From contig NZ_AP018560.1 in assembly GCF_003967035.1 (NCBI RefSeq), positions 1,139,001 to 1,203,000 of the forward strand: a stretch of 64,000 nucleotides of DNA, given 5' to 3'. The notes under the pieces were generated by a model. It had not been told where the DNA came from. It did no database searches and saw nothing but the letters and a program-made list of their open reading frames with translations. Shown in pieces: positions 1-64,000 of the stretch. Numbering within the stretch: position 1 is the stretch's first letter; every line of letters begins with the position of its first letter. This DNA comes from Aerosticca soli (GTDB taxonomy: Bacteria; Pseudomonadota; Gammaproteobacteria; Xanthomonadales; Rhodanobacteraceae). Both the position numbers and the translations under genes were made by a program.

Positions 1-88
1 GGTCGACCAGCAGGAACGGATAGCGATGCGGCAGCAGCGCCTGGATCTGCTCCACGTTCACCGGCAATGGAAAATCCTTGTCATGCAT
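1..88 (-). CDS. fabZ: FabZ, 3-hydroxyacyl-ACP dehydratase (N-terminal part, cut by window edge)
   Basis: Only the first 29 codons are inside the window. The peptide begins MHDKDFPLPVNVEQI and continues into LLPHRYPFLLVD, the N-terminal signature of the dehydratase that removes water from 3-hydroxyacyl-ACP in type II fatty acid synthesis. The ATG overlaps the lpxD stop codon (ATGCATGA), so the two genes are translationally coupled, as in the lpxD-fabZ-lpxA-lpxB cluster of many Gram-negatives. The catalytic residues lie outside the window. Confidence 0.9.
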   Translation of the reverse strand, partial: MHDKDFPLPVNVEQIQALLPHRYPFLLVD

Positions 89-1109
89 GGTCGCGGCCTT
101 TCTCCAGCGCCGCCAGGCGGCGCGCGAATTCGTCCAGATGCTTGAACCGGGCGGCGTTCCTGCGCCAGCTGCGGTTGTCCTGCAGCGGCGTGCCCGAGGA
201 ATATTCGCCGGGCTCGCGAATCGAATGCGTCACCAGGCTCTTGGCGGTAATGGTAACCCGGTCGGCGAGCTCCAGATGGCCGAGCACGCCGGCATCGCCG
301 CCGATCATGCAGTAGCGGCCGATCCTCGCGCTGCCGGCCACCGCCGCGCAGCCGGCCATGGCGGTGTGCGCGCCGACGTGCACGTTGTGGGCGATCTGGA
401 TCTGGTTGTCCAGGCGCACGTCCTCCTCGAGCACGGTGTCCTCGAGCGCGCCGCGGTCGATGGTGGTGTTGGCGCCGATCTCGCAGTCATCGCCGATGCG
501 CACGCCGCCGAGCTGCGGAATCTTCACCCAGTGGTCGCGCTCGAAAGCAAGGCCGAAGCCGTCCGAACCGATCACCGCGCCCGGATGGACCAGCACGCGC
601 TTGCCGAGCGTCACCCGCTCGACCAGGGTCACCCGCGCGACCAGGCGCGATTGCGCACCGACCACGCAGTCACGACCGACGATGCAGTGCGGCCCGATCT
701 CGACGCCGTCCTCGACCACCGCGCCGTCCTCGACGACCACGAAGGGGCCGATGCTGGCGCCCTCGGCGATGCGCGCGCCCGCGGCCACTACCGCACTCGG
801 ATGGATGCCTGGCCTGGCGGCGGGACGATGCTCGAACAGTCGCGCGATTTTGGCGTAGGCGAGATAAGGGTCGTCCGCGACCAGGGCCGCGGTGGGGCAG
901 TCGGGCAGGTCCTGCGCGCCAAGGATCACCGCGCCGGCACGGGTGTCCTTGAGCTGCGCCGCATATTTGCCGCTGGCCAGAAAACTCAACTGGCGCGGCC
1001 CGGCGTGGGCCAGCGTGCCGACTCCGTCGATCACGCGACTGCCGTCGCCGTGCAGTGCGAGGGCGAAGCGTTCGGCAAGCTCCGCCAGTGTGTACTGCGT
1101 GCGATCCAT
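81..1109 (-). CDS. lpxD: LpxD, UDP-3-O-(3-hydroxyacyl)glucosamine N-acyltransferase
   Basis: 342 residues, the usual LpxD length. It adds the amide-linked 3-hydroxyacyl chain from acyl-ACP in the third step of lipid A synthesis (cytoplasm). After an N-terminal uridine-binding region of about 100 residues come repeated hexapeptides of the left-handed beta-helix type (for example IAEGASIGPFVVVEDGAVV and IGDDCEIGANTTIDRGAL), with the conserved IQIAHNVHVG histidine segment. The ATG at 1109 is chosen over one 45 bases upstream because homologues start with this MDRTQYTLAELA-like segment. fabZ overlaps downstream. A terminator-like hairpin separates it from bamA, so it may have its own promoter. 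No skp gene lies in between. Confidence 0.95.
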   Translation of the reverse strand: MDRTQYTLAELAERFALALHGDGSRVIDGVGTLAHAGPRQLSFLASGKYAAQLKDTRAGAVILGAQDLPDCPTAALVADDPYLAYAKIARLFEHRPAARPGIHPSAVVAAGARIAEGASIGPFVVVEDGAVVEDGVEIGPHCIVGRDCVVGAQSRLVARVTLVERVTLGKRVLVHPGAVIGSDGFGLAFERDHWVKIPQLGGVRIGDDCEIGANTTIDRGALEDTVLEEDVRLDNQIQIAHNVHVGAHTAMAGCAAVAGSARIGRYCMIGGDAGVLGHLELADRVTITAKSLVTHSIREPGEYSSGTPLQDNRSWRRNAARFKHLDEFARRLAALEKGRDHA

Positions 1110-1156
1110 GGGCTTGTCTCCACGATCCGGGCTGCTAGACCCGCCCGGCACCATCG

Positions 1157-1184
1157 AAAAAGGCGCGGACGATCCCGCGCCTTC
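1157..1184 (-). terminator. Rho-independent terminator downstream of bamA
   Basis: A perfect 9-bp inverted repeat, AAGGCGCGG at 1161-1169 and CCGCGCCTT at 1176-1184 with a 6-base loop. Read on the minus strand it is followed by a run of Ts (CCTTTTTCG). It lies about 20 bases after the bamA stop, so most bamA transcripts should end before lpxD. Confidence 0.75.
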
Positions 1185-1204
1185 ATGCCGTCACAGGCCG
1201 GCCG

Positions 1205-3607
1205 TCAGAACTGGCTGCCGAAGGTGAACTGGATGCGCTCTTCGTAATGCTTGTCGTCGGGCTTGTCGCGGAACGGCGTGGCGAAGCTGATGATCAGCGG
1301 GCCGATGGGCGCCTGCCATTGCAGGGCGATGCCGGCGGAAGCACGCAGATCCTTGGCCTCGAAGCTGTTGTAGTCCTTGTAGACGTTGCCGACATCGACG
1401 AACACCGAGACGCGCGCGGTGTTGATGTCCTTGAGGAACGGCAGCGGCAGGAACACCTGCGCCGTGCCCAGCACCTTGAACGCGCCGCCGACTGGCTGGG
1501 CGTAGTTGTAATAGCTGCCGTTGCAGTAGCCGCGCTTGTCCGCCTGGATCGGGTTGCCGTTGGCATCCACGCCGGCACACAGGCGCGGACCCAGGGTGTT
1601 GTCCTGGAAGCCGCGCACGTCGCGCACGCCGCCGCCGTAATAGTTCTGCCAGAACGGAAAGTCGACCTTGTCGCCGGCCTTGTACGGCCCCCAGGTCTCG
1701 TCGTAGGTCTGGTTGCCGTAGGTCTTGCCGATGCCGACCTGGCCATCCAGGTACAGCACGAAGCCGCCGCCGATCGGCCAGTAGTGGTTGGCCTCGGTGT
1801 AGAGCTTCCAGTACTGCACGGTCGAGCCGGGCAGGGCCACGTCCACGTTGGCCGACATCAAGCCGCCGCGAGTGGCCGCCCAGTAGCTGTTGCGAGTGTC
1901 GCGGTTCCAGCCCAGCGTGCCGGTCCAGGCGTGTTCGGTGTAATGGCCGAGCGCGCGCTGGTAGTCGATCAAGACCTCCGGCGTGTAGCCCTCGTAGGAA
2001 GTGATCTTATTGCTGGACAGGCCCAGGCCCAGGCGGATGTTGCTGAAGTCGGTGATCGGCACGCCCAGGTAGCTGGAGAACGACTTCAGGCTGGTCTCGT
2101 AGTTGGCGAAATCCGTGTTGCCGTAGTCGGTCTTGGTGTAGGTGGCGTTGTAGCCGATGCCGACGCCGTTGTCGGTCAGGTAGGGGTTGTAGTAGCTGCC
2201 GGTGATGCGCGTGTAGTAGTCGCTCTTTTCCGCGCCCAGGCTGAAGCTGTCGCCGGTGCCGAGGAAGTTGTTCTGCGACACCGAGGCGGACAGGATGATG
2301 CCCGAATACTGCGAATAGCCAATGCCGAACATCAGGCTGCCGGCCGATTGTTCCTCGACCTTGACGGTGACGTCCACCTTGTCTTCGGTGCCGGGCACCA
2401 GCTGCTTGTCGATGTCGACCTTCTTGAAATAGCCCTTCTGCTGCAGGCGGATCTTGGAGCGGTCGAGCGCGGCCTGGTTGTAGTAGGAGCCCTCGAACTG
2501 GCGCATCTCGCGGCGCAGCACGTCGTCCTCGGTGCGCGTGTTGCCCTGGAACACGATGCGGCGCACGTAAACGCGCTTGCCGGGCTCCACGTAGAGGGTG
2601 AGGTCGACGGTGCGTTTTTCCTTGTCGAGCTTCGGGATCGAGGTGACCTTGGCGTAGGCGTAGCCGATGTTGGCCAGGAGGCCCTTGATGGCGTTGCTGC
2701 TGCCCTCGATGGCGGCGCGGTTGAAGGTGTCGCCGGTATGGATGAAGACCAGCTTGCGCAGGGTGTCCTCGGGCAGGATCAGCTCGCCGAGCAGGTGGAC
2801 ATCGGAGACGGTGTAGATCTCGCCCTCCTTGACCGAGGCGGCGATGTACATCTCGCGCTTGTCCGGGGCGATGGTCACCTGCGTCGAGTCGATGGCGAAG
2901 TCGGCATAGCCGCGGTTCATGTAGAACGACTGCAACTTTTCCAGGTCGCCGGAAAGCTTCTCGCGCGAGTACTGGTCGTCCTTGGAATACCAGGACAGCC
3001 AGTTGGTGGTGTCCGACTCGAAATCCTTGCGGATCTCCTTGTCGTCGAAGGCGCGGTTGCCGACGATGTTGAGCTGCTTGATCTTGGCGACCTTGCCCTC
3101 GCGGATCTCGATCTCGACCGCGACGCGGTTGCGGTCGAGATAGGTCACGTGCGGGTTCACCGAGACGTTGTACTTGCCGCGGTTGTAGTACTGGCGGATG
3201 AGCTCCTGCTGCACGCGGTCCAGCGACAGGCGGTCGAAAGTCTCGCCCTCGGAAAGGCCGATCTCCTTGAGACCCTTGCGCAGGTCGTCTTCCTTGATGT
3301 CCTTGTTGCCGCGCAGGGTGAGCTTGGCGATGGCGGGCCGCTCGACCACCTTGACCACCAGGATGCCGCCCTCGCGCTCGAGCTCGACGTCGCTGAAGAA
3401 CTTGGTCTGGTAGAGCGCGCGGATCGCCCGCTGCGCCGCTTCCTTGGTCAGCTGGTCACCCTTGTTGACGGGCAGGTAGTTGTAGACCGTGCCGGCGGAG
3501 ATGCGGCTCAGGCCCTCGATGCGGATGTCGGTGACGACGAAAGGCTCGAAGGCCATGGCCTTGGCAGAGAGCGAGGCGAGCAGGATCAGGGCGGCGATAC
3601 GCTTCAT
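1205..3607 (-). CDS. bamA: BamA, outer-membrane beta-barrel assembly protein
   Basis: 800 residues. It begins with a clear signal peptide (MKRIAALILLASLSAKAMA, cut before FEPF). About residues 20-420 hold five POTRA repeats, the first starting VVTDIRIEGLSRISAGTVYNY. The C-terminal Omp85 barrel carries the VRGF lid-lock motif (in GGGVRDVRGFQDNTLGP) and ends in a phenylalanine (IQFTFGSQF), as Bam substrates do. BamA folds and inserts outer-membrane proteins. It follows rseP and is followed by a terminator. The usual partner gene skp, between bamA and lpxD in many proteobacteria, is absent here. Confidence 0.97.
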   Translation of the reverse strand: MKRIAALILLASLSAKAMAFEPFVVTDIRIEGLSRISAGTVYNYLPVNKGDQLTKEAAQRAIRALYQTKFFSDVELEREGGILVVKVVERPAIAKLTLRGNKDIKEDDLRKGLKEIGLSEGETFDRLSLDRVQQELIRQYYNRGKYNVSVNPHVTYLDRNRVAVEIEIREGKVAKIKQLNIVGNRAFDDKEIRKDFESDTTNWLSWYSKDDQYSREKLSGDLEKLQSFYMNRGYADFAIDSTQVTIAPDKREMYIAASVKEGEIYTVSDVHLLGELILPEDTLRKLVFIHTGDTFNRAAIEGSSNAIKGLLANIGYAYAKVTSIPKLDKEKRTVDLTLYVEPGKRVYVRRIVFQGNTRTEDDVLRREMRQFEGSYYNQAALDRSKIRLQQKGYFKKVDIDKQLVPGTEDKVDVTVKVEEQSAGSLMFGIGYSQYSGIILSASVSQNNFLGTGDSFSLGAEKSDYYTRITGSYYNPYLTDNGVGIGYNATYTKTDYGNTDFANYETSLKSFSSYLGVPITDFSNIRLGLGLSSNKITSYEGYTPEVLIDYQRALGHYTEHAWTGTLGWNRDTRNSYWAATRGGLMSANVDVALPGSTVQYWKLYTEANHYWPIGGGFVLYLDGQVGIGKTYGNQTYDETWGPYKAGDKVDFPFWQNYYGGGVRDVRGFQDNTLGPRLCAGVDANGNPIQADKRGYCNGSYYNYAQPVGGAFKVLGTAQVFLPLPFLKDINTARVSVFVDVGNVYKDYNSFEAKDLRASAGIALQWQAPIGPLIISFATPFRDKPDDKHYEERIQFTFGSQF

Positions 3608-3720
3608 CGTCGATTCCGTTGTTGTTGCCGTCGGGGCGGGATGCGTCCCGATCGCGGGCTTGTTCGAAAGGAGACGGCTTCGTCCCGGACAAAAGCAAAA
3701 AGCAGCGTCGCGCCAACCGG

Positions 3721-5067
3721 TCAGGACGGCAGCAGACGGTGGATGTCGTTGTAGAAAGCCAACCCCATCAGCACCAGCAGCAGGGTGAGGCCCACGTACT
3801 GGCCCAGGGCCATGGCGCGCTCGCTGAGCGGGCGGCCTTTGACCAACTCGATAAGGTAGTACAGCAGGTGGCCGCCGTCCAAAACCGGAATCGGGAGCAG
3901 GTTGAGGATGGCCAGGCTCAGCGACACCATGGCCAGGAATTCAAGAAACCACGCCGGCCCCATGCTGGCCGAGACATTGGCGACCTGGGCGATGCCGATC
4001 ACCCCCGAGATATTGCGTGCGGAAGCCTGCCCGGTCAGCATCTTGCCGAGCATGGCCAGGGTCGAGCGGGTGTGGTCCCAGGTCGAATGCAGCGCGGCCG
4101 GGAGCGCGCGCAGCGGTCCGTAGCGCAGCACGGCCATCTCGCGCGGCGCCCCGGCCACGCCGATGATCCAGTTCGGCGGCTGGCCTTCCAGCGCCTCGCG
4201 GCGCGCCTCGACGACGAGCGGCAGGGTGTGGCCGCCACGCTCGATGGTGAGGGTGAGCCGCGGCGCTTTGGCCGCCTCTGCCGGCACCAGGCGTTGGAAA
4301 TCCTCGTAGTCGTGCACCGGCTGGCCGTTGACGGCGAGGATGCGGTCGCCCGGCTGCATGCCGGCCGCGGCGGCGGGTTTGCCGGGCAGTACCTGGGCCA
4401 CGACGGCGGGCGGTGGGGCGAGCTTGAGACCTAGCTTGGGTAGGTATTCGTCCAGGCTGCCGCCGGCCGGCAGGCGTTGCAGCGGCAGCACCACGTCGCG
4501 CTCGCGGCCATCGGGATCCCGCACGTGCATGGGCAGCGGCTCGCGACCCAGCATGGCGTTGGCGATCGCCTCGTAAGTCTCACTCCAGGTACTGACCGGT
4601 TTGCCGTCCACCCGCAGCACCCGGTCGCCGTCGCGGATGTCGGCCTGGGCGGCCAGGCTGTTCGGCACGGCGGCGACCACCGGTGCGGCGTCGGGCTTGC
4701 CGATCACGAACATCAGCCACAGCGCAAGCACGGTGAAGATGAGATTGAAGCCGGGACCGGCGGCGACGATGGCGATGCGCTGCCAGACCGGCTTGCCGGT
4801 GAACTCCTGATCGGCCAGCGCGGGATCGACCTCACCCTCGCGCGCATCGAGCATCTTGACATAGCCGCCGAGCGGGATCGCGGCGATGCGGTATTCGGTG
4901 CCGTCGCGGCCGATGCGTTTCCAGATCGCGTTGCCGAACCCCACCGAGAAACGCAGCACCTTGACGCCGCAGCGGCGGGCGACCCAGAAATGGCCGAACT
5001 CGTGGAAGGTCACCAGCACGCCCAGCGTGACCAGCAACCAGAACACCGAACCGAAAAAAGCAGTCAT
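3721..5067 (-). CDS. rseP: RseP, site-2 intramembrane zinc metalloprotease
   Basis: 448 residues. The N-terminal membrane helix carries the zinc motif HEFGH (about residue 21) and the C-terminal helix carries the LDG motif (PIPVLDGGHLL). Two PDZ-like regions lie between (about 115-300). RseP cleaves anti-sigma factors such as RseA inside the inner membrane to release sigma-E, the response to outer-membrane protein misfolding. The ATG at 5067 gives the standard MTAFFGSVFWLLVTLGVLVTF start; the frame is open further upstream but that part overlaps dxr. It sits between dxr and bamA, the common arrangement. Confidence 0.96.
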   Translation of the reverse strand: MTAFFGSVFWLLVTLGVLVTFHEFGHFWVARRCGVKVLRFSVGFGNAIWKRIGRDGTEYRIAAIPLGGYVKMLDAREGEVDPALADQEFTGKPVWQRIAIVAAGPGFNLIFTVLALWLMFVIGKPDAAPVVAAVPNSLAAQADIRDGDRVLRVDGKPVSTWSETYEAIANAMLGREPLPMHVRDPDGRERDVVLPLQRLPAGGSLDEYLPKLGLKLAPPPAVVAQVLPGKPAAAAGMQPGDRILAVNGQPVHDYEDFQRLVPAEAAKAPRLTLTIERGGHTLPLVVEARREALEGQPPNWIIGVAGAPREMAVLRYGPLRALPAALHSTWDHTRSTLAMLGKMLTGQASARNISGVIGIAQVANVSASMGPAWFLEFLAMVSLSLAILNLLPIPVLDGGHLLYYLIELVKGRPLSERAMALGQYVGLTLLLVLMGLAFYNDIHRLLPS

Positions 5068-5101
5068 CGAACACGCAGCAGGCAGAGGAATCGACAGCTT
5101 A

Positions 5102-6283
5102 TCAGCAAGCGCCGCGCAGCAGGCGGCGGGCGGCCTCGCGCGCCGTGCGATCGCGTTCGACGAGCGTGTCGATATCGACCACGGCTTGCGCCGGCAGTTC
5201 CGCAAGCACCGCCTCGACCACCTCGGCGATGCCCAGGAACGGCAGCGTGCCGGCGAGGAAGGCTTCCACCGCCACCTCGTTGGCTGCATTGAGGATGGCC
5301 GGCGCATCCCCGCCCGCACGCAGCGCCTGGAAGGCCAGCGCCAGGCAGCGGAAGGTGGTCAGATCCGGCGTCTCGAAGGCGAGCGGCGGCGCGGCGGCAA
5401 GGTCCAGCGGCGTCACCCCGGCCTCGATCCGTTCGGGCCAGGCCAGCGCGTGGGCGATCGCGGTGCGCATGTCCGGATTGCCGAGCTGGGCGAGCAGCGA
5501 ACCGTCGGCATATTCGACCAGCGAATGCACCAGGCTCTGCGGATGCACCAGTACCTCGATCGTCTCCGGCGCGGCGCCGAACAGGTGGTGCGCCTCGATC
5601 ACTTCCAGGCCCTTGTTCATCAGCGTGGCCGAGTCGACCGAGATCTTGCGCCCCATGGTCCAGTTCGGGTGTTTGCAGGCCTGCGCGGGCGTGACCGCGG
5701 CCAGCTCGGTGCGCGTCAGACCGCGGAAAGGGCCGCCCGAGGCGGTGAGGATGAGCCGCCGCACCCCGCTGCGCCCGAGCGGCGCGCGCGTGGCCGGCAG
5801 GCACTGGAAGATCGCATTGTGCTCGGAATCGATCGGAATCAGCTCGCCGCCGCCTTCGCGCAGGGCGGTGAGCAGCAGGGGGCCGGCCATCACCACCGAT
5901 TCCTTGTTGGCCAGCAGCAGGCGCTTGCCGGCCCGCGCCGCGGCCAGGGTGGAGCGCAGGCCCGCCGCCCCGACGATCGCCGCCACCACGGTGTCGCACA
6001 GCGCACCGGCGGCGGCCTCGACGAGCGCCGTCTCGCCGGCACCGATCGCGCAACGCACGCCGGCGGCGGCCAGACGGCGTTCCAGGATGCCGGCCAGCGT
6101 CGGATCGGCAATGACGGCCAACTCCGGGCGGTGCCGGACGCACAGCGCGACCAGCGCCTCCACGTTGCGGTGCGCGCTCAGCACGCTGGCACGAAAGCGC
6201 GCTGGATGCCGGGCGATGACGTCGAGCGTGCTGGCCCCGATCGAGCCGGTCGCGCCGAGGACGGCCACCTTTCTCAAGGGCAT
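5102..6283 (-). CDS. dxr: Dxr (IspC), 1-deoxy-D-xylulose 5-phosphate reductoisomerase
   Basis: 393 residues. It makes 2-C-methyl-D-erythritol 4-phosphate with NADPH, the committed step of the MEP isoprenoid pathway. The Rossmann motif [10 protein letters not shown] is at residues 9-18. The substrate and metal region shows [12 protein letters not shown] and the flexible-loop segment [10 protein letters not shown]; the segment [18 protein letters not shown] is diagnostic. The ATG at 6283 ([13 protein letters not shown]) fits the family start; the open frame upstream runs into cdsA. Gene order cdsA-dxr-rseP is typical of gammaproteobacteria. Confidence 0.97.
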
Positions 6284-6374
6284 GCTCCAGCGTGCATGGC
6301 GGGCGCTACGGGGTGCGGCGCGCGCGAAACGGCGGTCATCCGCAGCATGAGGCTGCCGGCTTGCGGAATGCCGC

Positions 6375-7199
6375 TCACAGGGAAAGCAGCCATTTGCCCA
6401 GGGCGAACACCGGCATCGCGGCGAAGATGCTGTCCAGCCGGTCGAGCATGCCGCCATGGCCGGGGAACAGCGTGCCCGAGTCCTTCACCTGGGCATGGCG
6501 CTTCAGCAGGCTTTCGAAGAGGTCGCCGACGATCGACGCCGCCACGGTGCAGACGGCGACCAGCAGCAGGCCGGCGAGCCGGATGTCGCGTACCCCGAGC
6601 AGCCAGCCGCCGGCCAGCATGACGACGGCACCGGCGACGAAGGCGCCGTAGACGCCGGCCCAGGTCTTGCCGGGACTGATCGCCGGCGCCAGCTTGCGCC
6701 GACCGAAGCGCCGCCCGCTGTAGTAGGCACCGCTGTCGGCCGCCCAGACCACCGCCAGGGCGAGGAAGGTCCATGCATGCCCATGCGGCGAGGAACCGTG
6801 CACTGCCACCGCCGCCATCCAGGCCGGCACGATCGCCAACGCGCCGGCCACGAGCTTCAGGTTGCGGTTTTCCGGCGTCGGCGCGGCCGCGAAGGCGAAG
6901 CGATAGAGCCAGCAGCAGGCAATGAGCCACCACAGCGCCCCCGCCGCGATCAGCACCGGCCAGAGCGGGGTGCCGCGTTCGATCCATAACACGGCGAACA
7001 GCGCGGCGGCGCCGGCCAGGAGCAGGGCCCGGCGGGGATGGTTGCGCATGCCGGCCAACCGGCTCCACTCCCACAGACCGCTCAGGAAAATGCCGGCGAT
7101 GGCCAGCGCAAACAGCCAGGTCGGCGCGAACAGGATCAGCAGCACCACCAGCGGGGCGATGAGCAGGGCGGTGAGAAGGCGCTGTGGCATGCTCGGCAT
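6375..7199 (-). CDS. cdsA: CdsA, phosphatidate cytidylyltransferase
   Basis: 274 residues with about eight hydrophobic segments, an integral inner-membrane enzyme that makes CDP-diacylglycerol from CTP and phosphatidic acid for all phospholipid classes. The C-terminal family signature is present: [21 protein letters not shown] followed by LDRLDS, which includes the catalytic and metal-binding acidic residues. It lies between uppS (9 bases upstream) and dxr, probably in one transcript. Confidence 0.96.
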
Positions 7200-7208
7200 C
7201 CGTGGGGG

Positions 7209-7934
7209 TCAGGCCGTCGCCGGCCGCGCGTCGATACGTCCGAAACGTCGCTCGCGCCGGGCGTAGTCGTCGATCGCCTGGCGCAGGTCATCCTGATCGA
7301 AATCAGGCCATAGCGTGGCGGTGAAGTACAGCTCGGCGTAGGCCAGCTGCCAGAGCAGGAAGTTGCTGATCCGCTGTTCGCCGCCGGTACGGATGAACAG
7401 ATCCGGTGGCGGCAGGTCGGCCAAACACATGAAGGCACCGAGCGTGGCCTCGTCGATCTGCTCGGCGCGCAGGCGGCCGGCGGCGACCTCGGCGGCCGCC
7501 CGGCGCGCCGCCTGCGCGATGTCCCAGCGCCCGCCATAGCCCACGGCGACATTGAGATGCAGGCGGGTGTTGTCCTCGGTGTGCCGCATCGCCGCGCGCA
7601 TGCGTTCGTGCAGCGGCGCCCGGAAGCTTTCCAGATCGCCGATGAAGCGAATCCGCACGCCCTGGGCGTGGAGCTCGTCGACCTCTTTTTCCAGCGCCTG
7701 CATGAAAAGGTCCATCAAGGCATCGACCTCGCGGGCCGGGCGTTGCCAGTTCTCGCTGGAGAAGGCGAACAGGGTCAGCACTTCCACGCCGGCGCGCAGG
7801 CAGCCTTCCACGGTGGCCCGGACCGCCTTGCGGCCGGCACGGTGGCCGAAACTGCGCGGACGATGCCGCGCCTTGGCCCAGCGGCCGTTGCCATCCATGA
7901 CGATGGCGATGTGGCGGGGCGTGTCCGTACTCAT
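7209..7934 (-). CDS. uppS: UppS (IspU), undecaprenyl diphosphate synthase
   Basis: 241 residues. This cis-prenyltransferase adds eight isopentenyl units to farnesyl diphosphate to give the lipid carrier of peptidoglycan and O-antigen synthesis. The N-terminus has the catalytic segment HIAIVMDGNGRWAK; later come TLFAFSSENWQRP and the C-terminal DLFIRTGGEQRISNFLLWQ, all family signatures. It is the first gene of the likely uppS-cdsA-dxr-rseP run and lies 105 bases after frr. Confidence 0.97.
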   Translation of the reverse strand: MSTDTPRHIAIVMDGNGRWAKARHRPRSFGHRAGRKAVRATVEGCLRAGVEVLTLFAFSSENWQRPAREVDALMDLFMQALEKEVDELHAQGVRIRFIGDLESFRAPLHERMRAAMRHTEDNTRLHLNVAVGYGGRWDIAQAARRAAAEVAAGRLRAEQIDEATLGAFMCLADLPPPDLFIRTGGEQRISNFLLWQLAYAELYFTATLWPDFDQDDLRQAIDDYARRERRFGRIDARPATA

Positions 7935-8039
7935 CCGACGTCACCGCGCCAGCGATGGAGGCGTGCCGGCCGCGGCCATGGCCGGCACGCGCAGGCAGCC
8001 CACGGATCGACGCGAGTGCAGCATGCCGTCGCGCAGCCT

Positions 8040-8597
8040 TCAGATGGCCAGGAGCTCGTCTTCCTTGGCCTTGACCACGGCATCGACCTCCTTGACGAAG
8101 CGGTCGGTGAGCTTCTGGATCTCCTCGTCCGCGCGCCGCTCCTCGTCTTCGCTGATCTGCTTGTCCTTGAGCAGGTCCTTGATCTTCTGGATGGCGTCGC
8201 GGCGGACGTTGCGGATGGCGATCTTGGCGTTCTCGCCCTCGTGCGCCACGTGCTTGGCCAGCTCGCGGCGGCGTTCCTCGGTCAGCGGCGGCAGGTTGAG
8301 GCGGATGGTGGTGCCGGCGGTGGTGGGCGTGATGCCGATGTCGGAGGCCAGGATGGCCTTCTCGACCGGGCCGACCATGCTCTTTTCGAACGGCACGATC
8401 AGGATCGAGCGGGCATCGCCGAGGCTGATCGAGGCCACCTGGTTGAGCGGCATCTCGGCGCCGTAGTAGGACACCCGGATGTTTTCCACCAGCGCGGTGC
8501 TGGCGCGGCCGGTGCGCAGGCGGGTCAACTCGTGCTTGAGCGCGTCGATGCTCTTGCCCATGCGCGTCTGGGCGTCGTTCTTGATGTCGTTGATCAT
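8040..8597 (-). CDS. frr: Frr, ribosome recycling factor
   Basis: 185 residues, exactly the usual length. With EF-G it splits post-termination ribosomes. The N-terminal helix (MINDIKNDAQTRMGKSIDALK), the LRTGRAST segment and the C-terminal VKAKEDELLAI helix identify it. The ATG at 8597 is chosen because it gives the canonical start; an in-frame ATG 24 bases upstream adds an unconserved tail. It follows pyrH with 63 bases between. Confidence 0.97.
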   Translation of the reverse strand: MINDIKNDAQTRMGKSIDALKHELTRLRTGRASTALVENIRVSYYGAEMPLNQVASISLGDARSILIVPFEKSMVGPVEKAILASDIGITPTTAGTTIRLNLPPLTEERRRELAKHVAHEGENAKIAIRNVRRDAIQKIKDLLKDKQISEDEERRADEEIQKLTDRFVKEVDAVVKAKEDELLAI

Positions 8598-8660
8598 GGA
8601 GCGGCTCCCGGAGTCTGGCAAGCGGACAAGTATAGCAGCGCGCAGACCGCCGGCCGGCTG

Positions 8661-9383
8661 CTACGGGTCGCGCACCAGCGTGCCGATCGGCTCGCCGCGC
8701 ACGATCCGGCCGAGGTTGCCCGGCACGGTCATGTCGTAGATCCGCAGCGGCATGTGGTGGTCGCGGCACAGCGCGATGGCGGCGGTATCCATCACCGCGA
8801 GCTTGCGTTCGATGACCTGGTCATAGGTGAGCGTTTCGAAGCGCTCGGCGTTGGCATGCTTGGCCGGGTCGGCACTGTAGACGCCGTCAACCTTGGTCGC
8901 TTTGAACAGGATGTCCGCGCCGATCTCGATCGCGCGCAGCGCCGCCGCCGAATCGGTGGTGAAGAACGGATTGCCGGTGCCGGCGGCGAACAGCGCGATG
9001 CGCCCCTTCTCGATGTGGCGGATCGCGCGGCGGCGGATGAAATCCTCGGCGACGTCGTGGATCGGGATCGCGCTCATCACGCGGGCATAGCCGCCACGTT
9101 TCTCGATGGCGTCGGCCATCGCCAGCGCGTTGATCACGGTGGCGAGCATGCCCATGTGGTCACCGGTGACACGGTCCATGCCGGCGGCGGCGAGGCCTTC
9201 CCCGCGGAAGATGTTGCCGCCGCCGATCACCACGCCGATCTCCACGCCGTCGCGACGGACCTCGATGATCTCCTCGGCCAGCCGGCCAATCACCTTGGGG
9301 TCGATGCCGTAGTCGGCCTCGCCCATCAGCGCCTCGCCGGAAAGCTTGAGCAGGATGCGGCGATAGACGGGCGGGGCGCTCAT
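8661..9383 (-). CDS. pyrH: PyrH, UMP kinase
   Basis: 240 residues of the amino-acid-kinase fold. It phosphorylates UMP to UDP for pyrimidine nucleotide supply. The phosphate-binding [11 protein letters not shown] near the N-terminus, the [11 protein letters not shown] segment, MADAIEKRG, and the late [32 protein letters not shown] region are characteristic. The tsf-pyrH-frr order is the widespread bacterial arrangement. A strong hairpin between tsf and this gene suggests partial uncoupling of transcription. Confidence 0.97.
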
Positions 9384-9475
9384 GGGAATCCTTCGGCTGG
9401 GCTTTGATCAAACCGTCACATTGTAGCGTCGCGTCGCCCATCGCGTTAAGCCGCATGGCTTGCCCGGCCCGGAAA

Positions 9476-9505
9476 AGGCGAAGGCCGCGGGTGGTCCGCG
9501 GCCTT
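9476..9505 (-). terminator. Terminator-like hairpin between tsf and pyrH
   Basis: A perfect 10-bp inverted repeat, AAGGCCGCGG at 9481-9490 and CCGCGGCCTT at 9496-9505 with loop GTGGT. On the minus strand it is followed by a short pyrimidine tract (CGCCTTTTCC). It lies 66 bases after the tsf stop and could attenuate read-through into pyrH. Confidence 0.65.
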
Positions 9506-9571
9506 CCGTGACATCCTTGACGCGCAGCCCCGAAGCGAAACGCGTCGAGGGCTTTTCGGTCAGGGCAGGGC

Positions 9572-10453
9572 TTAGGCCAGCCCGGCCTGCTTCATGACCT
9601 CGGCGGCGAAATCCTCCTCGGTCCTCTCGATGCCCTCGCCGACGGCAAGGCGGGCCACCGCCTGCACCTTCGCGCCGGCCTTGCGCAGGGCCTCGCCCAC
9701 GCTGATGCTGGTGTCGAGCACGTAGGGCTGGCCGACCAGGGTGATCTCGCTGACGATCTTGTTGACCTTGCCGGCGACGATCTTGTCCAGGATGTCGGCC
9801 GGCTTGCTCTTTTCCTTGTCCGACATCGCGGCCAGTGCGATCTCCTTCTCCTTGGCCAGGAATTCGGCCGGCACGTCCGCCGGGTCCACGTACTGCGGGT
9901 TCATCGCCGCCACGTGCATGGCGATGCCGCGGGCCAGTTCCTCGTTGCCGCCCTGGAGCGCCACCAGCACGCCGATGCGGCCATTGTGGATGTAGCTGCC
10001 GATCACGCCGTCGCTCTCCACACGCGCCATGCGCCGCACCTGGATGTTTTCACCGATGGTGGCGACCAGTGCCTTGGCCGCTTCCTCGACGGTGCCGTTG
10101 CCGGGATAGGGTGCGGCCTTGAGCGACTCGATGTCGGCGGCGCCGGACTTCAGCGCGACCTCGGCGACGGTGTCGCTGAACTTGATGAAGTCCGGGTTGC
10201 GGGTGACGAAGTCGGTCTCGCAGTTGACCTCGACCAGCACCGCCTTGCCGGGCGCCTGGGCGGCGACGATGCGGCCCTCGGCGGCGACGCGGCCGGCCTT
10301 CTTGTCGGCCTTGGCCAGACCGGACTTGCGCAGCCATTCCATGGCGGCATCGATGTCGCCATGGTTTTCGACCAGTGCCTTCTTGCATTCCATCATGCCG
10401 GCGCCGGAACGCTCGCGCAGTTCCTTGACCTGCTGGGCGGAAATCGTGCTCAT
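9572..10453 (-). CDS. tsf: Tsf, elongation factor Ts
   Basis: 293 residues. It exchanges GDP on EF-Tu. The N-terminal UBA-like domain contains [19 protein letters not shown], and the core has the [11 protein letters not shown] motif that contacts EF-Tu, followed by the repeated dimerisation segments ([16 protein letters not shown]). It follows rpsB by 69 bases, the classic rpsB-tsf pair, and a hairpin follows it. Confidence 0.97.
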
Positions 10454-10522
10454 GGGTTTGAACCTCTTGAAGCCTGGGGAAGTCGCGGCGCGAGGCGTCC
10501 GCGACCTTTCGGACGGGGATGC

Positions 10523-11398
10523 TTACTCGGCGTCGGCCGGCTCGCTGCGCGAGGCGCGGTTGCCGCGGCCGGCATCGCGGCGTGGCGCGCCCTTCTTGCC
10601 CGGGGCACCGCGGCGCGGGGCGTTCTTGCGTTCGCGCTCTTCCTCGCGCACGACGGGGTTGCCTTCCTCGTCGAGCTCGACGAATTCGTTGGCGTCGCCC
10701 TGGGCGGCGGCCGGTGCGGCGGCCTTGCCTTCGAGGATGGCGTCGGCGGCGGCACGGGCGTAGAGCTGGATCGCGCGGATGGCGTCGTCGTTGCCGGGAA
10801 TCGGGTAGTCGACCAGCGCCGGGTCGTAGTTGGTGTCGACCACCGCCACCACCGGAATGCCGAGCTTCTTGGCCTCCTGCACGGCGATGTCCTCATGGCC
10901 GATGTCGATCACGAACAATGCGTCGGGCAGGCGGTTCATGTCCTTGATGCCGCCCAGCGATTTCTCCAGCTTCTCACGCTCGCGGCGCAGCGCCAGCACT
11001 TCGTGCTTGACCAGCTTTTCGAAGCTGCCGTCGGTTTCCATGGCCTCGAGCTCCTTGAGCCGGGCCACCGACTGCTTGACGGTGCGGAAGTTGGTCAGCA
11101 TGCCGCCCAACCAGCGCGAGGTGACGTAAGGCATGCCGCAGCGCTTGGCTTCTTCGGCCAAGGCCTCGCGCGCCGAGCGCTTGGTGCCCACGAAAAGCAC
11201 CGTGCCGCGCTTTTGCGCGATCGCCGACAGGAAGTTCATCGCGTCGATGAACAGCGGCAGGGTCTTTTCCAGGTTGATGATGTGGATCTTGCCGCGCGCG
11301 CCGAAGATGTACGGGGCCATCTTCGGGTTCCAGTAGCGGGTCTGGTGGCCGAAATGCACGCCAGCCTCGAGCATCTGGCGCATGGTGACTTGAGCCAT
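10523..11398 (-). CDS. rpsB: RpsB, 30S ribosomal protein S2
   Basis: 291 residues. The S2 core runs from [27 protein letters not shown] through [12 protein letters not shown] and [24 protein letters not shown] to about residue 235. It is about 50 residues longer than the 241-residue E. coli protein because of a C-terminal tail that starts acidic ([14 protein letters not shown]) and becomes rich in Lys, Arg, Gly and Pro. The tail is low-complexity and probably disordered. The start has GGAG at a good distance. It is divergent from map. Confidence 0.97.
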
Positions 11399-11540
11399 GG
11401 GTAACTCCGTTTTTCAGTGGGCCTTTTTTGGGGTGGCCCGGGGGTTGGGACCTCCACGCATCCCCGGCTTCGACCGCAATGCCCGGGAAAAGGCGGTTGC
11501 GGCACCCCGAAGGCGGTGCCGATGCGTGTGTGGCGTTGGT

Positions 11541-11569
11541 TTGGGATCGTAGCCGCTCGCGGTTACAAT
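11541..11569 (+). promoter_or_regulatory. Candidate sigma-70 promoter of map
   Basis: TTGGGA at 11541-11546, a 17-base spacer, and TACAAT at 11564-11569. The spacing is ideal and the -10 is one base from consensus. It would give a leader of about 120 bases before the map ATG at 11696. No mapped transcription start supports it. Confidence 0.5.
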
Positions 11570-11695
11570 CCCATGCTTGTCTTGCGGCAGCGCAACGGCG
11601 CGAATGGCCGCTCGGCCGCAAAACTGATCAATGATAGCCGTCTTCGGGCCTGCCGGACAAGCCGCGGGCGGCTTGCAAACCTCCATCGGGCAGAC

Positions 11696-12463
11696 ATGGC
11701 GATCACCCTCAAAACTCCGCAGGATCTCGAAGGTATGCGCGTAGCCGGCCGGCTGGCCGCCGAAGTGCTCGCCATGCTCAAGGAACACGTGAAACCGGGC
11801 GTCACCACCGAAGAGCTCGACCGTCTGGCCTACGAGCACATCGTCAACGTGCAGAAGGCCATTCCCGCCAACGTGGGCTACCACGGCTTTCCCAAGACGC
11901 TGTGCACCTCGGTCAACCATGTGATCTGCCATGGCATTCCGAGTCCGGCCAAGGTGCTCAAGGACGGCGACATCGTCAACATCGACGTCACCGTGATCAA
12001 GGACGGCTGGTATGGCGACACCAGCCGTATGTACTACGTCGGCACGCCGTCGGTGCTGGCGCGGCGCCTGGTGGAGACCACCTACGAGGCGATGATGCGC
12101 GGCATCCAGGCCGTCCGCCCGGGCGCCACCCTGGGCGACGTCGGCCACGCCATCCAGCAACATGCCGAGGCCGCCGGTTTCAGCGTGGTGCGCGAGTATT
12201 GCGGCCACGGCATCGGCAGGGTCTATCACGATGAGCCGCAGGTGCTCCATTACGGCAAACCCGGCACCGGCGTGGTGCTTCAGGAAGGCATGACCTTCAC
12301 CGTCGAGCCGATGATCAATGCCGGCAAGCCGCAGACCAAGCAGCTGCCCGATGGCTGGACGGTGGTCACCAAGGACCATTCGCTCTCGGCCCAGTGGGAG
12401 CACACCGTGGCGGTGACCGCCGACGGCTACGAGATCCTGACGCCCTGGCCCGACGCGGGCTGA
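11696..12463 (+). CDS. map: Map, type I methionine aminopeptidase
   Basis: 255 residues. It removes the initiator methionine from nascent proteins. The metal ligands of the pita-bread fold are visible: the Asp of NIDVTVIKDG, the Asp of WYGDTS, the His of GHGIGRVYHDEPQ, the Glu of TFTVEPMIN and the Glu of QWEHTVAV. The ATG at 11696 gives the standard MAITLKTPQDLEGMRVAG start. In related genomes map is normally followed by glnD; here a 27-kb catabolic block separates them. Confidence 0.97.
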   Translation: MAITLKTPQDLEGMRVAGRLAAEVLAMLKEHVKPGVTTEELDRLAYEHIVNVQKAIPANVGYHGFPKTLCTSVNHVICHGIPSPAKVLKDGDIVNIDVTVIKDGWYGDTSRMYYVGTPSVLARRLVETTYEAMMRGIQAVRPGATLGDVGHAIQQHAEAAGFSVVREYCGHGIGRVYHDEPQVLHYGKPGTGVVLQEGMTFTVEPMINAGKPQTKQLPDGWTVVTKDHSLSAQWEHTVAVTADGYEILTPWPDAG

Positions 12464-12920
12464 AACGGGTCCTTCCGGGCGTGCCACACGCGGTGGTCGC
12501 CTAGCCCTGGGTGAGGGCGTGGCGCCATGCCGGAGCCCTGTCGGCTTCAGGCCGATCCCGTGGCTGGCGGCAGATGAGCATGCTGCGCTGAAGCATTTTT
12601 TTCAGTAGCCGGACTTGGCGCCAGCCCATCGGCGTGTTCGTCAGCATCGCGCCTAGCGCATATTTTTCTGCAAGTTCAGTCGATTGCCGCCCGCAAGGGG
12701 TGCAGTGCGTCAGGCCGTGAAGAAGGCATGACGCGCTGCCGCGTGACTTCGCCCTGTGCCCGGGCGAAAAATTGACCATCGACTGCAAACACGGACATTT
12801 TTCTAAATGTCGACATTATTGGCTCCATCGAACCTGCACCGAGCGCCGCCCCCAGGCCTGCTCGCCAGGCGTCGTTGGGCCCGTCAAGATGGGCAGACCT
12901 TCAACGCCAGGAAGCGATTC
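12464..12920 (+). other. Non-coding boundary region between map and the catabolic block
   Basis: About 450 bases without a gene I can support. Both strands have short open frames, including one of 95 codons on the minus strand at 12501-12788, but none shows a recognisable family or start signal. The right half (about 12585-12680 and 12765-12825) has several A/T runs and looks less GC-rich than its neighbours, as expected for a promoter region. The left junction of the block should lie here. I see no integrase, tRNA or direct repeat marking it. Confidence 0.5.
12795..12817. promoter_or_regulatory. Candidate operator of the GntR regulator (overlapping inverted repeats)
   Basis: ACATTT, TTCT, AAATGT forms one inverted repeat at 12795-12810, and AATGTCGACATT at 12806-12817 forms a second, perfect 12-bp palindrome sharing the middle half-site. 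GntR/FCD regulators generally bind short palindromes of this kind close to their own gene, and this one lies about 105 bases before the regulator start. Assignment to this regulator is inference. Confidence 0.45.
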
Positions 12921-13652
12921 ATGTCAACGGTAAAATCAGTGCCCGAAGCCGACGCCGCTATATCCACGCCGCCCAGCGGCACCTCCAGGCAGGAGCCGCG
13001 CAGCCTGATCGAACAGGCTTTCCAGCGGCTGCGGGCCGACATCCTGCATGGGCGACTGCCGGCCGGATCCAAGCTGCCCATCGATGAAATCAAGGCGCGT
13101 TATCAGGTCAGCGGCGGTACCCTGCGCGAGGCGCTCAGCCTTCTGGTCTCCGACGGGCTGGTCAAGGCACAGGCGCAGCGCGGCTTCCAGGTGGCGCCGA
13201 TGTCGCTGGAGGACATGCGTGACCTCGCCAGGACCCGCGTGCTGCTGGAAGGCGAGGCGGTACGCCTCAGCGTCCAGCATGGCGATGTCGACTGGGAAGC
13301 ACGGCTGGTTGCCGCGTTTCATCGGCTGTCGTTGATCGAAGAACGCACCATGCGCGATCCGGTGACCTATTTCGAGCAGTGGGAGCAGGACAACCGCGCC
13401 TTCCACGAGGCGCTCATTTCGGCCTGTCCGTCGAGCTGGATGTTGCGTTTCATCGGCGTGCTCTATGTGCAGATGGAGCGCTATCGGCGCTTCACCTCGA
13501 CGCACAACCCGCCGGCGCGCAACGTCCACGACGAACATCGCGCGCTGCTGGACAGCGCCCTGAAGCGCGATGCGACGCGCTGTGCGGACATGCTGCGTGC
13601 GCACATCGAGTCGTCCATTGACGTCGCCGTGCATGTCGGCGCACTGGGTTGA
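12921..13652 (+). CDS. GntR/FCD-family transcriptional regulator of the catabolic block (BphR1/BphS-like)
   Basis: 243 residues. The N-terminal winged helix-turn-helix is at about residues 30-95 (PIDEIKARYQVSGGTLREALSLLVSDGLV, then the wing QRGFQVAPM). The C-terminal FCD ligand domain follows, with its helical metal-binding pattern (DNRAFHEALI; RAHIESS). The ATG at 12921 is preferred over one at 12807 because AGGAAG lies 8 bases before it and it matches the family length. GntR regulators of this size sit at the head of biphenyl operons (orf0/bphR1, bphS). Here it is 4 bases ahead of the reductase gene. A palindrome upstream may be its operator. It is the only regulator in the block. Confidence 0.85.
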   Translation: MSTVKSVPEADAAISTPPSGTSRQEPRSLIEQAFQRLRADILHGRLPAGSKLPIDEIKARYQVSGGTLREALSLLVSDGLVKAQAQRGFQVAPMSLEDMRDLARTRVLLEGEAVRLSVQHGDVDWEARLVAAFHRLSLIEERTMRDPVTYFEQWEQDNRAFHEALISACPSSWMLRFIGVLYVQMERYRRFTSTHNPPARNVHDEHRALLDSALKRDATRCADMLRAHIESSIDVAVHVGALG

Positions 13653-13656
13653 GGCG

Positions 13657-14913
13657 ATGACCAACCACGCGCCAAAACCCGGCACCATCGTCATCATCGG
13701 CGCAGGACTGGCCGGCAGCATGACCGCCCGTGCCCTGCGCGCGGCCGGCTATACCGGACGCATCTGCCTGATCGGCGAGGAGCCTATCGCCGCCTACGAC
13801 CGCCCGTCGCTGTCCAAGACGGTGCTGGCCGGCGAACACGAGCAGGCGCCGGCGATCCTCGAGCCGGACTGGTACGCGAACAACGGCATCGAACTGCTGC
13901 TGGGCAAGCGCGTCACTGCGATCGAGCCTGAGCTGCATCGCGTGCACATCGAATCCTCCGAACCTTTGAACTACGACCGGCTGGTGCTTGCCACCGGCGC
14001 GCACGCGAGGCAGATGCGCGTGCCCGGGGTGACATTGCCCGGCATCCATCGCCTGCGTCACCACGTGGACAGCGTGGCCTTGCGTGCCGCGCTGCGGCCG
14101 GGAAGTGCGCTGGTCGTCGTCGGCGGTGGCCTGATCGGCTGCGAAGTCGCCACCACGGCGCGCAAGGCCGGTGTCGAGGTGACCCTGCTCGAGGCTGCGG
14201 ATGAACTCATGACCCGCGTGCTTGGCCGGCGCATCGGCCGCTGGTGCCGGGGCGAGCTGGAACGGCTCGGTGTGCAGGTACGGCTCGGCGCCCAGGTCGA
14301 GCGCTTCGAGGGCCAAGACCGTGTCGAGGCGGTGGTCTGTAAGGATGGCAGCCGCGTCGAGGCGGATGCGGTGTTGATCAGCATCGGCGCCGAGCCGGCC
14401 GACGAGCTGGCGCGTGCGGCCGGTATCGCCTGCGAGCGCGGCATCCGCGTCGATGCCACCGGCGCCACCTCCGCGCCCGACGTGTATGCAGTCGGCGACG
14501 TGGCCGCCTGGCCGTTGCGCGGCGGCGGCCAGCGCTCGCTGGAAACCTATCTCAACAGCCAGGCGCAGGCCGAGGTGGTGGCCGCCGCGCTGCTCGGTCA
14601 GGCGGTGCCGGCGCCGCAGGTGCCGACCTCGTGGACCGAGATCGCCGGGCACCGCATCCAGATGGTGGGCGATCCGGAAGGGCCCGGCGAAATCGTTACC
14701 CGTGGCGATGCCGAGGCCGGCAGCCCGCTCATCGTCTTCCGGGTCGACGGCGACCACGTCGAGGGCGCCATCGCCATCGATGCGTCGCGGGAGTTCTCGG
14801 TGGCCAGTCGGCTGGTCAATGCCCGCACGCCGGTGTCGCCCAGGGCGCTTGGTGATCCATCGGTCAATCTGCGCGATCTGCTGAAACCCGCCGCAGCGGC
14901 GGCACGCGGCTGA
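13657..14913 (+). CDS. bphA4: Ferredoxin--NAD(P)+ reductase of a ring-hydroxylating oxygenase system (BphA4-like)
   Basis: 418 residues, FAD-dependent pyridine nucleotide-disulfide-type fold. The FAD site GAGLAGSMTARAL is near residue 13, the NAD site VVGGGLIGCEVATTARKAG is near residues 152-170, and the second FAD segment DVYAVGDVA is near 275-285. Reductases of this class move electrons from NADH to a Rieske ferredoxin. It lies 4 bases after the regulator and 36 before bphC, where LB400-type operons have bphA4-bphB-bphC; bphB is missing. It is the only oxygenase reductase in the block and may serve all three oxygenases through the ferredoxin at 28985. Confidence 0.88.
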   Translation: MTNHAPKPGTIVIIGAGLAGSMTARALRAAGYTGRICLIGEEPIAAYDRPSLSKTVLAGEHEQAPAILEPDWYANNGIELLLGKRVTAIEPELHRVHIESSEPLNYDRLVLATGAHARQMRVPGVTLPGIHRLRHHVDSVALRAALRPGSALVVVGGGLIGCEVATTARKAGVEVTLLEAADELMTRVLGRRIGRWCRGELERLGVQVRLGAQVERFEGQDRVEAVVCKDGSRVEADAVLISIGAEPADELARAAGIACERGIRVDATGATSAPDVYAVGDVAAWPLRGGGQRSLETYLNSQAQAEVVAAALLGQAVPAPQVPTSWTEIAGHRIQMVGDPEGPGEIVTRGDAEAGSPLIVFRVDGDHVEGAIAIDASREFSVASRLVNARTPVSPRALGDPSVNLRDLLKPAAAAARG

Positions 14914-14949
14914 CGCGCCAACCCACAACGAGCAAGGTCGGAGACGAAG

Positions 14950-15867
14950 ATGAGCGTGAGAAGTCTGGGTTATCTGGGTTTCGCGGTGAAAGACGTCCCG
15001 GCCTGGCGTGATTTCATGACGGCCAAGCTTGGCCTGCAGGAAGTCGCCGGCGATGCGGAAGGCGCGCGCTACCGGCTGGATTCGCGGGCCTGGCGCATCG
15101 CCGTCGAGGCGGGCGAGGAAGACGACCTGGCCTATGCGGGCTACGAGGTGGCCGATCCCGCCGAGCTCACGCAGATGGCCGAACGGCTGCGTGGCGCCGG
15201 GGTTGCGGTGACCGAGGGCGACGCGGCGCTGGCCAAGCGGCGCGGCGTGCTCGGGCTCATCACGTTCACCGATCCCTTCGGCCTGCCGCTGGAGATCTAC
15301 TACGGCCCCAGCGAGGTCTTCGAGCATCCGTTCACGTCGCCGGCCGGGGTGTCGGGTTTCCGCACCGGCGAACAGGGCCTCGGACATTTCGTGCGCTGCG
15401 TGCCCGATACGCAGAAGGCGTTGGCCTTCTACACCGAGGCGCTGGGTTTCCAGTTGTCGGACGTGATCGACATCAAGGCCGGTCCCCAGGTGGTGGTGCC
15501 GGCGTACTTCCTGCACTGCAACGGCCGCCATCACACCCTGGCGCTGGCGTCCTTTCCGCTGCCGCGGCGCATCCACCATTTCATGATCGAGGCCAACACG
15601 CTGGACGACGTGGGTCTCGCCTATGACCGCATCGCCGCCGAAGATCGCATCACCATGACCTTCGGGCGGCACAGCAACGACCACATGGTGTCGTTCTACG
15701 CGGTCACGCCATCGGGTTTCGATGTCGAGTTCGGCTGGGGGGCGCGCGCGGTGGAACCCGGCTGGACGGTGGTGCGCCATGACGCCATCAGCGTGTGGGG
15801 GCACAAGCCGGTTCGCCAGAGCGCGCCGGCGCCCGGCCGCATCATCCTCAACGGAGAGCCCGCATGA
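14950..15867 (+). CDS. bphC: BphC, 2,3-dihydroxybiphenyl 1,2-dioxygenase
   Basis: 305 residues, two-domain type I extradiol dioxygenase. It inserts O2 next to the diol of a 3-substituted catechol, giving a yellow HOPDA-type product. The Fe(II) ligands are His146, His210 and Glu260, and the active-site residues His195, His241 and Tyr250 are present, all at the numbers I recall for the LB400 enzyme; the overall match to that protein is close (MSVRSLGYLGFAVKDV start; GLGHFVRCVPD). Its stop overlaps the bphK start (ATGA). The enzyme normally needs BphB upstream, absent here, so its catechol must come from another dehydrogenase or a hydroxylase. Substrate breadth cannot be judged. Confidence 0.95.
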   Translation: MSVRSLGYLGFAVKDVPAWRDFMTAKLGLQEVAGDAEGARYRLDSRAWRIAVEAGEEDDLAYAGYEVADPAELTQMAERLRGAGVAVTEGDAALAKRRGVLGLITFTDPFGLPLEIYYGPSEVFEHPFTSPAGVSGFRTGEQGLGHFVRCVPDTQKALAFYTEALGFQLSDVIDIKAGPQVVVPAYFLHCNGRHHTLALASFPLPRRIHHFMIEANTLDDVGLAYDRIAAEDRITMTFGRHSNDHMVSFYAVTPSGFDVEFGWGARAVEPGWTVVRHDAISVWGHKPVRQSAPAPGRIILNGEPA

Positions 15868-16469
15868 AACTCTACTACAGCCCCGGTGCCTGCTCGCTCT
15901 CACCGCACATCGCGCTGCGTGAAAGCGGCCTGCCTTTCGAACTCGTCCGCGTCGATCTCAAGACCAAGCAGACCGAGGACGGCCGCGACTACCGCTCGAT
16001 CAACCCGGCCGGCTACGTGCCACTCCTGGAGCTCGATGATGGCCACACCCTGAGCGAAGGCCCGGCGATCCTGCAGTACGTCGCCGACCAGGCGCCGGCC
16101 AAGCATCTGGCGCCGCCCAATGGAAGCTTCGAGCGCTACCGCTTGCAGCAGTGGCTCAATTTCATCGCCACCGAGCTGCACAAGAACTTCAGTCCGCTGT
16201 TCAGGCCCGACACCACCGACGAGGGCAAGCAGGCGGCGGTGCAGATGCTCGGCAACCGCTTCGAGGTGGTCGCCGCGCAGCTTGCGCAGAGCCCTTATCT
16301 GCTCGGCAACGAGTTGAGTGTCGCCGACATCTATCTCTTCGTGGTGCTGAGCTGGACCCGTTATGCGGGCATCGATCTGGCGCAGTGGCCCGCGCTCAAG
16401 GCCTTCATGGAGCGCGTCGGCAGCCGCGAGGCCGTGCGCGCCGCGTTGCAGGCCGAAGGCCTGGCCTGA
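15864..16469 (+). CDS. bphK: BphK, beta-class glutathione S-transferase
   Basis: 201 residues. The thioredoxin-like N-terminal domain starts MKLYYSPGACSLSPHIALRE with the beta-class Cys10; the SEGPAILQYVAD segment binds glutathione, and the helical C-terminal domain follows. BphK proteins sit inside biphenyl operons and have been linked to glutathione-dependent dechlorination of HOPDA-type metabolites, but are not required for growth on biphenyl. It overlaps bphC by 4 bases. Its retention in exact operon order argues that the segment came as a unit from a biphenyl-type operon. Confidence 0.93.
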   Translation: MKLYYSPGACSLSPHIALRESGLPFELVRVDLKTKQTEDGRDYRSINPAGYVPLLELDDGHTLSEGPAILQYVADQAPAKHLAPPNGSFERYRLQQWLNFIATELHKNFSPLFRPDTTDEGKQAAVQMLGNRFEVVAAQLAQSPYLLGNELSVADIYLFVVLSWTRYAGIDLAQWPALKAFMERVGSREAVRAALQAEGLA

Positions 16470-16501
16470 CCTTGGAAAGGCACCTCGAGAACCCTTCGAC
16501 C

Positions 16502-17290
16502 ATGACGACGACTCCCGACCTCATCCAGACGCTGGGCGATGAGCTCTACCGCGCCTTCAGCGAGCGCACCACCGTCGAGCCGCTGACGAACCGGCACCCC
16601 GGGCTTTCCATCGAGGACGCCTACCTCATCCAGCAGCGCATGATCGCCCGCCGCCTGGAGCAGGGCGAGCGCGTCATCGGCAAGAAGATCGGCGTCACCA
16701 GCCAGGCGGTGATGGACATGCTCGGCGTCTATCAGCCGGACTTCGGCTACATGCTCGACGGCATGATGGTGGCCGACGGCGATGCCGTGCCCATGGACAC
16801 GCTGATCCAGCCCAAGGCCGAGGGCGAGATCGCCTTCGTGCTCAAGCGCGACCTCGAGGGCCCCGGCGTGACCAACGCCGACGTGCTGCGCGCGACCGAC
16901 TTCGTGATGCCTTGCTTCGAGATCGTCGATTCGCGCATCCGCGACTGGAAGATCCGCATCCAGGACACCGTGGCCGACAACGCCTCCTGCGGGGTGTTCG
17001 TGCTCGGCAGCACCGCCGCTGACCCGCGCAAGCTCGACCTCACCACCTGCGGCATGGTGCTGGAGAAGAACGGCCGCATCGTCGGCACCGGCGCCGGCGC
17101 CGCCGCGCTCGGTTCGCCGATCAATGCCGTCGCCTGGCTCGCCAACACGCTGGGCAAGCTCGGCATCGGCCTCAAGGCCGGCGAAGTGATCCTTTCCGGC
17201 GCGCTGGCGGCAATGTGCCCGGTCCAGGCCGGCGACCAGTTCCGCGTCCGCCTGGGCGGGATCGGCACCTGTTCGGTGTCGTTCCACTAG
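16502..17290 (+). CDS. bphH: BphH, 2-hydroxypenta-2,4-dienoate hydratase
   Basis: 262 residues, MhpD/BphH family in the FAH-like hydratase-decarboxylase superfamily. It adds water to 2-hydroxypenta-2,4-dienoate to give 4-hydroxy-2-oxovalerate. Typical segments are [26 protein letters not shown], the metal-binding [10 protein letters not shown] with its Glu, FEIVDSRI, and the C-terminal [15 protein letters not shown]. The ATG at 16502 is chosen because it gives the family length; a longer frame upstream overlaps bphK. It forms the usual H-J-I trio with the next two genes. Confidence 0.94.
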
Positions 17291-17324
17291 GCGGCATTTT
17301 CCAAAAAAGACTCAAGGCTTTCCC

Positions 17325-18257
17325 ATGACCCAGAAAATCCGTGCGGCACTGATCGGTTCGGGCAACATCGGCACCGACCTGATGGCCAAGGCGCTGCGTT
17401 CGCCGCTGATCGAGCCGGTCTGGATGGTCGGCATCGACCCGACTTCCGAGGGGCTGGCCCGTGCCCGTGCGGCCGGGCTCAAGACCACCGCCGAGGGCGT
17501 GGACGGCCTGCTGCCGCATTTGGCCGAGGATGGCGTGCAGATCGCCTTCGACGCCACCTCCGCCTATGTGCATGCGGAGAACGCCCGCAAGCTGCAGGAG
17601 CGCGGCGTGCTGATGATCGACCTCACGCCGGCGGCGATCGGCCCGTTCTGCGTGCCGCCGGTGAACCTCAAGGACCACATCGGCAAGCACGAGATGAACG
17701 TCAACATGGTCACCTGCGGCGGGCAGGCGACCATTCCCATGGTGGCCGCGGTGAGCCGCGTGCAGCCCGTGGACTACGCCGAGATCATCGCCACCGTGGC
17801 CTCGCGCTCGGCCGGTCCGGGCACGCGCAAGAACATCGACGAGTTCACCCGCACCACCGCGCGCGCGGTGGCCGAGGTGGGCGGCGCGCGCAAGGGCAAG
17901 GCGATCATCATCCTGAATCCGGCCGAGCCGCCCTTGATCATGCGCGACACCGTGCATTGTCTGACCGCGGACGAGCCCGACCAGGCCGCCATCACCGAGT
18001 CGGTGCAGCGCATGCTGGCCGAGGTGCAGCGCTACGTACCGGGCTACCGGCTCAAGAACGGCCCGGTGTTCGACGGCAAGCGGGTATCGATCTTCCTCGA
18101 GGTCGAGGGCCTGGGCGACTACCTGCCCAAGTACGCCGGCAACCTCGACATCATGACCGCCGCCGCGCTGCGCACCGCGGAAATGTTCGCCGAGGAGATC
18201 CTCAAGGGCGCGTTCGTGCCCCGTCCGTCCACGCCTGCCGTCGCCGAGACGGCCTGA
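17325..18257 (+). CDS. bphJ: BphJ, acetaldehyde dehydrogenase (acylating)
   Basis: 310 residues. It oxidises acetaldehyde to acetyl-CoA with NAD+ and CoA, receiving it from the aldolase through a protein tunnel. The Rossmann motif [17 protein letters not shown] is at the N-terminus and the catalytic cysteine lies in [14 protein letters not shown] (about residue 129). RNTK-like tail segments and the [10 protein letters not shown] region fit the family. It lies between the hydratase and the aldolase; the aldolase starts 19 bases later, consistent with equimolar synthesis of the complex. Confidence 0.95.
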
Positions 18258-18276
18258 ATCATCCGGAGACTTCCCC

Positions 18277-20221
<1,945 letters not shown>

Positions 20222-20239
20222 CGAGCTGATCTTAAAAAA

Positions 20240-20269
20240 ACCGCGTGCCGGCCGGGCCGGCGCACGCAA
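20240..20269 (+). terminator. Hairpin after bphD (weak terminator or processing site)
   Basis: GCGTGCCGGC at about 20243-20252 can pair with GCCGGC and ACGC at about 20255-20266 with a two-base bulge. No T-run follows on the plus strand, so it is a poor intrinsic terminator. It sits in a 197-base gap between bphD and the next hydrolase, the largest gap in the front half of the block. Confidence 0.3.
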
Positions 20270-20418
20270 ACCCAAACCCTGGGATTTCCATGCCATGTCG
20301 ATGGCGGTGGGGAGCCTTTTCAACCCGAAGAAATGCAAACGCCCAGCCGACTCAAGCCAAGCACCAAGCGGCACCCGTCAGGCCAAGACCGACTTTCCAC
20401 TTTTTTACGGAGTAGCGC

Positions 20419-21306
20419 ATGAATTCGACGATCTGGACCGATTTGCTCGGCGTCCCGTTCCAGCAGAGATTTTACAACGTGGCCGGCCATCGCACACGCG
20501 TGCTCGAGGCGGGCGAGGGCGCGCCGCTGGTGTTTCTGCACGGCACCGGCGGACATGCCGAGGCCTACATGCGCAACATCGCCGAGCACGCCAAGCATTT
20601 CCACGTCTACTCGATCGACATGCTGGGCCACGGCTATACCGACAAGCCGGCCGATGCCGATTACACGATGGCGCTGTGGTCCGACCACATCGTCGCGTTC
20701 CTGGACACCATCGGCGCCAAGCGCGCCAGCTTGTCCGGCGAGTCGCTCGGCGCCATGGTCTCGGCGTGGACGGCGATCCGCCATCCGCAGCGCGTCGCCA
20801 GCCTGGTGATGAACACCGGCATCCTGGCCCCGCCCAACGAGAAAGGCCGCGCCGAGCTGCTGGACGTGCTGGAGCGTTCCAGGAAGGCGGCCGGCCAGCT
20901 CACCCGCGAGGCGGTGAAGGCCCGCATGCAGTGGTTGATGTTCGAGCCGGAAAAGACCCTCACCGACGAGATCATCGACATCCGCTTCAAGATCTACAGC
21001 CAGCCTGGCATGGCTGCGGTCATGGGCAAGATCGCCGCCACGGTGCTCGGCGGCGTGACCGACGAGGCCTTCTGCCGCCGCTGGATGAACCCCGAAGTCA
21101 TGCGCGACATCCAGTGCCCGACGCTGGTGCTGTGGACGCGCCACAACCCGGGACAGCCGGTCGAGCTGGCTCAGGAGGCCATGAAATTCATCCCGCGGGC
21201 CGAGCTGGTCGTGCTCGAGCACAGCGCGCACTGGCCGCAGTGGGAGGAACCGGAAAACTTCAACGCGGCGCACCTGGAGTTTTTGCGCAAGTCGGTAGCC
21301 GCCTGA
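20419..21306 (+). CDS. Second C-C-type alpha/beta hydrolase (meta-cleavage product hydrolase family)
   Basis: 295 residues. HGTGGH at residues 41-46 is the oxyanion region and Ser109 in SGESLGAM is the nucleophile; the His of LEHSAHWPQWEEPE is the general base. At the position where BphD has its catalytic Asp (four residues after Trp in WGRDD) this protein has Asn243 (WTRHNPGQP). It is clearly distinct from BphD next door. From context I infer it hydrolyses a different ring-cleavage product, probably the alkyl or acyl dienoate made by the extradiol enzyme at 25198 and the decarboxylase at 26891, as CmtE does in the cumate pathway. Exact substrate unknown. Confidence 0.75.
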   Translation: MNSTIWTDLLGVPFQQRFYNVAGHRTRVLEAGEGAPLVFLHGTGGHAEAYMRNIAEHAKHFHVYSIDMLGHGYTDKPADADYTMALWSDHIVAFLDTIGAKRASLSGESLGAMVSAWTAIRHPQRVASLVMNTGILAPPNEKGRAELLDVLERSRKAAGQLTREAVKARMQWLMFEPEKTLTDEIIDIRFKIYSQPGMAAVMGKIAATVLGGVTDEAFCRRWMNPEVMRDIQCPTLVLWTRHNPGQPVELAQEAMKFIPRAELVVLEHSAHWPQWEEPENFNAAHLEFLRKSVAA

Positions 21307-21390
21307 GGCAGCACTCCAGTCACTGGAACGCAGTAGGCAAGGGACATCCGTACGAAAAATCGTCAATCAGAACAGAAAGGGGGAGGGACC

Positions 21391-23352
21391 ATGCAAAAGC
21401 ATGCATGCAGCAATCGCAGTAACGCTCATCGACAGTGCCCGGCGCAGGGGCAGTGCGCGTCGTGTTCGCTCAAACGCAAGGGCCTTTGCTACGGCAGCGC
21501 GCTGCTGCTTGGCCTGGTGCCGGCGCTGCGCAGTCATGCGGTGGATTTCACTCTCGATGATGGCGAGATCAAGGGCAAGGTCACCACGCGCGTGGTCGCC
21601 GGCGCCGGCTGGCGCCTCAATGATCGATCGCGCTTCATGACCGGCAAGGGCTTCCGCTCCGACGGCAAGCCCAAGGGCGGCGTCGGATCGGACGAGTCCG
21701 ACGACGGCAACCTCAATTTCGGCAAGGGCGACATGTATTCCAACCTGTACAAGGCGACGACCAACGTCGACCTCAAGTACCGGAATTTCGGCGTCAACGT
21801 CAGTGCCCGCGTGTGGTACGACGATGTGCTCAAGAACCACGACGTGCCGCAGGGCAACTGGCCGAACAACTACCGCGCGAACAGTTCGCTGAGCGACCGT
21901 GGCCTGGACCGGGACAACAAGTTTTCGGGCTTCATGTGGCTCAACGCCAACGCCTACGGGCATTTCGACCTGAGCCCGGAAAGCGCCATGGACCTGCGCG
22001 TGGGCAAGCAGACCATCAAGTGGGGCGAGGATCTCTTCGCCAGTAACCTCAACCAGATCAATCCGGTCGACTTCACCACGCTGCGCCGGGTCGGCACCGA
22101 TCCGCAGACCGAAGCCCAGCTGCCGGTGGAAATGGTCTTCGGCAAGTTCACCTTCGGCAAGGACTGGCGCGTCGAGGCGTTCTGGCAGTGGAAGTGGCGG
22201 CCGAATGAATACGACCCGTGCGGAACCTTCTTCGGCGGCATCGACCTGGGTTTCGACATGGGCTGCGGCGGCGCCACCGCCAACCTCGCCTATCCCTTCA
22301 ACGCCTACACGGCGGCCAATATGCCGGGCTCGAAGCTGTGGCTTAGCGATGGCTTCAACACCGCGGTCGGCGCTGTCGTGCCCAGGGCGCAGGATCACTA
22401 TGGGTCCAACGGCGGCCAGTACGGCGTGTCCCTGCATTACACCGCCGAGAGCATCAAGACCGATTTCGGCGCGTACTACATGAGCATCAACTCGCGCTCG
22501 CCGTTCTACGCGGTCACGCTGCACGACATGCCGGGCACGGTCTACCCCGACATCGACAATGCCATGCTCGCCGCCGGCTTGCCGAAGTCCCTGCTGCCGG
22601 CGGTCAACACGCTGCGTTCGTACCGCATGTTCTGGAACTATCCGGACGGCATCAAGATCACCGGTCTTTCGGCGTCGACCAAGCTCGGGCAGTGGAAGGT
22701 GGCGGGCGAGGTGTCCTACTCGAGGAACCAGCCGGTGCAGTACAGCATCCCCGACATGCTGTTCGCGTTCCTGCGGCACACGGGGCCGCTGGCGGCGGGC
22801 TGGGCCGATACGCCCGGGGAAAGCTTCCTCGGCTACAAGCGCTTCGACAAGACCCAGGCGCAGGTCAACGCCATGCGCATGTTCAAGGACGTGCTGGGCG
22901 CCTCCACCGCGATGGTGGCCGGCGAGGCGGTGTGGGAACACGTCAATCTGCCGCCGACGTCCGAGCTGCGTTTCGGACGCAGCTTCCACAGCGGCTATGC
23001 GCCCTTTTTCCCCACCGATACCTGCTCGCCGATCGGCGACCCCTACGGCTGCCGCAACGATGGCTTCTATACCCGCAATGCCTGGGGTTATCGCCTGCGC
23101 GGGCAGCTCAACTACCCGGTGCCGGGCGGCTGGGTGATCTCGCCTTCGCTGACCTGGAGCCACGACGTGGGCGGCTATTCGGTGGACAACCAGATCAACA
23201 AGGGACGCAAGCAATACGTGTTCGGCCTGACCGGACAGTACCGGAAGAACTATTTCGTCTCGCTCAACTATGGCAACTGGATCGACGGCGCGCACTACAA
23301 CACCCTGCGCGACCGCGACTTCATCAACCTGGCCGTCGGCGCCACCTTCTGA
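21391..23352 (+). CDS. DUF1302-family outer-membrane protein, probable hydrophobic substrate uptake
   Basis: 653 residues. After an N-terminal export signal come alternating aromatic beta-strand segments throughout and a C-terminal phenylalanine (LAVGATF), as in outer-membrane barrels. The early FTLDDGEIKGKVTTRVVAGAGWRL and GKQTIKWGEDLFASNLNQINPVDF are typical of the DUF1302 family, which is recurrent in clusters for degrading steroids and other hydrophobic compounds. The signal is unusual: about 30 residues holding five cysteines (including CASC) and many basic residues come before the hydrophobic core. GGGAGGG precedes the ATG. It is the only transport-like protein in the block; no inner-membrane transporter is present. 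Confidence 0.8.
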   Translation: MQKHACSNRSNAHRQCPAQGQCASCSLKRKGLCYGSALLLGLVPALRSHAVDFTLDDGEIKGKVTTRVVAGAGWRLNDRSRFMTGKGFRSDGKPKGGVGSDESDDGNLNFGKGDMYSNLYKATTNVDLKYRNFGVNVSARVWYDDVLKNHDVPQGNWPNNYRANSSLSDRGLDRDNKFSGFMWLNANAYGHFDLSPESAMDLRVGKQTIKWGEDLFASNLNQINPVDFTTLRRVGTDPQTEAQLPVEMVFGKFTFGKDWRVEAFWQWKWRPNEYDPCGTFFGGIDLGFDMGCGGATANLAYPFNAYTAANMPGSKLWLSDGFNTAVGAVVPRAQDHYGSNGGQYGVSLHYTAESIKTDFGAYYMSINSRSPFYAVTLHDMPGTVYPDIDNAMLAAGLPKSLLPAVNTLRSYRMFWNYPDGIKITGLSASTKLGQWKVAGEVSYSRNQPVQYSIPDMLFAFLRHTGPLAAGWADTPGESFLGYKRFDKTQAQVNAMRMFKDVLGASTAMVAGEAVWEHVNLPPTSELRFGRSFHSGYAPFFPTDTCSPIGDPYGCRNDGFYTRNAWGYRLRGQLNYPVPGGWVISPSLTWSHDVGGYSVDNQINKGRKQYVFGLTGQYRKNYFVSLNYGNWIDGAHYNTLRDRDFINLAVGATF

Positions 23353-23415
23353 CGGCATGACGCGCAAGGACGTCCGGACGGCCGTCCTTGCGCGAGGACT
23401 CAGCGGAGAACAGTC

Positions 23416-24690
23416 ATGCACGAGCTTTCCCGTTTTACCGCGTTGCGCGTGGACACCAAGGCCAACACCTTCAAGGTGCCGCGCGCGGCTTTCGTCAGGC
23501 CCGAGGTGCTGGAGGCGGAGCGCGAGCGCATCTTCAACCGCTGCTGGCTCTATCTCGGCCATGCCTCGGAGATCGCCAAGCCCGGCCAGTTCGTCACCCG
23601 CACCGTGGCCGGCCGCACGCTGATCTTCAACCGCACCCAGAAGGGCGAGGTGCGCGCCTTTCTCAACACCTGTCCGCACCGCGGCGCCACCGTCTGCCGC
23701 GAGAAGGCCGGTAGCGCCAAGCATTTTCAGTGCATCTACCACGGCTGGGTTTTCGACGACAACGGCAAGATCGCCGACCAGCCGGGTCAGGACTCCTATG
23801 CGTCCGGCTTCAACGAGCGCGGCGAGGCCAACCTCAAGCCGCCGCCGCGGCTGGAGGAATACCGCGGCCTGTATTTCGTCTGCTTCGACAAGGACGCGGT
23901 CGATCTGGCGACCTATCTCGGCGCAGCGCGCGAGTACATCGACCTGATCGTCGATCAAAGCGAGTCGGGCATGGTGATACTCGGCGGTACGCAGGAATAC
24001 AGCATCAACGCCAACTGGAAGCTGCTGGTCGAGAACAGCATCGACGGCTACCACGCCGCGACCACCCATGCCACCTACATGGATTACCTCAAGAACACCG
24101 CCGGCGCATTGGCGGCGACCGGGGTGGCCGGCGTCGGTCGTGATCTCGGCAACGGTCACGCGGTGATCGAGTATTCGGCGCCCTGGGGGCGGCCGATCGG
24201 ACAGTGGATTCCCGCCTGGGGCGAGAGTGGCAAGGCCGAGATCGAGCGCATCGTCGCCGGCCTCACGAAGCGCTTCGGTGAGGAGCGGGCCAAGCGGATC
24301 GCGCTCAAGAACCGCAATCTGCTGATTTTCCCCAACCTGATCATCAACGACATCATGGCGATCACGGTGCGCACGTTCTATCCGCTGGCGCCGGATCTGC
24401 TGCACGTGAATGCCTGGGCGATGGCGCCGGCCGAGGAGAGCGAGGCGGCGCGCAAGACGCGGCTCGAAAACTTCCTGGAATTCATCGGTCCCGGCGGTTT
24501 CGCCACGCCCGACGACGTCGAGGCGCTGCAGAACTGCCAGGTCGGTTTCAGCAATGCCGACCAGGTGCCCTGGAACGACATCTCCAAGGGCATGGGCAAG
24601 CCCGCGCCGTTTGCCGACGACGAGGAACAGATGCGCGGCTTCTGGCGCGGCTGGGATGCGCGCATCAACTCCGCCGACAACGCCCGCTGA
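23416..24690 (+). CDS. Ring-hydroxylating oxygenase 1, large (alpha) subunit
   Basis: 424 residues. The Rieske [2Fe-2S] ligands are Cys86, His88, Cys106 and His109. The mononuclear iron site has Asp210 (bridging), His213 and His218 in [14 protein letters not shown], with a C-terminal carboxylate in ATPDDVEA. It belongs to the aromatic-carboxylate type (benzoate/cumate-like) by overall pattern. Its own small subunit, an extradiol dioxygenase, an SDR and an ACMSD-like decarboxylase follow with overlaps or tiny gaps. That order matches a p-cumate-like pathway, so I infer 2,3-dioxygenation of a ring carboxylate. Substrate not proven. Confidence 0.85.
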
Positions 24691-24699
24691 GGAATGGCC

Positions 24700-25185
24700 A
24701 TGCAAACCTTCACCCGCCCCGAGCTTGAAGATTTCTTCTATGCCGAAGCTGCGCTGCTGGACGACTGGAAGCTGACCGAATGGCTGGCGCTGTTCACCGA
24801 GGACGCCCGCTATGAGGTGCCTTCCACCGACCTGCCGCGCGATGCCCAGGCCAGCACCAACCTGTTCTACATCGCCGATGACGCCTTTCGGCTCTCCGAG
24901 CGCGTCAAGCGGCTGCTCAAGAAGACCGCACACGCCGAATACCCGCGGCCGAAGACCCGCCACGTGATCAGCAACGTGCGCATCCTCGCCAATGAAGGCG
25001 ACCGCTGCCAGGCGAGCGCCGTCTTCGTCACCTACCGTTCCAAATCCGGCCATACCGACACCTACATCGGCATTGCCGACTACCACCTCGTCCGCACCGG
25101 CGACGGACTGCGCATCCGCAGCAAGCGCTGCACGCTGGATCTGGACTCGCTGCGTCCGCACGGGCGCGTCAGCATCATCCTCTGA
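24700..25185 (+). CDS. Ring-hydroxylating oxygenase 1, small (beta) subunit
   Basis: 161 residues, SnoaL/NTF2-like fold of oxygenase small subunits. FYAEAALLDDWKLTEWLALFTEDARYEVP and KTRHVISNVRIL are the usual landmarks. The ATG at 24700 is preferred over 24694 because the GAGGA just after the alpha stop is correctly spaced only for the second. It forms an alpha3beta3 hexamer with the upstream subunit by analogy. Confidence 0.85.
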   Translation: MQTFTRPELEDFFYAEAALLDDWKLTEWLALFTEDARYEVPSTDLPRDAQASTNLFYIADDAFRLSERVKRLLKKTAHAEYPRPKTRHVISNVRILANEGDRCQASAVFVTYRSKSGHTDTYIGIADYHLVRTGDGLRIRSKRCTLDLDSLRPHGRVSIIL

Positions 25186-25197
25186 AAGGTATTTCCC

Positions 25198-26109
25198 ATG
25201 AGCCTTCCCTTCCGTTACCGCAAGCTGGGCTACGTCGCCCTCAACGTCACCGACGTCGCACGCACCACGGCCTTCTATACCGACATCGTCGGGCTGGAGC
25301 TTTCCGACGCCGTTCCCGGTGGCCCGGCCTTTCTGCGCTGCAGCTCGGACCACCACAACATCGCGCTGTATCCGGCCGCCGCGCCCGGCCTCAAGCGGGT
25401 GGGTTTCGAGCTCGAAAGCCAGCGCGAGATGGAGCGTGCGCGCCGGCACCTGGAAGGCCTCGGCCTGGCCGTGGAGGAGATCGGCAAGGAAGAGCGCGCG
25501 CAGCTGCGCCAGGAGGACGGCCTGCGCTTCATCGAGCCGCATTCGGGCCTGACCATGGAGTTCTACACGCGCATGCTGAACATGGCGCAGCCGTTCGTGC
25601 CGCGTCTGGCCAAGATCGCGCGGCTGGGCCACGTGGTGCTGGCGGTGGAGCGTTTCGAGGAAATGGCGAGGTTCCTGCACGAGAACCTCGGCTTTGCCAT
25701 TTCCGATTTCGTCCAGGGCGCGGTGGTGTTCATGCGCTGCCAGCCCAATCCGTATCACCACACCTTTGCGGTCGGTCGTTCCAGCGGCGGCAACCATCTG
25801 CACCACGTCAACTTCATGGTCACCGACGTCGACGACATCGGCGTGGCCGTGAACCGGCTCAACAAGGCGCAGATACCGATCGTGTTCGGCCCCGGCCGCC
25901 ACAAGCCCTCGGGCAGCATCTTCCTCTACTACCTCGATCCGGACGGCATGACCGTCGAGTACAGCTTCGGCATGGAGGAGTTCCCCGAGCACGACTACCG
26001 CGAGCCGCGCGTGCTCGAGCCGCATCCGCTTTCGCTCGACCTGTGGGGCGGTCTGCCCAAGCCGGGCTTCGCCAAGGTGGGCCAGATCGAGCACGAGGAA
26101 CAGGCATGA
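25198..26109 (+). CDS. Type I extradiol ring-cleavage dioxygenase (VOC), CmtC-like role
   Basis: 303 residues, two VOC domains. The catalytic C-terminal domain has candidate Fe(II) ligands His145 (ARLGHVVLAV), His203 (NHLHHVNFMV) and Glu254 (GMTVEYSF). The N-terminal domain lacks the first ligand, as is normal in this two-domain class. It is clearly different from BphC. Placed between oxygenase 1 and the SDR/decarboxylase pair, it most likely opens a 2,3-dihydroxy ring carboxylate next to the diol. Alternative: a catechol 2,3-dioxygenase for another ring. Its stop overlaps the SDR start (ATGA). Confidence 0.8.
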   Translation: MSLPFRYRKLGYVALNVTDVARTTAFYTDIVGLELSDAVPGGPAFLRCSSDHHNIALYPAAAPGLKRVGFELESQREMERARRHLEGLGLAVEEIGKEERAQLRQEDGLRFIEPHSGLTMEFYTRMLNMAQPFVPRLAKIARLGHVVLAVERFEEMARFLHENLGFAISDFVQGAVVFMRCQPNPYHHTFAVGRSSGGNHLHHVNFMVTDVDDIGVAVNRLNKAQIPIVFGPGRHKPSGSIFLYYLDPDGMTVEYSFGMEEFPEHDYREPRVLEPHPLSLDLWGGLPKPGFAKVGQIEHEEQA

Positions 26110-26894
26110 GCACGCCGGCGCAGGCCTGGGCCAGCCGCGCGCGTCCGCATGAGGGGCGCGTGGCCATCGTCACCGGCGCGGCCGGCGGCATCGGCCTTGA
26201 AATCGCGTTGAGGCTGGGCCGCGACGGCGCCGCGCTGGTGGTGGCCGATGCCGATGCGGCGCGGCTGGAGACCGCCGCCGGCGCCTTGCGCGACACCGGC
26301 GCCGAGGTGCGGGCGATGCCCGGCGACCTGTCGCTGGAAGACACCGCCACGGCTCTTGCCGCGTGCGCACTGGAGGCTTTCGGGCGCATCGACATCCTGG
26401 TCAACAACGCCGGTGGCGGGGTGATCCTGCCGTTCCTCGCGCACACCCCGCAGACGCTCAAGCAGACCATCGACCGCAATCTGTGGACCACGCTGTGGTG
26501 TTGCCGGGCGGTGATTCCGCCGATGAAGGAGCGTGGCTACGGCCGCATCGTCAACATCGGCGCCGACTCGGTGCGCAATGGCCTGTGGGATCACGCCGCC
26601 TACAACGCCGCCAAGGGTGGCGTGCACGGTCTGACCACGGGGCTTGCCCGCGAGTTCGCGCGCGACGGCATCACCGTCAACACGGTCGCTCCGTGTGCGG
26701 TCAACACGCCGCAGCTGGTGGACATCGCCAAGCAGCATCCGGCGCTGGTCGAGCGTTTCGTCAGCGTCATTCCGATGGGGCGCGCCGGCGAAATGGCCGA
26801 GGTGGCCTCGATGGTGAGTTATCTCGCCGGCACCGAGGCCTCGTTCGTCACCGGCCAGGTGATCAGCGCCAACGGCGGCAGCACGATGCTATGA
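26106..26894 (+). CDS. SDR dehydrogenase, probable cis-dihydrodiol dehydrogenase
   Basis: 262 residues, classical short-chain dehydrogenase. The coenzyme motif TGAAGGIG, NNAGGG, the catalytic Tyr and Lys in YNAAKGG, and the C-terminal FVTGQVISANGGSTM are all visible. In this operon it should oxidise the cis-dihydrodiol made by oxygenase 1 to a catechol. It is the only SDR in the block, so it may also replace the missing BphB. The ATG at 26106 overlaps the preceding stop; the next gene overlaps its stop. Confidence 0.85.
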   Translation: MSTPAQAWASRARPHEGRVAIVTGAAGGIGLEIALRLGRDGAALVVADADAARLETAAGALRDTGAEVRAMPGDLSLEDTATALAACALEAFGRIDILVNNAGGGVILPFLAHTPQTLKQTIDRNLWTTLWCCRAVIPPMKERGYGRIVNIGADSVRNGLWDHAAYNAAKGGVHGLTTGLAREFARDGITVNTVAPCAVNTPQLVDIAKQHPALVERFVSVIPMGRAGEMAEVASMVSYLAGTEASFVTGQVISANGGSTML

Positions 26895-27934
26895 GGCACT
26901 TCGAGGCCATCGACGTGCACACCCACGTCGTCCCGCGCGAATTTCCGCCCTACCGCGGCCGGCATGCCGGCGTGCGCTGGCCGTCGATGGCCGAGGCGCA
27001 GCCGTGCCATCGCCACGTGATGCTGGACGGCGCGATCTATCGCACGGTGTCCCATCAATGCTGGGACGCGGACGTGCGTGGCGTGGACATGGAGCGCATG
27101 GAGATCGGCATGCAGGTGCTCTCGCCGATGCCCGAGCTGCTTTCGTACTGGCTGGAAGGCGAGGACGGCCAGCATCTGGCGCGTCACGTCAACGAATCCA
27201 TCGCCGCGATGGTGCAGGCGGCGCCCGGGCGCTTTGCCGGTCTCGGCATGGTGCCGCTGCAGGATGTCGGGCGCGCGATCGACGAGCTGGACGTGCTGCT
27301 CCATCAGCTGGGGCTTGCCGGCGTCGAACTGGGCAGCAACGTGCAGGGCGTGCCGGTCGGCGACGCGCGCTTTCTGCCGTTCTTCCAGGCTGCCGAGCGC
27401 TGGGGCGCGGCGGTGTTCGTGCATGCGCTGCGCCCTTGCGGCATGGACCGTCTGGTCGGCCCGCCGGTGCTCGAGCAGGCGCTCGCCTTTCCCGGCGAAG
27501 TGGGCCTTGCCGCCGCCTCCATGATCACCGGCGGCACATTGGCCGCGTGTCCGGACCTGCGCATCGCCTTCAGCCACGGCGGCGGCACGTTCGCATTGCT
27601 GCTGCCGCGGCTGCGCCATGCATGGAAGAGCTTTCCGATGCTGAAGGAGGCACTTGCCGCCGATCCGCTGGAGGCCGCGCGGCGCATGTACTACGACGCC
27701 CTGGTCTACGACCAGACGGCGTTCGGTTTCCTGCTCGATAGTTTCGGCGCCGAACGGCTGATGCTCGGCAGTGATTACCCCTTCGCGATCATGGAATCGC
27801 ATCCGCTCGCCTGTCTTGCGGGCCTGCCCGAGTCGACGCGCACGGCGATCGCGCGGGACAACGCGCTGCGCTGGCTGCGGGGCGCCGCCACGGCGCAGGA
27901 GCGCGGGAAGCCGTCTTTGGGAGATACGCCATGA
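26891..27934 (+). CDS. ACMSD-like amidohydrolase, probable decarboxylase of a carboxylated meta-cleavage product
   Basis: 347 residues, amidohydrolase_2 fold. The zinc and catalytic residues align with aminocarboxymuconate semialdehyde decarboxylase with a one-residue shift: His10 and His12 (DVHTHVVP), His178 (FVHALRP), His229 (FSHGGGTF) and Asp295 (LGSDYPF), plus the RTVSHQCWD segment. ACMSD removes the carboxylate beside the new carbonyl of a ring-cleaved 3-hydroxyanthranilate. An analogous substrate would arise from extradiol cleavage of a 2,3-dihydroxybenzoate, so I infer it does the job that CmtD (an unrelated fold) does in cumate degradation. It overlaps both neighbours by 4 bases. Confidence 0.8.
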   Translation: MRHFEAIDVHTHVVPREFPPYRGRHAGVRWPSMAEAQPCHRHVMLDGAIYRTVSHQCWDADVRGVDMERMEIGMQVLSPMPELLSYWLEGEDGQHLARHVNESIAAMVQAAPGRFAGLGMVPLQDVGRAIDELDVLLHQLGLAGVELGSNVQGVPVGDARFLPFFQAAERWGAAVFVHALRPCGMDRLVGPPVLEQALAFPGEVGLAAASMITGGTLAACPDLRIAFSHGGGTFALLLPRLRHAWKSFPMLKEALAADPLEAARRMYYDALVYDQTAFGFLLDSFGAERLMLGSDYPFAIMESHPLACLAGLPESTRTAIARDNALRWLRGAATAQERGKPSLGDTP

Positions 27935-28947
27935 ACGCCCTCATCATCGAAAAGCTGCGCATCGACCCCGCCCGCCGTGCGCGGGTCGGCATCGTCATCG
28001 GCGACGTCAACGGCATCGGGCCGGAAGTGGTCGCCAAGTCCTGGCAAAGCGGCTTGCTGCACGAGGCCTGCCTGCCGGTACTGATCGGCAGTGCCGCCGC
28101 CATGGAGCGCGCCGTCGCCGCGCTCGGCATGGACGTGGGTGTGCGCGCCATCGCCGGCCCCGACGAGGCGCGGTTCGACCCCAAGGTGATGGACGTCATC
28201 GACAGCGGCGCGTTGGACCCGGCGGCCATCACGCCCGGCCGCGACACCGCCGCCAGCGGACGCGCCGTCGGCATCTGGCTCGGCGAGGCCGATCGCCTGG
28301 CCCGCGCCGGCGCGCTCGGGGCGACGGTGATGGCGCCGGTGAGCGCGGTCGCGCTGGAGATGGCCGGCATGCTGGACCGCATCGTCAGCGTCAAGCCGGG
28401 CGAAACCTACCTCGTGCTGTTTTCCGGCGCGCTGCGCATCACCCATCTGACCGACCACGTGCCGTTGCGCGAGGTCTCGGGGATGATCCACAAAGATCTC
28501 ATCGCACTCACCTTGCACAAGATGGATGCCGCGCTCAGGCAGTGGGGTATCGCCGCGCCGCGCATCGCGGTGGCCGGTTTCAACCCGCACGCCAAGGGCA
28601 CCGAGGACAGCCAGGAGATCGCGCCCGGCGTCGCCGCGGCCAAGCGCGAGGGCATCGACGTGACCGGCCCGGTGAGTCCCGACTCGGTCTTCCGCCATTG
28701 CCTGGAAGGCCGCTACGACATGGTGCTGGCCATGTACCACGACCAGGGCCACATCGCGATCAAGACCGCCGGTTTCTCCGGCAACGTCGCCGTGTTCCTG
28801 GGCCCGCCCTATCCGCAGGTCACCGTGGCTCACGGCACCGCCTACGACATCGTCGGTCGCGGCATCGCCGACCACAGCATGGTGTTGAACGCCATTCTCA
28901 CCGCCGGCTCGCTGGCCGCGGGCAACGCCTTTCCCGATCTGCACTGA
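27931..28947 (+). CDS. PdxA-like dehydrogenase, possible decarboxylating dihydrodiol dehydrogenase
   Basis: 338 residues. PdxA-family landmarks: IVIGDVNGIGPEVV, HLTDHVPL, GFNPHAKGTEDSQE, YHDQGHIAIK and HGTAYDIVGRG; the metal-binding histidines of the first, second and third of the later motifs are kept. The GFNPHAGE segment of true PdxA reads NPHAKG here, and an operon of aromatic genes is no place for vitamin B6 synthesis. TphB, which decarboxylates terephthalate dihydrodiol, is a known PdxA relative, so a similar reaction on the product of oxygenase 2 (a 1,2-dihydrodiol carboxylate) is plausible. Alternative: a sugar-acid phosphate dehydrogenase of the PdxA2 type. Confidence 0.7.
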   Translation: MNALIIEKLRIDPARRARVGIVIGDVNGIGPEVVAKSWQSGLLHEACLPVLIGSAAAMERAVAALGMDVGVRAIAGPDEARFDPKVMDVIDSGALDPAAITPGRDTAASGRAVGIWLGEADRLARAGALGATVMAPVSAVALEMAGMLDRIVSVKPGETYLVLFSGALRITHLTDHVPLREVSGMIHKDLIALTLHKMDAALRQWGIAAPRIAVAGFNPHAKGTEDSQEIAPGVAAAKREGIDVTGPVSPDSVFRHCLEGRYDMVLAMYHDQGHIAIKTAGFSGNVAVFLGPPYPQVTVAHGTAYDIVGRGIADHSMVLNAILTAGSLAAGNAFPDLH

Positions 28948-28984
28948 ATTTCTCCGCCCACGTCGCAACAGAGGTAAATCCAAG

Positions 28985-29362
28985 GTGAGTTCGCAAGCTT
29001 CCTACCGCTTCATCGCCCACACCGCCGACGTGCCGGCCGATCGCGCGCTGGCCGTCGTGCTGCCGGGGTATCCGCCGCTGGCGGTCGCGCGCCTGGGCGA
29101 TGAGTTCTTCGTCATGGACGACACCTGCACCCACGGTGCGGCGCTGCTGTCGGACGGCGAGATCATCGAGAACGAAATCGAGTGTCCCTTCCACGCCGGG
29201 CGTTTCGACATCCGCACCGGCGAGGCCACGGCCTTTCCCTGCGCCAAGGCCCTGCGCGTGTATCCCACGCGCGTGGAGGACGGCGCCGTGCTGGCCGACC
29301 TCGACGCACAAGGCGCCGGCACGGGCTGTGCCGGAGGCTGCCATCAGACGGCCACCGCCTGA
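28985..29362 (+). CDS. Rieske ferredoxin of the oxygenase systems (BphA3-like)
   Basis: 125 residues, GTG start preceded by AGAGG. Rieske ligands are Cys48 and His50 (CTHGA) and Cys67 and His70 (CPFHAG). Small soluble ferredoxins of this kind pass electrons from a BphA4-type reductase to an oxygenase. It is the only one in the block, 14 kb from the reductase at 13657, just upstream of oxygenase 2. The C-terminal 20 residues (GAGTGCAGGCHQTATA) are Gly/Ala-rich with two extra cysteines and look like a non-conserved tail. Confidence 0.88.
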   Translation: MSSQASYRFIAHTADVPADRALAVVLPGYPPLAVARLGDEFFVMDDTCTHGAALLSDGEIIENEIECPFHAGRFDIRTGEATAFPCAKALRVYPTRVEDGAVLADLDAQGAGTGCAGGCHQTATA

Positions 29363-29453
29363 CGGGCGATGACCGAGATCCGCCGGCCAGGCAAGCGCCT
29401 GCCGGCTCAACGGCGGGGCCGATGAGGCCCGGCCAGGCAAGAGGAGTCAAACC

Positions 29454-30830
29454 ATGAACGCCAGAGCGATTCCCGCCACCCGGGCCGATGCGGAACAGGG
29501 CGCGCCCGCCACGTCCACGATCAGCAGCGACCTGCTGCGGCTCGACAGCGAGATGCGCGGCGTGGACCGGCGCATCTTCTTCGATCCGGACATCTACGAA
29601 CTCGAGTTCGAACGGATCTGGAGCAAGGTGTGGGTGTATGTCGCCCACGAAAGCCAGATCGCCAAGCCCAAGGATTTCCTGACCACCTGGATCGGCCGCG
29701 TGCCGGTGATCATCTCGCGCGATCGCAAGGGTGCGGTGCAGGCGTTCGTCAACGTCTGCACGCACCGTGGCGCCACGCTGTGCCGCACCGAGAAAGGCAG
29801 CGCCGGGACCTTCGTCTGCCCCTTCCACGGTTGGGCATTCAACGACCTGGGCGCGCTGGTGGGCGTCAATGAAGAAGAGAGCGGCGGCTATCCGGCCGGC
29901 TTCGACAAGAGCAAGCGCGGCCTGACCCGCGTGCGCTGCGAAAGCTACAAGGGTTTTCTCTTCGCCACCCTCAATCCCAACGCCGAGCCGCTGGAGGATT
30001 ACCTGGCCGAGGCCAAGCCCTTCATCGACACCTTTGCCGAGCAGTCGCCGCAGGGCATCGAGGTGCTCAAAGGGCGCTCGGTGTACACCTACAACGGCAA
30101 CTGGAAGCTGCAGGCCGAAAACGGCGTGGATGGCTATCACGTGCCGATGGTGCACGCCAACTACGTACAGATGGTCGGCCATCGCCTGCAGGTCAATGCC
30201 GGCGGCAACGCGCTCAAGACCATCGAGGCCGGCAAGTTCGGCAAGCTCGGTGGCGGCTACTACGACCTGCGCAACGGCCATTGCGTGCTGTGGACCAATC
30301 TGCCCAACCCGCAGGATCGCCCGCTGTACCGCGCCAAGGAGGAGATCGCCGCACGGGTCGGCCAGAAGAAGGCCGAATGGATGGTGGACCGCTCGCGCAA
30401 CCTGCTGCTCTACCCCAACGTTCTGCTGATGGACCAGGCCAGTACGCAGATCCGCGTGTTCCGGCCGCTGGCGGTCGACAAGACCGAGGTGACGATCTAC
30501 TGCTTCGCGCCGGTCGGCGAGCCGCCCGCCGAGCGCGCCAGGCGCATCCGCCAGTACGAGGATTTCTTCAATGCCTCGGGCATGGCCACGCCGGACGACC
30601 TCAACGAGTTCAACGAGACCCAGAAGGGCTTCGGCGCCTATGGTCCGCAGCGTTGGAGCGATTTTTCCCGCGGCGCCGCGCACGAGATCGCCGGGCCGGA
30701 TGCCCTGGCGCAGGACTTCGGCGTGCAGGCGGCGGCCAGCGGTCCCGATACCGCCGATGAGGGCATCTTCGTCTCCCAGCACGAGCGCTGGCTGCAATTG
30801 ATGCAGGCCGGTGCGGAGGGCACCCCATGA
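29454..30830 (+). CDS. Ring-hydroxylating oxygenase 2, alpha subunit, benzoate 1,2-dioxygenase-like
   Basis: 458 residues. Rieske ligands Cys102, His104, Cys122, His125; bridging Asp226 and iron ligands His229 and His234 in AENGVDGYHVPMVH. Long segments follow the BenA/XylX/CbdC pattern: RSRNLLLYPNVLLMDQ, VTIYCFAPVGEPP, RARRIRQYEDFFNASGMATPDDL. Expected reaction: 1,2-dioxygenation of benzoate or a substituted benzoate. Benzoate dioxygenases normally have a dedicated BenC reductase; none is nearby, but a Rieske ferredoxin gene ends 91 bases upstream. The N-terminal 30 residues are an extra low-complexity leader. Stop overlaps the beta-subunit start. Confidence 0.88.
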   Translation: MNARAIPATRADAEQGAPATSTISSDLLRLDSEMRGVDRRIFFDPDIYELEFERIWSKVWVYVAHESQIAKPKDFLTTWIGRVPVIISRDRKGAVQAFVNVCTHRGATLCRTEKGSAGTFVCPFHGWAFNDLGALVGVNEEESGGYPAGFDKSKRGLTRVRCESYKGFLFATLNPNAEPLEDYLAEAKPFIDTFAEQSPQGIEVLKGRSVYTYNGNWKLQAENGVDGYHVPMVHANYVQMVGHRLQVNAGGNALKTIEAGKFGKLGGGYYDLRNGHCVLWTNLPNPQDRPLYRAKEEIAARVGQKKAEWMVDRSRNLLLYPNVLLMDQASTQIRVFRPLAVDKTEVTIYCFAPVGEPPAERARRIRQYEDFFNASGMATPDDLNEFNETQKGFGAYGPQRWSDFSRGAAHEIAGPDALAQDFGVQAAASGPDTADEGIFVSQHERWLQLMQAGAEGTP

Positions 30831-31321
30831 ACGATCTGGAACTGCTGCGTTCGGTGCAGGAATTCCTCTACCGCGAGGGCGAATACCTGGACGGACAGCG
30901 CTGGGACGACTGGCTGGCGCTGTTCGATCCGGAGGTCGAGTACTGGGTGCCGGCCTGGGACAGCGAACACGAACTCACCGGCGACCCGATGAGCGAGATG
31001 TCGTTGATCTACTACCGCAACCGCTCGGGCCTGGAGGATCGCATCTTCCGCCTGCGCACCGGACGTTCATCGGCCTCGACGCCGCTGCCGCGCACTACGC
31101 ACCTGGTCAGCAACATCCGCATCACCGGCTTCGACGGCAGCCAGTGCCAGGTCAAGGCGAGTTGGGTGGTGTTCTCGTTCAAGGACAAGCAGTCGCATCA
31201 GTTCAACGGCCGCTACGAATACGTGCTGGCCGCGCGGGATGGCGACTGGGTGATCAAGCGCAAGAAGACCATCGTCATCAACGAGGTGATTCCCTCGCTG
31301 ATGGACATCTACAGCATCTAG
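30827..31321 (+). CDS. Ring-hydroxylating oxygenase 2, beta subunit, BenB-like
   Basis: 164 residues, small subunit of the benzoate type. EFLYREGEYLDGQRWDDWLALFDPEVEYWVPAW and TTHLVSNIRITG match BenB/CbdB-like proteins, as does the C-terminal IKRKKTIVINEVIPSLMDIY. It overlaps the alpha subunit by 4 bases (ATGA), so the two are made together. BenB relatives have no catalytic metal. Confidence 0.87.
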   Translation: MNDLELLRSVQEFLYREGEYLDGQRWDDWLALFDPEVEYWVPAWDSEHELTGDPMSEMSLIYYRNRSGLEDRIFRLRTGRSSASTPLPRTTHLVSNIRITGFDGSQCQVKASWVVFSFKDKQSHQFNGRYEYVLAARDGDWVIKRKKTIVINEVIPSLMDIYSI

Positions 31322-31379
31322 CAGCGCCGCCGCCCACCCGGCGGCATCGAACGGCCAATTTTTTTAGGAATGACGCACC

Positions 31380-32585
31380 GTGAAGAAAGACAGCAGTGTC
31401 GTGATCGTGGGCGCAGGTCCGGTGGGCATGATCAATGCCCTCGGGCTCGCGCGTGCCGGGGTCGACGTGACCGTGCTCGAGACGCATCCGGGCATCGTGC
31501 CCGAGCCGCGCGCGATGACCTACCACTGGACCGTGCACGAGGGCATGAAACGCCTCGGGCTGCTCGATGACATGCTCACCGAGGGTTTCAAGGTGCCGGA
31601 GATGTGCTACCGCATCTTCGCCACCGGCGAGGTGATCCGCTTCAACATCGGCGCGATCGCCGACTACACGCCGTATCCGTACGCCATCTCGCTGGGGCAG
31701 GACCAGCTCGAGGGCATCGTGCTTCGGCATCTGGCCGACTATCCCAATGTCCAGATCCACTGGAACACCACCATGACCGATCTCGTCCAGGACGAGCACG
31801 GCGTCACCGTCACCGCCGAGCGCGACGGCCAGCCGGTGACCTACCGCGCCGACTGGGTGATCGGTGCCGACGGCGGACGCAGCCGCGTGCGCAAGGCGAT
31901 CGGCGTGGAGTTCCTCGGCATGACCTGGCCGCAGCGTTTCGTCGCCACCAACGTGGTGTATGACTTCGAGAAATACGGCTGGGGCGTGGCCAATTATCTG
32001 GTCGACCCCAAGTACGGCGCGGTGATCGCCAAGGTCACCCGCTCGGGCATCTGGCGCGTTACCTTCAGCGAGGATGCCAGCGGCACGCTGGAGGGCATCG
32101 AGGATCGCATCCGCGCCTTCTACGCCAAGGTCTTTCCGGGTCCCGAGCCCTACGAGATCAAGCTCTATTCGGTCTACAACATGCACCAACGCTGGGCGGA
32201 GAGGTTCCGCGTCGGCCGCGTGCTGCTGGCCGGCGATGCCGCGCACCTGACCAATCCGACCAACGGCTTCGGCCTGGTCTCGGGCATGCTCGATTCGCAG
32301 GTGCTCTATGAGGCGCTCGCTGCCGTGATCAAGGGCGAAGTGGACGACAGCGTGCTCGACCAGTATTCGCGCGATCGCCGCCGCGCCTTCGAGGAAGTCG
32401 CTTCGCCCTCCTCGGTGGAGACCAAGCGCTTCGTGTTCCATTCCGACGACCCGGAACGCTTCAAGGCCGATCTGGAGCGCATGCGCCGCATCGCCAACGA
32501 CCCGGAACTCCTGCGTCAGCAGTTGATGATCGGTCACCGCATGCAGACGCCGTCGCTGGTCAAGCCGTCCGGTCTCGCCGCGTAA
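31380..32585 (+). CDS. FAD-dependent aromatic hydroxylase A (MhpA/PheA-type)
   Basis: 401 residues, GTG start. The FAD site GAGPVGMINALGLARAG is at residues 11-27, the DG motif GADGGRSRVRKAIG at about 162-175, and the GD motif GDAAH at about 283-287. After that the usual MPPFxGQG stretch of MhpA-type enzymes reads LTNPTNGFGLVSGML, so the isoalloxazine-side loop differs. Such enzymes hydroxylate phenols using NAD(P)H and O2, giving catechols or hydroquinones without a Rieske system. The next gene is a close paralogue. Substrate unknown. Confidence 0.8.
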   Translation: MKKDSSVVIVGAGPVGMINALGLARAGVDVTVLETHPGIVPEPRAMTYHWTVHEGMKRLGLLDDMLTEGFKVPEMCYRIFATGEVIRFNIGAIADYTPYPYAISLGQDQLEGIVLRHLADYPNVQIHWNTTMTDLVQDEHGVTVTAERDGQPVTYRADWVIGADGGRSRVRKAIGVEFLGMTWPQRFVATNVVYDFEKYGWGVANYLVDPKYGAVIAKVTRSGIWRVTFSEDASGTLEGIEDRIRAFYAKVFPGPEPYEIKLYSVYNMHQRWAERFRVGRVLLAGDAAHLTNPTNGFGLVSGMLDSQVLYEALAAVIKGEVDDSVLDQYSRDRRRAFEEVASPSSVETKRFVFHSDDPERFKADLERMRRIANDPELLRQQLMIGHRMQTPSLVKPSGLAA

Positions 32586-32624
32586 GGCGAGGCCACCGAT
32601 TCGGATACGGATTAGGACTACTCC

Positions 32625-33836
32625 ATGAGCGATACCGCAACGACCCGCAGCAGCGTACTCATCGTCGGCGCCGGCCCGGTGGGCATGATCAACGCGCTTG
32701 GCCTGGCCCGCGCCGGGGTGGACGTCACCCTGATCGAGGCCAACGCGCAGATCGTGCCCGAACCGCGCGCGGTCACCTACCACTGGGCCGTGCTCGAAGG
32801 CATGGACCGGCTCGGCCTGCTCGAGGACATGCTGGTCGAGGGCTTCAAGCTGCCGGACATCTGCTATCGCATCTTCCGCACCGGTGAAATCATCCGCTTC
32901 CGCATGGATGCGCTGGAGGGCTTCACCCCGTATCCGTACATCGTGCAGCTGGGCCAGGACAGGCTGGAAGCGATCGTGCTCCGGCATCTGGCCGCCTATC
33001 CCAACGTGCGGATCGACTGGCGCACGCGCATGCAGGGACTGGTGCAGGACGAACACGGCGTCACCGTGACCGCCGAGCGCGATGGCCATCCGGTGACCTA
33101 TCGCGCCGACTGGGTGATCGGCGCCGACGGCGCGCGCAGTGCGGTACGCAAGTCCCTCGGCGTCGATTTCGTCGGTATGACCTGGCCCGAGCGTTTCGTC
33201 GCCACCAACGTGGAATACGACTTCGGCCGCCACGGCTGGGACCTGTGCAACTACGTCATCGACCCGTCGTTCGGCGCGGTGGTCGCGCTGGTCACGCCGC
33301 CGGCGGTCTGGCGCGTCACCTTCAGCGAGGACGCCAGCCTGCCGCTGGAAGGCATCGAGGATCGCATCCGCGCCTTCTATGCGCGCATCTTCCCCGACCC
33401 CGATCAGGGTTACACGATCAAGCAGTATTCGGCCTACAGCATGCACCAGCGCGTGGCCGAGAAGCTGCGCGTGGGACGCGTGCTGCTCGCCGGCGACGCT
33501 GCGCATGCCACCAATCCGACCAACGGCTTCGGCCTGGTCTCGGGCATGCTCGATTCGCAGGTGCTTTACGAGGCGCTCGCCGCAGTGGTCAAGGGCGAGG
33601 CGCCGGACAGCGTGCTCGACCGCTACGCGGCCGATCGCAAGCGCGTGTTCGAGGAAATTGCCTCGCCGAGCTCGGTCGAGACCAAGCGCCTGGTGTTCCA
33701 TTCCAGCGATCCGGAGCGACTGGAACAGGATTTGCAGCGCCTGCGCCGCGTGGCCGCCGACCCCGATCTCCTGCGTGCGCAGTTCATGATCGGCTACCGC
33801 CTGAAGACGCCCTCCGTGCTGGCCGAGCCGGCATGA
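32625..33836 (+). CDS. FAD-dependent aromatic hydroxylase B, tandem paralogue of A
   Basis: 403 residues. Nearly every landmark of the preceding protein recurs (GAGPVGMINALGLARAGVDVT, EPRAVTYHW, VIGADGARSAVRKSLG, GDAAHATNPTNGFGLVSGMLDSQVLYEALAAV), so the two arose by tandem duplication. Differences concentrate in residues about 65-110 and 190-240, likely substrate-facing regions. The pair might act on two successive intermediates or on two related phenols, or form a heterodimer. A 36-base gap separates the genes. Confidence 0.8.
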   Translation: MSDTATTRSSVLIVGAGPVGMINALGLARAGVDVTLIEANAQIVPEPRAVTYHWAVLEGMDRLGLLEDMLVEGFKLPDICYRIFRTGEIIRFRMDALEGFTPYPYIVQLGQDRLEAIVLRHLAAYPNVRIDWRTRMQGLVQDEHGVTVTAERDGHPVTYRADWVIGADGARSAVRKSLGVDFVGMTWPERFVATNVEYDFGRHGWDLCNYVIDPSFGAVVALVTPPAVWRVTFSEDASLPLEGIEDRIRAFYARIFPDPDQGYTIKQYSAYSMHQRVAEKLRVGRVLLAGDAAHATNPTNGFGLVSGMLDSQVLYEALAAVVKGEAPDSVLDRYAADRKRVFEEIASPSSVETKRLVFHSSDPERLEQDLQRLRRVAADPDLLRAQFMIGYRLKTPSVLAEPA

Positions 33837-33867
33837 AGGGCGGTTCGCACAGGCCGGGAGAAGACTC

Positions 33868-34716
33868 ATGAAACTGGCCCGCTTCATCGCCGACGACGGC
33901 GAGCGCATCGGTGCCGTGCGCGAGGACGGCATCGTCGCCCTCGACACCGGACTCGACCGCGCCGACGACATGATCGCGTTGATCGAGCGCTGGCCGCACG
34001 AGTCGGCGCGGCTGCAACGGCAGGCGCAGGAGGGGCGCGCCGTGCCGCTTGCGCGGGTGCGCCTGCTCGCGCCGATCGAGCGGCCGGGCAAGATCATGGC
34101 GATCGGCCTCAACTATGCCGACCACATCGCCGAGACCGGCATGGACAAGCCCGAGCGGCAGCTGTGGTTCGCCAAGATGGGCAACACGGTCAACGGCCCG
34201 CGCGATCCGGTGCAGGTGCCGCGGGTGTCGGCCAAGGTCGACTACGAAGTCGAGCTGGTGGCGGTGATCGGGCAGGGCGGTCGCCACATCCGGGCCGAGG
34301 AGGCGCCCGCGCGTGTCTTCGGCTATTGCGTGGGCAACGACGTCTCGGTGCGCGACTGGCAGATGCAGACCTCGCAGTGGGTGCTCGGCAAGTCCTTCGA
34401 CGGGCATGCGCCGTTCGGCCCCTGGATCGTCACCGCCGACGAACTCCCCGATCCGCACCGACTCGACATCCGCTGCCTGGTCAACGGCGAGCTGCGCCAG
34501 TCCTCCAACACGCGCCACCTGGTGTTCAACGTGTGGGATCAGCTCGTCCACCTGAGCCAGGCGATGACCCTGCGCGCCGGCGACCTCCTCTTCACCGGTA
34601 CACCCGGCGGCGTGGCGGCAGCGATGCGCCCGCCGGCCTGGCTGCGTGCCGGCGACGTGGTGCGCTGCGAGATCGAAGGCATTGGCGCGCTCGAGAACCC
34701 TTTCGTCGACGAATGA
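33868..34716 (+). CDS. FAH-family hydrolase/isomerase
   Basis: 282 residues. The C-terminal fumarylacetoacetate-hydrolase domain has the metal site VDYEVELVAVIG (two Glu) and later GYCVGNDVSVRDWQ with its Asp, then LVFNVWDQLVHLSQ and FTGTPGGVA. The family includes fumarylpyruvate hydrolase, acylpyruvases and the 2-hydroxyhepta-2,4-diene-1,7-dioate isomerase. In this setting it should process a dicarboxylic ring-cleavage product of the flavin-hydroxylase branch, either by C-C hydrolysis or keto-enol isomerisation. GGGAG precedes the start. Confidence 0.82.
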   Translation: MKLARFIADDGERIGAVREDGIVALDTGLDRADDMIALIERWPHESARLQRQAQEGRAVPLARVRLLAPIERPGKIMAIGLNYADHIAETGMDKPERQLWFAKMGNTVNGPRDPVQVPRVSAKVDYEVELVAVIGQGGRHIRAEEAPARVFGYCVGNDVSVRDWQMQTSQWVLGKSFDGHAPFGPWIVTADELPDPHRLDIRCLVNGELRQSSNTRHLVFNVWDQLVHLSQAMTLRAGDLLFTGTPGGVAAAMRPPAWLRAGDVVRCEIEGIGALENPFVDE

Positions 34717-34756
34717 ATCTCATGCCCTCATCCCTCGCACTGACCGGAGCCCTCCC

Positions 34757-36388
34757 ATGCTTGGCCTGATGCAACACCGGCCGCTGCTGATCTCCTCGCT
34801 GATCGAGCATGCCGAAACGTTCCATCCGCGGGTCGAGATCGTCAGCCGCAGCGTGGAGGGGCCGGTGCATCGCACCGACTGGGCCAGCGTGGCCCGGCGG
34901 GCGCGCCAGGTCGCCAACGCGCTCGCCGCGCTGAAGCTCGGCAGCGACGCGCCCGTCGCCACCCTGGCGTGGAACACCTGGCGCCATCTGGAGCTCTACT
35001 ACGGCGTGTCCGGCGCGGGCGTGGTGCTGCACACGGTCAACCCGCGGCTTTCGGCCGAGCAGATCGGCTACATCATCAATCACGCCGAGGACGAGGTGCT
35101 GTTTTTCGACTTGAGCTTCGGCACGCTGGTGCAGGAACTCGCGCCGCAGCTGAAATCGGTGAAGCACTACGTGGTGCTGACCGATCGCGCGCACATGCCC
35201 GAGCTCGATCTGCCGCGGCTGTTGTGCTACGAGGAACTCATCGAGGCGCAGAGCGACCGCTACACGTGGCCGAGTTTCGACGAGAACACCGCCTCGTCGC
35301 TGTGCTACACCTCGGGCACCACCGGCCATCCCAAGGGTGTGCTCTATTCGCACCGTTCCACCGTGCTGCATTCGATGGCCGCCTGTGCCCACGACGGCAT
35401 GGCGCTGGGCGCGCAGACCAGCCTGCTGCTGGTGGTACCGATGTTCCACGTCAACGGTTGGGGCGCGCCCTATGCCTGCGCGATGGCCGGCGCCAAGCTG
35501 GTGCTGCCCGGCCCGCGCATGGACGGGGAAAACCTCTACGGCCTGATCCGCGACGAGGGCGTCACCTTCGCGCTCGGCGTGCCGACGGTGTGGCTGATGC
35601 TGCTGCAATACCTCGACCAGCACCCGGAGCTGGATCGCGAAGGCCTCAAGCTCGAAGGCGTCGCGGTGGGCGGCTCGGCCTTGCCGCGCGTCATCATCGA
35701 GCGCTTCGAAAGCGAGCTTCATGCGCGTGCGGTGCAGCTGTGGGGCATGACCGAGACCAGTCCGCTCGGCGTGTCCAACCTGCATCTACTGCCCGCACAG
35801 CAGCAGCTGCCGCCGGAACAGCAGATGCCCTACCGGCTCAAGCAGGGCCGCGGCGTGTGGGGCGTGGAGATCAAGATCGTCGACGACGAGGGCCATGCCC
35901 TGCCGTGGGATGGCCGGCGCGCCGGCCATCTCATGGTGCGCGGGCCGTGGATCACCGCGCGCTACTACAAGGCCGAGCAGGACATCCTCGATGCCGAGGG
36001 CTTTTTCCCGACCGGCGACATCGCCACCGTGGATCCGGACGGCTACGTGCAGCTGGTCGACCGCGCCAAGGACGTGATCAAGTCCGGCGGCGAATGGATC
36101 TCCTCCATCGAACTCGAAAACATCGCCGTTTCCCACCCGGGTGTGGCCGAGGCGGCGGTGATCGGCATCCCGCATCCCAAGTGGCAGGAGCGTCCGCTGC
36201 TGCTGGTGGTGCGCAATGCCGCCGGCGCGGCGCTGAGCCGCGAGGAGTTGCTCGCCTACATGGAGCCGCGGGTGCCCAAGTGGTGGCTGCCCGACGAGGT
36301 CGTCTTCGTCGAGTCGCTGCCGCATACGGCCACCGGCAAGTTGCTCAAGTCCCGTCTGCGCGAGCTGTACCAGCCATCCGCTACGTGA
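34757..36388 (+). CDS. AMP-forming acyl-CoA ligase, AlkK-like
   Basis: 543 residues. Adenylation motifs: P-loop [12 protein letters not shown] (about residue 189), [39 protein letters not shown] and the C-terminal catalytic Lys of [12 protein letters not shown]. It resembles medium-chain fatty acyl-CoA ligases of the AlkK type rather than benzoate-CoA ligases. In a cluster of oxygenases it suggests that the substrate or an intermediate carries an alkanoic side chain that is activated for beta-oxidation; no beta-oxidation genes are in the window. An upstream ATG at 34646 overlaps the FAH gene and is not used. Confidence 0.85.
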
Positions 36389-36442
36389 GCGGCGGCAAGG
36401 CGCGCGCTTTTTGTTGTCATCCGTCCTGTCCAGGAGTCCCCG

Positions 36443-37732
36443 ATGAACAGCCAGCCCAAGCGATTCGATTACGCCGAGCTTGCCAAGCCCGATCGCACCC
36501 ATGCCCGCATCTATACCGATCCGGACATCTTCCACGAGGAGATGGAGAAGATCTTCCGCCGCTCCTGGGTCTATGTCGCCCATGAAAGCGAAATCCCCAA
36601 TCCAGGCGATTACGTCACCACCTACATCGGATTGATCCCGGTGATCGTCACCCGCGACGAGGCGGGCAAAATCCACGTGCTGGTCAACCGCTGCATGCAT
36701 CGCGGCGCCACCGTGTGCCCGTACGAGAAGGGCGAGGCCAAGACCTTCACCTGTCCCTACCACGGCTGGGAATATGCGCTGGATGGGCGCCTGAATGCCG
36801 TGGGCCTGCCCCGGGGCTATAACCCCGGCGAGATCGACAAGGACAAGCTCGGTCTGCGCGAGGCGGCCAAGGTGGGCAGTTACCGCGGCATCATCTTCGC
36901 CAGCCTCGATGAAGTGCCCGACATCAGCCTCGAGGAGAAGCTCGGCCCGGCCATACCGATACTCGATGCCTACATGGATCTTTCCCCGACCGGCGAGATC
37001 GAAGTGGGCAAGAGCGGCGTCTACAAGCACGCCTACCGCGGCAACTGGAAGATCCAGGTGGAAGGTTCGGTGGAAGGCTACCACCCGATCTTCACCCACC
37101 ACAGCGCGTTCGAGACCATCGGCCGCACCATGGGCATCAACCCCAAGAGCAGCTTCACCGGCTCGGGCAAGACCGGCCTGCTCGGCCGCGATCTGGGCCA
37201 CGGCAATAACATTCTCGAGGTGTACAACTACACCGACGAGCAGATCCGCCAGCGCTATCCGCAGGCCTATATCGACCTGCTCAAGGATGCCCACGGCGAG
37301 AAGCGGGCGATGGCCGCGCTGCGCACCCGCTTCAATCTGGTGATCTTTCCGAATCTCGCCATCCTGGAGTACCAGTTCCGCGTCACCCGCCCGGTGCAGG
37401 TGGACTTAAGCGAGGTCCGCATCTACCACACCATGCTCAAGGGGCTGCCGGAGGAGTTCTCCGCGATCAACCTGCGGCGCGTGCGCGAGCACGAGTTCTT
37501 CTACGGCCCGGCGGCCTTCGGCGGCCCGGACGACTACGTCGCCTTCGAACGCATCCAGCAGGGTCTCGTCGCCGACGAAGAGGCGCCGTGGGTACTGCTC
37601 AATCGTGGCTATACGACCGAGCAGATCGATGCGGAAGGCTGTCGCTATGGCGATCTCACCCAGGAGACCCAGCAACGCGCTCCCTACTACGAATATCGCC
37701 GCCTGATGGCGCGCACCCTGGAGGCCGTATGA
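36443..37732 (+). CDS. Ring-hydroxylating oxygenase 3, alpha subunit, with Glu at the bridging position
   Basis: 429 residues. The Rieske cluster is intact (Cys84, His86, Cys104, His107). The iron ligands are His214 and His219 in VEGSVEGYHPIFTH, with a carboxylate in GGPDDYVAFE. The segment that reads ENxxD in the other two oxygenases reads EGxxE here, so the Asp that links the Rieske and iron centres is Glu211 and the neighbouring Asn is Gly. Glu at this site is known from carnitine monooxygenase CntA, but in benzoate/naphthalene-type enzymes the change cripples activity. It has its own beta subunit. Substrate unknown; a changed reaction is possible. Confidence 0.83.
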   Translation: MNSQPKRFDYAELAKPDRTHARIYTDPDIFHEEMEKIFRRSWVYVAHESEIPNPGDYVTTYIGLIPVIVTRDEAGKIHVLVNRCMHRGATVCPYEKGEAKTFTCPYHGWEYALDGRLNAVGLPRGYNPGEIDKDKLGLREAAKVGSYRGIIFASLDEVPDISLEEKLGPAIPILDAYMDLSPTGEIEVGKSGVYKHAYRGNWKIQVEGSVEGYHPIFTHHSAFETIGRTMGINPKSSFTGSGKTGLLGRDLGHGNNILEVYNYTDEQIRQRYPQAYIDLLKDAHGEKRAMAALRTRFNLVIFPNLAILEYQFRVTRPVQVDLSEVRIYHTMLKGLPEEFSAINLRRVREHEFFYGPAAFGGPDDYVAFERIQQGLVADEEAPWVLLNRGYTTEQIDAEGCRYGDLTQETQQRAPYYEYRRLMARTLEAV

Positions 37733-38214
37733 ACCGCAGCGATGCCGAAAACTTCCTCTATCGCGAGGCCGCGCTGCTCGACCACAAGCGGCTGGACGCG
37801 TGGCTCGACCTGTTCAGCGATGATGCCCTGTACTGGATCCCCGCCAATCAGAGCGACTACGACCCGCGCGAGCACGTCTCGTTCGTCTACGACAACATGA
37901 CGCTGCTCAAGGAGCGCATCGGGCGCTTGACCGGTGAATACTGCCATGCGCAGCAACCGCCTTCCTCCACGCTGCATACCATTTCCAACGTCGAGGTCGA
38001 ACCGATCGGCCCGGGCCGCGTGCGGGTGCGCTCCAATGCGGTGATCTACGAGTTCCGCAACAACGCCCAGCGCCGTTTTTATCCGCTGCAGACCTTTCCC
38101 GCCTTCTGCACCCACGAGCTGCGGGAGGAGGACGGCCACTGGCGCATCACCCTGAAGAAAGTCGCCCTGCTCAATGCGGACGGCGAGATCTTCGACCTGA
38201 GTTTCCTGCTGTGA
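37729..38214 (+). CDS. Ring-hydroxylating oxygenase 3, beta subunit
   Basis: 161 residues. NTF2-like small-subunit pattern: AENFLYREAALLDHKRLDAWLDLFSDDALYWIPA, then HTISNVEVEPIG and the LRREEDGHWRITLKKVALLNADGEI-like end. The ATG at 37729 overlaps the alpha stop. Retention of a coupled beta subunit argues that oxygenase 3, despite its altered alpha-subunit site, is expressed and assembled. Confidence 0.83.
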   Translation: MNRSDAENFLYREAALLDHKRLDAWLDLFSDDALYWIPANQSDYDPREHVSFVYDNMTLLKERIGRLTGEYCHAQQPPSSTLHTISNVEVEPIGPGRVRVRSNAVIYEFRNNAQRRFYPLQTFPAFCTHELREEDGHWRITLKKVALLNADGEIFDLSFLL

Positions 38215-38224
38215 GGAGCGCGCG

Positions 38225-39196
38225 ATGAATACCCCCGACAAGCCGGCCGAACGCGGCCTGCTCGATTTTTCCCGCGACAGCAGGGAGTTCAAGGACGCAC
38301 TGGCGCTGATGGGGCAGGTGCTCGGACCGGCCGAGTGCGAAAAGATCGCCGGCATGACCGCACACCCGCTGTTCGGCGATGCGATCGGGTATCTCGTCTC
38401 CAGCACCTGGGGCGCGGCCTTCCACCGTCCGGGGCTGCCCTTGCGCGATCGCGCCATGCTGATGATCGGCACCGATCTCGCACTCGGCCGCGAGGGGCCG
38501 CTCAAGGATCACATCCGCATCGCCCTGCATGCGGGCGTGACCCGGCAGGAGATCGTCGAGGCCTTGTTCCAGTCGATCTTCTACGTCGGCGCGCCCGGTT
38601 TCGTGCTCGGCCTCAAGGTGGCTGGCGAGGTGTTCGGCGCCGCCGATGCCGCCCAGCTGGCCCAGGCCGCCTTGGGCAACGTCGCCGCCCTCAAGGACGT
38701 GGGCGTGCGGCTCGGGCCGATCAACCACGTCGCCATGGCGGTGGCCGACTGGAAGAAGACCGCCCGCGGCTTTGCCGCGCTGCTCGGTCTCAAGACCTGG
38801 CGCGAACTGCCGATCGGCTCGCAGATGCTCGACGATGCGCGCTACTACGGGCAGCCGGCCGAGTTTTCGTGGATCTCCGCCTTCGCGCGGCTCGGCGATA
38901 CCCTGCTCGAACTGTGCCAGCCGGTCTCGGGCAAGACCATGTTCGGCGACTTCGTCGCCCGCCACGGCGACGGCATCCAGCACATCGGCGATCTCTCCCA
39001 TCCCGACCCGCTCGGGCTGGTACAGGCCTACACCAGCCAGGGCATCGAGGTCGGCACCTACGGCAAGATCGGTGGCGTCGCCGAGCTGTTCTATCTCGAC
39101 ACCCGCGCCCAGTTGGGCGGCGTGGTGCTGGAGGTGGTCGCGCCGCCCACCTATGCCCAGATCGCCGATTTCGGCACCGATGTCACCTTCGATTGA
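38225..39196 (+). CDS. Fusion of a carboxymuconolactone-decarboxylase-like domain and a VOC domain
   Basis: 323 residues. Residues about 20-150 match the AhpD/carboxymuconolactone decarboxylase helical fold (PLRDRAMLMIGTDLALGREGPLKDHIRIALHAGVTRQEIVEALFQ in overlapping pieces), without the AhpD Cys pair, so PcaC-like rather than peroxidatic. Residues about 163-312 are a VOC domain with candidate metal ligands His168 (INHVAMAV), His253 (GIQHIGDL) and Glu303 (VVLEVVAPP), in the style of methylmalonyl-CoA epimerase or glyoxalase. I do not know a characterised protein with this arrangement. A decarboxylation followed by isomerisation or lysis on one chain is one guess. Confidence 0.7.
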   Translation: MNTPDKPAERGLLDFSRDSREFKDALALMGQVLGPAECEKIAGMTAHPLFGDAIGYLVSSTWGAAFHRPGLPLRDRAMLMIGTDLALGREGPLKDHIRIALHAGVTRQEIVEALFQSIFYVGAPGFVLGLKVAGEVFGAADAAQLAQAALGNVAALKDVGVRLGPINHVAMAVADWKKTARGFAALLGLKTWRELPIGSQMLDDARYYGQPAEFSWISAFARLGDTLLELCQPVSGKTMFGDFVARHGDGIQHIGDLSHPDPLGLVQAYTSQGIEVGTYGKIGGVAELFYLDTRAQLGGVVLEVVAPPTYAQIADFGTDVTFD

Positions 39197-39212
39197 TGCC
39201 GGAGAACCACCG

Positions 39213-40256
39213 ATGACACCGCCGTTTCCGGCCGACCGCTGGGACACCCTGCAGGTCGTGGTGCGCGACTATCGCCAGGTCGTGCTGAACTTCGCCCGTT
39301 TCTTCGGCATCGAACGCTGGGAAGTCCGGCGCATCGACGGTCGCCGCCTGCGTGACCATCGCGTGGCAGGCCAGCCGACGGCCTGCCGCTGGATCAGCGT
39401 GACTGGTCGCCACGCCGCCTTCGCCATCGAGCTGGTGCAGCCGGTCGACGGCCCCACGCCGTACCGGCACACGCTGGACACGGTGGGCGAGGGCATGCAC
39501 GGTCTCGCCTTCAAGGTCGACGATCGTGCCGCCGCGCAGCGCTGGCTCGACGCCCTGGCCGCCGAGGGCGTCGCCACCGAGCAGCAGGGCAGCCTCGCCG
39601 ATGCCTGGGATTACCACATGCTCGACACCCGCGCCCTGCTCGCGGGCATCCGTCTGGAGCTGCGTCTGCCGTTTGCGGACGTCGCGCCACCGGACGAGGT
39701 GCTGCAGGTGGATCTCGCCCGCTTCGGGCCGGCGCTGCTGCCGGTGCAGAAGATGTATCACCTGGGCGTGGTGTGCGCCGACCGTCATCGCACCAAGGCG
39801 ACGCTCGCACGGCTGTTCGGCATCCAGAGCTGGATCGAGCTCGAAATCGAAAGCGGCCGCACCATCAGCGACACCACTTACTACGGGCGCGAGGTGTACC
39901 ACGCCTATGACAACCACGTCGGCCGGCGCGGCGAGATGTCCTTCGAGCTGATCACGCCGCGCACGGCCGACAACGTCTATCACGATTTTTTCAAGCAGCG
40001 CGGCGAGGGGCTGCAGCACGTCTTTCCGACCATCTGCACGCGCGAGGCCTCGGACCGCGCGCTGGCCCAGCTGCGGCCGCTCGGCATGGAGATCATCCAG
40101 AGCGGCAACATCGGCGGCCTGCTCGAGTACTACTACCTCGATACCCGGCGCTATCTGCCGGGGATCACCACCGAGGTGGTGGTACCGCTGCGCGAGGACT
40201 GGCTCGAGGCGATGTTCCCCGACCGCGCCACGGCCTGGACGCTGATGGGCGACTGA
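39213..40256 (+). CDS. Double-VOC-domain protein with a degenerate first domain
   Basis: 347 residues. Domain 2 (about 180-330) keeps His183 (MYHLGVVCAD), His269 (GLQHVFPTI) and Glu321 (TTEVVVPL). Domain 1 (about 10-155) has His96 and Glu149 but Gln14 where the first His is expected (TLQVVVRD), so probably one working metal site. It resembles the VOC half of the previous protein (YYLDTR and LFYLDTR segments), suggesting both came from one ancestor. It is the last gene of the block, 50 bases before glnD. Function unknown; epimerase, lyase or extradiol-type chemistry are all possible. Confidence 0.65.
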   Translation: MTPPFPADRWDTLQVVVRDYRQVVLNFARFFGIERWEVRRIDGRRLRDHRVAGQPTACRWISVTGRHAAFAIELVQPVDGPTPYRHTLDTVGEGMHGLAFKVDDRAAAQRWLDALAAEGVATEQQGSLADAWDYHMLDTRALLAGIRLELRLPFADVAPPDEVLQVDLARFGPALLPVQKMYHLGVVCADRHRTKATLARLFGIQSWIELEIESGRTISDTTYYGREVYHAYDNHVGRRGEMSFELITPRTADNVYHDFFKQRGEGLQHVFPTICTREASDRALAQLRPLGMEIIQSGNIGGLLEYYYLDTRRYLPGITTEVVVPLREDWLEAMFPDRATAWTLMGD

Positions 40257-40306
40257 GCCTTCCGCACAGGCATGGTCAGGCGGGGCCGGTCGTGTTGTCA
40301 TAGGCC

Positions 40307-42961
40307 ATGGCCTTGACTCCCGCGACCCGCGTCGCTTTGCCGCCGCTGCCGCGCCTGCCGGTGGCGGTGCCGCGCTCGGGTGTCTCCGACGAGGCGCGTC
40401 GCGCCCTGCGCCAGTTGCTCGGCGACCTCGACCGCGATCTCGCCATCGCCTTTCGCGACGGTGGCGATGCCGCGGCGCTGGCGCGCCGTCGCGCCGAGGG
40501 CGTGGCGCGGGTGGTGACGCACGCCTGGACCGCGTGTCTGGGCGAGGTGGAAGGCGCGGCACTGTTCGCCGTCGGCGGCTTCGGCCGCGGCTTGCTGTTT
40601 CCCCAGTCGGATGTCGACCTGCTGGTGCTCGTCACCCAGGCCGATGCCGGTCGCCTGCGGGCGCTCGAGCACTACTTCGCCACGCTGTGGGACATCGGCC
40701 TCAAGGTCGGTCATGCAGTGCGTGATGTCGCCACCTGCCGCACGCTGGCCGCCGCCGAGGTGAGCGTGTTCACCAGCCTGCTCGACGCGCACTGGCTGGC
40801 CGGCGACGGCGCACTGGAAGCGGACTTGCGCGCCATCGTCGACGATCCGGCGTTGTGGCCGCCGCGCGCCTATCTCGCGGCGCGGCTGGCCGAACGCGAC
40901 GCCCGCCACGCGCGCTTCAACGACAGCACCTACAACCTGGAACCCAACCTCAAGGACGGCCCCGGCGGACTGCGCACGCTCGATGCGCTGCGCTGGCTGG
41001 GACGGCGGCTGGCGCACGCGGCGGATTTCGATGCCATGGTCGAGGCCGGCCTGCTCGACGCTGCCGAGCGCGACGCGCTGCACGAGGCCGAATCGACGCT
41101 GCAGCGCTACCGTTTCGCGCTGCATCTGGAAGCCGGCCGGCCGGAGGAGCGGCTGCTGTTCGACTACCAGCGCGCGCTCGCCGCACGGCTGGGTTTCGAG
41201 GACGAACACGAGAAGAACCTCGGCGTCGAGCAGTTCATGCAGGGCTATTACCGCGCCGCCAGCCAGATCGAGCGCATGGGCGTGCAGCTGGCCGAACGCT
41301 TCGAGGAACTGCTGGAGCCGGCGACGGCGGCCGTGCCGCTGGGCGAGGATTTCCTGCGTCAGGGCAACCGCCTCGCCCTGCGCGATGCGGCGCTTTTCGA
41401 GCGTCGCCCGGCGGCGTTGGTGGAGGCCTTCATCATCCGTCTCGACCAGCCGGATCTCACCGGCTTCACCGCCGAGACCATGCGCCGGCTGCATCAGGCC
41501 ATCGTCCGGCTCGGCCCGCGTCTGGCGGAGGACGAGAGCGTGCTCGCGGCCTTCCTGCGCCTCCTGCGCCGGGGCGCGAGCGCGGTCGATGCGTTGTGGC
41601 GGATGAACCGCTACGGCCTGCTCGCGGCGATCATCCCCGCTTTCGGCCGCGTGGTCGGACGCATGCAGTACGACCTTTTCCACGTCTATACCGTGGACGA
41701 GCACACCATGCGCGTGCTGCGCAACGTGGCGCGCTTCGCCGACCCGGCCGCCCGCGAAGACTTTCCGCTCGCCTGCGATATCTGGCCGACCCTGCCCGCG
41801 CCGGAGGTGCTGCTGCTGGCGGCGCTGTTCCACGACATCGCCAAGGGCCGCGGCGGCGACCATTCGGTGCTCGGCGAGGTCGAGGCGCGGGCGTTCTGCG
41901 CCCGGCTCGGCCTGCCGGAAAACGACGTCGAGCGCGTCGCCTGGCTGGTGCGCTGGCATCTGCTGATGAGCACCACCGCGCAGCGCGAGGACATCACCGA
42001 TCCGGCAGTGGTCGAGCGTTTCGCCGAGACGGTGCAGAACCGCGAGCGGCTCGGGCAGCTGTATCTGCTCACCATCGCCGACATCATCGGCACCAGCCCC
42101 AAGCTGTGGAACGGCTGGAAGGATCGCCTGCTCGCCGATCTCTACCACGCCGCCCGCTACGCCCTGCGCAGTCACGTCGGGCCGCCGCGCGACGCGGCCG
42201 CGCGCGTGCGCGAGTGTCAGCGGCTGGCGCTGCCCCTGCTCACGGCGCAGGGGCTGGCGGCGGCGCAGGTCGAACGGCTGTGGACGGATTTCCCCGCCGC
42301 GAGCTTCCTGCGCCACCGTCCCGAGCAGATCGCCTGGCAGAGTGCCGCCATCCTGCGGGCGTCCGGCGCCGTGCCGGTGGTCGCGGTGCATCCGGAATCA
42401 TCGCGCGGCGCCACCGAGGTGTTCATCTACACGGTCAATCGCGACGGCCTGTTCGCCGCGGTCACCGCGACCCTGGACCGGCTGGGTTTTTCGGTGCAGG
42501 AGGCCAGGGTGCTCGGGACCGCGAGCGGCATGGCGCTCGACACCTTCTGGCTGCTCGAGGCCGACGGCCAGCCGGCCAGCCCCGAACGCGCGGAGGAGCT
42601 GCGCCAGCGTCTGCTGCACACGCTGGCGCAGGCCGAGCCGGCGCGCGTGGGCCGGCGCAGCCTGCCGCGGCGGCTGCGGCATTTCCAGCGCGCGCCCACG
42701 GTGGGCTTCCACGATGCCGGCGACTACACCCAGCTCGCGCTGGTGTGCAGCGATCATCCGGGGCTGCTCGCCGCCGTCGCCCGCGCCTTCCTGGAGGCGC
42801 AGGTGCGCGTGCACGATGCCCGCATCGCCACTTTCGGCGAACGGGTGGAGGATTTCTTCCTGCTCAGCGACCGGCACGACCGGCCGCTCGATGCCGCGCG
42901 TCAGGAACGCTTGCGGCGCGCGCTGCTGGACAACGTTGGCGCCGGCGCACCCGCCGCCTGA
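40307..42961 (+). CDS. glnD: GlnD, bifunctional uridylyltransferase/uridylyl-removing enzyme
   Basis: 884 residues, full length. The N-terminal nucleotidyltransferase has GGFGRGLLFPQSDVDLLVL; the central HD phosphohydrolase has LFHDIAKGRGGDHSVLGE; two ACT domains for glutamine sensing are at the C-terminus (VFIYTVNRDGLFAAVTATLDRLG and LALVCSDHPGLLAAVARAF). It uridylylates PII when glutamine is low and deuridylylates it when high. Normally next to map; it resumes the core gene order after the catabolic block. It converges on the HD-GYP-like gene, whose stop lies 9 bases away. Confidence 0.97.
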   Translation: MALTPATRVALPPLPRLPVAVPRSGVSDEARRALRQLLGDLDRDLAIAFRDGGDAAALARRRAEGVARVVTHAWTACLGEVEGAALFAVGGFGRGLLFPQSDVDLLVLVTQADAGRLRALEHYFATLWDIGLKVGHAVRDVATCRTLAAAEVSVFTSLLDAHWLAGDGALEADLRAIVDDPALWPPRAYLAARLAERDARHARFNDSTYNLEPNLKDGPGGLRTLDALRWLGRRLAHAADFDAMVEAGLLDAAERDALHEAESTLQRYRFALHLEAGRPEERLLFDYQRALAARLGFEDEHEKNLGVEQFMQGYYRAASQIERMGVQLAERFEELLEPATAAVPLGEDFLRQGNRLALRDAALFERRPAALVEAFIIRLDQPDLTGFTAETMRRLHQAIVRLGPRLAEDESVLAAFLRLLRRGASAVDALWRMNRYGLLAAIIPAFGRVVGRMQYDLFHVYTVDEHTMRVLRNVARFADPAAREDFPLACDIWPTLPAPEVLLLAALFHDIAKGRGGDHSVLGEVEARAFCARLGLPENDVERVAWLVRWHLLMSTTAQREDITDPAVVERFAETVQNRERLGQLYLLTIADIIGTSPKLWNGWKDRLLADLYHAARYALRSHVGPPRDAAARVRECQRLALPLLTAQGLAAAQVERLWTDFPAASFLRHRPEQIAWQSAAILRASGAVPVVAVHPESSRGATEVFIYTVNRDGLFAAVTATLDRLGFSVQEARVLGTASGMALDTFWLLEADGQPASPERAEELRQRLLHTLAQAEPARVGRRSLPRRLRHFQRAPTVGFHDAGDYTQLALVCSDHPGLLAAVARAFLEAQVRVHDARIATFGERVEDFFLLSDRHDRPLDAARQERLRRALLDNVGAGAPAA

Positions 42962-42970
42962 AGGTCGGAT

Positions 42971-44080
42971 TCAGAGGGCGGCATCCGCGCCCCACAGCGC
43001 TTCCATGTCCACCGGCAACGCCAGGGCTTCGAGGTCCACCGTTTCGGCCACCGCATGCGCGGCCTGGTCGCCGCGACGGCGGATCGGTATCCCGGTGCGC
43101 AGGCCGTCGTGGGTGGTGAGCGAGGCCACCTTGGGCTTGTGGCAGCTGGCACCGCGCTCGAGCACCACCGCGATCGAGCCGTTGCGCAGCCGTACGCCGG
43201 TGCCCGGCGGGTAGATTCCCAGCGTCTTGATGAACAGCGCCGCGAGTTCCTCGTCCAGGGCGCCGGTGCTCAGGAACAGCCGGCGCAACGCGGTATGCGG
43301 CGACAGCGCCCGCCGATGGGCGCGGGCCGAAACGGCGGCGCAGTACACGTCGGCCAGCGCCAGCAGCCGGGCCGGCAGATCCAGCTCGGCCAGGGTCTTG
43401 CCGGCCGGATAGCCGCTGCCGTCGGCGCGTTCGTGATGGTCCTCCACCGCTTGCAGCCAGTGCGTGTCATCGACGCCGTGGGCCTTGAGCAGGGCCACGC
43501 CGGACGTGCAATGCGCCCGGATCGCCGCGCGCTGGGCATCATCCGGCGGTGCCGCTGCGGCATACAGCTGCCGCTGCAGATCGAGCATGCCGATATTCAT
43601 GGTCAGCGCCGCGGCGACCGTGGCGCGCTGCAGTGGCGGCGACAACGCCAGGGCCTGGCCGACCAGCTCGCAGGCGATCGCCGCATTGACTGCATGACGG
43701 CACGGATAGGCGCCTTCGGGCACCAGCAGGATGGCGGCGAGCGCCACGTCGGCATTGCGGCGCACCGCCCGGGCGATCTGCCCGGCGATGCGATCGATGG
43801 TGGCGACGAAGTCACCCGCCGGCGCAGTGAGACAGTCGGTCAGCCAGCGTCTGGCTTCGAGGATCTGCGCCAGCGGGCTTCTCGGCACGGCTTCGGCGTC
43901 CGGCGGCGGGTCGTCATGGATCGCGTCGAAATTGGCCAGCTCTAGCAGCCGGTCGATCTGGTTCTGGCTGATCAACAGCTCGCCCTTGCGCAGCAGCAGC
44001 ACGCCGCGCGCATCATAGGCATCGCAGGGCAGCGGCTGGCCCAGTACCAGCTCGGACGGGTGCAGCGTTCGCTTGCTCAA
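42971..44080 (-). CDS. HD-GYP-like protein with a degenerate HD dyad
   Basis: 369 residues from a TTG start at 44080, chosen because AGGAGGGAGG lies right before it and the protein then begins cleanly (SKRTLHPSELVLGQPL); longer ATG starts would overlap dapD or leave no promoter. The C-terminal HD-GYP signature HHERADGSGYP is present, as are the early His (CRHAVNAA) and the middle His (IRAHCTSG). The HD metal dyad, normally HDIGK, reads MNIGM. Active HD-GYP enzymes hydrolyse cyclic di-GMP; this one probably cannot bind the normal metal pair and may be a binding or signalling protein. Divergent from dapD. Confidence 0.8.
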   Translation of the reverse strand: MSKRTLHPSELVLGQPLPCDAYDARGVLLLRKGELLISQNQIDRLLELANFDAIHDDPPPDAEAVPRSPLAQILEARRWLTDCLTAPAGDFVATIDRIAGQIARAVRRNADVALAAILLVPEGAYPCRHAVNAAIACELVGQALALSPPLQRATVAAALTMNIGMLDLQRQLYAAAAPPDDAQRAAIRAHCTSGVALLKAHGVDDTHWLQAVEDHHERADGSGYPAGKTLAELDLPARLLALADVYCAAVSARAHRRALSPHTALRRLFLSTGALDEELAALFIKTLGIYPPGTGVRLRNGSIAVVLERGASCHKPKVASLTTHDGLRTGIPIRRRGDQAAHAVAETVDLEALALPVDMEALWGADAAL

Positions 44081-44243
44081 GCCTCCCTCCTGCAGCGGAA
44101 CCGGGCGGGCGCATCGACGATCGCGGATCAACGTTCCGGTATCGGCCGCGTCGGCGGCAACTTGAATCCCAGGCCCGGCAATCGCGTCGCCAGCGTGTAA
44201 CCTTGCGGGTCTTTCCATGATCTTCCCATCCGCAGGGTCTGCC

Positions 44244-45076
<833 letters not shown>

Positions 45077-45080
<4 letters not shown>

Positions 45081-45442
45081 GCCTCACCGTCTACGGACTT
45101 CCCACCTGCGACACCTGCCGCAAGGCACGCAACTGGCTGGACCGCTTCGGCATCGCCCACACCTTCGTCGACTACCGCGCCGAGCCGGTGCCGGCGGCGA
45201 CGCTGAAGGACTGGGCGAGGCAGCTCGGCGGCTGGGAGGCGCTGGTCAACAAGTCCTCGACCACCTGGCGCAATCTGCTGCCGCAGCGCAAGAACCCGGC
45301 CTCCGATCCGGAGTGGACGCTGCTGCTGAAGGAGTATCCGGCGCTGATCCGCCGGCCGGTGGTGGTCGATGCCGAGGGCGCGATCAGCGTGGGTTTCAGC
45401 GACGCGGCCTTCAAGCGCCGCTTCGGCCTGGGCGCATCATGA
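45077..45442 (+). CDS. ArsC/Spx-family protein, YffB-like
   Basis: 121 residues, thioredoxin-like ArsC family. [17 protein letters not shown] carries a CxxC pair near residues 11-14, and [24 protein letters not shown] with the RRPVVV strand are the family landmarks. YffB-like proteins sit directly before dapE in many gammaproteobacteria, including E. coli; their role is not well defined and true arsenate reduction is unlikely. It overlaps both dapD and dapE by 4 bases. Confidence 0.85.
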
Positions 45443-46629
45443 GCGCGCCGGGGCAGGATGCCTCGCCGGTGCTCGCGCTCGCCGCCGAGCTGATCCGGCG
45501 CCGTTCGGTCACGCCGGAGGATGCCGGCTGCCAGGCACTCATCGCCGCGCGCCTGCAACGGGTCGGCTTCCACTGCGAAAGCCTGCGTTTCGGCGCGGTG
45601 GACAACCTCTGGGCCACGCATGGCGGCACCGGGCCGACGCTGATTTTCCTCGGCCATACGGACGTGGTGCCGAGCGGGCCGGAGGATGCCTGGCAAAGTC
45701 CGCCGTTCGAACCGTCGCTGCGCGATGGACGTCTCTACGGCCGCGGCGCCGCCGACATGAAGGGCGCGGTGGCGGCCATGGTCGTCGCGCTGGAGCAATA
45801 CGTCGCCGCGCAGCCGATGCACGCCGGGCGCATCGGGCTGTTGCTGACCAGCGACGAGGAAGGGCCGACCAACCTCGATGGCGTGCGCCGTGTGGCCGAG
45901 CTTTTTCGCCGGCGCGGCGAGCGCATCGACTGGTGCGTGGTGGGCGAGCCCTCGTCCAGGGATCGGCTCGGCGACCTGATCCGGGTGGGGCGGCGCGGCT
46001 CGCTCTCGGCCGCGATCACCGTGCATGGGATACAGGGGCACGTCGCCTATCCGGAAAAAGCCCGCAATCCGATCCATGCCTTCGCGCCGGCGCTCGCCGA
46101 GCTCGTCGCCGAACGCTGGGACGAAGGCGACGCCGACTTCCCGCCGACCAGCTTTCAGGTCTCCAACATCCATGCCGGCACCGGCGCCACCAACGTCATC
46201 CCGGGTGTGCTGACGGCGCAATGCAATTTCCGCTACGGTACCGCCAGCACCGCCGCCGACCTGCGGGCGCGGGTCGAGGCGATCCTGTCCCGCCACGGCC
46301 TGCGCTACGAGCTTGCCTGGAATCTTTCCGGCGAACCCTTCCTGACCCCGCCGGGTGGGCGCCTGCGTGAGGCCGTGCGTGCCATCTGCCGCGAGCTGTG
46401 CGGTGCCGATCCCGAACAGAGCACCGGCGGCGGCACTTCCGACGGGCGCTTCATCGCCCCGCTCGGTGCCGAGGTGGTCGAGCTCGGGCCGGTCAACGCC
46501 ACCATCCATCAGGTGGACGAATGCGTGGCGGTGGCGGATCTGGAACGCCTGCCCGCGCTGTACACAGCGATCTGCGCCCGACTGTTGGGCGCGCCCTCGC
46601 TCGCCGCGGGCCGGCAGGGGCGTGACTGA
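45439..46629 (+). CDS. dapE: DapE, succinyl-diaminopimelate desuccinylase
   Basis: 396 residues, M20 zinc peptidase family. The metal ligands lie in [12 protein letters not shown] (His), GRGAADMKG (Asp), [10 protein letters not shown] (Glu pair), VVGEPSS (Glu) and the C-terminal [10 protein letters not shown] (His). It frees LL-diaminopimelate for lysine and cell-wall synthesis. The last dozen residues after [10 protein letters not shown] are an unconserved tail. Overlaps the preceding gene. Confidence 0.96.
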
Positions 46630-46701
46630 TGCCTGGCGAGGCAGCCGTTTGCTGGAAGATGGAATCGTAGACGCCGACCGCGGGACACCTTCAGGCCTTT
46701 C

Positions 46702-47601
46702 ATGACCGCTCTCCTGCTGCTCCTGGTCTGCCTCGCGCTCGGCATGCTGATCCGCCGCCATGCCAAGCCGCCGCACGGCATCGTGCACAGCCTCAACTGG
46801 TGGGTGATCAACATCGCGCTGCCGGCGCTGGTGCTCGAGCTCATCCCGGGCATCCGTTTCGACCCGGCGCTGTGGTTTCCCATCCTCGCCATGTGGGTGG
46901 TGTTTTTCGGCGCCTGGCTGGTGTTCGGCCTGCTCGGGCCGCGGCTTCGCTGGTCGCGGCAGCGGACCGGGGCACTGATCCTGGTCTGCGGCCTCGGCAA
47001 CACGTCGTTCATGGGCTATCCGCTGCTGCAGGCCTTGCACGGCAAGGAAGGCCTGGCGCTGGCCGTGGTTGCCGATCAGCTCGGCTGTTTTCCGCTGCTG
47101 GCCTCGCTCGGCATCATCGTGGCATCGCTGTATGCCGGACGCGATCTGAAGACCGGGCAGATCGTGCGCCGGATCCTGCTGTTTCCGGCTTTTCTCGCCC
47201 TCCTGGTCGGCGCGCTGGCCGGCATGCTCGGCGGCTGGCCCGACTGGGTGACCGGCGTGCTGGCGCCGATCGGCAGCACCTTGACGCCACTCGCCCTGTT
47301 CTCGATCGGGCTGCAGTTCCAGCTCCGCCCCGGTCACCGCCCCTGGCTTGCCGCCGCCCTGGGCCTGGGTTGGAAGCTCGCCATCGCGCCGATGCTGGTG
47401 TGGCTGCTCGGCCGCGCTGTCGGTGTCCACGATCTCGTGCTCACGGTCGGCGTGCTGCAGGCGGGCATGGCACCGATGGCCTCGGCGGCGATCCTGGCCG
47501 ACGAATACGGGCTGGAACCGGCCTTGAGCAATACCGTGCTGGGCATCGGCATCCTGCTTTCCTTGCTGACGGTGCCGCTGTTCGACCACCTCCTCGTCTG
47601 A
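46702..47601 (+). CDS. AEC-family transporter
   Basis: 299 residues with about nine or ten hydrophobic segments. The auxin-efflux-carrier pattern is seen in NIALPALVLELIPGI and in GNTSFMGYPLLQALHG, and again in the second half (TVGVLQAGMAPMASAAIL). Members export or import small carboxylates in an unknown manner. Not part of the catabolic block and without close operon partners, so the substrate cannot be inferred. Confidence 0.8.
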   Translation: MTALLLLLVCLALGMLIRRHAKPPHGIVHSLNWWVINIALPALVLELIPGIRFDPALWFPILAMWVVFFGAWLVFGLLGPRLRWSRQRTGALILVCGLGNTSFMGYPLLQALHGKEGLALAVVADQLGCFPLLASLGIIVASLYAGRDLKTGQIVRRILLFPAFLALLVGALAGMLGGWPDWVTGVLAPIGSTLTPLALFSIGLQFQLRPGHRPWLAAALGLGWKLAIAPMLVWLLGRAVGVHDLVLTVGVLQAGMAPMASAAILADEYGLEPALSNTVLGIGILLSLLTVPLFDHLLV

Positions 47602-47686
47602 CCTCGGCCGCTTGGCAGGGGCGTTGGACGCCATGGCGCCTGGTTGTCTACCATCGCTGTTCCACCGCAGCATTTTTGGGGACGGC

Positions 47687-49336
47687 ATGAAAAAAACACT
47701 GGCAGGCATACTCGGGCTCTGGTTCGCGGCCACCGCGGCCATCGCGGCCACGGCGTTCGATCCGGAACGGCTCAGCGACGAAGTCAAGACGCTTGCTTCC
47801 GACGCTTTCGAAGGCCGCGGGCCGGCCACGCCGGGTGAGCAGCGCACCGTCGATTACGTCATCGCCCAGTTCAAGGCGGCCGGGCTCGAACCCGGCGGCG
47901 AACGGGTGAACGGCCAGCGCGGCTGGACGCAGGCCGTGCCCTTGTTGCGCAGCGAGATCGTCGGTTCACCGCAGCTTGGCCTGACCCTCGGCAACGCCAT
48001 CCGTCCGCTGCAGCAGGGCGAGGAGATCGCCGTGCGCGCCGCCTTGAACGGCGCCCGCCGCATCGACATCGATAAGGCACCGCTGGTATTCGTGGGCTAC
48101 GGGGTCAAGGCGCCGGAGCGGCACTGGGACGATTTCAAGGGCACCGATCTCAAGGGCAAGATCGCGCTGGTGCTGGTCAACGATCCCGATTACGAGACCG
48201 GTCAGGGCGACTTCGGCGGCAAGGCGATGACCTACTACGGCCGCTGGACCTACAAGTACGAAGAGGCGGCGCGCCAGGGAGCGCTCGGCGTACTGGTGGT
48301 GCACGAGACCGCACCGGCTTCCTACGGCTGGGCCACGGTCAAGAATTCCAACACCAATGCCCAGTTCGACATCGTGCGCGAACACCCGGCCGCGGCGCAC
48401 ACGGCGCTCGAAGGCTGGATCCAGCGCGATCTCATGCTCGCCCTGTGCCGGCAGGCGGGGCTCGATTTCGAGGCGCTCAAGCAGGCGGCGCAGCGGCGCG
48501 ATTTCCGTCCGGTGACGCTCGCGGGTGCTTCCCTCTCGGCGCATTATGCGGTGGATGCGAAGCTCATCACTTCACGCAACGTGGTCGGCCTCCTCCCCGG
48601 GCGCAGCCGGCCGGATGAGACCGTGATCTACAGCGCGCACTGGGATCATCTGGGTATCGGCCTGCCGGACGCGAAGGGCGATCGCATCTACAACGGTGCG
48701 GTGGACAACGCCACCGGCACGGCGGCACTCATCGAACTGGCGCGGGCTTTCGCGCAGGGGCCGCGGCCGGAGCGTTCGGTGGTCTTTCTCAACGTCACGG
48801 CCGAGGAGAAGGGCTTGCTCGGCTCGGAGTATTACGCCACGCATCCACTCTATCCGCTGGCCAAGACGGTGGGCGTGATCAACATGGATGCGCTCGATCC
48901 GCATGGACCCGCACGTAATTTCTCCATCTCGGGCACCGCCCGGCTGGATCTCCTGGATGACCTGATCACCGTGGCCGGCAAGCACGGCATGAGCTATGCG
49001 CCCGATCCGCATCCGGAAGCGGGCAGCTTCTTCCGTTCCGACCATTTCCCCTTCGCCAAGCAGGGCGTGCCGGCCATTTCCTACGAATCGGGCGATGACT
49101 GGGTGGATGGCGGCGTGGCTGCCGGTGAGGCGGCCCACAAGGCCTATGTCCAGCTGCATTATCACCAGCCCTCGGACGAATGGCAGCAGGACTGGCCTTT
49201 CACCGGCATGGCGCATGACCTGCCCATCCTGCAGGAACTGGGCCTGCAACTGGCCAACGGTCATGCGTGGCCGAACTGGGCCGCCGATGCGGAGTTTCGC
49301 GCCATCCGCGACGCCAGCGCGGATGAACGCCGTTGA
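47687..49336 (+). CDS. Secreted M28-family zinc aminopeptidase
   Basis: 549 residues. A signal peptide precedes AFDPERLSDEVKTLASDAFEGR. A PA-like insert lies at about 130-250 (KAPLVFVGYGVKAPERHWDDF). The catalytic domain has the co-catalytic zinc ligands: His in SAHWDHLGIG, Asp in VDNATGTAALIEL, Glu pair in TAEEKGLLGS, Asp in NMDALDPHG and His near the end (HYHQPSDEW). It removes N-terminal residues from peptides in the periplasm or medium. The ATG at 47687 places the signal correctly. Confidence 0.88.
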   Translation: MKKTLAGILGLWFAATAAIAATAFDPERLSDEVKTLASDAFEGRGPATPGEQRTVDYVIAQFKAAGLEPGGERVNGQRGWTQAVPLLRSEIVGSPQLGLTLGNAIRPLQQGEEIAVRAALNGARRIDIDKAPLVFVGYGVKAPERHWDDFKGTDLKGKIALVLVNDPDYETGQGDFGGKAMTYYGRWTYKYEEAARQGALGVLVVHETAPASYGWATVKNSNTNAQFDIVREHPAAAHTALEGWIQRDLMLALCRQAGLDFEALKQAAQRRDFRPVTLAGASLSAHYAVDAKLITSRNVVGLLPGRSRPDETVIYSAHWDHLGIGLPDAKGDRIYNGAVDNATGTAALIELARAFAQGPRPERSVVFLNVTAEEKGLLGSEYYATHPLYPLAKTVGVINMDALDPHGPARNFSISGTARLDLLDDLITVAGKHGMSYAPDPHPEAGSFFRSDHFPFAKQGVPAISYESGDDWVDGGVAAGEAAHKAYVQLHYHQPSDEWQQDWPFTGMAHDLPILQELGLQLANGHAWPNWAADAEFRAIRDASADERR

Positions 49337-49388
49337 TGCTCTCCCGGCTGCGACCGGTGGTTCCGCCGGTCGCAGCCAGTAGCAGCTT

Positions 49389-49595
49389 TTAGTGCGTGCT
49401 GCCCGCAGAGGACGGATTGGCCGTCGGGGCAGTGCTCGAAGGCGCGGGAGTGGAAGGCGAAGTGCTGGGCGCCGAAGAGGTGGCGGACGAGGCGGCTCCC
49501 GACGACTGGTCGCCCTCGTTGTTCTTGTCGTGGCTGCAGGCGGCAAGGGCCAGCGTGGTGGCGAGCATCAAACCCAGGATCAGTACGCGTTTCAT
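49389..49595 (-). CDS. Small Ser/Thr/Pro-rich lipoprotein
   Basis: 68 residues. MKRVLILGLMLATTLALAAC is a lipoprotein signal with lipobox LAAC, cut before Cys20. The mature part is HDKNNEGDQ followed by about 40 residues made almost only of Ser, Ala, Thr and Pro, likely a disordered linker. No family recognised; a membrane-tethered spacer or anchor peptide is possible. GGAGGA precedes the ATG. Confidence 0.7.
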   Translation of the reverse strand: MKRVLILGLMLATTLALAACSHDKNNEGDQSSGAASSATSSAPSTSPSTPAPSSTAPTANPSSAGSTH

Positions 49596-49721
49596 GCAGA
49601 TTCCTCCCAAATGAGGTGAGTCCGATATGGATTCCACCTCGCGCCATGTTGCCTGCAGCTTCCTGAAGGTCTTGTCAGGGGGATATGAAAGGCGCGTCGT
49701 CGCGACGTCCATGCTGTCCGG

Positions 49722-50789
49722 CTATGGCTTGATGCCCTGGCCATGGAATTGGCGGGCCAGGTCCTGCCGGCAGCGCAGGATGACCGCCGGGCCAAAGACC
49801 TCCGGCCAGGGAGCCTCGATCTCGGTGTCGGGGTCGATCAGGCCGCGTTCGGACAAGACCTGTCCCATCGCCAGCAGGTCCGCCGCGCACAGGGCGAGTC
49901 CCAGCGGCGAGGCGGGGGGCTGTTGCGAGGCCCGGCAGCGTTCGTCCAGGGCGCCCGTGACGGTTGCGGGAAGTTCCCAGTATTCGGCGGCACGCAGGGA
50001 AACGGCGGCGCCGAGCTGCATGCACGCGGCGAGGAAGGCATCCGAATAGGGTGCCAGACTGGGCGGCGCCTCCTGGTCCAGCAGGCGGACGACCGCGCCG
50101 GTTCCGGCATTGCAGGTCATGCCGGCGAGATAAGCCTCGAACGGCTCGCAGCCCACCTGACGGCCCAGCCAGGCACTGGCGTGCGCGCAGCGGTCGGCAT
50201 GGTCCCAGAGTCGTTGGCCCGCCAGATGCGCATGCATGCCGGCACTGGCCTGCAGGATCGGCCGCATGACGTGTTGCGTCGCCACCCGGCGCAGCCCTTC
50301 CTGGCCGAGCAGGACGACGGCATGGCGCAGGCTGTGGATCGGCTGCGCGGTCCGATAGTGGGCGCTGCCGGCGATCCGCAGCACCTCGCCGACCAGGACG
50401 GGATCGCGCCCGATCAGCGTCGCCAATTGCGAGCCGGCACTGTCGTCGCTACGCAGCATGCGCAGGAGTTGCGGCAGGATGCTGGGCAAGCGCGGCAGGC
50501 TGCGTGCATCGAAGCGCGCGGTGATGGTTTCCAGGCGTCGCAGGGTGGCCTGTTCGGCTTCACTGGGTGCTGTCTGTGCGGCCGGGGGAAGGTCGAGCAC
50601 ATAGCGGTGGAAACGGGCCGCCAGGGCCTCCTGCGTCAGCGTCGGCACGGGTTCTCCGGGCGCCGCCTCGGGCGGGGTTTCCGGGGAAGGCGCGCGCTGC
50701 AGGACCGCCGGCCGCGGCCGTGCCTCCGGAGGCGTGCCCGTGCGGCCGGTCAGCCACTGCCAGAAACCCCGTCCCAGAGCCATGAGCAT
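49722..50789 (-). CDS. HDOD-domain signalling protein
   Basis: 355 residues. A Pro/Ala-rich linker (about 15-60) precedes the HDOD domain at about 95-300 (LPRLPSILPQLLRMLRSDDSAGSQLATLIGRDPVLVGEVLRIAGS; HSLRHAVVLLGQEGLRRVA). HDOD domains lack the HD catalytic metals and mediate output in signalling proteins of xanthomonads and relatives. No receiver or GGDEF domain is attached. An alternative start 6 bases later is equally possible. Confidence 0.8.
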   Translation of the reverse strand: MLMALGRGFWQWLTGRTGTPPEARPRPAVLQRAPSPETPPEAAPGEPVPTLTQEALAARFHRYVLDLPPAAQTAPSEAEQATLRRLETITARFDARSLPRLPSILPQLLRMLRSDDSAGSQLATLIGRDPVLVGEVLRIAGSAHYRTAQPIHSLRHAVVLLGQEGLRRVATQHVMRPILQASAGMHAHLAGQRLWDHADRCAHASAWLGRQVGCEPFEAYLAGMTCNAGTGAVVRLLDQEAPPSLAPYSDAFLAACMQLGAAVSLRAAEYWELPATVTGALDERCRASQQPPASPLGLALCAADLLAMGQVLSERGLIDPDTEIEAPWPEVFGPAVILRCRQDLARQFHGQGIKP

Positions 50790-50914
50790 CCCCGTGCATG
50801 CGTTGCGACCGGATTATCGGCCACGGACGGGCCAAACTGTAGGTTCGAGCCTTGCGCCGCTTCCGCACGACCCCATCTCACGCACAACGCTTCAAGCGGT
50901 GGCTTTAAAAAATC

Positions 50915-51904
50915 ATGACCGTACTTTCCGTGCTCGATCTTGCGCCCGTCGCCGAGGGCAGCGAGGTCACCGATACCTTCCGCAACATGCGCGATCTCGC
51001 GCAATGGTGCGAGCAGCTCGGCTATCACCGTTATTGGCTGGCCGAACACCACAACATGCCGGGCATCGCCAGCAGCGCGACGGCGGTGCTGATCGGCTAC
51101 GTCGCCGCTCACACTTCGCGCATCCGGGTCGGTGCCGGCGGCATCATGCTGCCCAACCACGCGCCGTTGCAGGTCGCCGAGCAGTTCGGCACGCTGGCCT
51201 GTCTCTATCCTGGCCGCATCGATCTGGGTCTGGGGCGTGCGCCGGGCACCGACCAGGCCACCGCGCGGGCGCTGCGCCGCTATTTCGACAGCGCCGATGC
51301 CTTCCCGCAGGACGTGCTCGAGCTTCTGCAGTATTTCGAGCCGGCCAAGCCCGGCCAGCCGGTGCGTGCCGTGCCCGGTGCGGGTGTCCAGGTGCCGGTG
51401 TGGCTGCTGGGGTCGAGCCTGTTCAGCGCCCAGCTCGCGGCCCGGCTCGGCCTGCCGTTCGCGTTTGCCTCGCATTTCGCCCCCGCCTTGCTGGAAGAGG
51501 CGCTGGCGCTCTATCACCGCGATTTCCGGCCCTCGCCGCGTCTGGCCGCGCCCTACGCCATGGCCGGGCTCAACGTGGTCGCCGCGGAAACCGACGAGGA
51601 GGCGCGCCGCTTGTTCACCAGCCATCAGCAGAGTTTCGTCAACCTGCGCCGTGGCCGGCCCGGCAAGCTGCCGCCGCCGATCGACGACATCGAAAGCTAC
51701 TGGACGCCGGTGGAGAAGGCCGGTCTCGAACAGGCGCTTGCCTGCGCGCTGGTCGGCAATGCCGAGACGGTCGCCGAGGGGCTGGATGCCTTCATCGCCA
51801 AATACCGCCCCGATGAGTTGATCGTCGTATCGAACATCTACGATCACGGCCTGCGCAAGCGCTCCTACGAGATCCTGGCCCAGGTCCGTGACCGCATGCC
51901 TTAA
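50915..51904 (+). CDS. LLM-class flavin-dependent oxidoreductase
   Basis: 329 residues, bacterial-luciferase-like TIM barrel. [58 protein letters not shown] (in parts) is the hallmark of the group 1 family often annotated MsnO8. These enzymes use reduced FMN and O2 or act as F420-like reductases; the substrate is unknown. It stands alone between the divergent HDOD gene and the convergent cfa gene. Confidence 0.8.
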
Positions 51905-51914
51905 GGGCGGGTTT

Positions 51915-53033
51915 TCAACGCGGCGCGCGATAGCCGCCGGGCACGCCGTGCGGGCTCAAGGTGAGCTGCCAGAGCTGGTCGCGGCGGCTGCGGAACACGG
52001 CCGCCGAGACGCACAGGTAATAGCGCCACATGCGCCGGAACCGTTCATCGTAACGCGCGGCCAGGCGCGGCCAGGCGGCCTCGAAATTGGCCAGCCAAGC
52101 GCCTAGCGTCGGATCGTAATCGGCGCCGAAGTTGTGCCAGTCCTCGACCACGAACAGACCTTCCAGCGCCGAAGCGACCTGGCTTGCCGCCGGGATCATC
52201 GAGTTGGGGAAGATGTATTTCTCGATCCACGGGTCGGGCCGCGCGCCGGCCTCGTTGGTGCCAATGCTGTGCAGCAGGAACAGGCCGCCCGGGTCCAGAC
52301 AGCGGCGCGCCCTCTCGAAATAGGTGCGGTAGTTGCGGCTGCCGACGTGCTCGAACATGCCGATCGAGAAGATCGCATCGAAACGCTCGTCGACCTCGCG
52401 GTAATCCTGCAGGCGGATCTCGATCGGCCATCCCGCGCACAGCTCGCGGGCGAACTCGGCCTGCTCCTTCGACACGGTGACGCCGACGCCATTGATGCCG
52501 TAGCGTTCGGCGGCGAACTTCAGCGCCTCGCCCCAGCCACAGCCGATGTCGAGCACGCGCATGCCCGGCTTCAGCCGCAGCTTGCGGCAGACCAGGTCGA
52601 GCTTGGCCTCCTGTGCGTCGTCGAGGGTGGTGGCCTGGGCCCAGTAGCCGCACGAATACACCAGCCGCTTGCCGAGCATGGCCTGGAACAGGTCGTTGCC
52701 GAGGTCGTAATGCACCTTGGCCACCTCGAAGGCATGCTCGCCGCGCTGCAGGTTGATGAAGCGCGCCTTCAGGTGCGCCAGCAGGGTGTCGAGCGTGTGC
52801 AGCGCCTGGTCCAGATGCGCGGCCAGCAGGCGGGTGAACATGCCGGTCAGGTCCGCGCAATCCCACCAACCGTCCATGTACGCCTCGCCCAGGCCCAGCG
52901 AGCCGTGCGCGAACACGCGCGCAAAGAGGCGCTCGTCATGGACGATGAGATCATGGGGCGCCTCGCCGCCGATGCGGATGCCGGCCTGGTCGAGCAGGCC
53001 TTGCGCCTTGGTGCGCAGTGAATCGAGGTTCAT
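51915..53033 (-). CDS. cfa: Cyclopropane-fatty-acyl-phospholipid synthase
   Basis: 372 residues. SAM-dependent methyl transfer to cis double bonds of membrane phospholipid acyl chains. The N-terminal lipid-binding part has LGLGEAYMDGWWDC; the methyltransferase has VLDIGCGWGEALKFAAERYG (SAM site), SIGMFEHVG, and the C-terminal FEAAWPRLAARYDERFRRMWRYYL. Strongly family-typical. Stationary-phase regulation is usual but no promoter was identified. Confidence 0.93.
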   Translation of the reverse strand: MNLDSLRTKAQGLLDQAGIRIGGEAPHDLIVHDERLFARVFAHGSLGLGEAYMDGWWDCADLTGMFTRLLAAHLDQALHTLDTLLAHLKARFINLQRGEHAFEVAKVHYDLGNDLFQAMLGKRLVYSCGYWAQATTLDDAQEAKLDLVCRKLRLKPGMRVLDIGCGWGEALKFAAERYGINGVGVTVSKEQAEFARELCAGWPIEIRLQDYREVDERFDAIFSIGMFEHVGSRNYRTYFERARRCLDPGGLFLLHSIGTNEAGARPDPWIEKYIFPNSMIPAASQVASALEGLFVVEDWHNFGADYDPTLGAWLANFEAAWPRLAARYDERFRRMWRYYLCVSAAVFRSRRDQLWQLTLSPHGVPGGYRAPR

Positions 53034-53114
53034 GAGACTCCGTCGTCGCGTCGATCCCGCGCGATCCTAGCAAGAGCGGCCATGGTTCCGGCGTGTCCGC
53101 GTCGCCCGCGCGCC

Positions 53115-53435
53115 TCAAGCCTGGCCGGACACGCCGAACTCGACCGGGAGGCGTGCCCAGAACAGCGGCACGCGCGCAGCCTGCACCCATGCGAGCAGCG
53201 CCTGCGTCTCCTCCTGGGGGGCGATGAACTCGACCAGCACGGTCGCCTCGCCGGCCAGCTCGAAGAAATGCGCCTCATGCAGCTGGCCGTGCCGGCCATA
53301 GCCGGCGATGGCCCGGAATGCGCAGCCGCCGTGGATGCCGCGTTGCCTGGCCTGCTCCAGCAGCCATTCGTACAGCAGCATGCCGGCATGCCGCTGGTTC
53401 TCATGCATGTAAAAGCGCAGCGAATAGCCTTGCAT
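53115..53435 (-). CDS. DUF190 protein, fluoride-resistance companion of CrcB
   Basis: 106 residues, ferredoxin-like alpha/beta DUF190 fold. RFYMHENQRHAGMLLYEWLLEQARQRGIHGG and FRAIAGYGRHGQLHEAHFFEL are characteristic. DUF190 genes are repeatedly next to crcB and are thought to aid fluoride resistance. It follows crcB by 14 bases on the same strand. Confidence 0.83.
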   Translation of the reverse strand: MQGYSLRFYMHENQRHAGMLLYEWLLEQARQRGIHGGCAFRAIAGYGRHGQLHEAHFFELAGEATVLVEFIAPQEETQALLAWVQAARVPLFWARLPVEFGVSGQA

Positions 53436-53449
53436 GGATAAGACTCCGT

Positions 53450-53839
53450 TTAGCGCAGGAAGGCGCGCACGATGCCGATGCCGGCCAACGTCATCGCCAG
53501 GCTGCCGAGCAGATGCATGCCGATGATCGCCACGGTCCAGACATATTGCTGGCGCAGCAGCAGCGTCACGGTCTCCGCCGAGAAGGTGGAGAAGGTGGTC
53601 AACCCACCCAGGAAGCCGGTGGTGAAGAACAGCCTCGCCAGCGGCGGCAGCGATTCGTAATGAGCGAAGGCGCCCAGAGCCAGCCCCATCAGCAGGCCGC
53701 CCAGAAGGTTGGCGGCCAAGGTGCCGAGCGGCACGGTGGGGAAGACCGGATTCAGCAGCAAGCCGAGCAGCCAGCGCAGCACCGCGCCGAGAAAGGCACC
53801 GGTGCCGACGGCGAGCAGGCTGGCGACATCCACGCGCAT
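53450..53839 (-). CDS. crcB: CrcB/Fluc fluoride channel
   Basis: 129 residues, four membrane helices. Family motifs GTGAFLGAVLRWLLG, GTLAANLLGGLLMG and the FTTGFLGGLTTFSTFSAET segment, which lines the fluoride pore, are all present. Homodimeric dual-topology channel that expels F-. The ATG at 53839 gives the standard MxxxxLLAVGTGA start; 53878 would add 13 residues. I looked for a fluoride riboswitch upstream and could not make one out. Confidence 0.92.
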   Translation of the reverse strand: MRVDVASLLAVGTGAFLGAVLRWLLGLLLNPVFPTVPLGTLAANLLGGLLMGLALGAFAHYESLPPLARLFFTTGFLGGLTTFSTFSAETVTLLLRQQYVWTVAIIGMHLLGSLAMTLAGIGIVRAFLR

Positions 53840-53965
53840 CGGTCGTATTCCCTGGCGATAATCCAAAGCGCCCGGCATGGGCCGAGCTCGGCGAGGCTCA
53901 TGCTAGCAAGCCGTCGCTCGGCAGGCTGCGAAGATCAAGGCCTCATCCCACGTTGGAGTCGTGTC

Positions 53966-54193
53966 ATGCCCTATGCCCGCATCGCCGATCTGCCCGAGAG
54001 CGTGCGCCGCCATCTGCCGCCGCATGCGCAGGAAATCTATCTGAAGGCGTTCAATCACGCCTGGGAAACCTATGCCGATCCGGCCAAGCGTCGCGGCGGC
54101 GCCTCGCGCGAGGAGGTCGCGCATCGCGTGGCCTGGGCCGCGGTGGAGCATGTCTACCAGAAGGATCCGGACGGGCACTGGCGCCGCCGCTGA
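53966..54193 (+). CDS. ChaB-family protein
   Basis: 75 residues. The ChaB pattern is clear: LPESVRRHLPPHAQEIYLKAFNHAWETYAD followed by AHRVAWAAVEHVYQKD. ChaB was named as a regulator of the ChaA cation antiporter; no chaA is nearby, so its partner and role here are unknown. The gene is short, monocistronic and divergent from crcB. Confidence 0.85.
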   Translation: MPYARIADLPESVRRHLPPHAQEIYLKAFNHAWETYADPAKRRGGASREEVAHRVAWAAVEHVYQKDPDGHWRRR

Positions 54194-54204
54194 GGCCATG
54201 GCGC

Positions 54205-54675
54205 TCAGGGCAGGCCGCGTGCGGCGAGGAAGGCCCGGGCTTCGGCGGCATCGTCCAGAAACCAGGCCCGCGCCGACCCGAGCCTGAAGGTGTAACCCCA
54301 GGCATCCATGTCGGCCATCAGGCGCTCGCCGCCGACGCCGGGCAGGGCATCGGCGAGCAGGATCTGCAGGCAGCAGGCGGCGTCTTCTTCCTCGATGGAA
54401 TCGGTGGCGTCCGTATGCACGGACGCACGCCGTTCGGGCGGCAGTACCAGCAGGTGACAGGCCTCGTGCAGCAAAGAATGCACCGGCGTGTCGGCGCGGG
54501 CATAAACGCAGGTGCCGATGATCCCGGCTTCCGCTTCGCCCCAGTAACTGCCCGGAATGGATTCGCCGTCGGGCACCCGGACCAGGGTGAGCCCGTAGCG
54601 GGCGAGCAGGGCGGCAGGCGCCTTAAAGCCGAGGTCGGCCAGGCGCAGCACCGCGGGTGAGACGCGATCGTTCAT
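54205..54675 (-). CDS. HExxH-containing conserved hypothetical protein
   Basis: 156 residues, no signal peptide. A gluzincin-like HEACH at about residues 70-74 sits in HSLLHEACHLLVLPPERR, with an acidic helix EEEDAACCLQILLAD about 25 residues later that could supply a third metal ligand. The flanking order (hydrophobic residues around the motif) fits a small zinc protease. No peptide target or partner is known. It lies 25 bases after minE, same strand, and may be cotranscribed. Confidence 0.6.
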   Translation of the reverse strand: MNDRVSPAVLRLADLGFKAPAALLARYGLTLVRVPDGESIPGSYWGEAEAGIIGTCVYARADTPVHSLLHEACHLLVLPPERRASVHTDATDSIEEEDAACCLQILLADALPGVGGERLMADMDAWGYTFRLGSARAWFLDDAAEARAFLAARGLP

Positions 54676-54700
54676 CCGATGCCCGGCGGCGGAAGCCTTC

Positions 54701-54976
54701 TCAAGGAACCGCTGTCGGCCCCGGCTTGCCTTCCGGCAGCGCGACCGAGAGCTCCAGCACTTCGTGGCCGCTGTCGCGTTCGACGTTGATGCTGATCGCC
54801 TCGATGTCGACGTTGACGTACTTGCGGATCACCTCGAGCAGCTCGTTGCGCAGCAGCGGCAGATAGTCGGGCGCGCCGCGGGTGGAGCGCTCCTGCGCGA
54901 CGATGATGCGCAGACGCTCCTTGGCCACGGCGGCGCTCGGTTCGGGTCGGCGCTTCAGGAAGTCGAGTATGCCCAT
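54701..54976 (-). CDS. minE: MinE, cell-division topological specificity factor
   Basis: 91 residues. MGILDFLKRRPEPSA is the membrane-targeting N-terminus; AKERLRIIVAQERS the MinD-binding helix; the C-terminal dimer domain follows (LLRNELLEVIRKYVNVD). It drives MinCD oscillation from pole to pole. Five bases after minD. Confidence 0.96.
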   Translation of the reverse strand: MGILDFLKRRPEPSAAVAKERLRIIVAQERSTRGAPDYLPLLRNELLEVIRKYVNVDIEAISINVERDSGHEVLELSVALPEGKPGPTAVP

Positions 54977-54981
54977 GGCCG

Positions 54982-55797
54982 TCAGCCTCCGAAGACGCGC
55001 TGGAAGAAGCCTTTCTTGGGGACCTCGAGAAAGCGCAGCGGACGCTCCTCGCCGAGCAGGCGGGCGACGGTGTCGCGGTAGGCCTGGCCGGCATTGGAGT
55101 TCTCGTCCAGGATCACCGGCACGCCGGCGTTGGAGGCGGCCAGCACGTTCTCCGATTCGGGGATCACGCCGACCACCGGCAGGCCGAGGATTTCCTCCAC
55201 GTCCTTGATGCTCAGCATCTCGCCGGCGGCCACCCGCGCGGGGTTGTAGCGGGTCAGCAGCAGGTGCTGGGCCACCGTGCCCTCGCCACGCTCGGCACGT
55301 CGCGTCTTGCTGGCGAGCAGGCCGAGAATGCGATCCGAGTCGCGCACCGAGGAGACTTCCGGGTTCACCACCACCACGGCGCGATGGGCGAAATACATGG
55401 CCAGGTGCGCACCTTTCTCGATGCCGGCCGGAGAGTCGCAGACCACGTAGTCGAACCCTTCGCGATCGAGCTCGTCCAGGACTTTCTCGACCCCTTCGGG
55501 GGTCAGGGCGTCCTTGTCGCGGGTCTGACTGGCGGCGAGCACGAACAGGTTCTCGATGCGCTTGTCCTTGATCAGCGCCTGCTTGAGCGCGGCCTCGCCG
55601 TGGATCACGTTGACGAAGTCGTACACCACCCGCCGCTCGCAGCCCATGATGAGGTCGAGGTTGCGCAGGCCGACGTCGAAGTCGATCACGGCGACCTTCT
55701 TGCTGGCCATGGCCAGGCCGGTGGCCAGCGAGGCGCTGGTGGTGGTCTTGCCGACGCCGCCCTTGCCGGACGTGACAACGATGATTTCTGCAGTCAA
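54982..55797 (-). CDS. minD: MinD, septum-site ATPase
   Basis: 271 residues. The deviant Walker A TSGKGGVGKTTTSA starts at about residue 9; the conserved DFDVGLRNLDLIMGCERR and VCDSPAGIEKGA (switch regions) follow. The C-terminal amphipathic helix (LEVPKKGFFQRVFGG) is the membrane-targeting sequence. It recruits MinC to the membrane to block polar FtsZ rings. Confidence 0.97.
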   Translation of the reverse strand: MTAEIIVVTSGKGGVGKTTTSASLATGLAMASKKVAVIDFDVGLRNLDLIMGCERRVVYDFVNVIHGEAALKQALIKDKRIENLFVLAASQTRDKDALTPEGVEKVLDELDREGFDYVVCDSPAGIEKGAHLAMYFAHRAVVVVNPEVSSVRDSDRILGLLASKTRRAERGEGTVAQHLLLTRYNPARVAAGEMLSIKDVEEILGLPVVGVIPESENVLAASNAGVPVILDENSNAGQAYRDTVARLLGEERPLRFLEVPKKGFFQRVFGG

Positions 55798-55842
55798 GAG
55801 CTTGCTCTCCGAAGTTGACGATGGCTGCGCAAGGCCGGTTTT

Positions 55843-56601
55843 TCAGAGCCGGGTGAGCAGCAGTTTTTCCCCATCCAGCCGGCATTGCACGGCATGGCCC
55901 GCAAGATCCTCGGGGATCTGCTCGAACACGCGGTAATGGCCGGCGATGGCCACCAGCTCCGCGCGGAAATCGCTGACATGGATGCGTGCGGCAGTATCGC
56001 CCTGGGCGCCGGCCATGGCGCGCCCGCGCAGGCTGCCGTAGACGTGGATGGAGCCGTCGGCGATGATCTCGGCGCCATTGGCCACGGCGCCGACCACGAC
56101 CAGGTCGCGGTCACGGGCATAGATCTGCTGGCCCGAGCGCACCGTGCCGTCGTGATACTGCGCGCCCAGGCCGGCTTCCATGACCGACGGGGCAGGCGGC
56201 GCCGGCGCGGGTGCCGCCGGTGCCTGGGCGGGTGTGTTGTCGTCCCGGTGCGGCTGGGCCGGCTCGTAGGCGGCGCGGAACTTGGCGATCAACGGCAGGC
56301 CCATGCGCCGCGCCAGCGCCTCGGTGGCGCTGGTGCCGTAGGCCAGGCCCACCGGTAGCATGCCGGCGCTGCGGACCGCTTCGAGCAGCGCGTCCACGGT
56401 GCCCTCGTCGGGCAGGTCCAGGAAGTGGGAAAGGTCCAGCACCACCGCGGCACGTGCGAACAGCTGCGGCGCCGCGCGCACGCGCCGCTCCAGTTCTTCG
56501 TACAGGGCGGCGGCGTCGGCCCGTCGCACGCGCACGCTGGCGATGCCGACCTGGCCGAAGCGCAGGTCGCATACCTCGCCGGTTTCGGGTCTGGCGTTCA
56601 T
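55843..56601 (-). CDS. minC: MinC, septum-site inhibitor
   Basis: 252 residues. The N-terminal FtsZ-interacting domain (about 10-120), a Pro/Ala-rich linker (about 125-145), and the C-terminal beta-helical domain (SGQQIYARDRDLVVVGAVANGAEIIADGSIHVYGSLRGRAMAG in parts) that binds MinD. Its ATG overlaps the stop of the upstream GNAT gene, so the operon is GNAT-minC-minD-minE. Confidence 0.96.
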   Translation of the reverse strand: MNARPETGEVCDLRFGQVGIASVRVRRADAAALYEELERRVRAAPQLFARAAVVLDLSHFLDLPDEGTVDALLEAVRSAGMLPVGLAYGTSATEALARRMGLPLIAKFRAAYEPAQPHRDDNTPAQAPAAPAPAPPAPSVMEAGLGAQYHDGTVRSGQQIYARDRDLVVVGAVANGAEIIADGSIHVYGSLRGRAMAGAQGDTAARIHVSDFRAELVAIAGHYRVFEQIPEDLAGHAVQCRLDGEKLLLTRL

Positions 56602-57206
56602 GAATGGGTCTCTCCCACCGATGGTCCGCTGTGGGCGGGACGCTGCCGTTCGGCCAGCCAGGGCTCGGCGGGCAGGCCGCCATGGTCGAGATAGGTTTCG
56701 CGCACGTAGGCGAAGCTCGGCAGTTCCTTGGCCAGCAGGCTCACCAGCGGGCCGGCCGCGGGCATGCGCTGCTGACCGACCTCCTGAAAGCCGTAAGTGC
56801 CGTGGAACAGCAGCACCACGTCGTCGCGCGGCTCCAGAAAGACTTCGCAGGTGAGCAAGGGTACGCGCACCTCGGCGAAGCTGGTCACGTCGCAATAGAA
56901 CACGCGTCCCAGGCCGTGCCGGCGATAGGCGTTGGCGATGACGATGCGGTCGATATAGACGAACGAAGGGTAATGCGTGGCGAACCAGCGGTAGTTGCTG
57001 CTGGCGTAATCGCTGCCCTCGCGCAGGGCGATCAGAAAGCCGGCGAGCTGGCCGTCGATCTCGGCCACACGGAAATAGTCGGCGCAGTCGTAGAAATAGC
57101 GCAGCCGCTCGGCGTCCAGTGCCAGGATGGAACGGCCGGCGGTATTGTTCAGCGCCAGGACGGCATCCAGGTCGTGCTCGCGCACGTCGCGGATGGCTAG
57201 GGCCAT
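56598..57206 (-). CDS. GNAT-family acetyltransferase, first gene of the min operon
   Basis: 202 residues. A GNAT core is at about 5-165: MALAIRDVREHDLDAVLALNN, then IDGQLAGFLIAL, VYIDRIVIANAYRRHGLGRVFYCDV with the acetyl-CoA loop. The N-terminal open frame beyond 57206 crosses the tRNA and is not coding. Acetylated target unknown. Translational coupling to minC (ATGA) is notable; a link to division is inference only. Confidence 0.8.
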   Translation of the reverse strand: MALAIRDVREHDLDAVLALNNTAGRSILALDAERLRYFYDCADYFRVAEIDGQLAGFLIALREGSDYASSNYRWFATHYPSFVYIDRIVIANAYRRHGLGRVFYCDVTSFAEVRVPLLTCEVFLEPRDDVVLLFHGTYGFQEVGQQRMPAAGPLVSLLAKELPSFAYVRETYLDHGGLPAEPWLAERQRPAHSGPSVGETHS

Positions 57207-57422
57207 TCGTTGCTCCGCATCAGGGGTGGGGCCGGCCGGCTGGCGGCTGTCGCGGGCCATTATGGCATGCGTGCGCGGCCCATGCAGACCCGCCGGCAGG
57301 GCTGGGTTCGCCTCCGTGCTCTTTGCGTCTGCCGGAGCTGGGTGGCACAGGATGGGCGCGTTTGGCCGCTCGGTCTTTCGCTTTCCGCGACGCGACCGCT
57401 TATCCTTTGCAGGATCGGTCGC

Positions 57423-57499
57423 GGGGCTGTAGCTCAGCTGGATAGAGCGGTCGCCTCCTAAGCGACAGGTCGTGGGTTCGAATCCCGCCAGTCCCACCA
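57423..57499 (+). tRNA. tRNA-Arg (anticodon CCU)
   Basis: A 77-base cloverleaf with encoded CCA. The acceptor GGGGCTG pairs with CAGTCCC, the anticodon stem GTCGC/GCGAC encloses loop CTCCTAA (anticodon CCT, reading AGG), and the T arm GTGGG-TTCGAAT-CCCGC is standard. No integrase or duplicated 3' end is seen beside it. Confidence 0.93.
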
Positions 57500-57650
57500 C
57501 CCGCATCGATCACCACCATCCGCCATGCCGCCCAAGGCATCTTCGCACCGCCCGGCGTGCCGAGGCCGAACTTCTCCCCTCGGCAGGCCGGCCGTTCTTG
57601 CGTCTGCCATGCGCTATCGCGTGGTCGCATGGCTTTCGAGGAGTCCGTTC

Positions 57651-58055
57651 ATGTCGTTACCGCCCATCATCCTGTCCCGGCTTGACCTCGAGCGCATCGA
57701 AGCCTGTCTGGACCAATTGCCTGCCGCCGAGGCGCAGCAACACGCCGCACTACGGGCCGAACTCGATCGCGCCGACGTGCGCGAGCCGCAGGAGATGCCG
57801 CCCGACGTGGTCACCATGCATTCGCGGGTCTGTTTCGAGGATGCCCAGGGTGACCGGCAGGTGGTCGAGCTGGTCTACCCTTCCGCCGCCGGCGCGCCGG
57901 GGACGGTGTCGATCCTGGCTCCCGTCGGTAGCGCTTTGCTCGGCCTGCGGATCGGCCAGTCGATCGATTGGCCCATGCCCGGCGGGCACCGGCGGCGGCT
58001 CCAAGTGGTGGCCATCGAATGGCAGCCCGAGGCGGCCGGAGCGTGGCATCGCTGA
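57651..58055 (+). CDS. rnk: Rnk-like nucleoside diphosphate kinase regulator (GreA/GreB C-terminal fold)
   Basis: 134 residues. The N-terminal helix (LSRLDLERIEACLDQLP) and a GreA/B C-terminal domain (DVVTMHSRVCFEDAQGDRQVVELVYP; APVGSALLGLRIGQSIDWPMPGG) fit Rnk. It lacks the GreA coiled coil, so it binds but does not stimulate RNA cleavage in the usual way. Exact role in this lineage unknown. Confidence 0.85.
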   Translation: MSLPPIILSRLDLERIEACLDQLPAAEAQQHAALRAELDRADVREPQEMPPDVVTMHSRVCFEDAQGDRQVVELVYPSAAGAPGTVSILAPVGSALLGLRIGQSIDWPMPGGHRRRLQVVAIEWQPEAAGAWHR

Positions 58056-61462
<3,407 letters not shown>

Positions 61463-61487
61463 AGCTCATTGCGCGTCGGCGCGCGGC

Positions 61488-61517
61488 TTGTCCGCGCGTT
61501 CGTTCACTTGGTAGAGT
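61488..61517 (+). promoter_or_regulatory. Candidate promoter of the small membrane protein gene
   Basis: TTGTCC at 61488-61493, an 18-base spacer and TAGAGT at 61512-61517, 28 bases before the ATG at 61545. Reasonable but unverified. Confidence 0.35.
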
Positions 61518-61544
61518 GGCCGGATTCAATCGAGAATAATTCGC

Positions 61545-62012
61545 ATGCGCATCCGAGTGCTGGCGTTCGCCCGACTGCTGCATCTGTATCTCGGCGTCTT
61601 CAGTGCGCCGATGTTGCTTTTTTTCGCCATCACCGGCGGACTGCAGACGTACGACCTGCACATGCCGGCCAAGGATGGCGGCTATCAACCGCCGGCCTGG
61701 CTGGCCAGTCTGGGCATGCTGCACAAGAAACAATTCCTCGCCGCGCCGCGGCGGCCACCCTCCGAGGCCAAGCCGGCGTCGGGGGAGGGCGACCGGCAGG
61801 CTGCGGCATCCCGTCCCCGTACCGAGGCGAGAACGCCCCCGGCCCGCGTGCTATGGCCGATGAAGCTCTTCTTCGCGCTGATCTCTTTCGCGCTCGCGTT
61901 GTCCGTCGCGACCGGTGTCTACCTCGCCTATCGCTACACGCGCCGGCCGTGGCGCGTCAGTGCGATCGTGCTGGCCGGCATCGTCGTGCCGGTACTGCTC
62001 GCCTGTCTGTGA
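61545..62012 (+). CDS. Small membrane protein, PepSY-associated-like
   Basis: 155 residues. Two hydrophobic segments, at about 10-30 (LLHLYLGVFSAPMLLFFAITGGL) and about 108-150 (two helices: LFFALISFALALSVATGVYLAY and SAIVLAGIVVPVLLACL), flank a charged, Pro-rich periplasmic loop. The start resembles the LHxxxG...TG arrangement of PepSY-associated membrane proteins. No enzyme motif; function unknown. GAGAA precedes the start. Confidence 0.6.
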   Translation: MRIRVLAFARLLHLYLGVFSAPMLLFFAITGGLQTYDLHMPAKDGGYQPPAWLASLGMLHKKQFLAAPRRPPSEAKPASGEGDRQAAASRPRTEARTPPARVLWPMKLFFALISFALALSVATGVYLAYRYTRRPWRVSAIVLAGIVVPVLLACL

Positions 62013-62030
62013 GGCCATCGGTCGGCCACG

Positions 62031-62597
62031 ATGAGCCTGCGCCTGTTCATCGCCCTGTGGCCGTCGCCGTCGGTGCGTCGGTCCGTGGCCGATACGACGG
62101 CCTGGCTGCGCGGACGGCACCAGCTTCCCCCGGCACGCTGGGTGGATGCCGTGCGCTATCACGCCACGCTGGTCTTCCTCGGCAACTTTGCCCGTCCTGC
62201 ACCGGCGATCGTCGAGGCGGCGACTGCTGCTCTCGCTGCCGTCGAGCTGTCGCCGTTCGTGTGGACGCTGGACCTTGCGACGAGTTTCCCCGCCCCACGC
62301 CCGCCCTGGGTACTCACCGGCCGTCCGCCGCCAGCGTTGCCGGCCTTGCGCCAAAGCCTGTGGCAGATCTTGCGGGACAGCGCAGGGCTGCCGATGCCGA
62401 TGCGGCCGTTCGTGCCGCATCTGACCATCGCCTATGGCCGACGGGAACGACTGCCGACGCTGCCGGTACCTGCCGTGCACTGGCAGGTCGACACGCTGGT
62501 GTTGGCGGCGAGCCAGCCGGATCGGCGCGACTACGTCCACCTGGCGGAGGCCGGCTGTCAGGCTAGAAACGCCACGTGGGTTACGAGCCCTCGATAA
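62031..62597 (+). CDS. thpR: ThpR (LigT), RNA 2',3'-cyclic phosphodiesterase
   Basis: 188 residues. The two HxT/S motifs of the 2H family are present: YHATLVFLG near residue 43 and PHLTIAYGR near residue 125. Opens 2',3'-cyclic phosphates at RNA or NAD-derived ends. Starts 18 bases after the membrane protein. The 214 bases after its stop hold no gene I can support. Confidence 0.88.
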   Translation: MSLRLFIALWPSPSVRRSVADTTAWLRGRHQLPPARWVDAVRYHATLVFLGNFARPAPAIVEAATAALAAVELSPFVWTLDLATSFPAPRPPWVLTGRPPPALPALRQSLWQILRDSAGLPMPMRPFVPHLTIAYGRRERLPTLPVPAVHWQVDTLVLAASQPDRRDYVHLAEAGCQARNATWVTSPR

Positions 62598-62811
62598 CCC
62601 GGACCATCTCGCCATCTCGCCTGGGCATTCGTCGCACTTGCCCACCAGCGGCAAGTCGCTGGGGCCGATCGGGCGCGTCCCGTCAGCGGAAGCCGAAGCG
62701 GCTTACATCGGCAACAAGCCGGTCAGGCCTAGGCGGCTGACTCAAACCAAACGGCCTCCAAGAAAGTCGGGGCGGTTCAGTGTCTCGATCATTGCGGGCC
62801 TCCCATCAGCT

Positions 62812-63048
62812 TCAACTTGATGGCGGCCTCACCAGCAGCGCGGCCAGGATGCCGGTGGTCTGCCAGACCCTGCGGCGGGCCTCGCGGCAGGCTTCGAGCA
62901 GGTCGCGCAGTTCGCCGATGTTACGCGCGGCGTGGCCGTTTTCCAGGCCAAGGTGGGGCAGCAGGCGCTCGGCTCCGCGTTCGGCGGCACGGTAGAGCAG
63001 TTCGTCGAACTCCTCGCGGCGCAAGAGCAGCAGGGTCTCGACGAGCAC
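62812..63048 (-). CDS. Small hypothetical protein with a C-terminal hydrophobic end
   Basis: 78 residues from a GTG; the frame stays open about 30 codons upstream, so the true start may be further left of it. A charged helix (EEFDELLYRAAERGAERLLPHLGLE) is followed by GELRDLLEACREARRRVWQTTGILAALL. It recalls the DUF6127-like small proteins found on phages and plasmids, but the membrane end stops early and the match is weak. It lies just before the toxin-antitoxin pair. Confidence 0.45.
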   Translation of the reverse strand: MLVETLLLLRREEFDELLYRAAERGAERLLPHLGLENGHAARNIGELRDLLEACREARRRVWQTTGILAALLVRPPSS

Positions 63049-63134
63049 AGGTTGTTGTTCGGCTTGGCGGTTGATCCGCCGGCGCTGTGGGATGAGCAGC
63101 GCGAAAGAGTCGGTCTCTGAGGCGAAGATGCACC

Positions 63135-63638
63135 TCAGCTCAACATGCCCTTGAGATCCTTGAGCATCAGGAACAGATGGTACGGGTCAGTCGGGCTGGG
63201 CTCGAATTCCCACCATTCGTACCACTGCCGCGCCGCATCGTCCTTGGCATGGACCAGCAGGCAGCGAATGCCGGCGATGTCGGCGGCCTGTGCGGTGCGC
63301 AGCAGCGCATCCTTGAGCAAGGCCTGGCCCAGACCTTTGCGCTGATGCGCCTTGTCCACCGCGAGCCGGGCCAGGATCATGACCGGTACCGGGTGACGCG
63401 CCAGCCCCTTCATCACTCTTGCCGGCGCGGCCTCCGGATCGACACTGCCGACGGCGAGGCTGTAGAAGCCGACCACCACGTCGCTCTGGCAGCAGACGTA
63501 GGTCTGCGCGCTGTTGGCTTTCTGGTTGACGAGCGCGTAGCGCTGCAGGAACTGGTTCAGCGCGGCCTGGCCGCAGTCGAACGCATCGACCTGATCCGTC
63601 GCCGCCAGCTTTCGAACGGGTGAGTAGCCATTGCTCAA
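63135..63638 (-). CDS. GNAT toxin of a type II toxin-antitoxin system (TacT-like)
   Basis: 167 residues. The GNAT core has the acetyl-CoA loop RLAVDKAHQRKGLGQALLKDALL and the tyrosine region QWYEWWEFEP. TacT-family toxins acetylate the amino group of charged tRNAs and block translation. The start overlaps the antitoxin stop by 4 bases. DFDCG-like early segment (FDCGQAALNQFLQRYAL) is typical of the family. Confidence 0.88.
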   Translation of the reverse strand: MSNGYSPVRKLAATDQVDAFDCGQAALNQFLQRYALVNQKANSAQTYVCCQSDVVVGFYSLAVGSVDPEAAPARVMKGLARHPVPVMILARLAVDKAHQRKGLGQALLKDALLRTAQAADIAGIRCLLVHAKDDAARQWYEWWEFEPSPTDPYHLFLMLKDLKGMLS

Positions 63639-63913
63639 CCCAGCACCCCAGGTTCACGCAGCAACTTTTTCAGGCGCGGCTTGGCTTTTACCGGCCGATC
63701 CAGCGCTTCCTGGAACGCCTGCCACTGCGCCTCGTCGAGCACGAACTGGCGACGATCCGCCAGCGTCTGCGCGGCTGCCGTCACGCCTGCGTCGAGCAGG
63801 AACTCGCTGACGTTCTTGTGGCAGGCGCGCGCGGCCTCCTGCAGCAGCTGCTTGACCGGCGTACTGGCACGAACGTCGATGCGTTCGGTTTTTGGAAGAT
63901 TCAGGGTGCTCAT
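63635..63913 (-). CDS. DUF1778 (TacA-like) antitoxin
   Basis: 92 residues, ribbon-helix-helix N-terminus (RIDVRASTPVKQLLQEAARACHKNVSEFLLDAG) and a C-terminal toxin-binding region (LDEAQWQAFQEALDRPVKAKPRLKKLL). It neutralises the downstream acetyltransferase and should repress its own promoter. It is separated from the upstream promoter by about 30 bases. Confidence 0.9.
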   Translation of the reverse strand: MSTLNLPKTERIDVRASTPVKQLLQEAARACHKNVSEFLLDAGVTAAAQTLADRRQFVLDEAQWQAFQEALDRPVKAKPRLKKLLREPGVLG

Positions 63914-63945
63914 GGTGCCCCTCCGGACTGATCTTGAATGCCCTT

Positions 63946-63975
63946 ATTGTACTTGTCCGGACGTTGTCGTGACAA
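63946..63975 (-). promoter_or_regulatory. Promoter and probable operator of the toxin-antitoxin pair
   Basis: On the minus strand, TTGTCA (63970-63975), an 18-base spacer and TACAAT (63946-63951). The spacer contains the palindrome GTCCGGAC (63955-63962), and TCCGGAC recurs at 63922-63928 before the antitoxin start. Two such sites around a promoter suit an autoregulating antitoxin. Confidence 0.65.
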
Positions 63976-64000
63976 ATGATCTCTGCTGTCAGCCATCCAG

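Follow-up and report, generated by a model that had tools for sequence, protein, structure and literature searches.

A candidate ACMSD-like decarboxylase in the CmtD position of a p-cumate-type meta-cleavage gene island in Aerosticca soli

The best-described systems close to this locus are the cym/cmt operons for p-cumate degradation in Pseudomonas putida F1 and Burkholderia xenovorans LB400, in which the oxygenase alpha and beta subunits, an extradiol dioxygenase (EDO) and an SDR are followed by the decarboxylase CmtD. CmtD is of the class II aldolase type. For strain LB400, the gene order is given as cmtAaAbAcCBAdD-cymR-EFHG (PMC5224996). In o-phthalate degradation by Pseudomonas sp. PTH10, an ACMSD-family decarboxylase, OpaD, was proven in 2019 to take the place otherwise filled by DhbB, a class II aldolase, and its identity to NbaD is given as 30% (PMC6362003). 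According to the same paper, OpaD acts with OpaC in the meta-cleavage of 2,3-dihydroxybenzoate, its step following directly on that of a type I extradiol dioxygenase, and the opa cluster comprises a BenD-like SDR, a DhbA-like EDO of 285 residues and a semialdehyde dehydrogenase.

ACMSD itself (EC 4.1.1.45) is an enzyme of tryptophan breakdown by the kynurenine pathway and is known from human and Pseudomonas fluorescens. PraH of Paenibacillus sp. JJ-1b, from the 2,3-cleavage of protocatechuate, reportedly acts on the 5-carboxy isomer, unlike the enzyme proposed here.

The catabolic island and its cmt-like order

The window, i.e., the whole 64,000-nucleotide stretch of A. soli that was analysed, contains a catabolic island whose genes discussed below all lie on the + strand. 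The ORF list confirmed five reading frames in 23416-27934: a Rieske oxygenase alpha subunit (RHOa1, 23416..24690; Rieske and Fe motifs; CmtAb-like by order), its beta subunit (RHOb1, 24694..25185), a type I extradiol dioxygenase (EDO2, 25198..26109), an SDR (26106..26894; CmtB-like by order) and an ACMSD-like amidohydrolase (26891..27934). Their Pfam matches are far above cut-off (PF00355/PF00848; PF00866, at 106 bits; PF00903; PF13561/PF00106; and PF04909, respectively). In EDO2, His145, His188, His203, His235, Tyr244 and Glu254 are invariant in all 11 orthologues aligned. The first-pass annotation had described these genes as packed with 4-base overlaps, which is true of two of the four internal junctions (EDO2/SDR and SDR/amidohydrolase, both ATGA), whereas alpha and beta are separated by 3 bases and beta and EDO2 by 12. 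A third ATGA overlap of 4 bases lies outside that interval, between the amidohydrolase and a PdxA-like gene.

The interval had also been called the enzyme set of p-cumate degradation, but it holds only part of that set, with the reductase, ferredoxin, hydrolases, hydratase, aldolase and acetaldehyde dehydrogenase lying at 13.5-21.3 and 29 kb. A ferredoxin reductase (13570..14913; HcaD/AndAa-like; PF07992, PF14759; NF042949 at 319 bits, under the cut-off of 450) is a possible electron donor to the oxygenases and is followed by the second EDO of the island, of BphC type (14950..15867; TIGR03213, 411.6 bits against a cut-off of 366). The cmt-type hydrolase, hydratase, aldolase and acetaldehyde dehydrogenase are found at 16502-21306. 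The 2-hydroxypenta-2,4-dienoate hydratase (16502..17290, start inferred; PF01557 on the longer frame 16151-17287) is 46-48% identical to fumarylacetoacetate-hydrolase-family genes in the equivalent position of three related loci (L038, L040, L043). The acylating acetaldehyde dehydrogenase (17325..18257) and the 4-hydroxy-2-oxovalerate aldolase (18277..19320), both from the ORF list, are 57-59% and 58-60% identical to the annotated acetaldehyde dehydrogenases and DmpG proteins of the same three loci. Two C-C hydrolases follow: one of BphD type with a GNSMG motif (19361..20221; TIGR03343, 564.7 bits, cut-off 462), and a second alpha/beta hydrolase (20419..21306; PF00561), CmtE-like by its position in relatives, which is 35% identical to the CmtE-position hydrolase of L067 and L069 and has a 93% identical counterpart in the same operon of Pseudoxanthomonas spadix. 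On the other side of the amidohydrolase lie the PdxA-like dehydrogenase (27931..28947; PF04166, 236 bits) and a Rieske-type ferredoxin (28985..29362; PF00355; NF041683 at 88.6 bits, under the cut-off of 150). The best solved relative of the PdxA-like protein is D-threonate 4-phosphate dehydrogenase (191.5 bits), and terephthalate dihydrodiol dehydrogenase (4aty) scores lower, at 100 bits; the PdxA-like gene adjoins the decarboxylase gene in the nearest clusters as well (L021, L022, L023/L024, L058 and L059).

Loci L067 and L069 read reductase-alpha-beta-EDO2-SDR-ferredoxin-class II aldolase-TetR-hydrolase-hydratase-acetaldehyde dehydrogenase-aldolase, which equals the published cmt order, the likeness being one of order and published lengths. 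The alpha-beta-EDO-SDR block of the window, followed by a decarboxylase, corresponds to the block in these two loci at 53-64% identity per protein (RHOa1, 62% to L067 and 58% to L069; SDR, 63-64%). The window differs from the cym/cmt operons in having the ACMSD-like amidohydrolase for CmtD, together with the PdxA-like gene and a second oxygenase downstream. As in opa, an ACMSD-superfamily member carrying the zinc residue set stands beside an extradiol dioxygenase (OpaD was compared by its description). By contrast, EDO2 is 303 residues long and shows 29% identity to a DhbA-like EDO from a class II cluster, the genes follow the cmt order, and the island includes C-C hydrolases.

With regard to regulation, a site matching the published CymR operator with 3 mismatches in 20 lies shortly 5′ of the reductase gene in both L067 and L069, and another such site 5′ of the oxygenase gene in the ACMSD-type locus L059; six Markov controls gave 0, 1, 0, 0, 0 and 0 sites at ≤4 mismatches and none at ≤3. 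The CymR-like site of L058 has 5 mismatches, a level that also gives sites in L046 and a second one in L069 and lies beyond the ≤4 covered by the controls. Scans at ≤5 mismatches gave no CymR-like operator in either the window or Pseudoxanthomonas. The TetR proteins of five ACMSD-type loci share 32-36% identity with their L067 and L069 counterparts, while that of the class II locus L038 is 33-38% identical to those of the ACMSD-type loci versus 25-28% to those of L067 and L069.

The amidohydrolase and its active site

Assignment of the decarboxylase to the ACMSD amidohydrolase fold was borne out: human ACMSD is its nearest solved structure (1.5e-54, 188.7 bits; 103 of 322 aligned residues identical), and the predicted fold agrees, with Z scores of 43.4 to human and about 40.7 to bacterial ACMSD, compared with about 34 to carboxyvanillate and dihydroxybenzoate decarboxylases and 30 to the C-C hydrolase LigY. 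The Pfam search returned only PF04909 for this protein and did not find the class II aldolase domain PF00596 (CmtD/DhbB type), which is present in its counterpart at L038. The zinc ligands His10, His12, His178 and Asp295, residues singled out in the first-pass annotation, align to His6, His8, His174 and Asp291 of the human enzyme, and His229, Arg51 and Arg240, counterparts of human His224, Arg47 and Arg235 and of a kind that ACMSD requires, are also present, so that the entire set of seven is kept. All 27 ACMSD-like cluster sequences keep the five metal/water residues and both arginines.

The window protein shares fold, zinc ligands, histidine and both substrate arginines with human and P. fluorescens ACMSD but lacks the three pocket tryptophans and Arg243, human Trp176, Trp188, Trp191 and Arg243 being replaced by Leu, Val, Gln and Phe. 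The same four residues are missing from all 27 cluster proteins, which form a clade of their own (100/100) apart from 19 other relatives and human ACMSD. Human Trp191 (Trp194 in Pseudomonas) is named among the residues crucial for ACMS decarboxylation and bonds a carboxylate of bound malonate (PMC11650718), and Trp188 has been described as catalytic (PMC9021598). Since Trp191 is lost in 27 of 27 and Trp188 is lost too, the mechanism may differ from that of ACMSD in detail. This comparison of tryptophans is one of aligned sequences, because residues 182-199, which surround two of the lost positions, have pLDDT below 50 in the predicted structure.

Two decarboxylase types at one operon position

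The suggestion that an ACMSD-type enzyme may replace CmtD gained comparative support, as other loci combine this oxygenase-EDO-SDR set with a class II aldolase at the equivalent place. Among 22 loci with an EDO2 orthologue, 16 carry an ACMSD-like gene, four a class II aldolase (L038, L041, L067, L069), two neither (L060, L061) and none both, counts that overstate independence because the sequences are related and that include L023 and L024, whose EDO2 and ACMSD proteins are identical. The distribution was 13, three, two and none among the 18 loci found with EDO2 as bait, and ten, three, two and none among the 15 left after exclusion of the three search-centre genomes. The class II branch is not securely placed within the EDO2 tree (84/95, 83/86). 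In three genomes (G105, G110, G114), an ACMSD-like locus is accompanied by a class II homologue elsewhere in the genome (one of them weak), and EDO2 is absent from the examined locus in all three.

An extradiol dioxygenase lies within 10 kb in all 29 loci examined that have this ACMSD-like gene. Nine of these came via EDO2, but an extradiol dioxygenase is likewise present at every one of the 17 loci for which the ACMSD-like protein served as bait; at loci of other ACMSD relatives, none was seen (0 of 16). In two loci the ACMSD-like gene is remote, namely L065 (36%, about 6 kb) and L066 (9.5 kb; partial, lying at the stretch's edge).

Proposed pathway, alternatives and meaning

It is likely that the island encodes a p-cumate-type meta-cleavage route in which the ACMSD-like zinc enzyme would decarboxylate the 3-carboxy ring-fission product straight after cleavage, in the role of CmtD. 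Gene order, the sole guide here, suggests that the substrate is probably a 4-substituted benzoate. The oxygenase (23416-25185), with ferredoxin and reductase, would convert it to the cis-2,3-dihydrodiol, which the SDR, as a putative cis-dihydrodiol dehydrogenase, would re-aromatise to a 2,3-dihydroxybenzoate. EDO2 is predicted to cleave the 3,4 bond to give a 2-hydroxy-3-carboxy-6-oxo-hexa-2,4-dienoate, from which the ACMSD-like enzyme would remove the C3 carboxylate; a C-C hydrolase, hydratase, aldolase and acetaldehyde dehydrogenase would perform the last steps. The earlier wording that extradiol cleavage places a carboxylate next to the new carbonyl is loose, as the carboxylate lost would be that on C3, beside the C2 enol rather than a newly made carbonyl, which requires the 3,4 bond to be cut. 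By analogy with ACMSD, His10, His12, His178 and Asp295 would hold the zinc and His229 would activate the zinc-bound water, while Arg51 and Arg240, the latter from the neighbouring subunit of a presumed dimer, would grip both carboxylates of the substrate head, which carries a hydroxyl here in place of the amino group of ACMS. With human Trp176, Trp188, Trp191 and Arg243 lost, the substrate fit must differ.

The proposed decarboxylase replacement would be a variant on a principle already proven by OpaD, and not a new principle. OpaD also provides a precedent for a possible, though doubtful, reading in which the decarboxylation step is the same but the real substrate is unsubstituted 2,3-dihydroxybenzoate (R = H), derived from o-phthalate or benzoate; OpaD performs exactly such a step (PMC6362003). 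The resulting 2-hydroxymuconic semialdehyde would then go to a dehydrogenase or to hydrolysis. This reading keeps some probability because the genome encodes a semialdehyde dehydrogenase at another site (960 kb; 66% identical to that of pNL1), and the adjoining PdxA-like gene, a distant relative of terephthalate dihydrodiol dehydrogenase, would suit a dicarboxylate. On the other hand, the window yielded no such dehydrogenase but does contain two C-C hydrolases, and the nearest class II relatives show the cmt order with a hydrolase. Strain EB200 likewise argues against it: its cmt operon lacks that dehydrogenase, and this absence was offered as a possible reason why the strain does not grow via 2,3-dihydroxybenzoate (PMC12442788).

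It is improbable that the amidohydrolase acts ahead of ring cleavage, removing CO2 from an aromatic acid in the manner of LigW and the gamma-resorcylate and 2,3-dihydroxybenzoate decarboxylases and leaving EDO2 to open a catechol. Decarboxylation of intact aromatic acids also occurs in some enzymes of the class II aldolase family, so the exchange of genes at one position is by itself compatible with this possibility, and those decarboxylases are the next nearest in sequence and fold. However, ACMSD is clearly nearer (188.7 versus 73 bits; Z 43 versus 34), all 27 cluster sequences retain the arginine pair with which ACMSD binds the two head carboxylates of its ring-opened substrate, and the cmt order puts the gene in the slot of CmtD, a decarboxylase of a ring-fission product.

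A genuine ACMSD of tryptophan breakdown, placed here by chance, is very unlikely: human ACMSD is the closest named relative and the genome has a 3-hydroxyanthranilate dioxygenase, with a search at E 0.001 turning up no second ACMSD-like gene, but that dioxygenase lies about 850 kb off; the amidohydrolase gene instead overlaps the SDR gene and comes after EDO2, among oxygenases, in an association kept across genera; and its clade and pocket residues set it apart from human ACMSD and from most of the genome relatives. Equally remote is a non-decarboxylating C-C hydrolase like LigY, which belongs to the same superfamily and is among the matches (29 bits, Z 30) but is far more distant than ACMSD (188.7 bits, Z 43), the arginine pair being kept and two ordinary C-C hydrolases already present in the island.

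Beyond the preferred route of decarboxylation after ring cleavage, we give about even weight to a wider reading, in which a separate ACMSD-like zinc subfamily that has lost the pocket tryptophans would serve as an interchangeable decarboxylation part of meta-cleavage pathways, paired with several unrelated ring-cleaving dioxygenases and swapped with CmtD, in either direction, at one operon position. Here, the decarboxylated product could feed the BphD of the island, which would make biphenyl-4-carboxylate or a similar 4-aryl benzoate a possible substrate. The locus would offer a natural case of one catabolic step carried out by two unrelated protein folds from the same operon position. It also yields a candidate rule for recognizing ring-fission decarboxylases among proteins annotated merely as "amidohydrolase family protein", namely two arginines kept, pocket tryptophans lost and an extradiol dioxygenase nearby. 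Such a rule would help to predict degradation pathways more accurately, both for aromatic pollutants and for plant- or plastic-derived acids.

Gene content of the catabolic island

The window represents positions 1139001-1203000 of a complete 2.87-Mb genome and contains a catabolic island extending from about 12.8 to 40.3 kb, which is flanked by tsf and rpsB (9.6-11.4 kb) and by glnD (40.3 kb). The five proteins encoded at 23416-27934, namely the alpha and beta subunits of an oxygenase (23416-25185), a type I extradiol dioxygenase (EDO2, 25198-26109), an SDR (26106-26894), and an ACMSD-like amidohydrolase (26891-27934), are real, and each belongs to the family named in the first-pass annotation. 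The 4-base overlaps described there were found between EDO2 and the SDR and between the SDR and the amidohydrolase, but the alpha/beta and beta/EDO2 junctions are gaps of 3 and 12 bases, respectively. Beyond this interval, the amidohydrolase also overlaps a PdxA-like gene by 4 bases.

A complete p-cumate-type enzyme set is present, though dispersed over 13.5-29.4 kb, with its remaining members beyond 23416-27934. Outside that interval, the island encodes a ferredoxin reductase, a hydratase, an acetaldehyde dehydrogenase, an aldolase, a second hydrolase, and a DUF1302 protein, together with a BphC-type dioxygenase and a BphD-type hydrolase (each above the curated cut-off). A PdxA-like protein, a Rieske ferredoxin, two further oxygenases, two flavoprotein hydroxylases, a fumarylacetoacetate-hydrolase-type protein, and a CoA ligase are also present.

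Several other features of the island were observed. The genome carries the segment 17276-19297 twice: these 2022 bases, which span the acetaldehyde dehydrogenase and the greater part of the aldolase, recur with 98.2% identity at 957-959 kb, within a catechol meta-cleavage cluster, as the result of a recent duplication or gene conversion. The two neighbouring flavoprotein hydroxylases (31380-33836), relatives of 3-(3-hydroxyphenyl)propionate hydroxylase, have about 400 residues and are shorter than the matched models (520-568 positions). At the island end (38225-40256), a fusion of carboxymuconolactone decarboxylase-like and glyoxalase-like domains is followed by a further glyoxalase-like protein. 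The PdxA-like gene (27931-28947) adjoins oxygenase genes and has relatives of about 54% on sphingomonad plasmids; that of pNL1 lies between two oxygenase pairs and is annotated as 4-hydroxythreonine-4-phosphate dehydrogenase. It is possibly an uncharacterised dihydrodiol dehydrogenase.

The ACMSD-like amidohydrolase and its relatives

By sequence, the closest match to the amidohydrolase is human ACMSD (188.7 bits), ahead of bacterial ACMSD chains (112-120) and carboxyvanillate decarboxylase (73), and its predicted fold likewise matches human ACMSD best (Z 43.4). NCBIfam offered no model for it at E 0.001 or better. A role as a LigY-like C-C hydrolase was rejected on similarity. Alignment with the human enzyme confirmed the four metal residues assigned earlier (His10, His12, His178, and Asp295). 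His229 (human His224), Arg51 (human Arg47), and Arg240 (human Arg235, contributed by the neighbouring subunit) are also conserved. For Pseudomonas ACMSD, PMC11650718 describes both arginines as essential and, from modelling, as the residues that hold the substrate's two carboxylates. The expected substrate of the island enzyme would have a two-carboxylate head like that of ACMS, with OH replacing NH2.

In human ACMSD, the inhibitor TES-1025 is contacted by Trp176, Trp188, Trp191, and Arg243 (PMC9021598); the island protein has Leu, Val, Gln, and Phe at these positions. Trp191 (Pseudomonas Trp194) is listed among the residues crucial to ACMS decarboxylation, and in the malonate-bound enzyme it bonds one carboxylate of that ligand (PMC11650718). 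Because this crucial tryptophan is lost, the mechanism is not necessarily identical to that of ACMSD. Judged from the alignment, the lost pocket residues cut both ways, setting the subfamily apart from ACMSD proper but leaving room for a different mechanism. The structure model was not used for claims about the pocket, since a low-confidence stretch (182-199) spans two of the lost tryptophan positions.

The metal and arginine set is invariant in 27 sequences from aromatic clusters, and the three tryptophans and the Arg243 equivalent are missing in all of them (27/27). Human ACMSD retains these pocket residues, as do 17 of the 19 other genome relatives; the two exceptions (L002 and L005) also lack the Arg47 equivalent. 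The tree splits the 27 cluster sequences from the other relatives and human ACMSD with 100/100 support. Two loci with partial sequences (L036 and L066) were kept outside both the residue table and this tree.

With the amidohydrolase as bait, 17 named loci were retrieved, including those of Pseudoxanthomonas spadix, Hydrogenophaga aromaticivorans, and Xenophilus azovorans. In P. spadix (77%; strain DSM 18855), the operon is retained from the second hydrolase through the third oxygenase and the next protein; the stretch compared lacks the flavoprotein hydroxylase FAD2, the fumarylacetoacetate-hydrolase-type gene, and the ligase. The PdxA-like gene and the second oxygenase are kept beside the decarboxylase in the nearest clusters. 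An extradiol dioxygenase occurs in the flank of all 17 loci and within 10 kb in 29/29 loci of the enlarged set, of which only the 17 form an independent count because nine of the 29 were found through EDO2. The partner dioxygenases belong to several lineages (EDO2, DhbA-like, BphC-like, and the unrelated LigB fold), and a further lineage is found in Rhizobium beside a 3-hydroxyphenylpropionate-hydroxylase-like gene and in Tardiphaga and Bosea beside comparable genes; thus, the ACMSD-like protein tracks ring cleavage itself rather than one dioxygenase. DhbA/DhbB were reportedly the subject of a study by Marin et al. in 2012. The LigB-fold enzyme is paired with an ACMSD-like gene in L026, L027, and L035.

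The same search detected an extradiol dioxygenase in 0/16 loci of the other ACMSD relatives. 3-Hydroxyanthranilate dioxygenase was present in only six of these 16, so the kynurenine label for the remaining loci is our inference. Short flanks of the 19 kin loci had shown this gene in five; longer stretches were taken for 16 of the 19, two of which (L092 and L093) are of the divergent kind without the Arg47 equivalent. A kynurenine role was considered for the island enzyme because its genome has a 3-hydroxyanthranilate 3,4-dioxygenase above the curated cut-off (L056, G000:C1:2018768-2019241) and the island gene is the sole ACMSD-like gene of that genome at E 0.001, but this role was discarded in view of the distance between the two genes, the clade, and the pocket residues.

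Decarboxylase types and regulation at the CmtD position

CmtD itself belongs to the class II aldolase family, some relatives of which decarboxylate intact aromatic acids. EDO2 was judged by the residue numbers of BphC. EDO2 was used as bait in 399 genomes of the family of the genome carrying locus L022 (5 matches), 385 genomes of the class of that carrying L037 (7), 233 genomes of the window's own family (2), and a plasmid collection (5 records at ≥45%). Named plasmid records and other genomes formed the comparison set, standing in for CmtC, CmtD, DhbA, OpaC, and OpaD. Loci entered the count only if their EDO2 was at least 44% identical across 240 residues, more distant EDOs and a second Sphingopyxis plasmid (H52) being left out.

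Among the 18 EDO2-bait loci, 13 have an ACMSD-like gene, three a class II aldolase, two neither, and none both; without the three search centres, all among the 13, the counts are 10, 3, 2, and 0. Addition of loci from other baits (n = 22) gave 16, 4, 2, and 0. A separate Burkholderiaceae search yielded 34 genomes with a class II aldolase, and EDO2 was found in only one (L069) of the 14 regions taken from 13 of them. L069 and L067, the latter from the family of the window's genome, show the published cmt operon gene order, with a class II aldolase where CmtD would stand and a TetR gene where CymR would. In the window, the ACMSD-like gene directly follows the SDR. In the EDO2 tree, a single dioxygenase lineage contains both decarboxylase types; well-supported branches force at least one change of the class II label, and the best tree requires two.

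A second case points the same way: oxygenase, hydrolase, and PdxA-like genes accompany a class II aldolase in Caballeronia and three others (L045, L068, L070, and L071), whereas in Cupriavidus (L026 and L027) relatives of that oxygenase and hydrolase (60-66%) occur together with a PdxA-like gene and an ACMSD-like gene, though the dioxygenase is of LigB type. The two decarboxylase types are not exclusive genome-wide, as a class II homologue exists elsewhere in 3/17 genomes of the amidohydrolase-bait loci (Cupriavidus G105, 1.7e-68; Bosea G110, 1.7e-73; and, weakly, G114, 7.5e-11). Another possibility considered was that the CmtD step is carried out by a class II aldolase encoded at a different site of the window's genome. 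This was rejected, since the L038 protein (from a class II locus) as query found none there; such an empty answer is weak evidence, but the same query does give matches in other genomes.

With regard to regulation, 1.08 Mb of locus sequence was scanned for the published CymR operator (10-N6-10). At up to 4 mismatches of 20, three sites were found, all with 3 mismatches: those of L067 and L069, shortly upstream of the reductase gene, and one in L059, an ACMSD-type locus, 75 bases upstream of the oxygenase gene. Six first-order Markov controls gave 0, 1, 0, 0, 0, and 0 sites at this threshold and none at up to 3 mismatches. Three more sites appeared at 5 mismatches, a level run without control, in L058 (about 70 bases upstream of its oxygenase gene), L046, and again L069. 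The TetR proteins of L022, L024, L043, L058, and L059 show 32-36% identity to those of L067 and L069. However, against a special link, the TetR of L038 is nearer to this five-locus group than to L067/L069. In the PDB, the L024 TetR gave only generic TetR matches (best 43 bits). Some ACMSD-type clusters are thus tied, as far as operator matches indicate, to cumate-type control, while the operator search found no site in the window at 5 or fewer mismatches.

Precedent and probable substrate

Several comparative lines (residues, clade, neighbourhood, and swap) support the proposal that an ACMSD-type enzyme would act in place of CmtD. The first-pass annotation was largely right in this region, in families and metal residues, apart from overlaps at all junctions. 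PMC6362003 reports that OpaD, the ACMSD-family decarboxylase of the o-phthalate degrader Pseudomonas sp. PTH10, performs the same step, based on spectra of expressed enzymes, and that opa genes are needed for growth, based on deletion mutants. In those spectra, with OpaC and OpaD acting on 2,3-dihydroxybenzoate, an absorbance maximum at 343 nm gave way to one at 375 nm upon decarboxylation. Because OpaD was shown to do so, decarboxylase replacement is not new in principle. In the literature searched, which included few subscription journals, OpaD was the only direct precedent and no published cumate-type operon with an ACMSD-type decarboxylase was found; within that literature, neither the tryptophan-less subfamily nor a decarboxylase swap in an operon of the cumate type appears to have been published.

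The window encodes two hydrolases and no semialdehyde dehydrogenase, which favours a ketone as the ring-fission product and hence a 4-substituted benzoate as substrate. The substrate may instead have R = H at this position, i.e., be 2,3-dihydroxybenzoate, because the meta-cleavage cluster at 945-975 kb of the genome contains a semialdehyde dehydrogenase and a catechol 2,3-dioxygenase above cut-off. In L062, L063, and L064, whose genomes belong to the class of L037's genome, the oxygenase-EDO2-SDR-ACMSD block is likewise accompanied by BphC- and BphD-like genes, a hint that these loci and the window share a two-ring or two-stage substrate. Should the 4-substituent of the favoured benzoate be a phenyl group, decarboxylation would yield the compound on which the island's BphD naturally acts.
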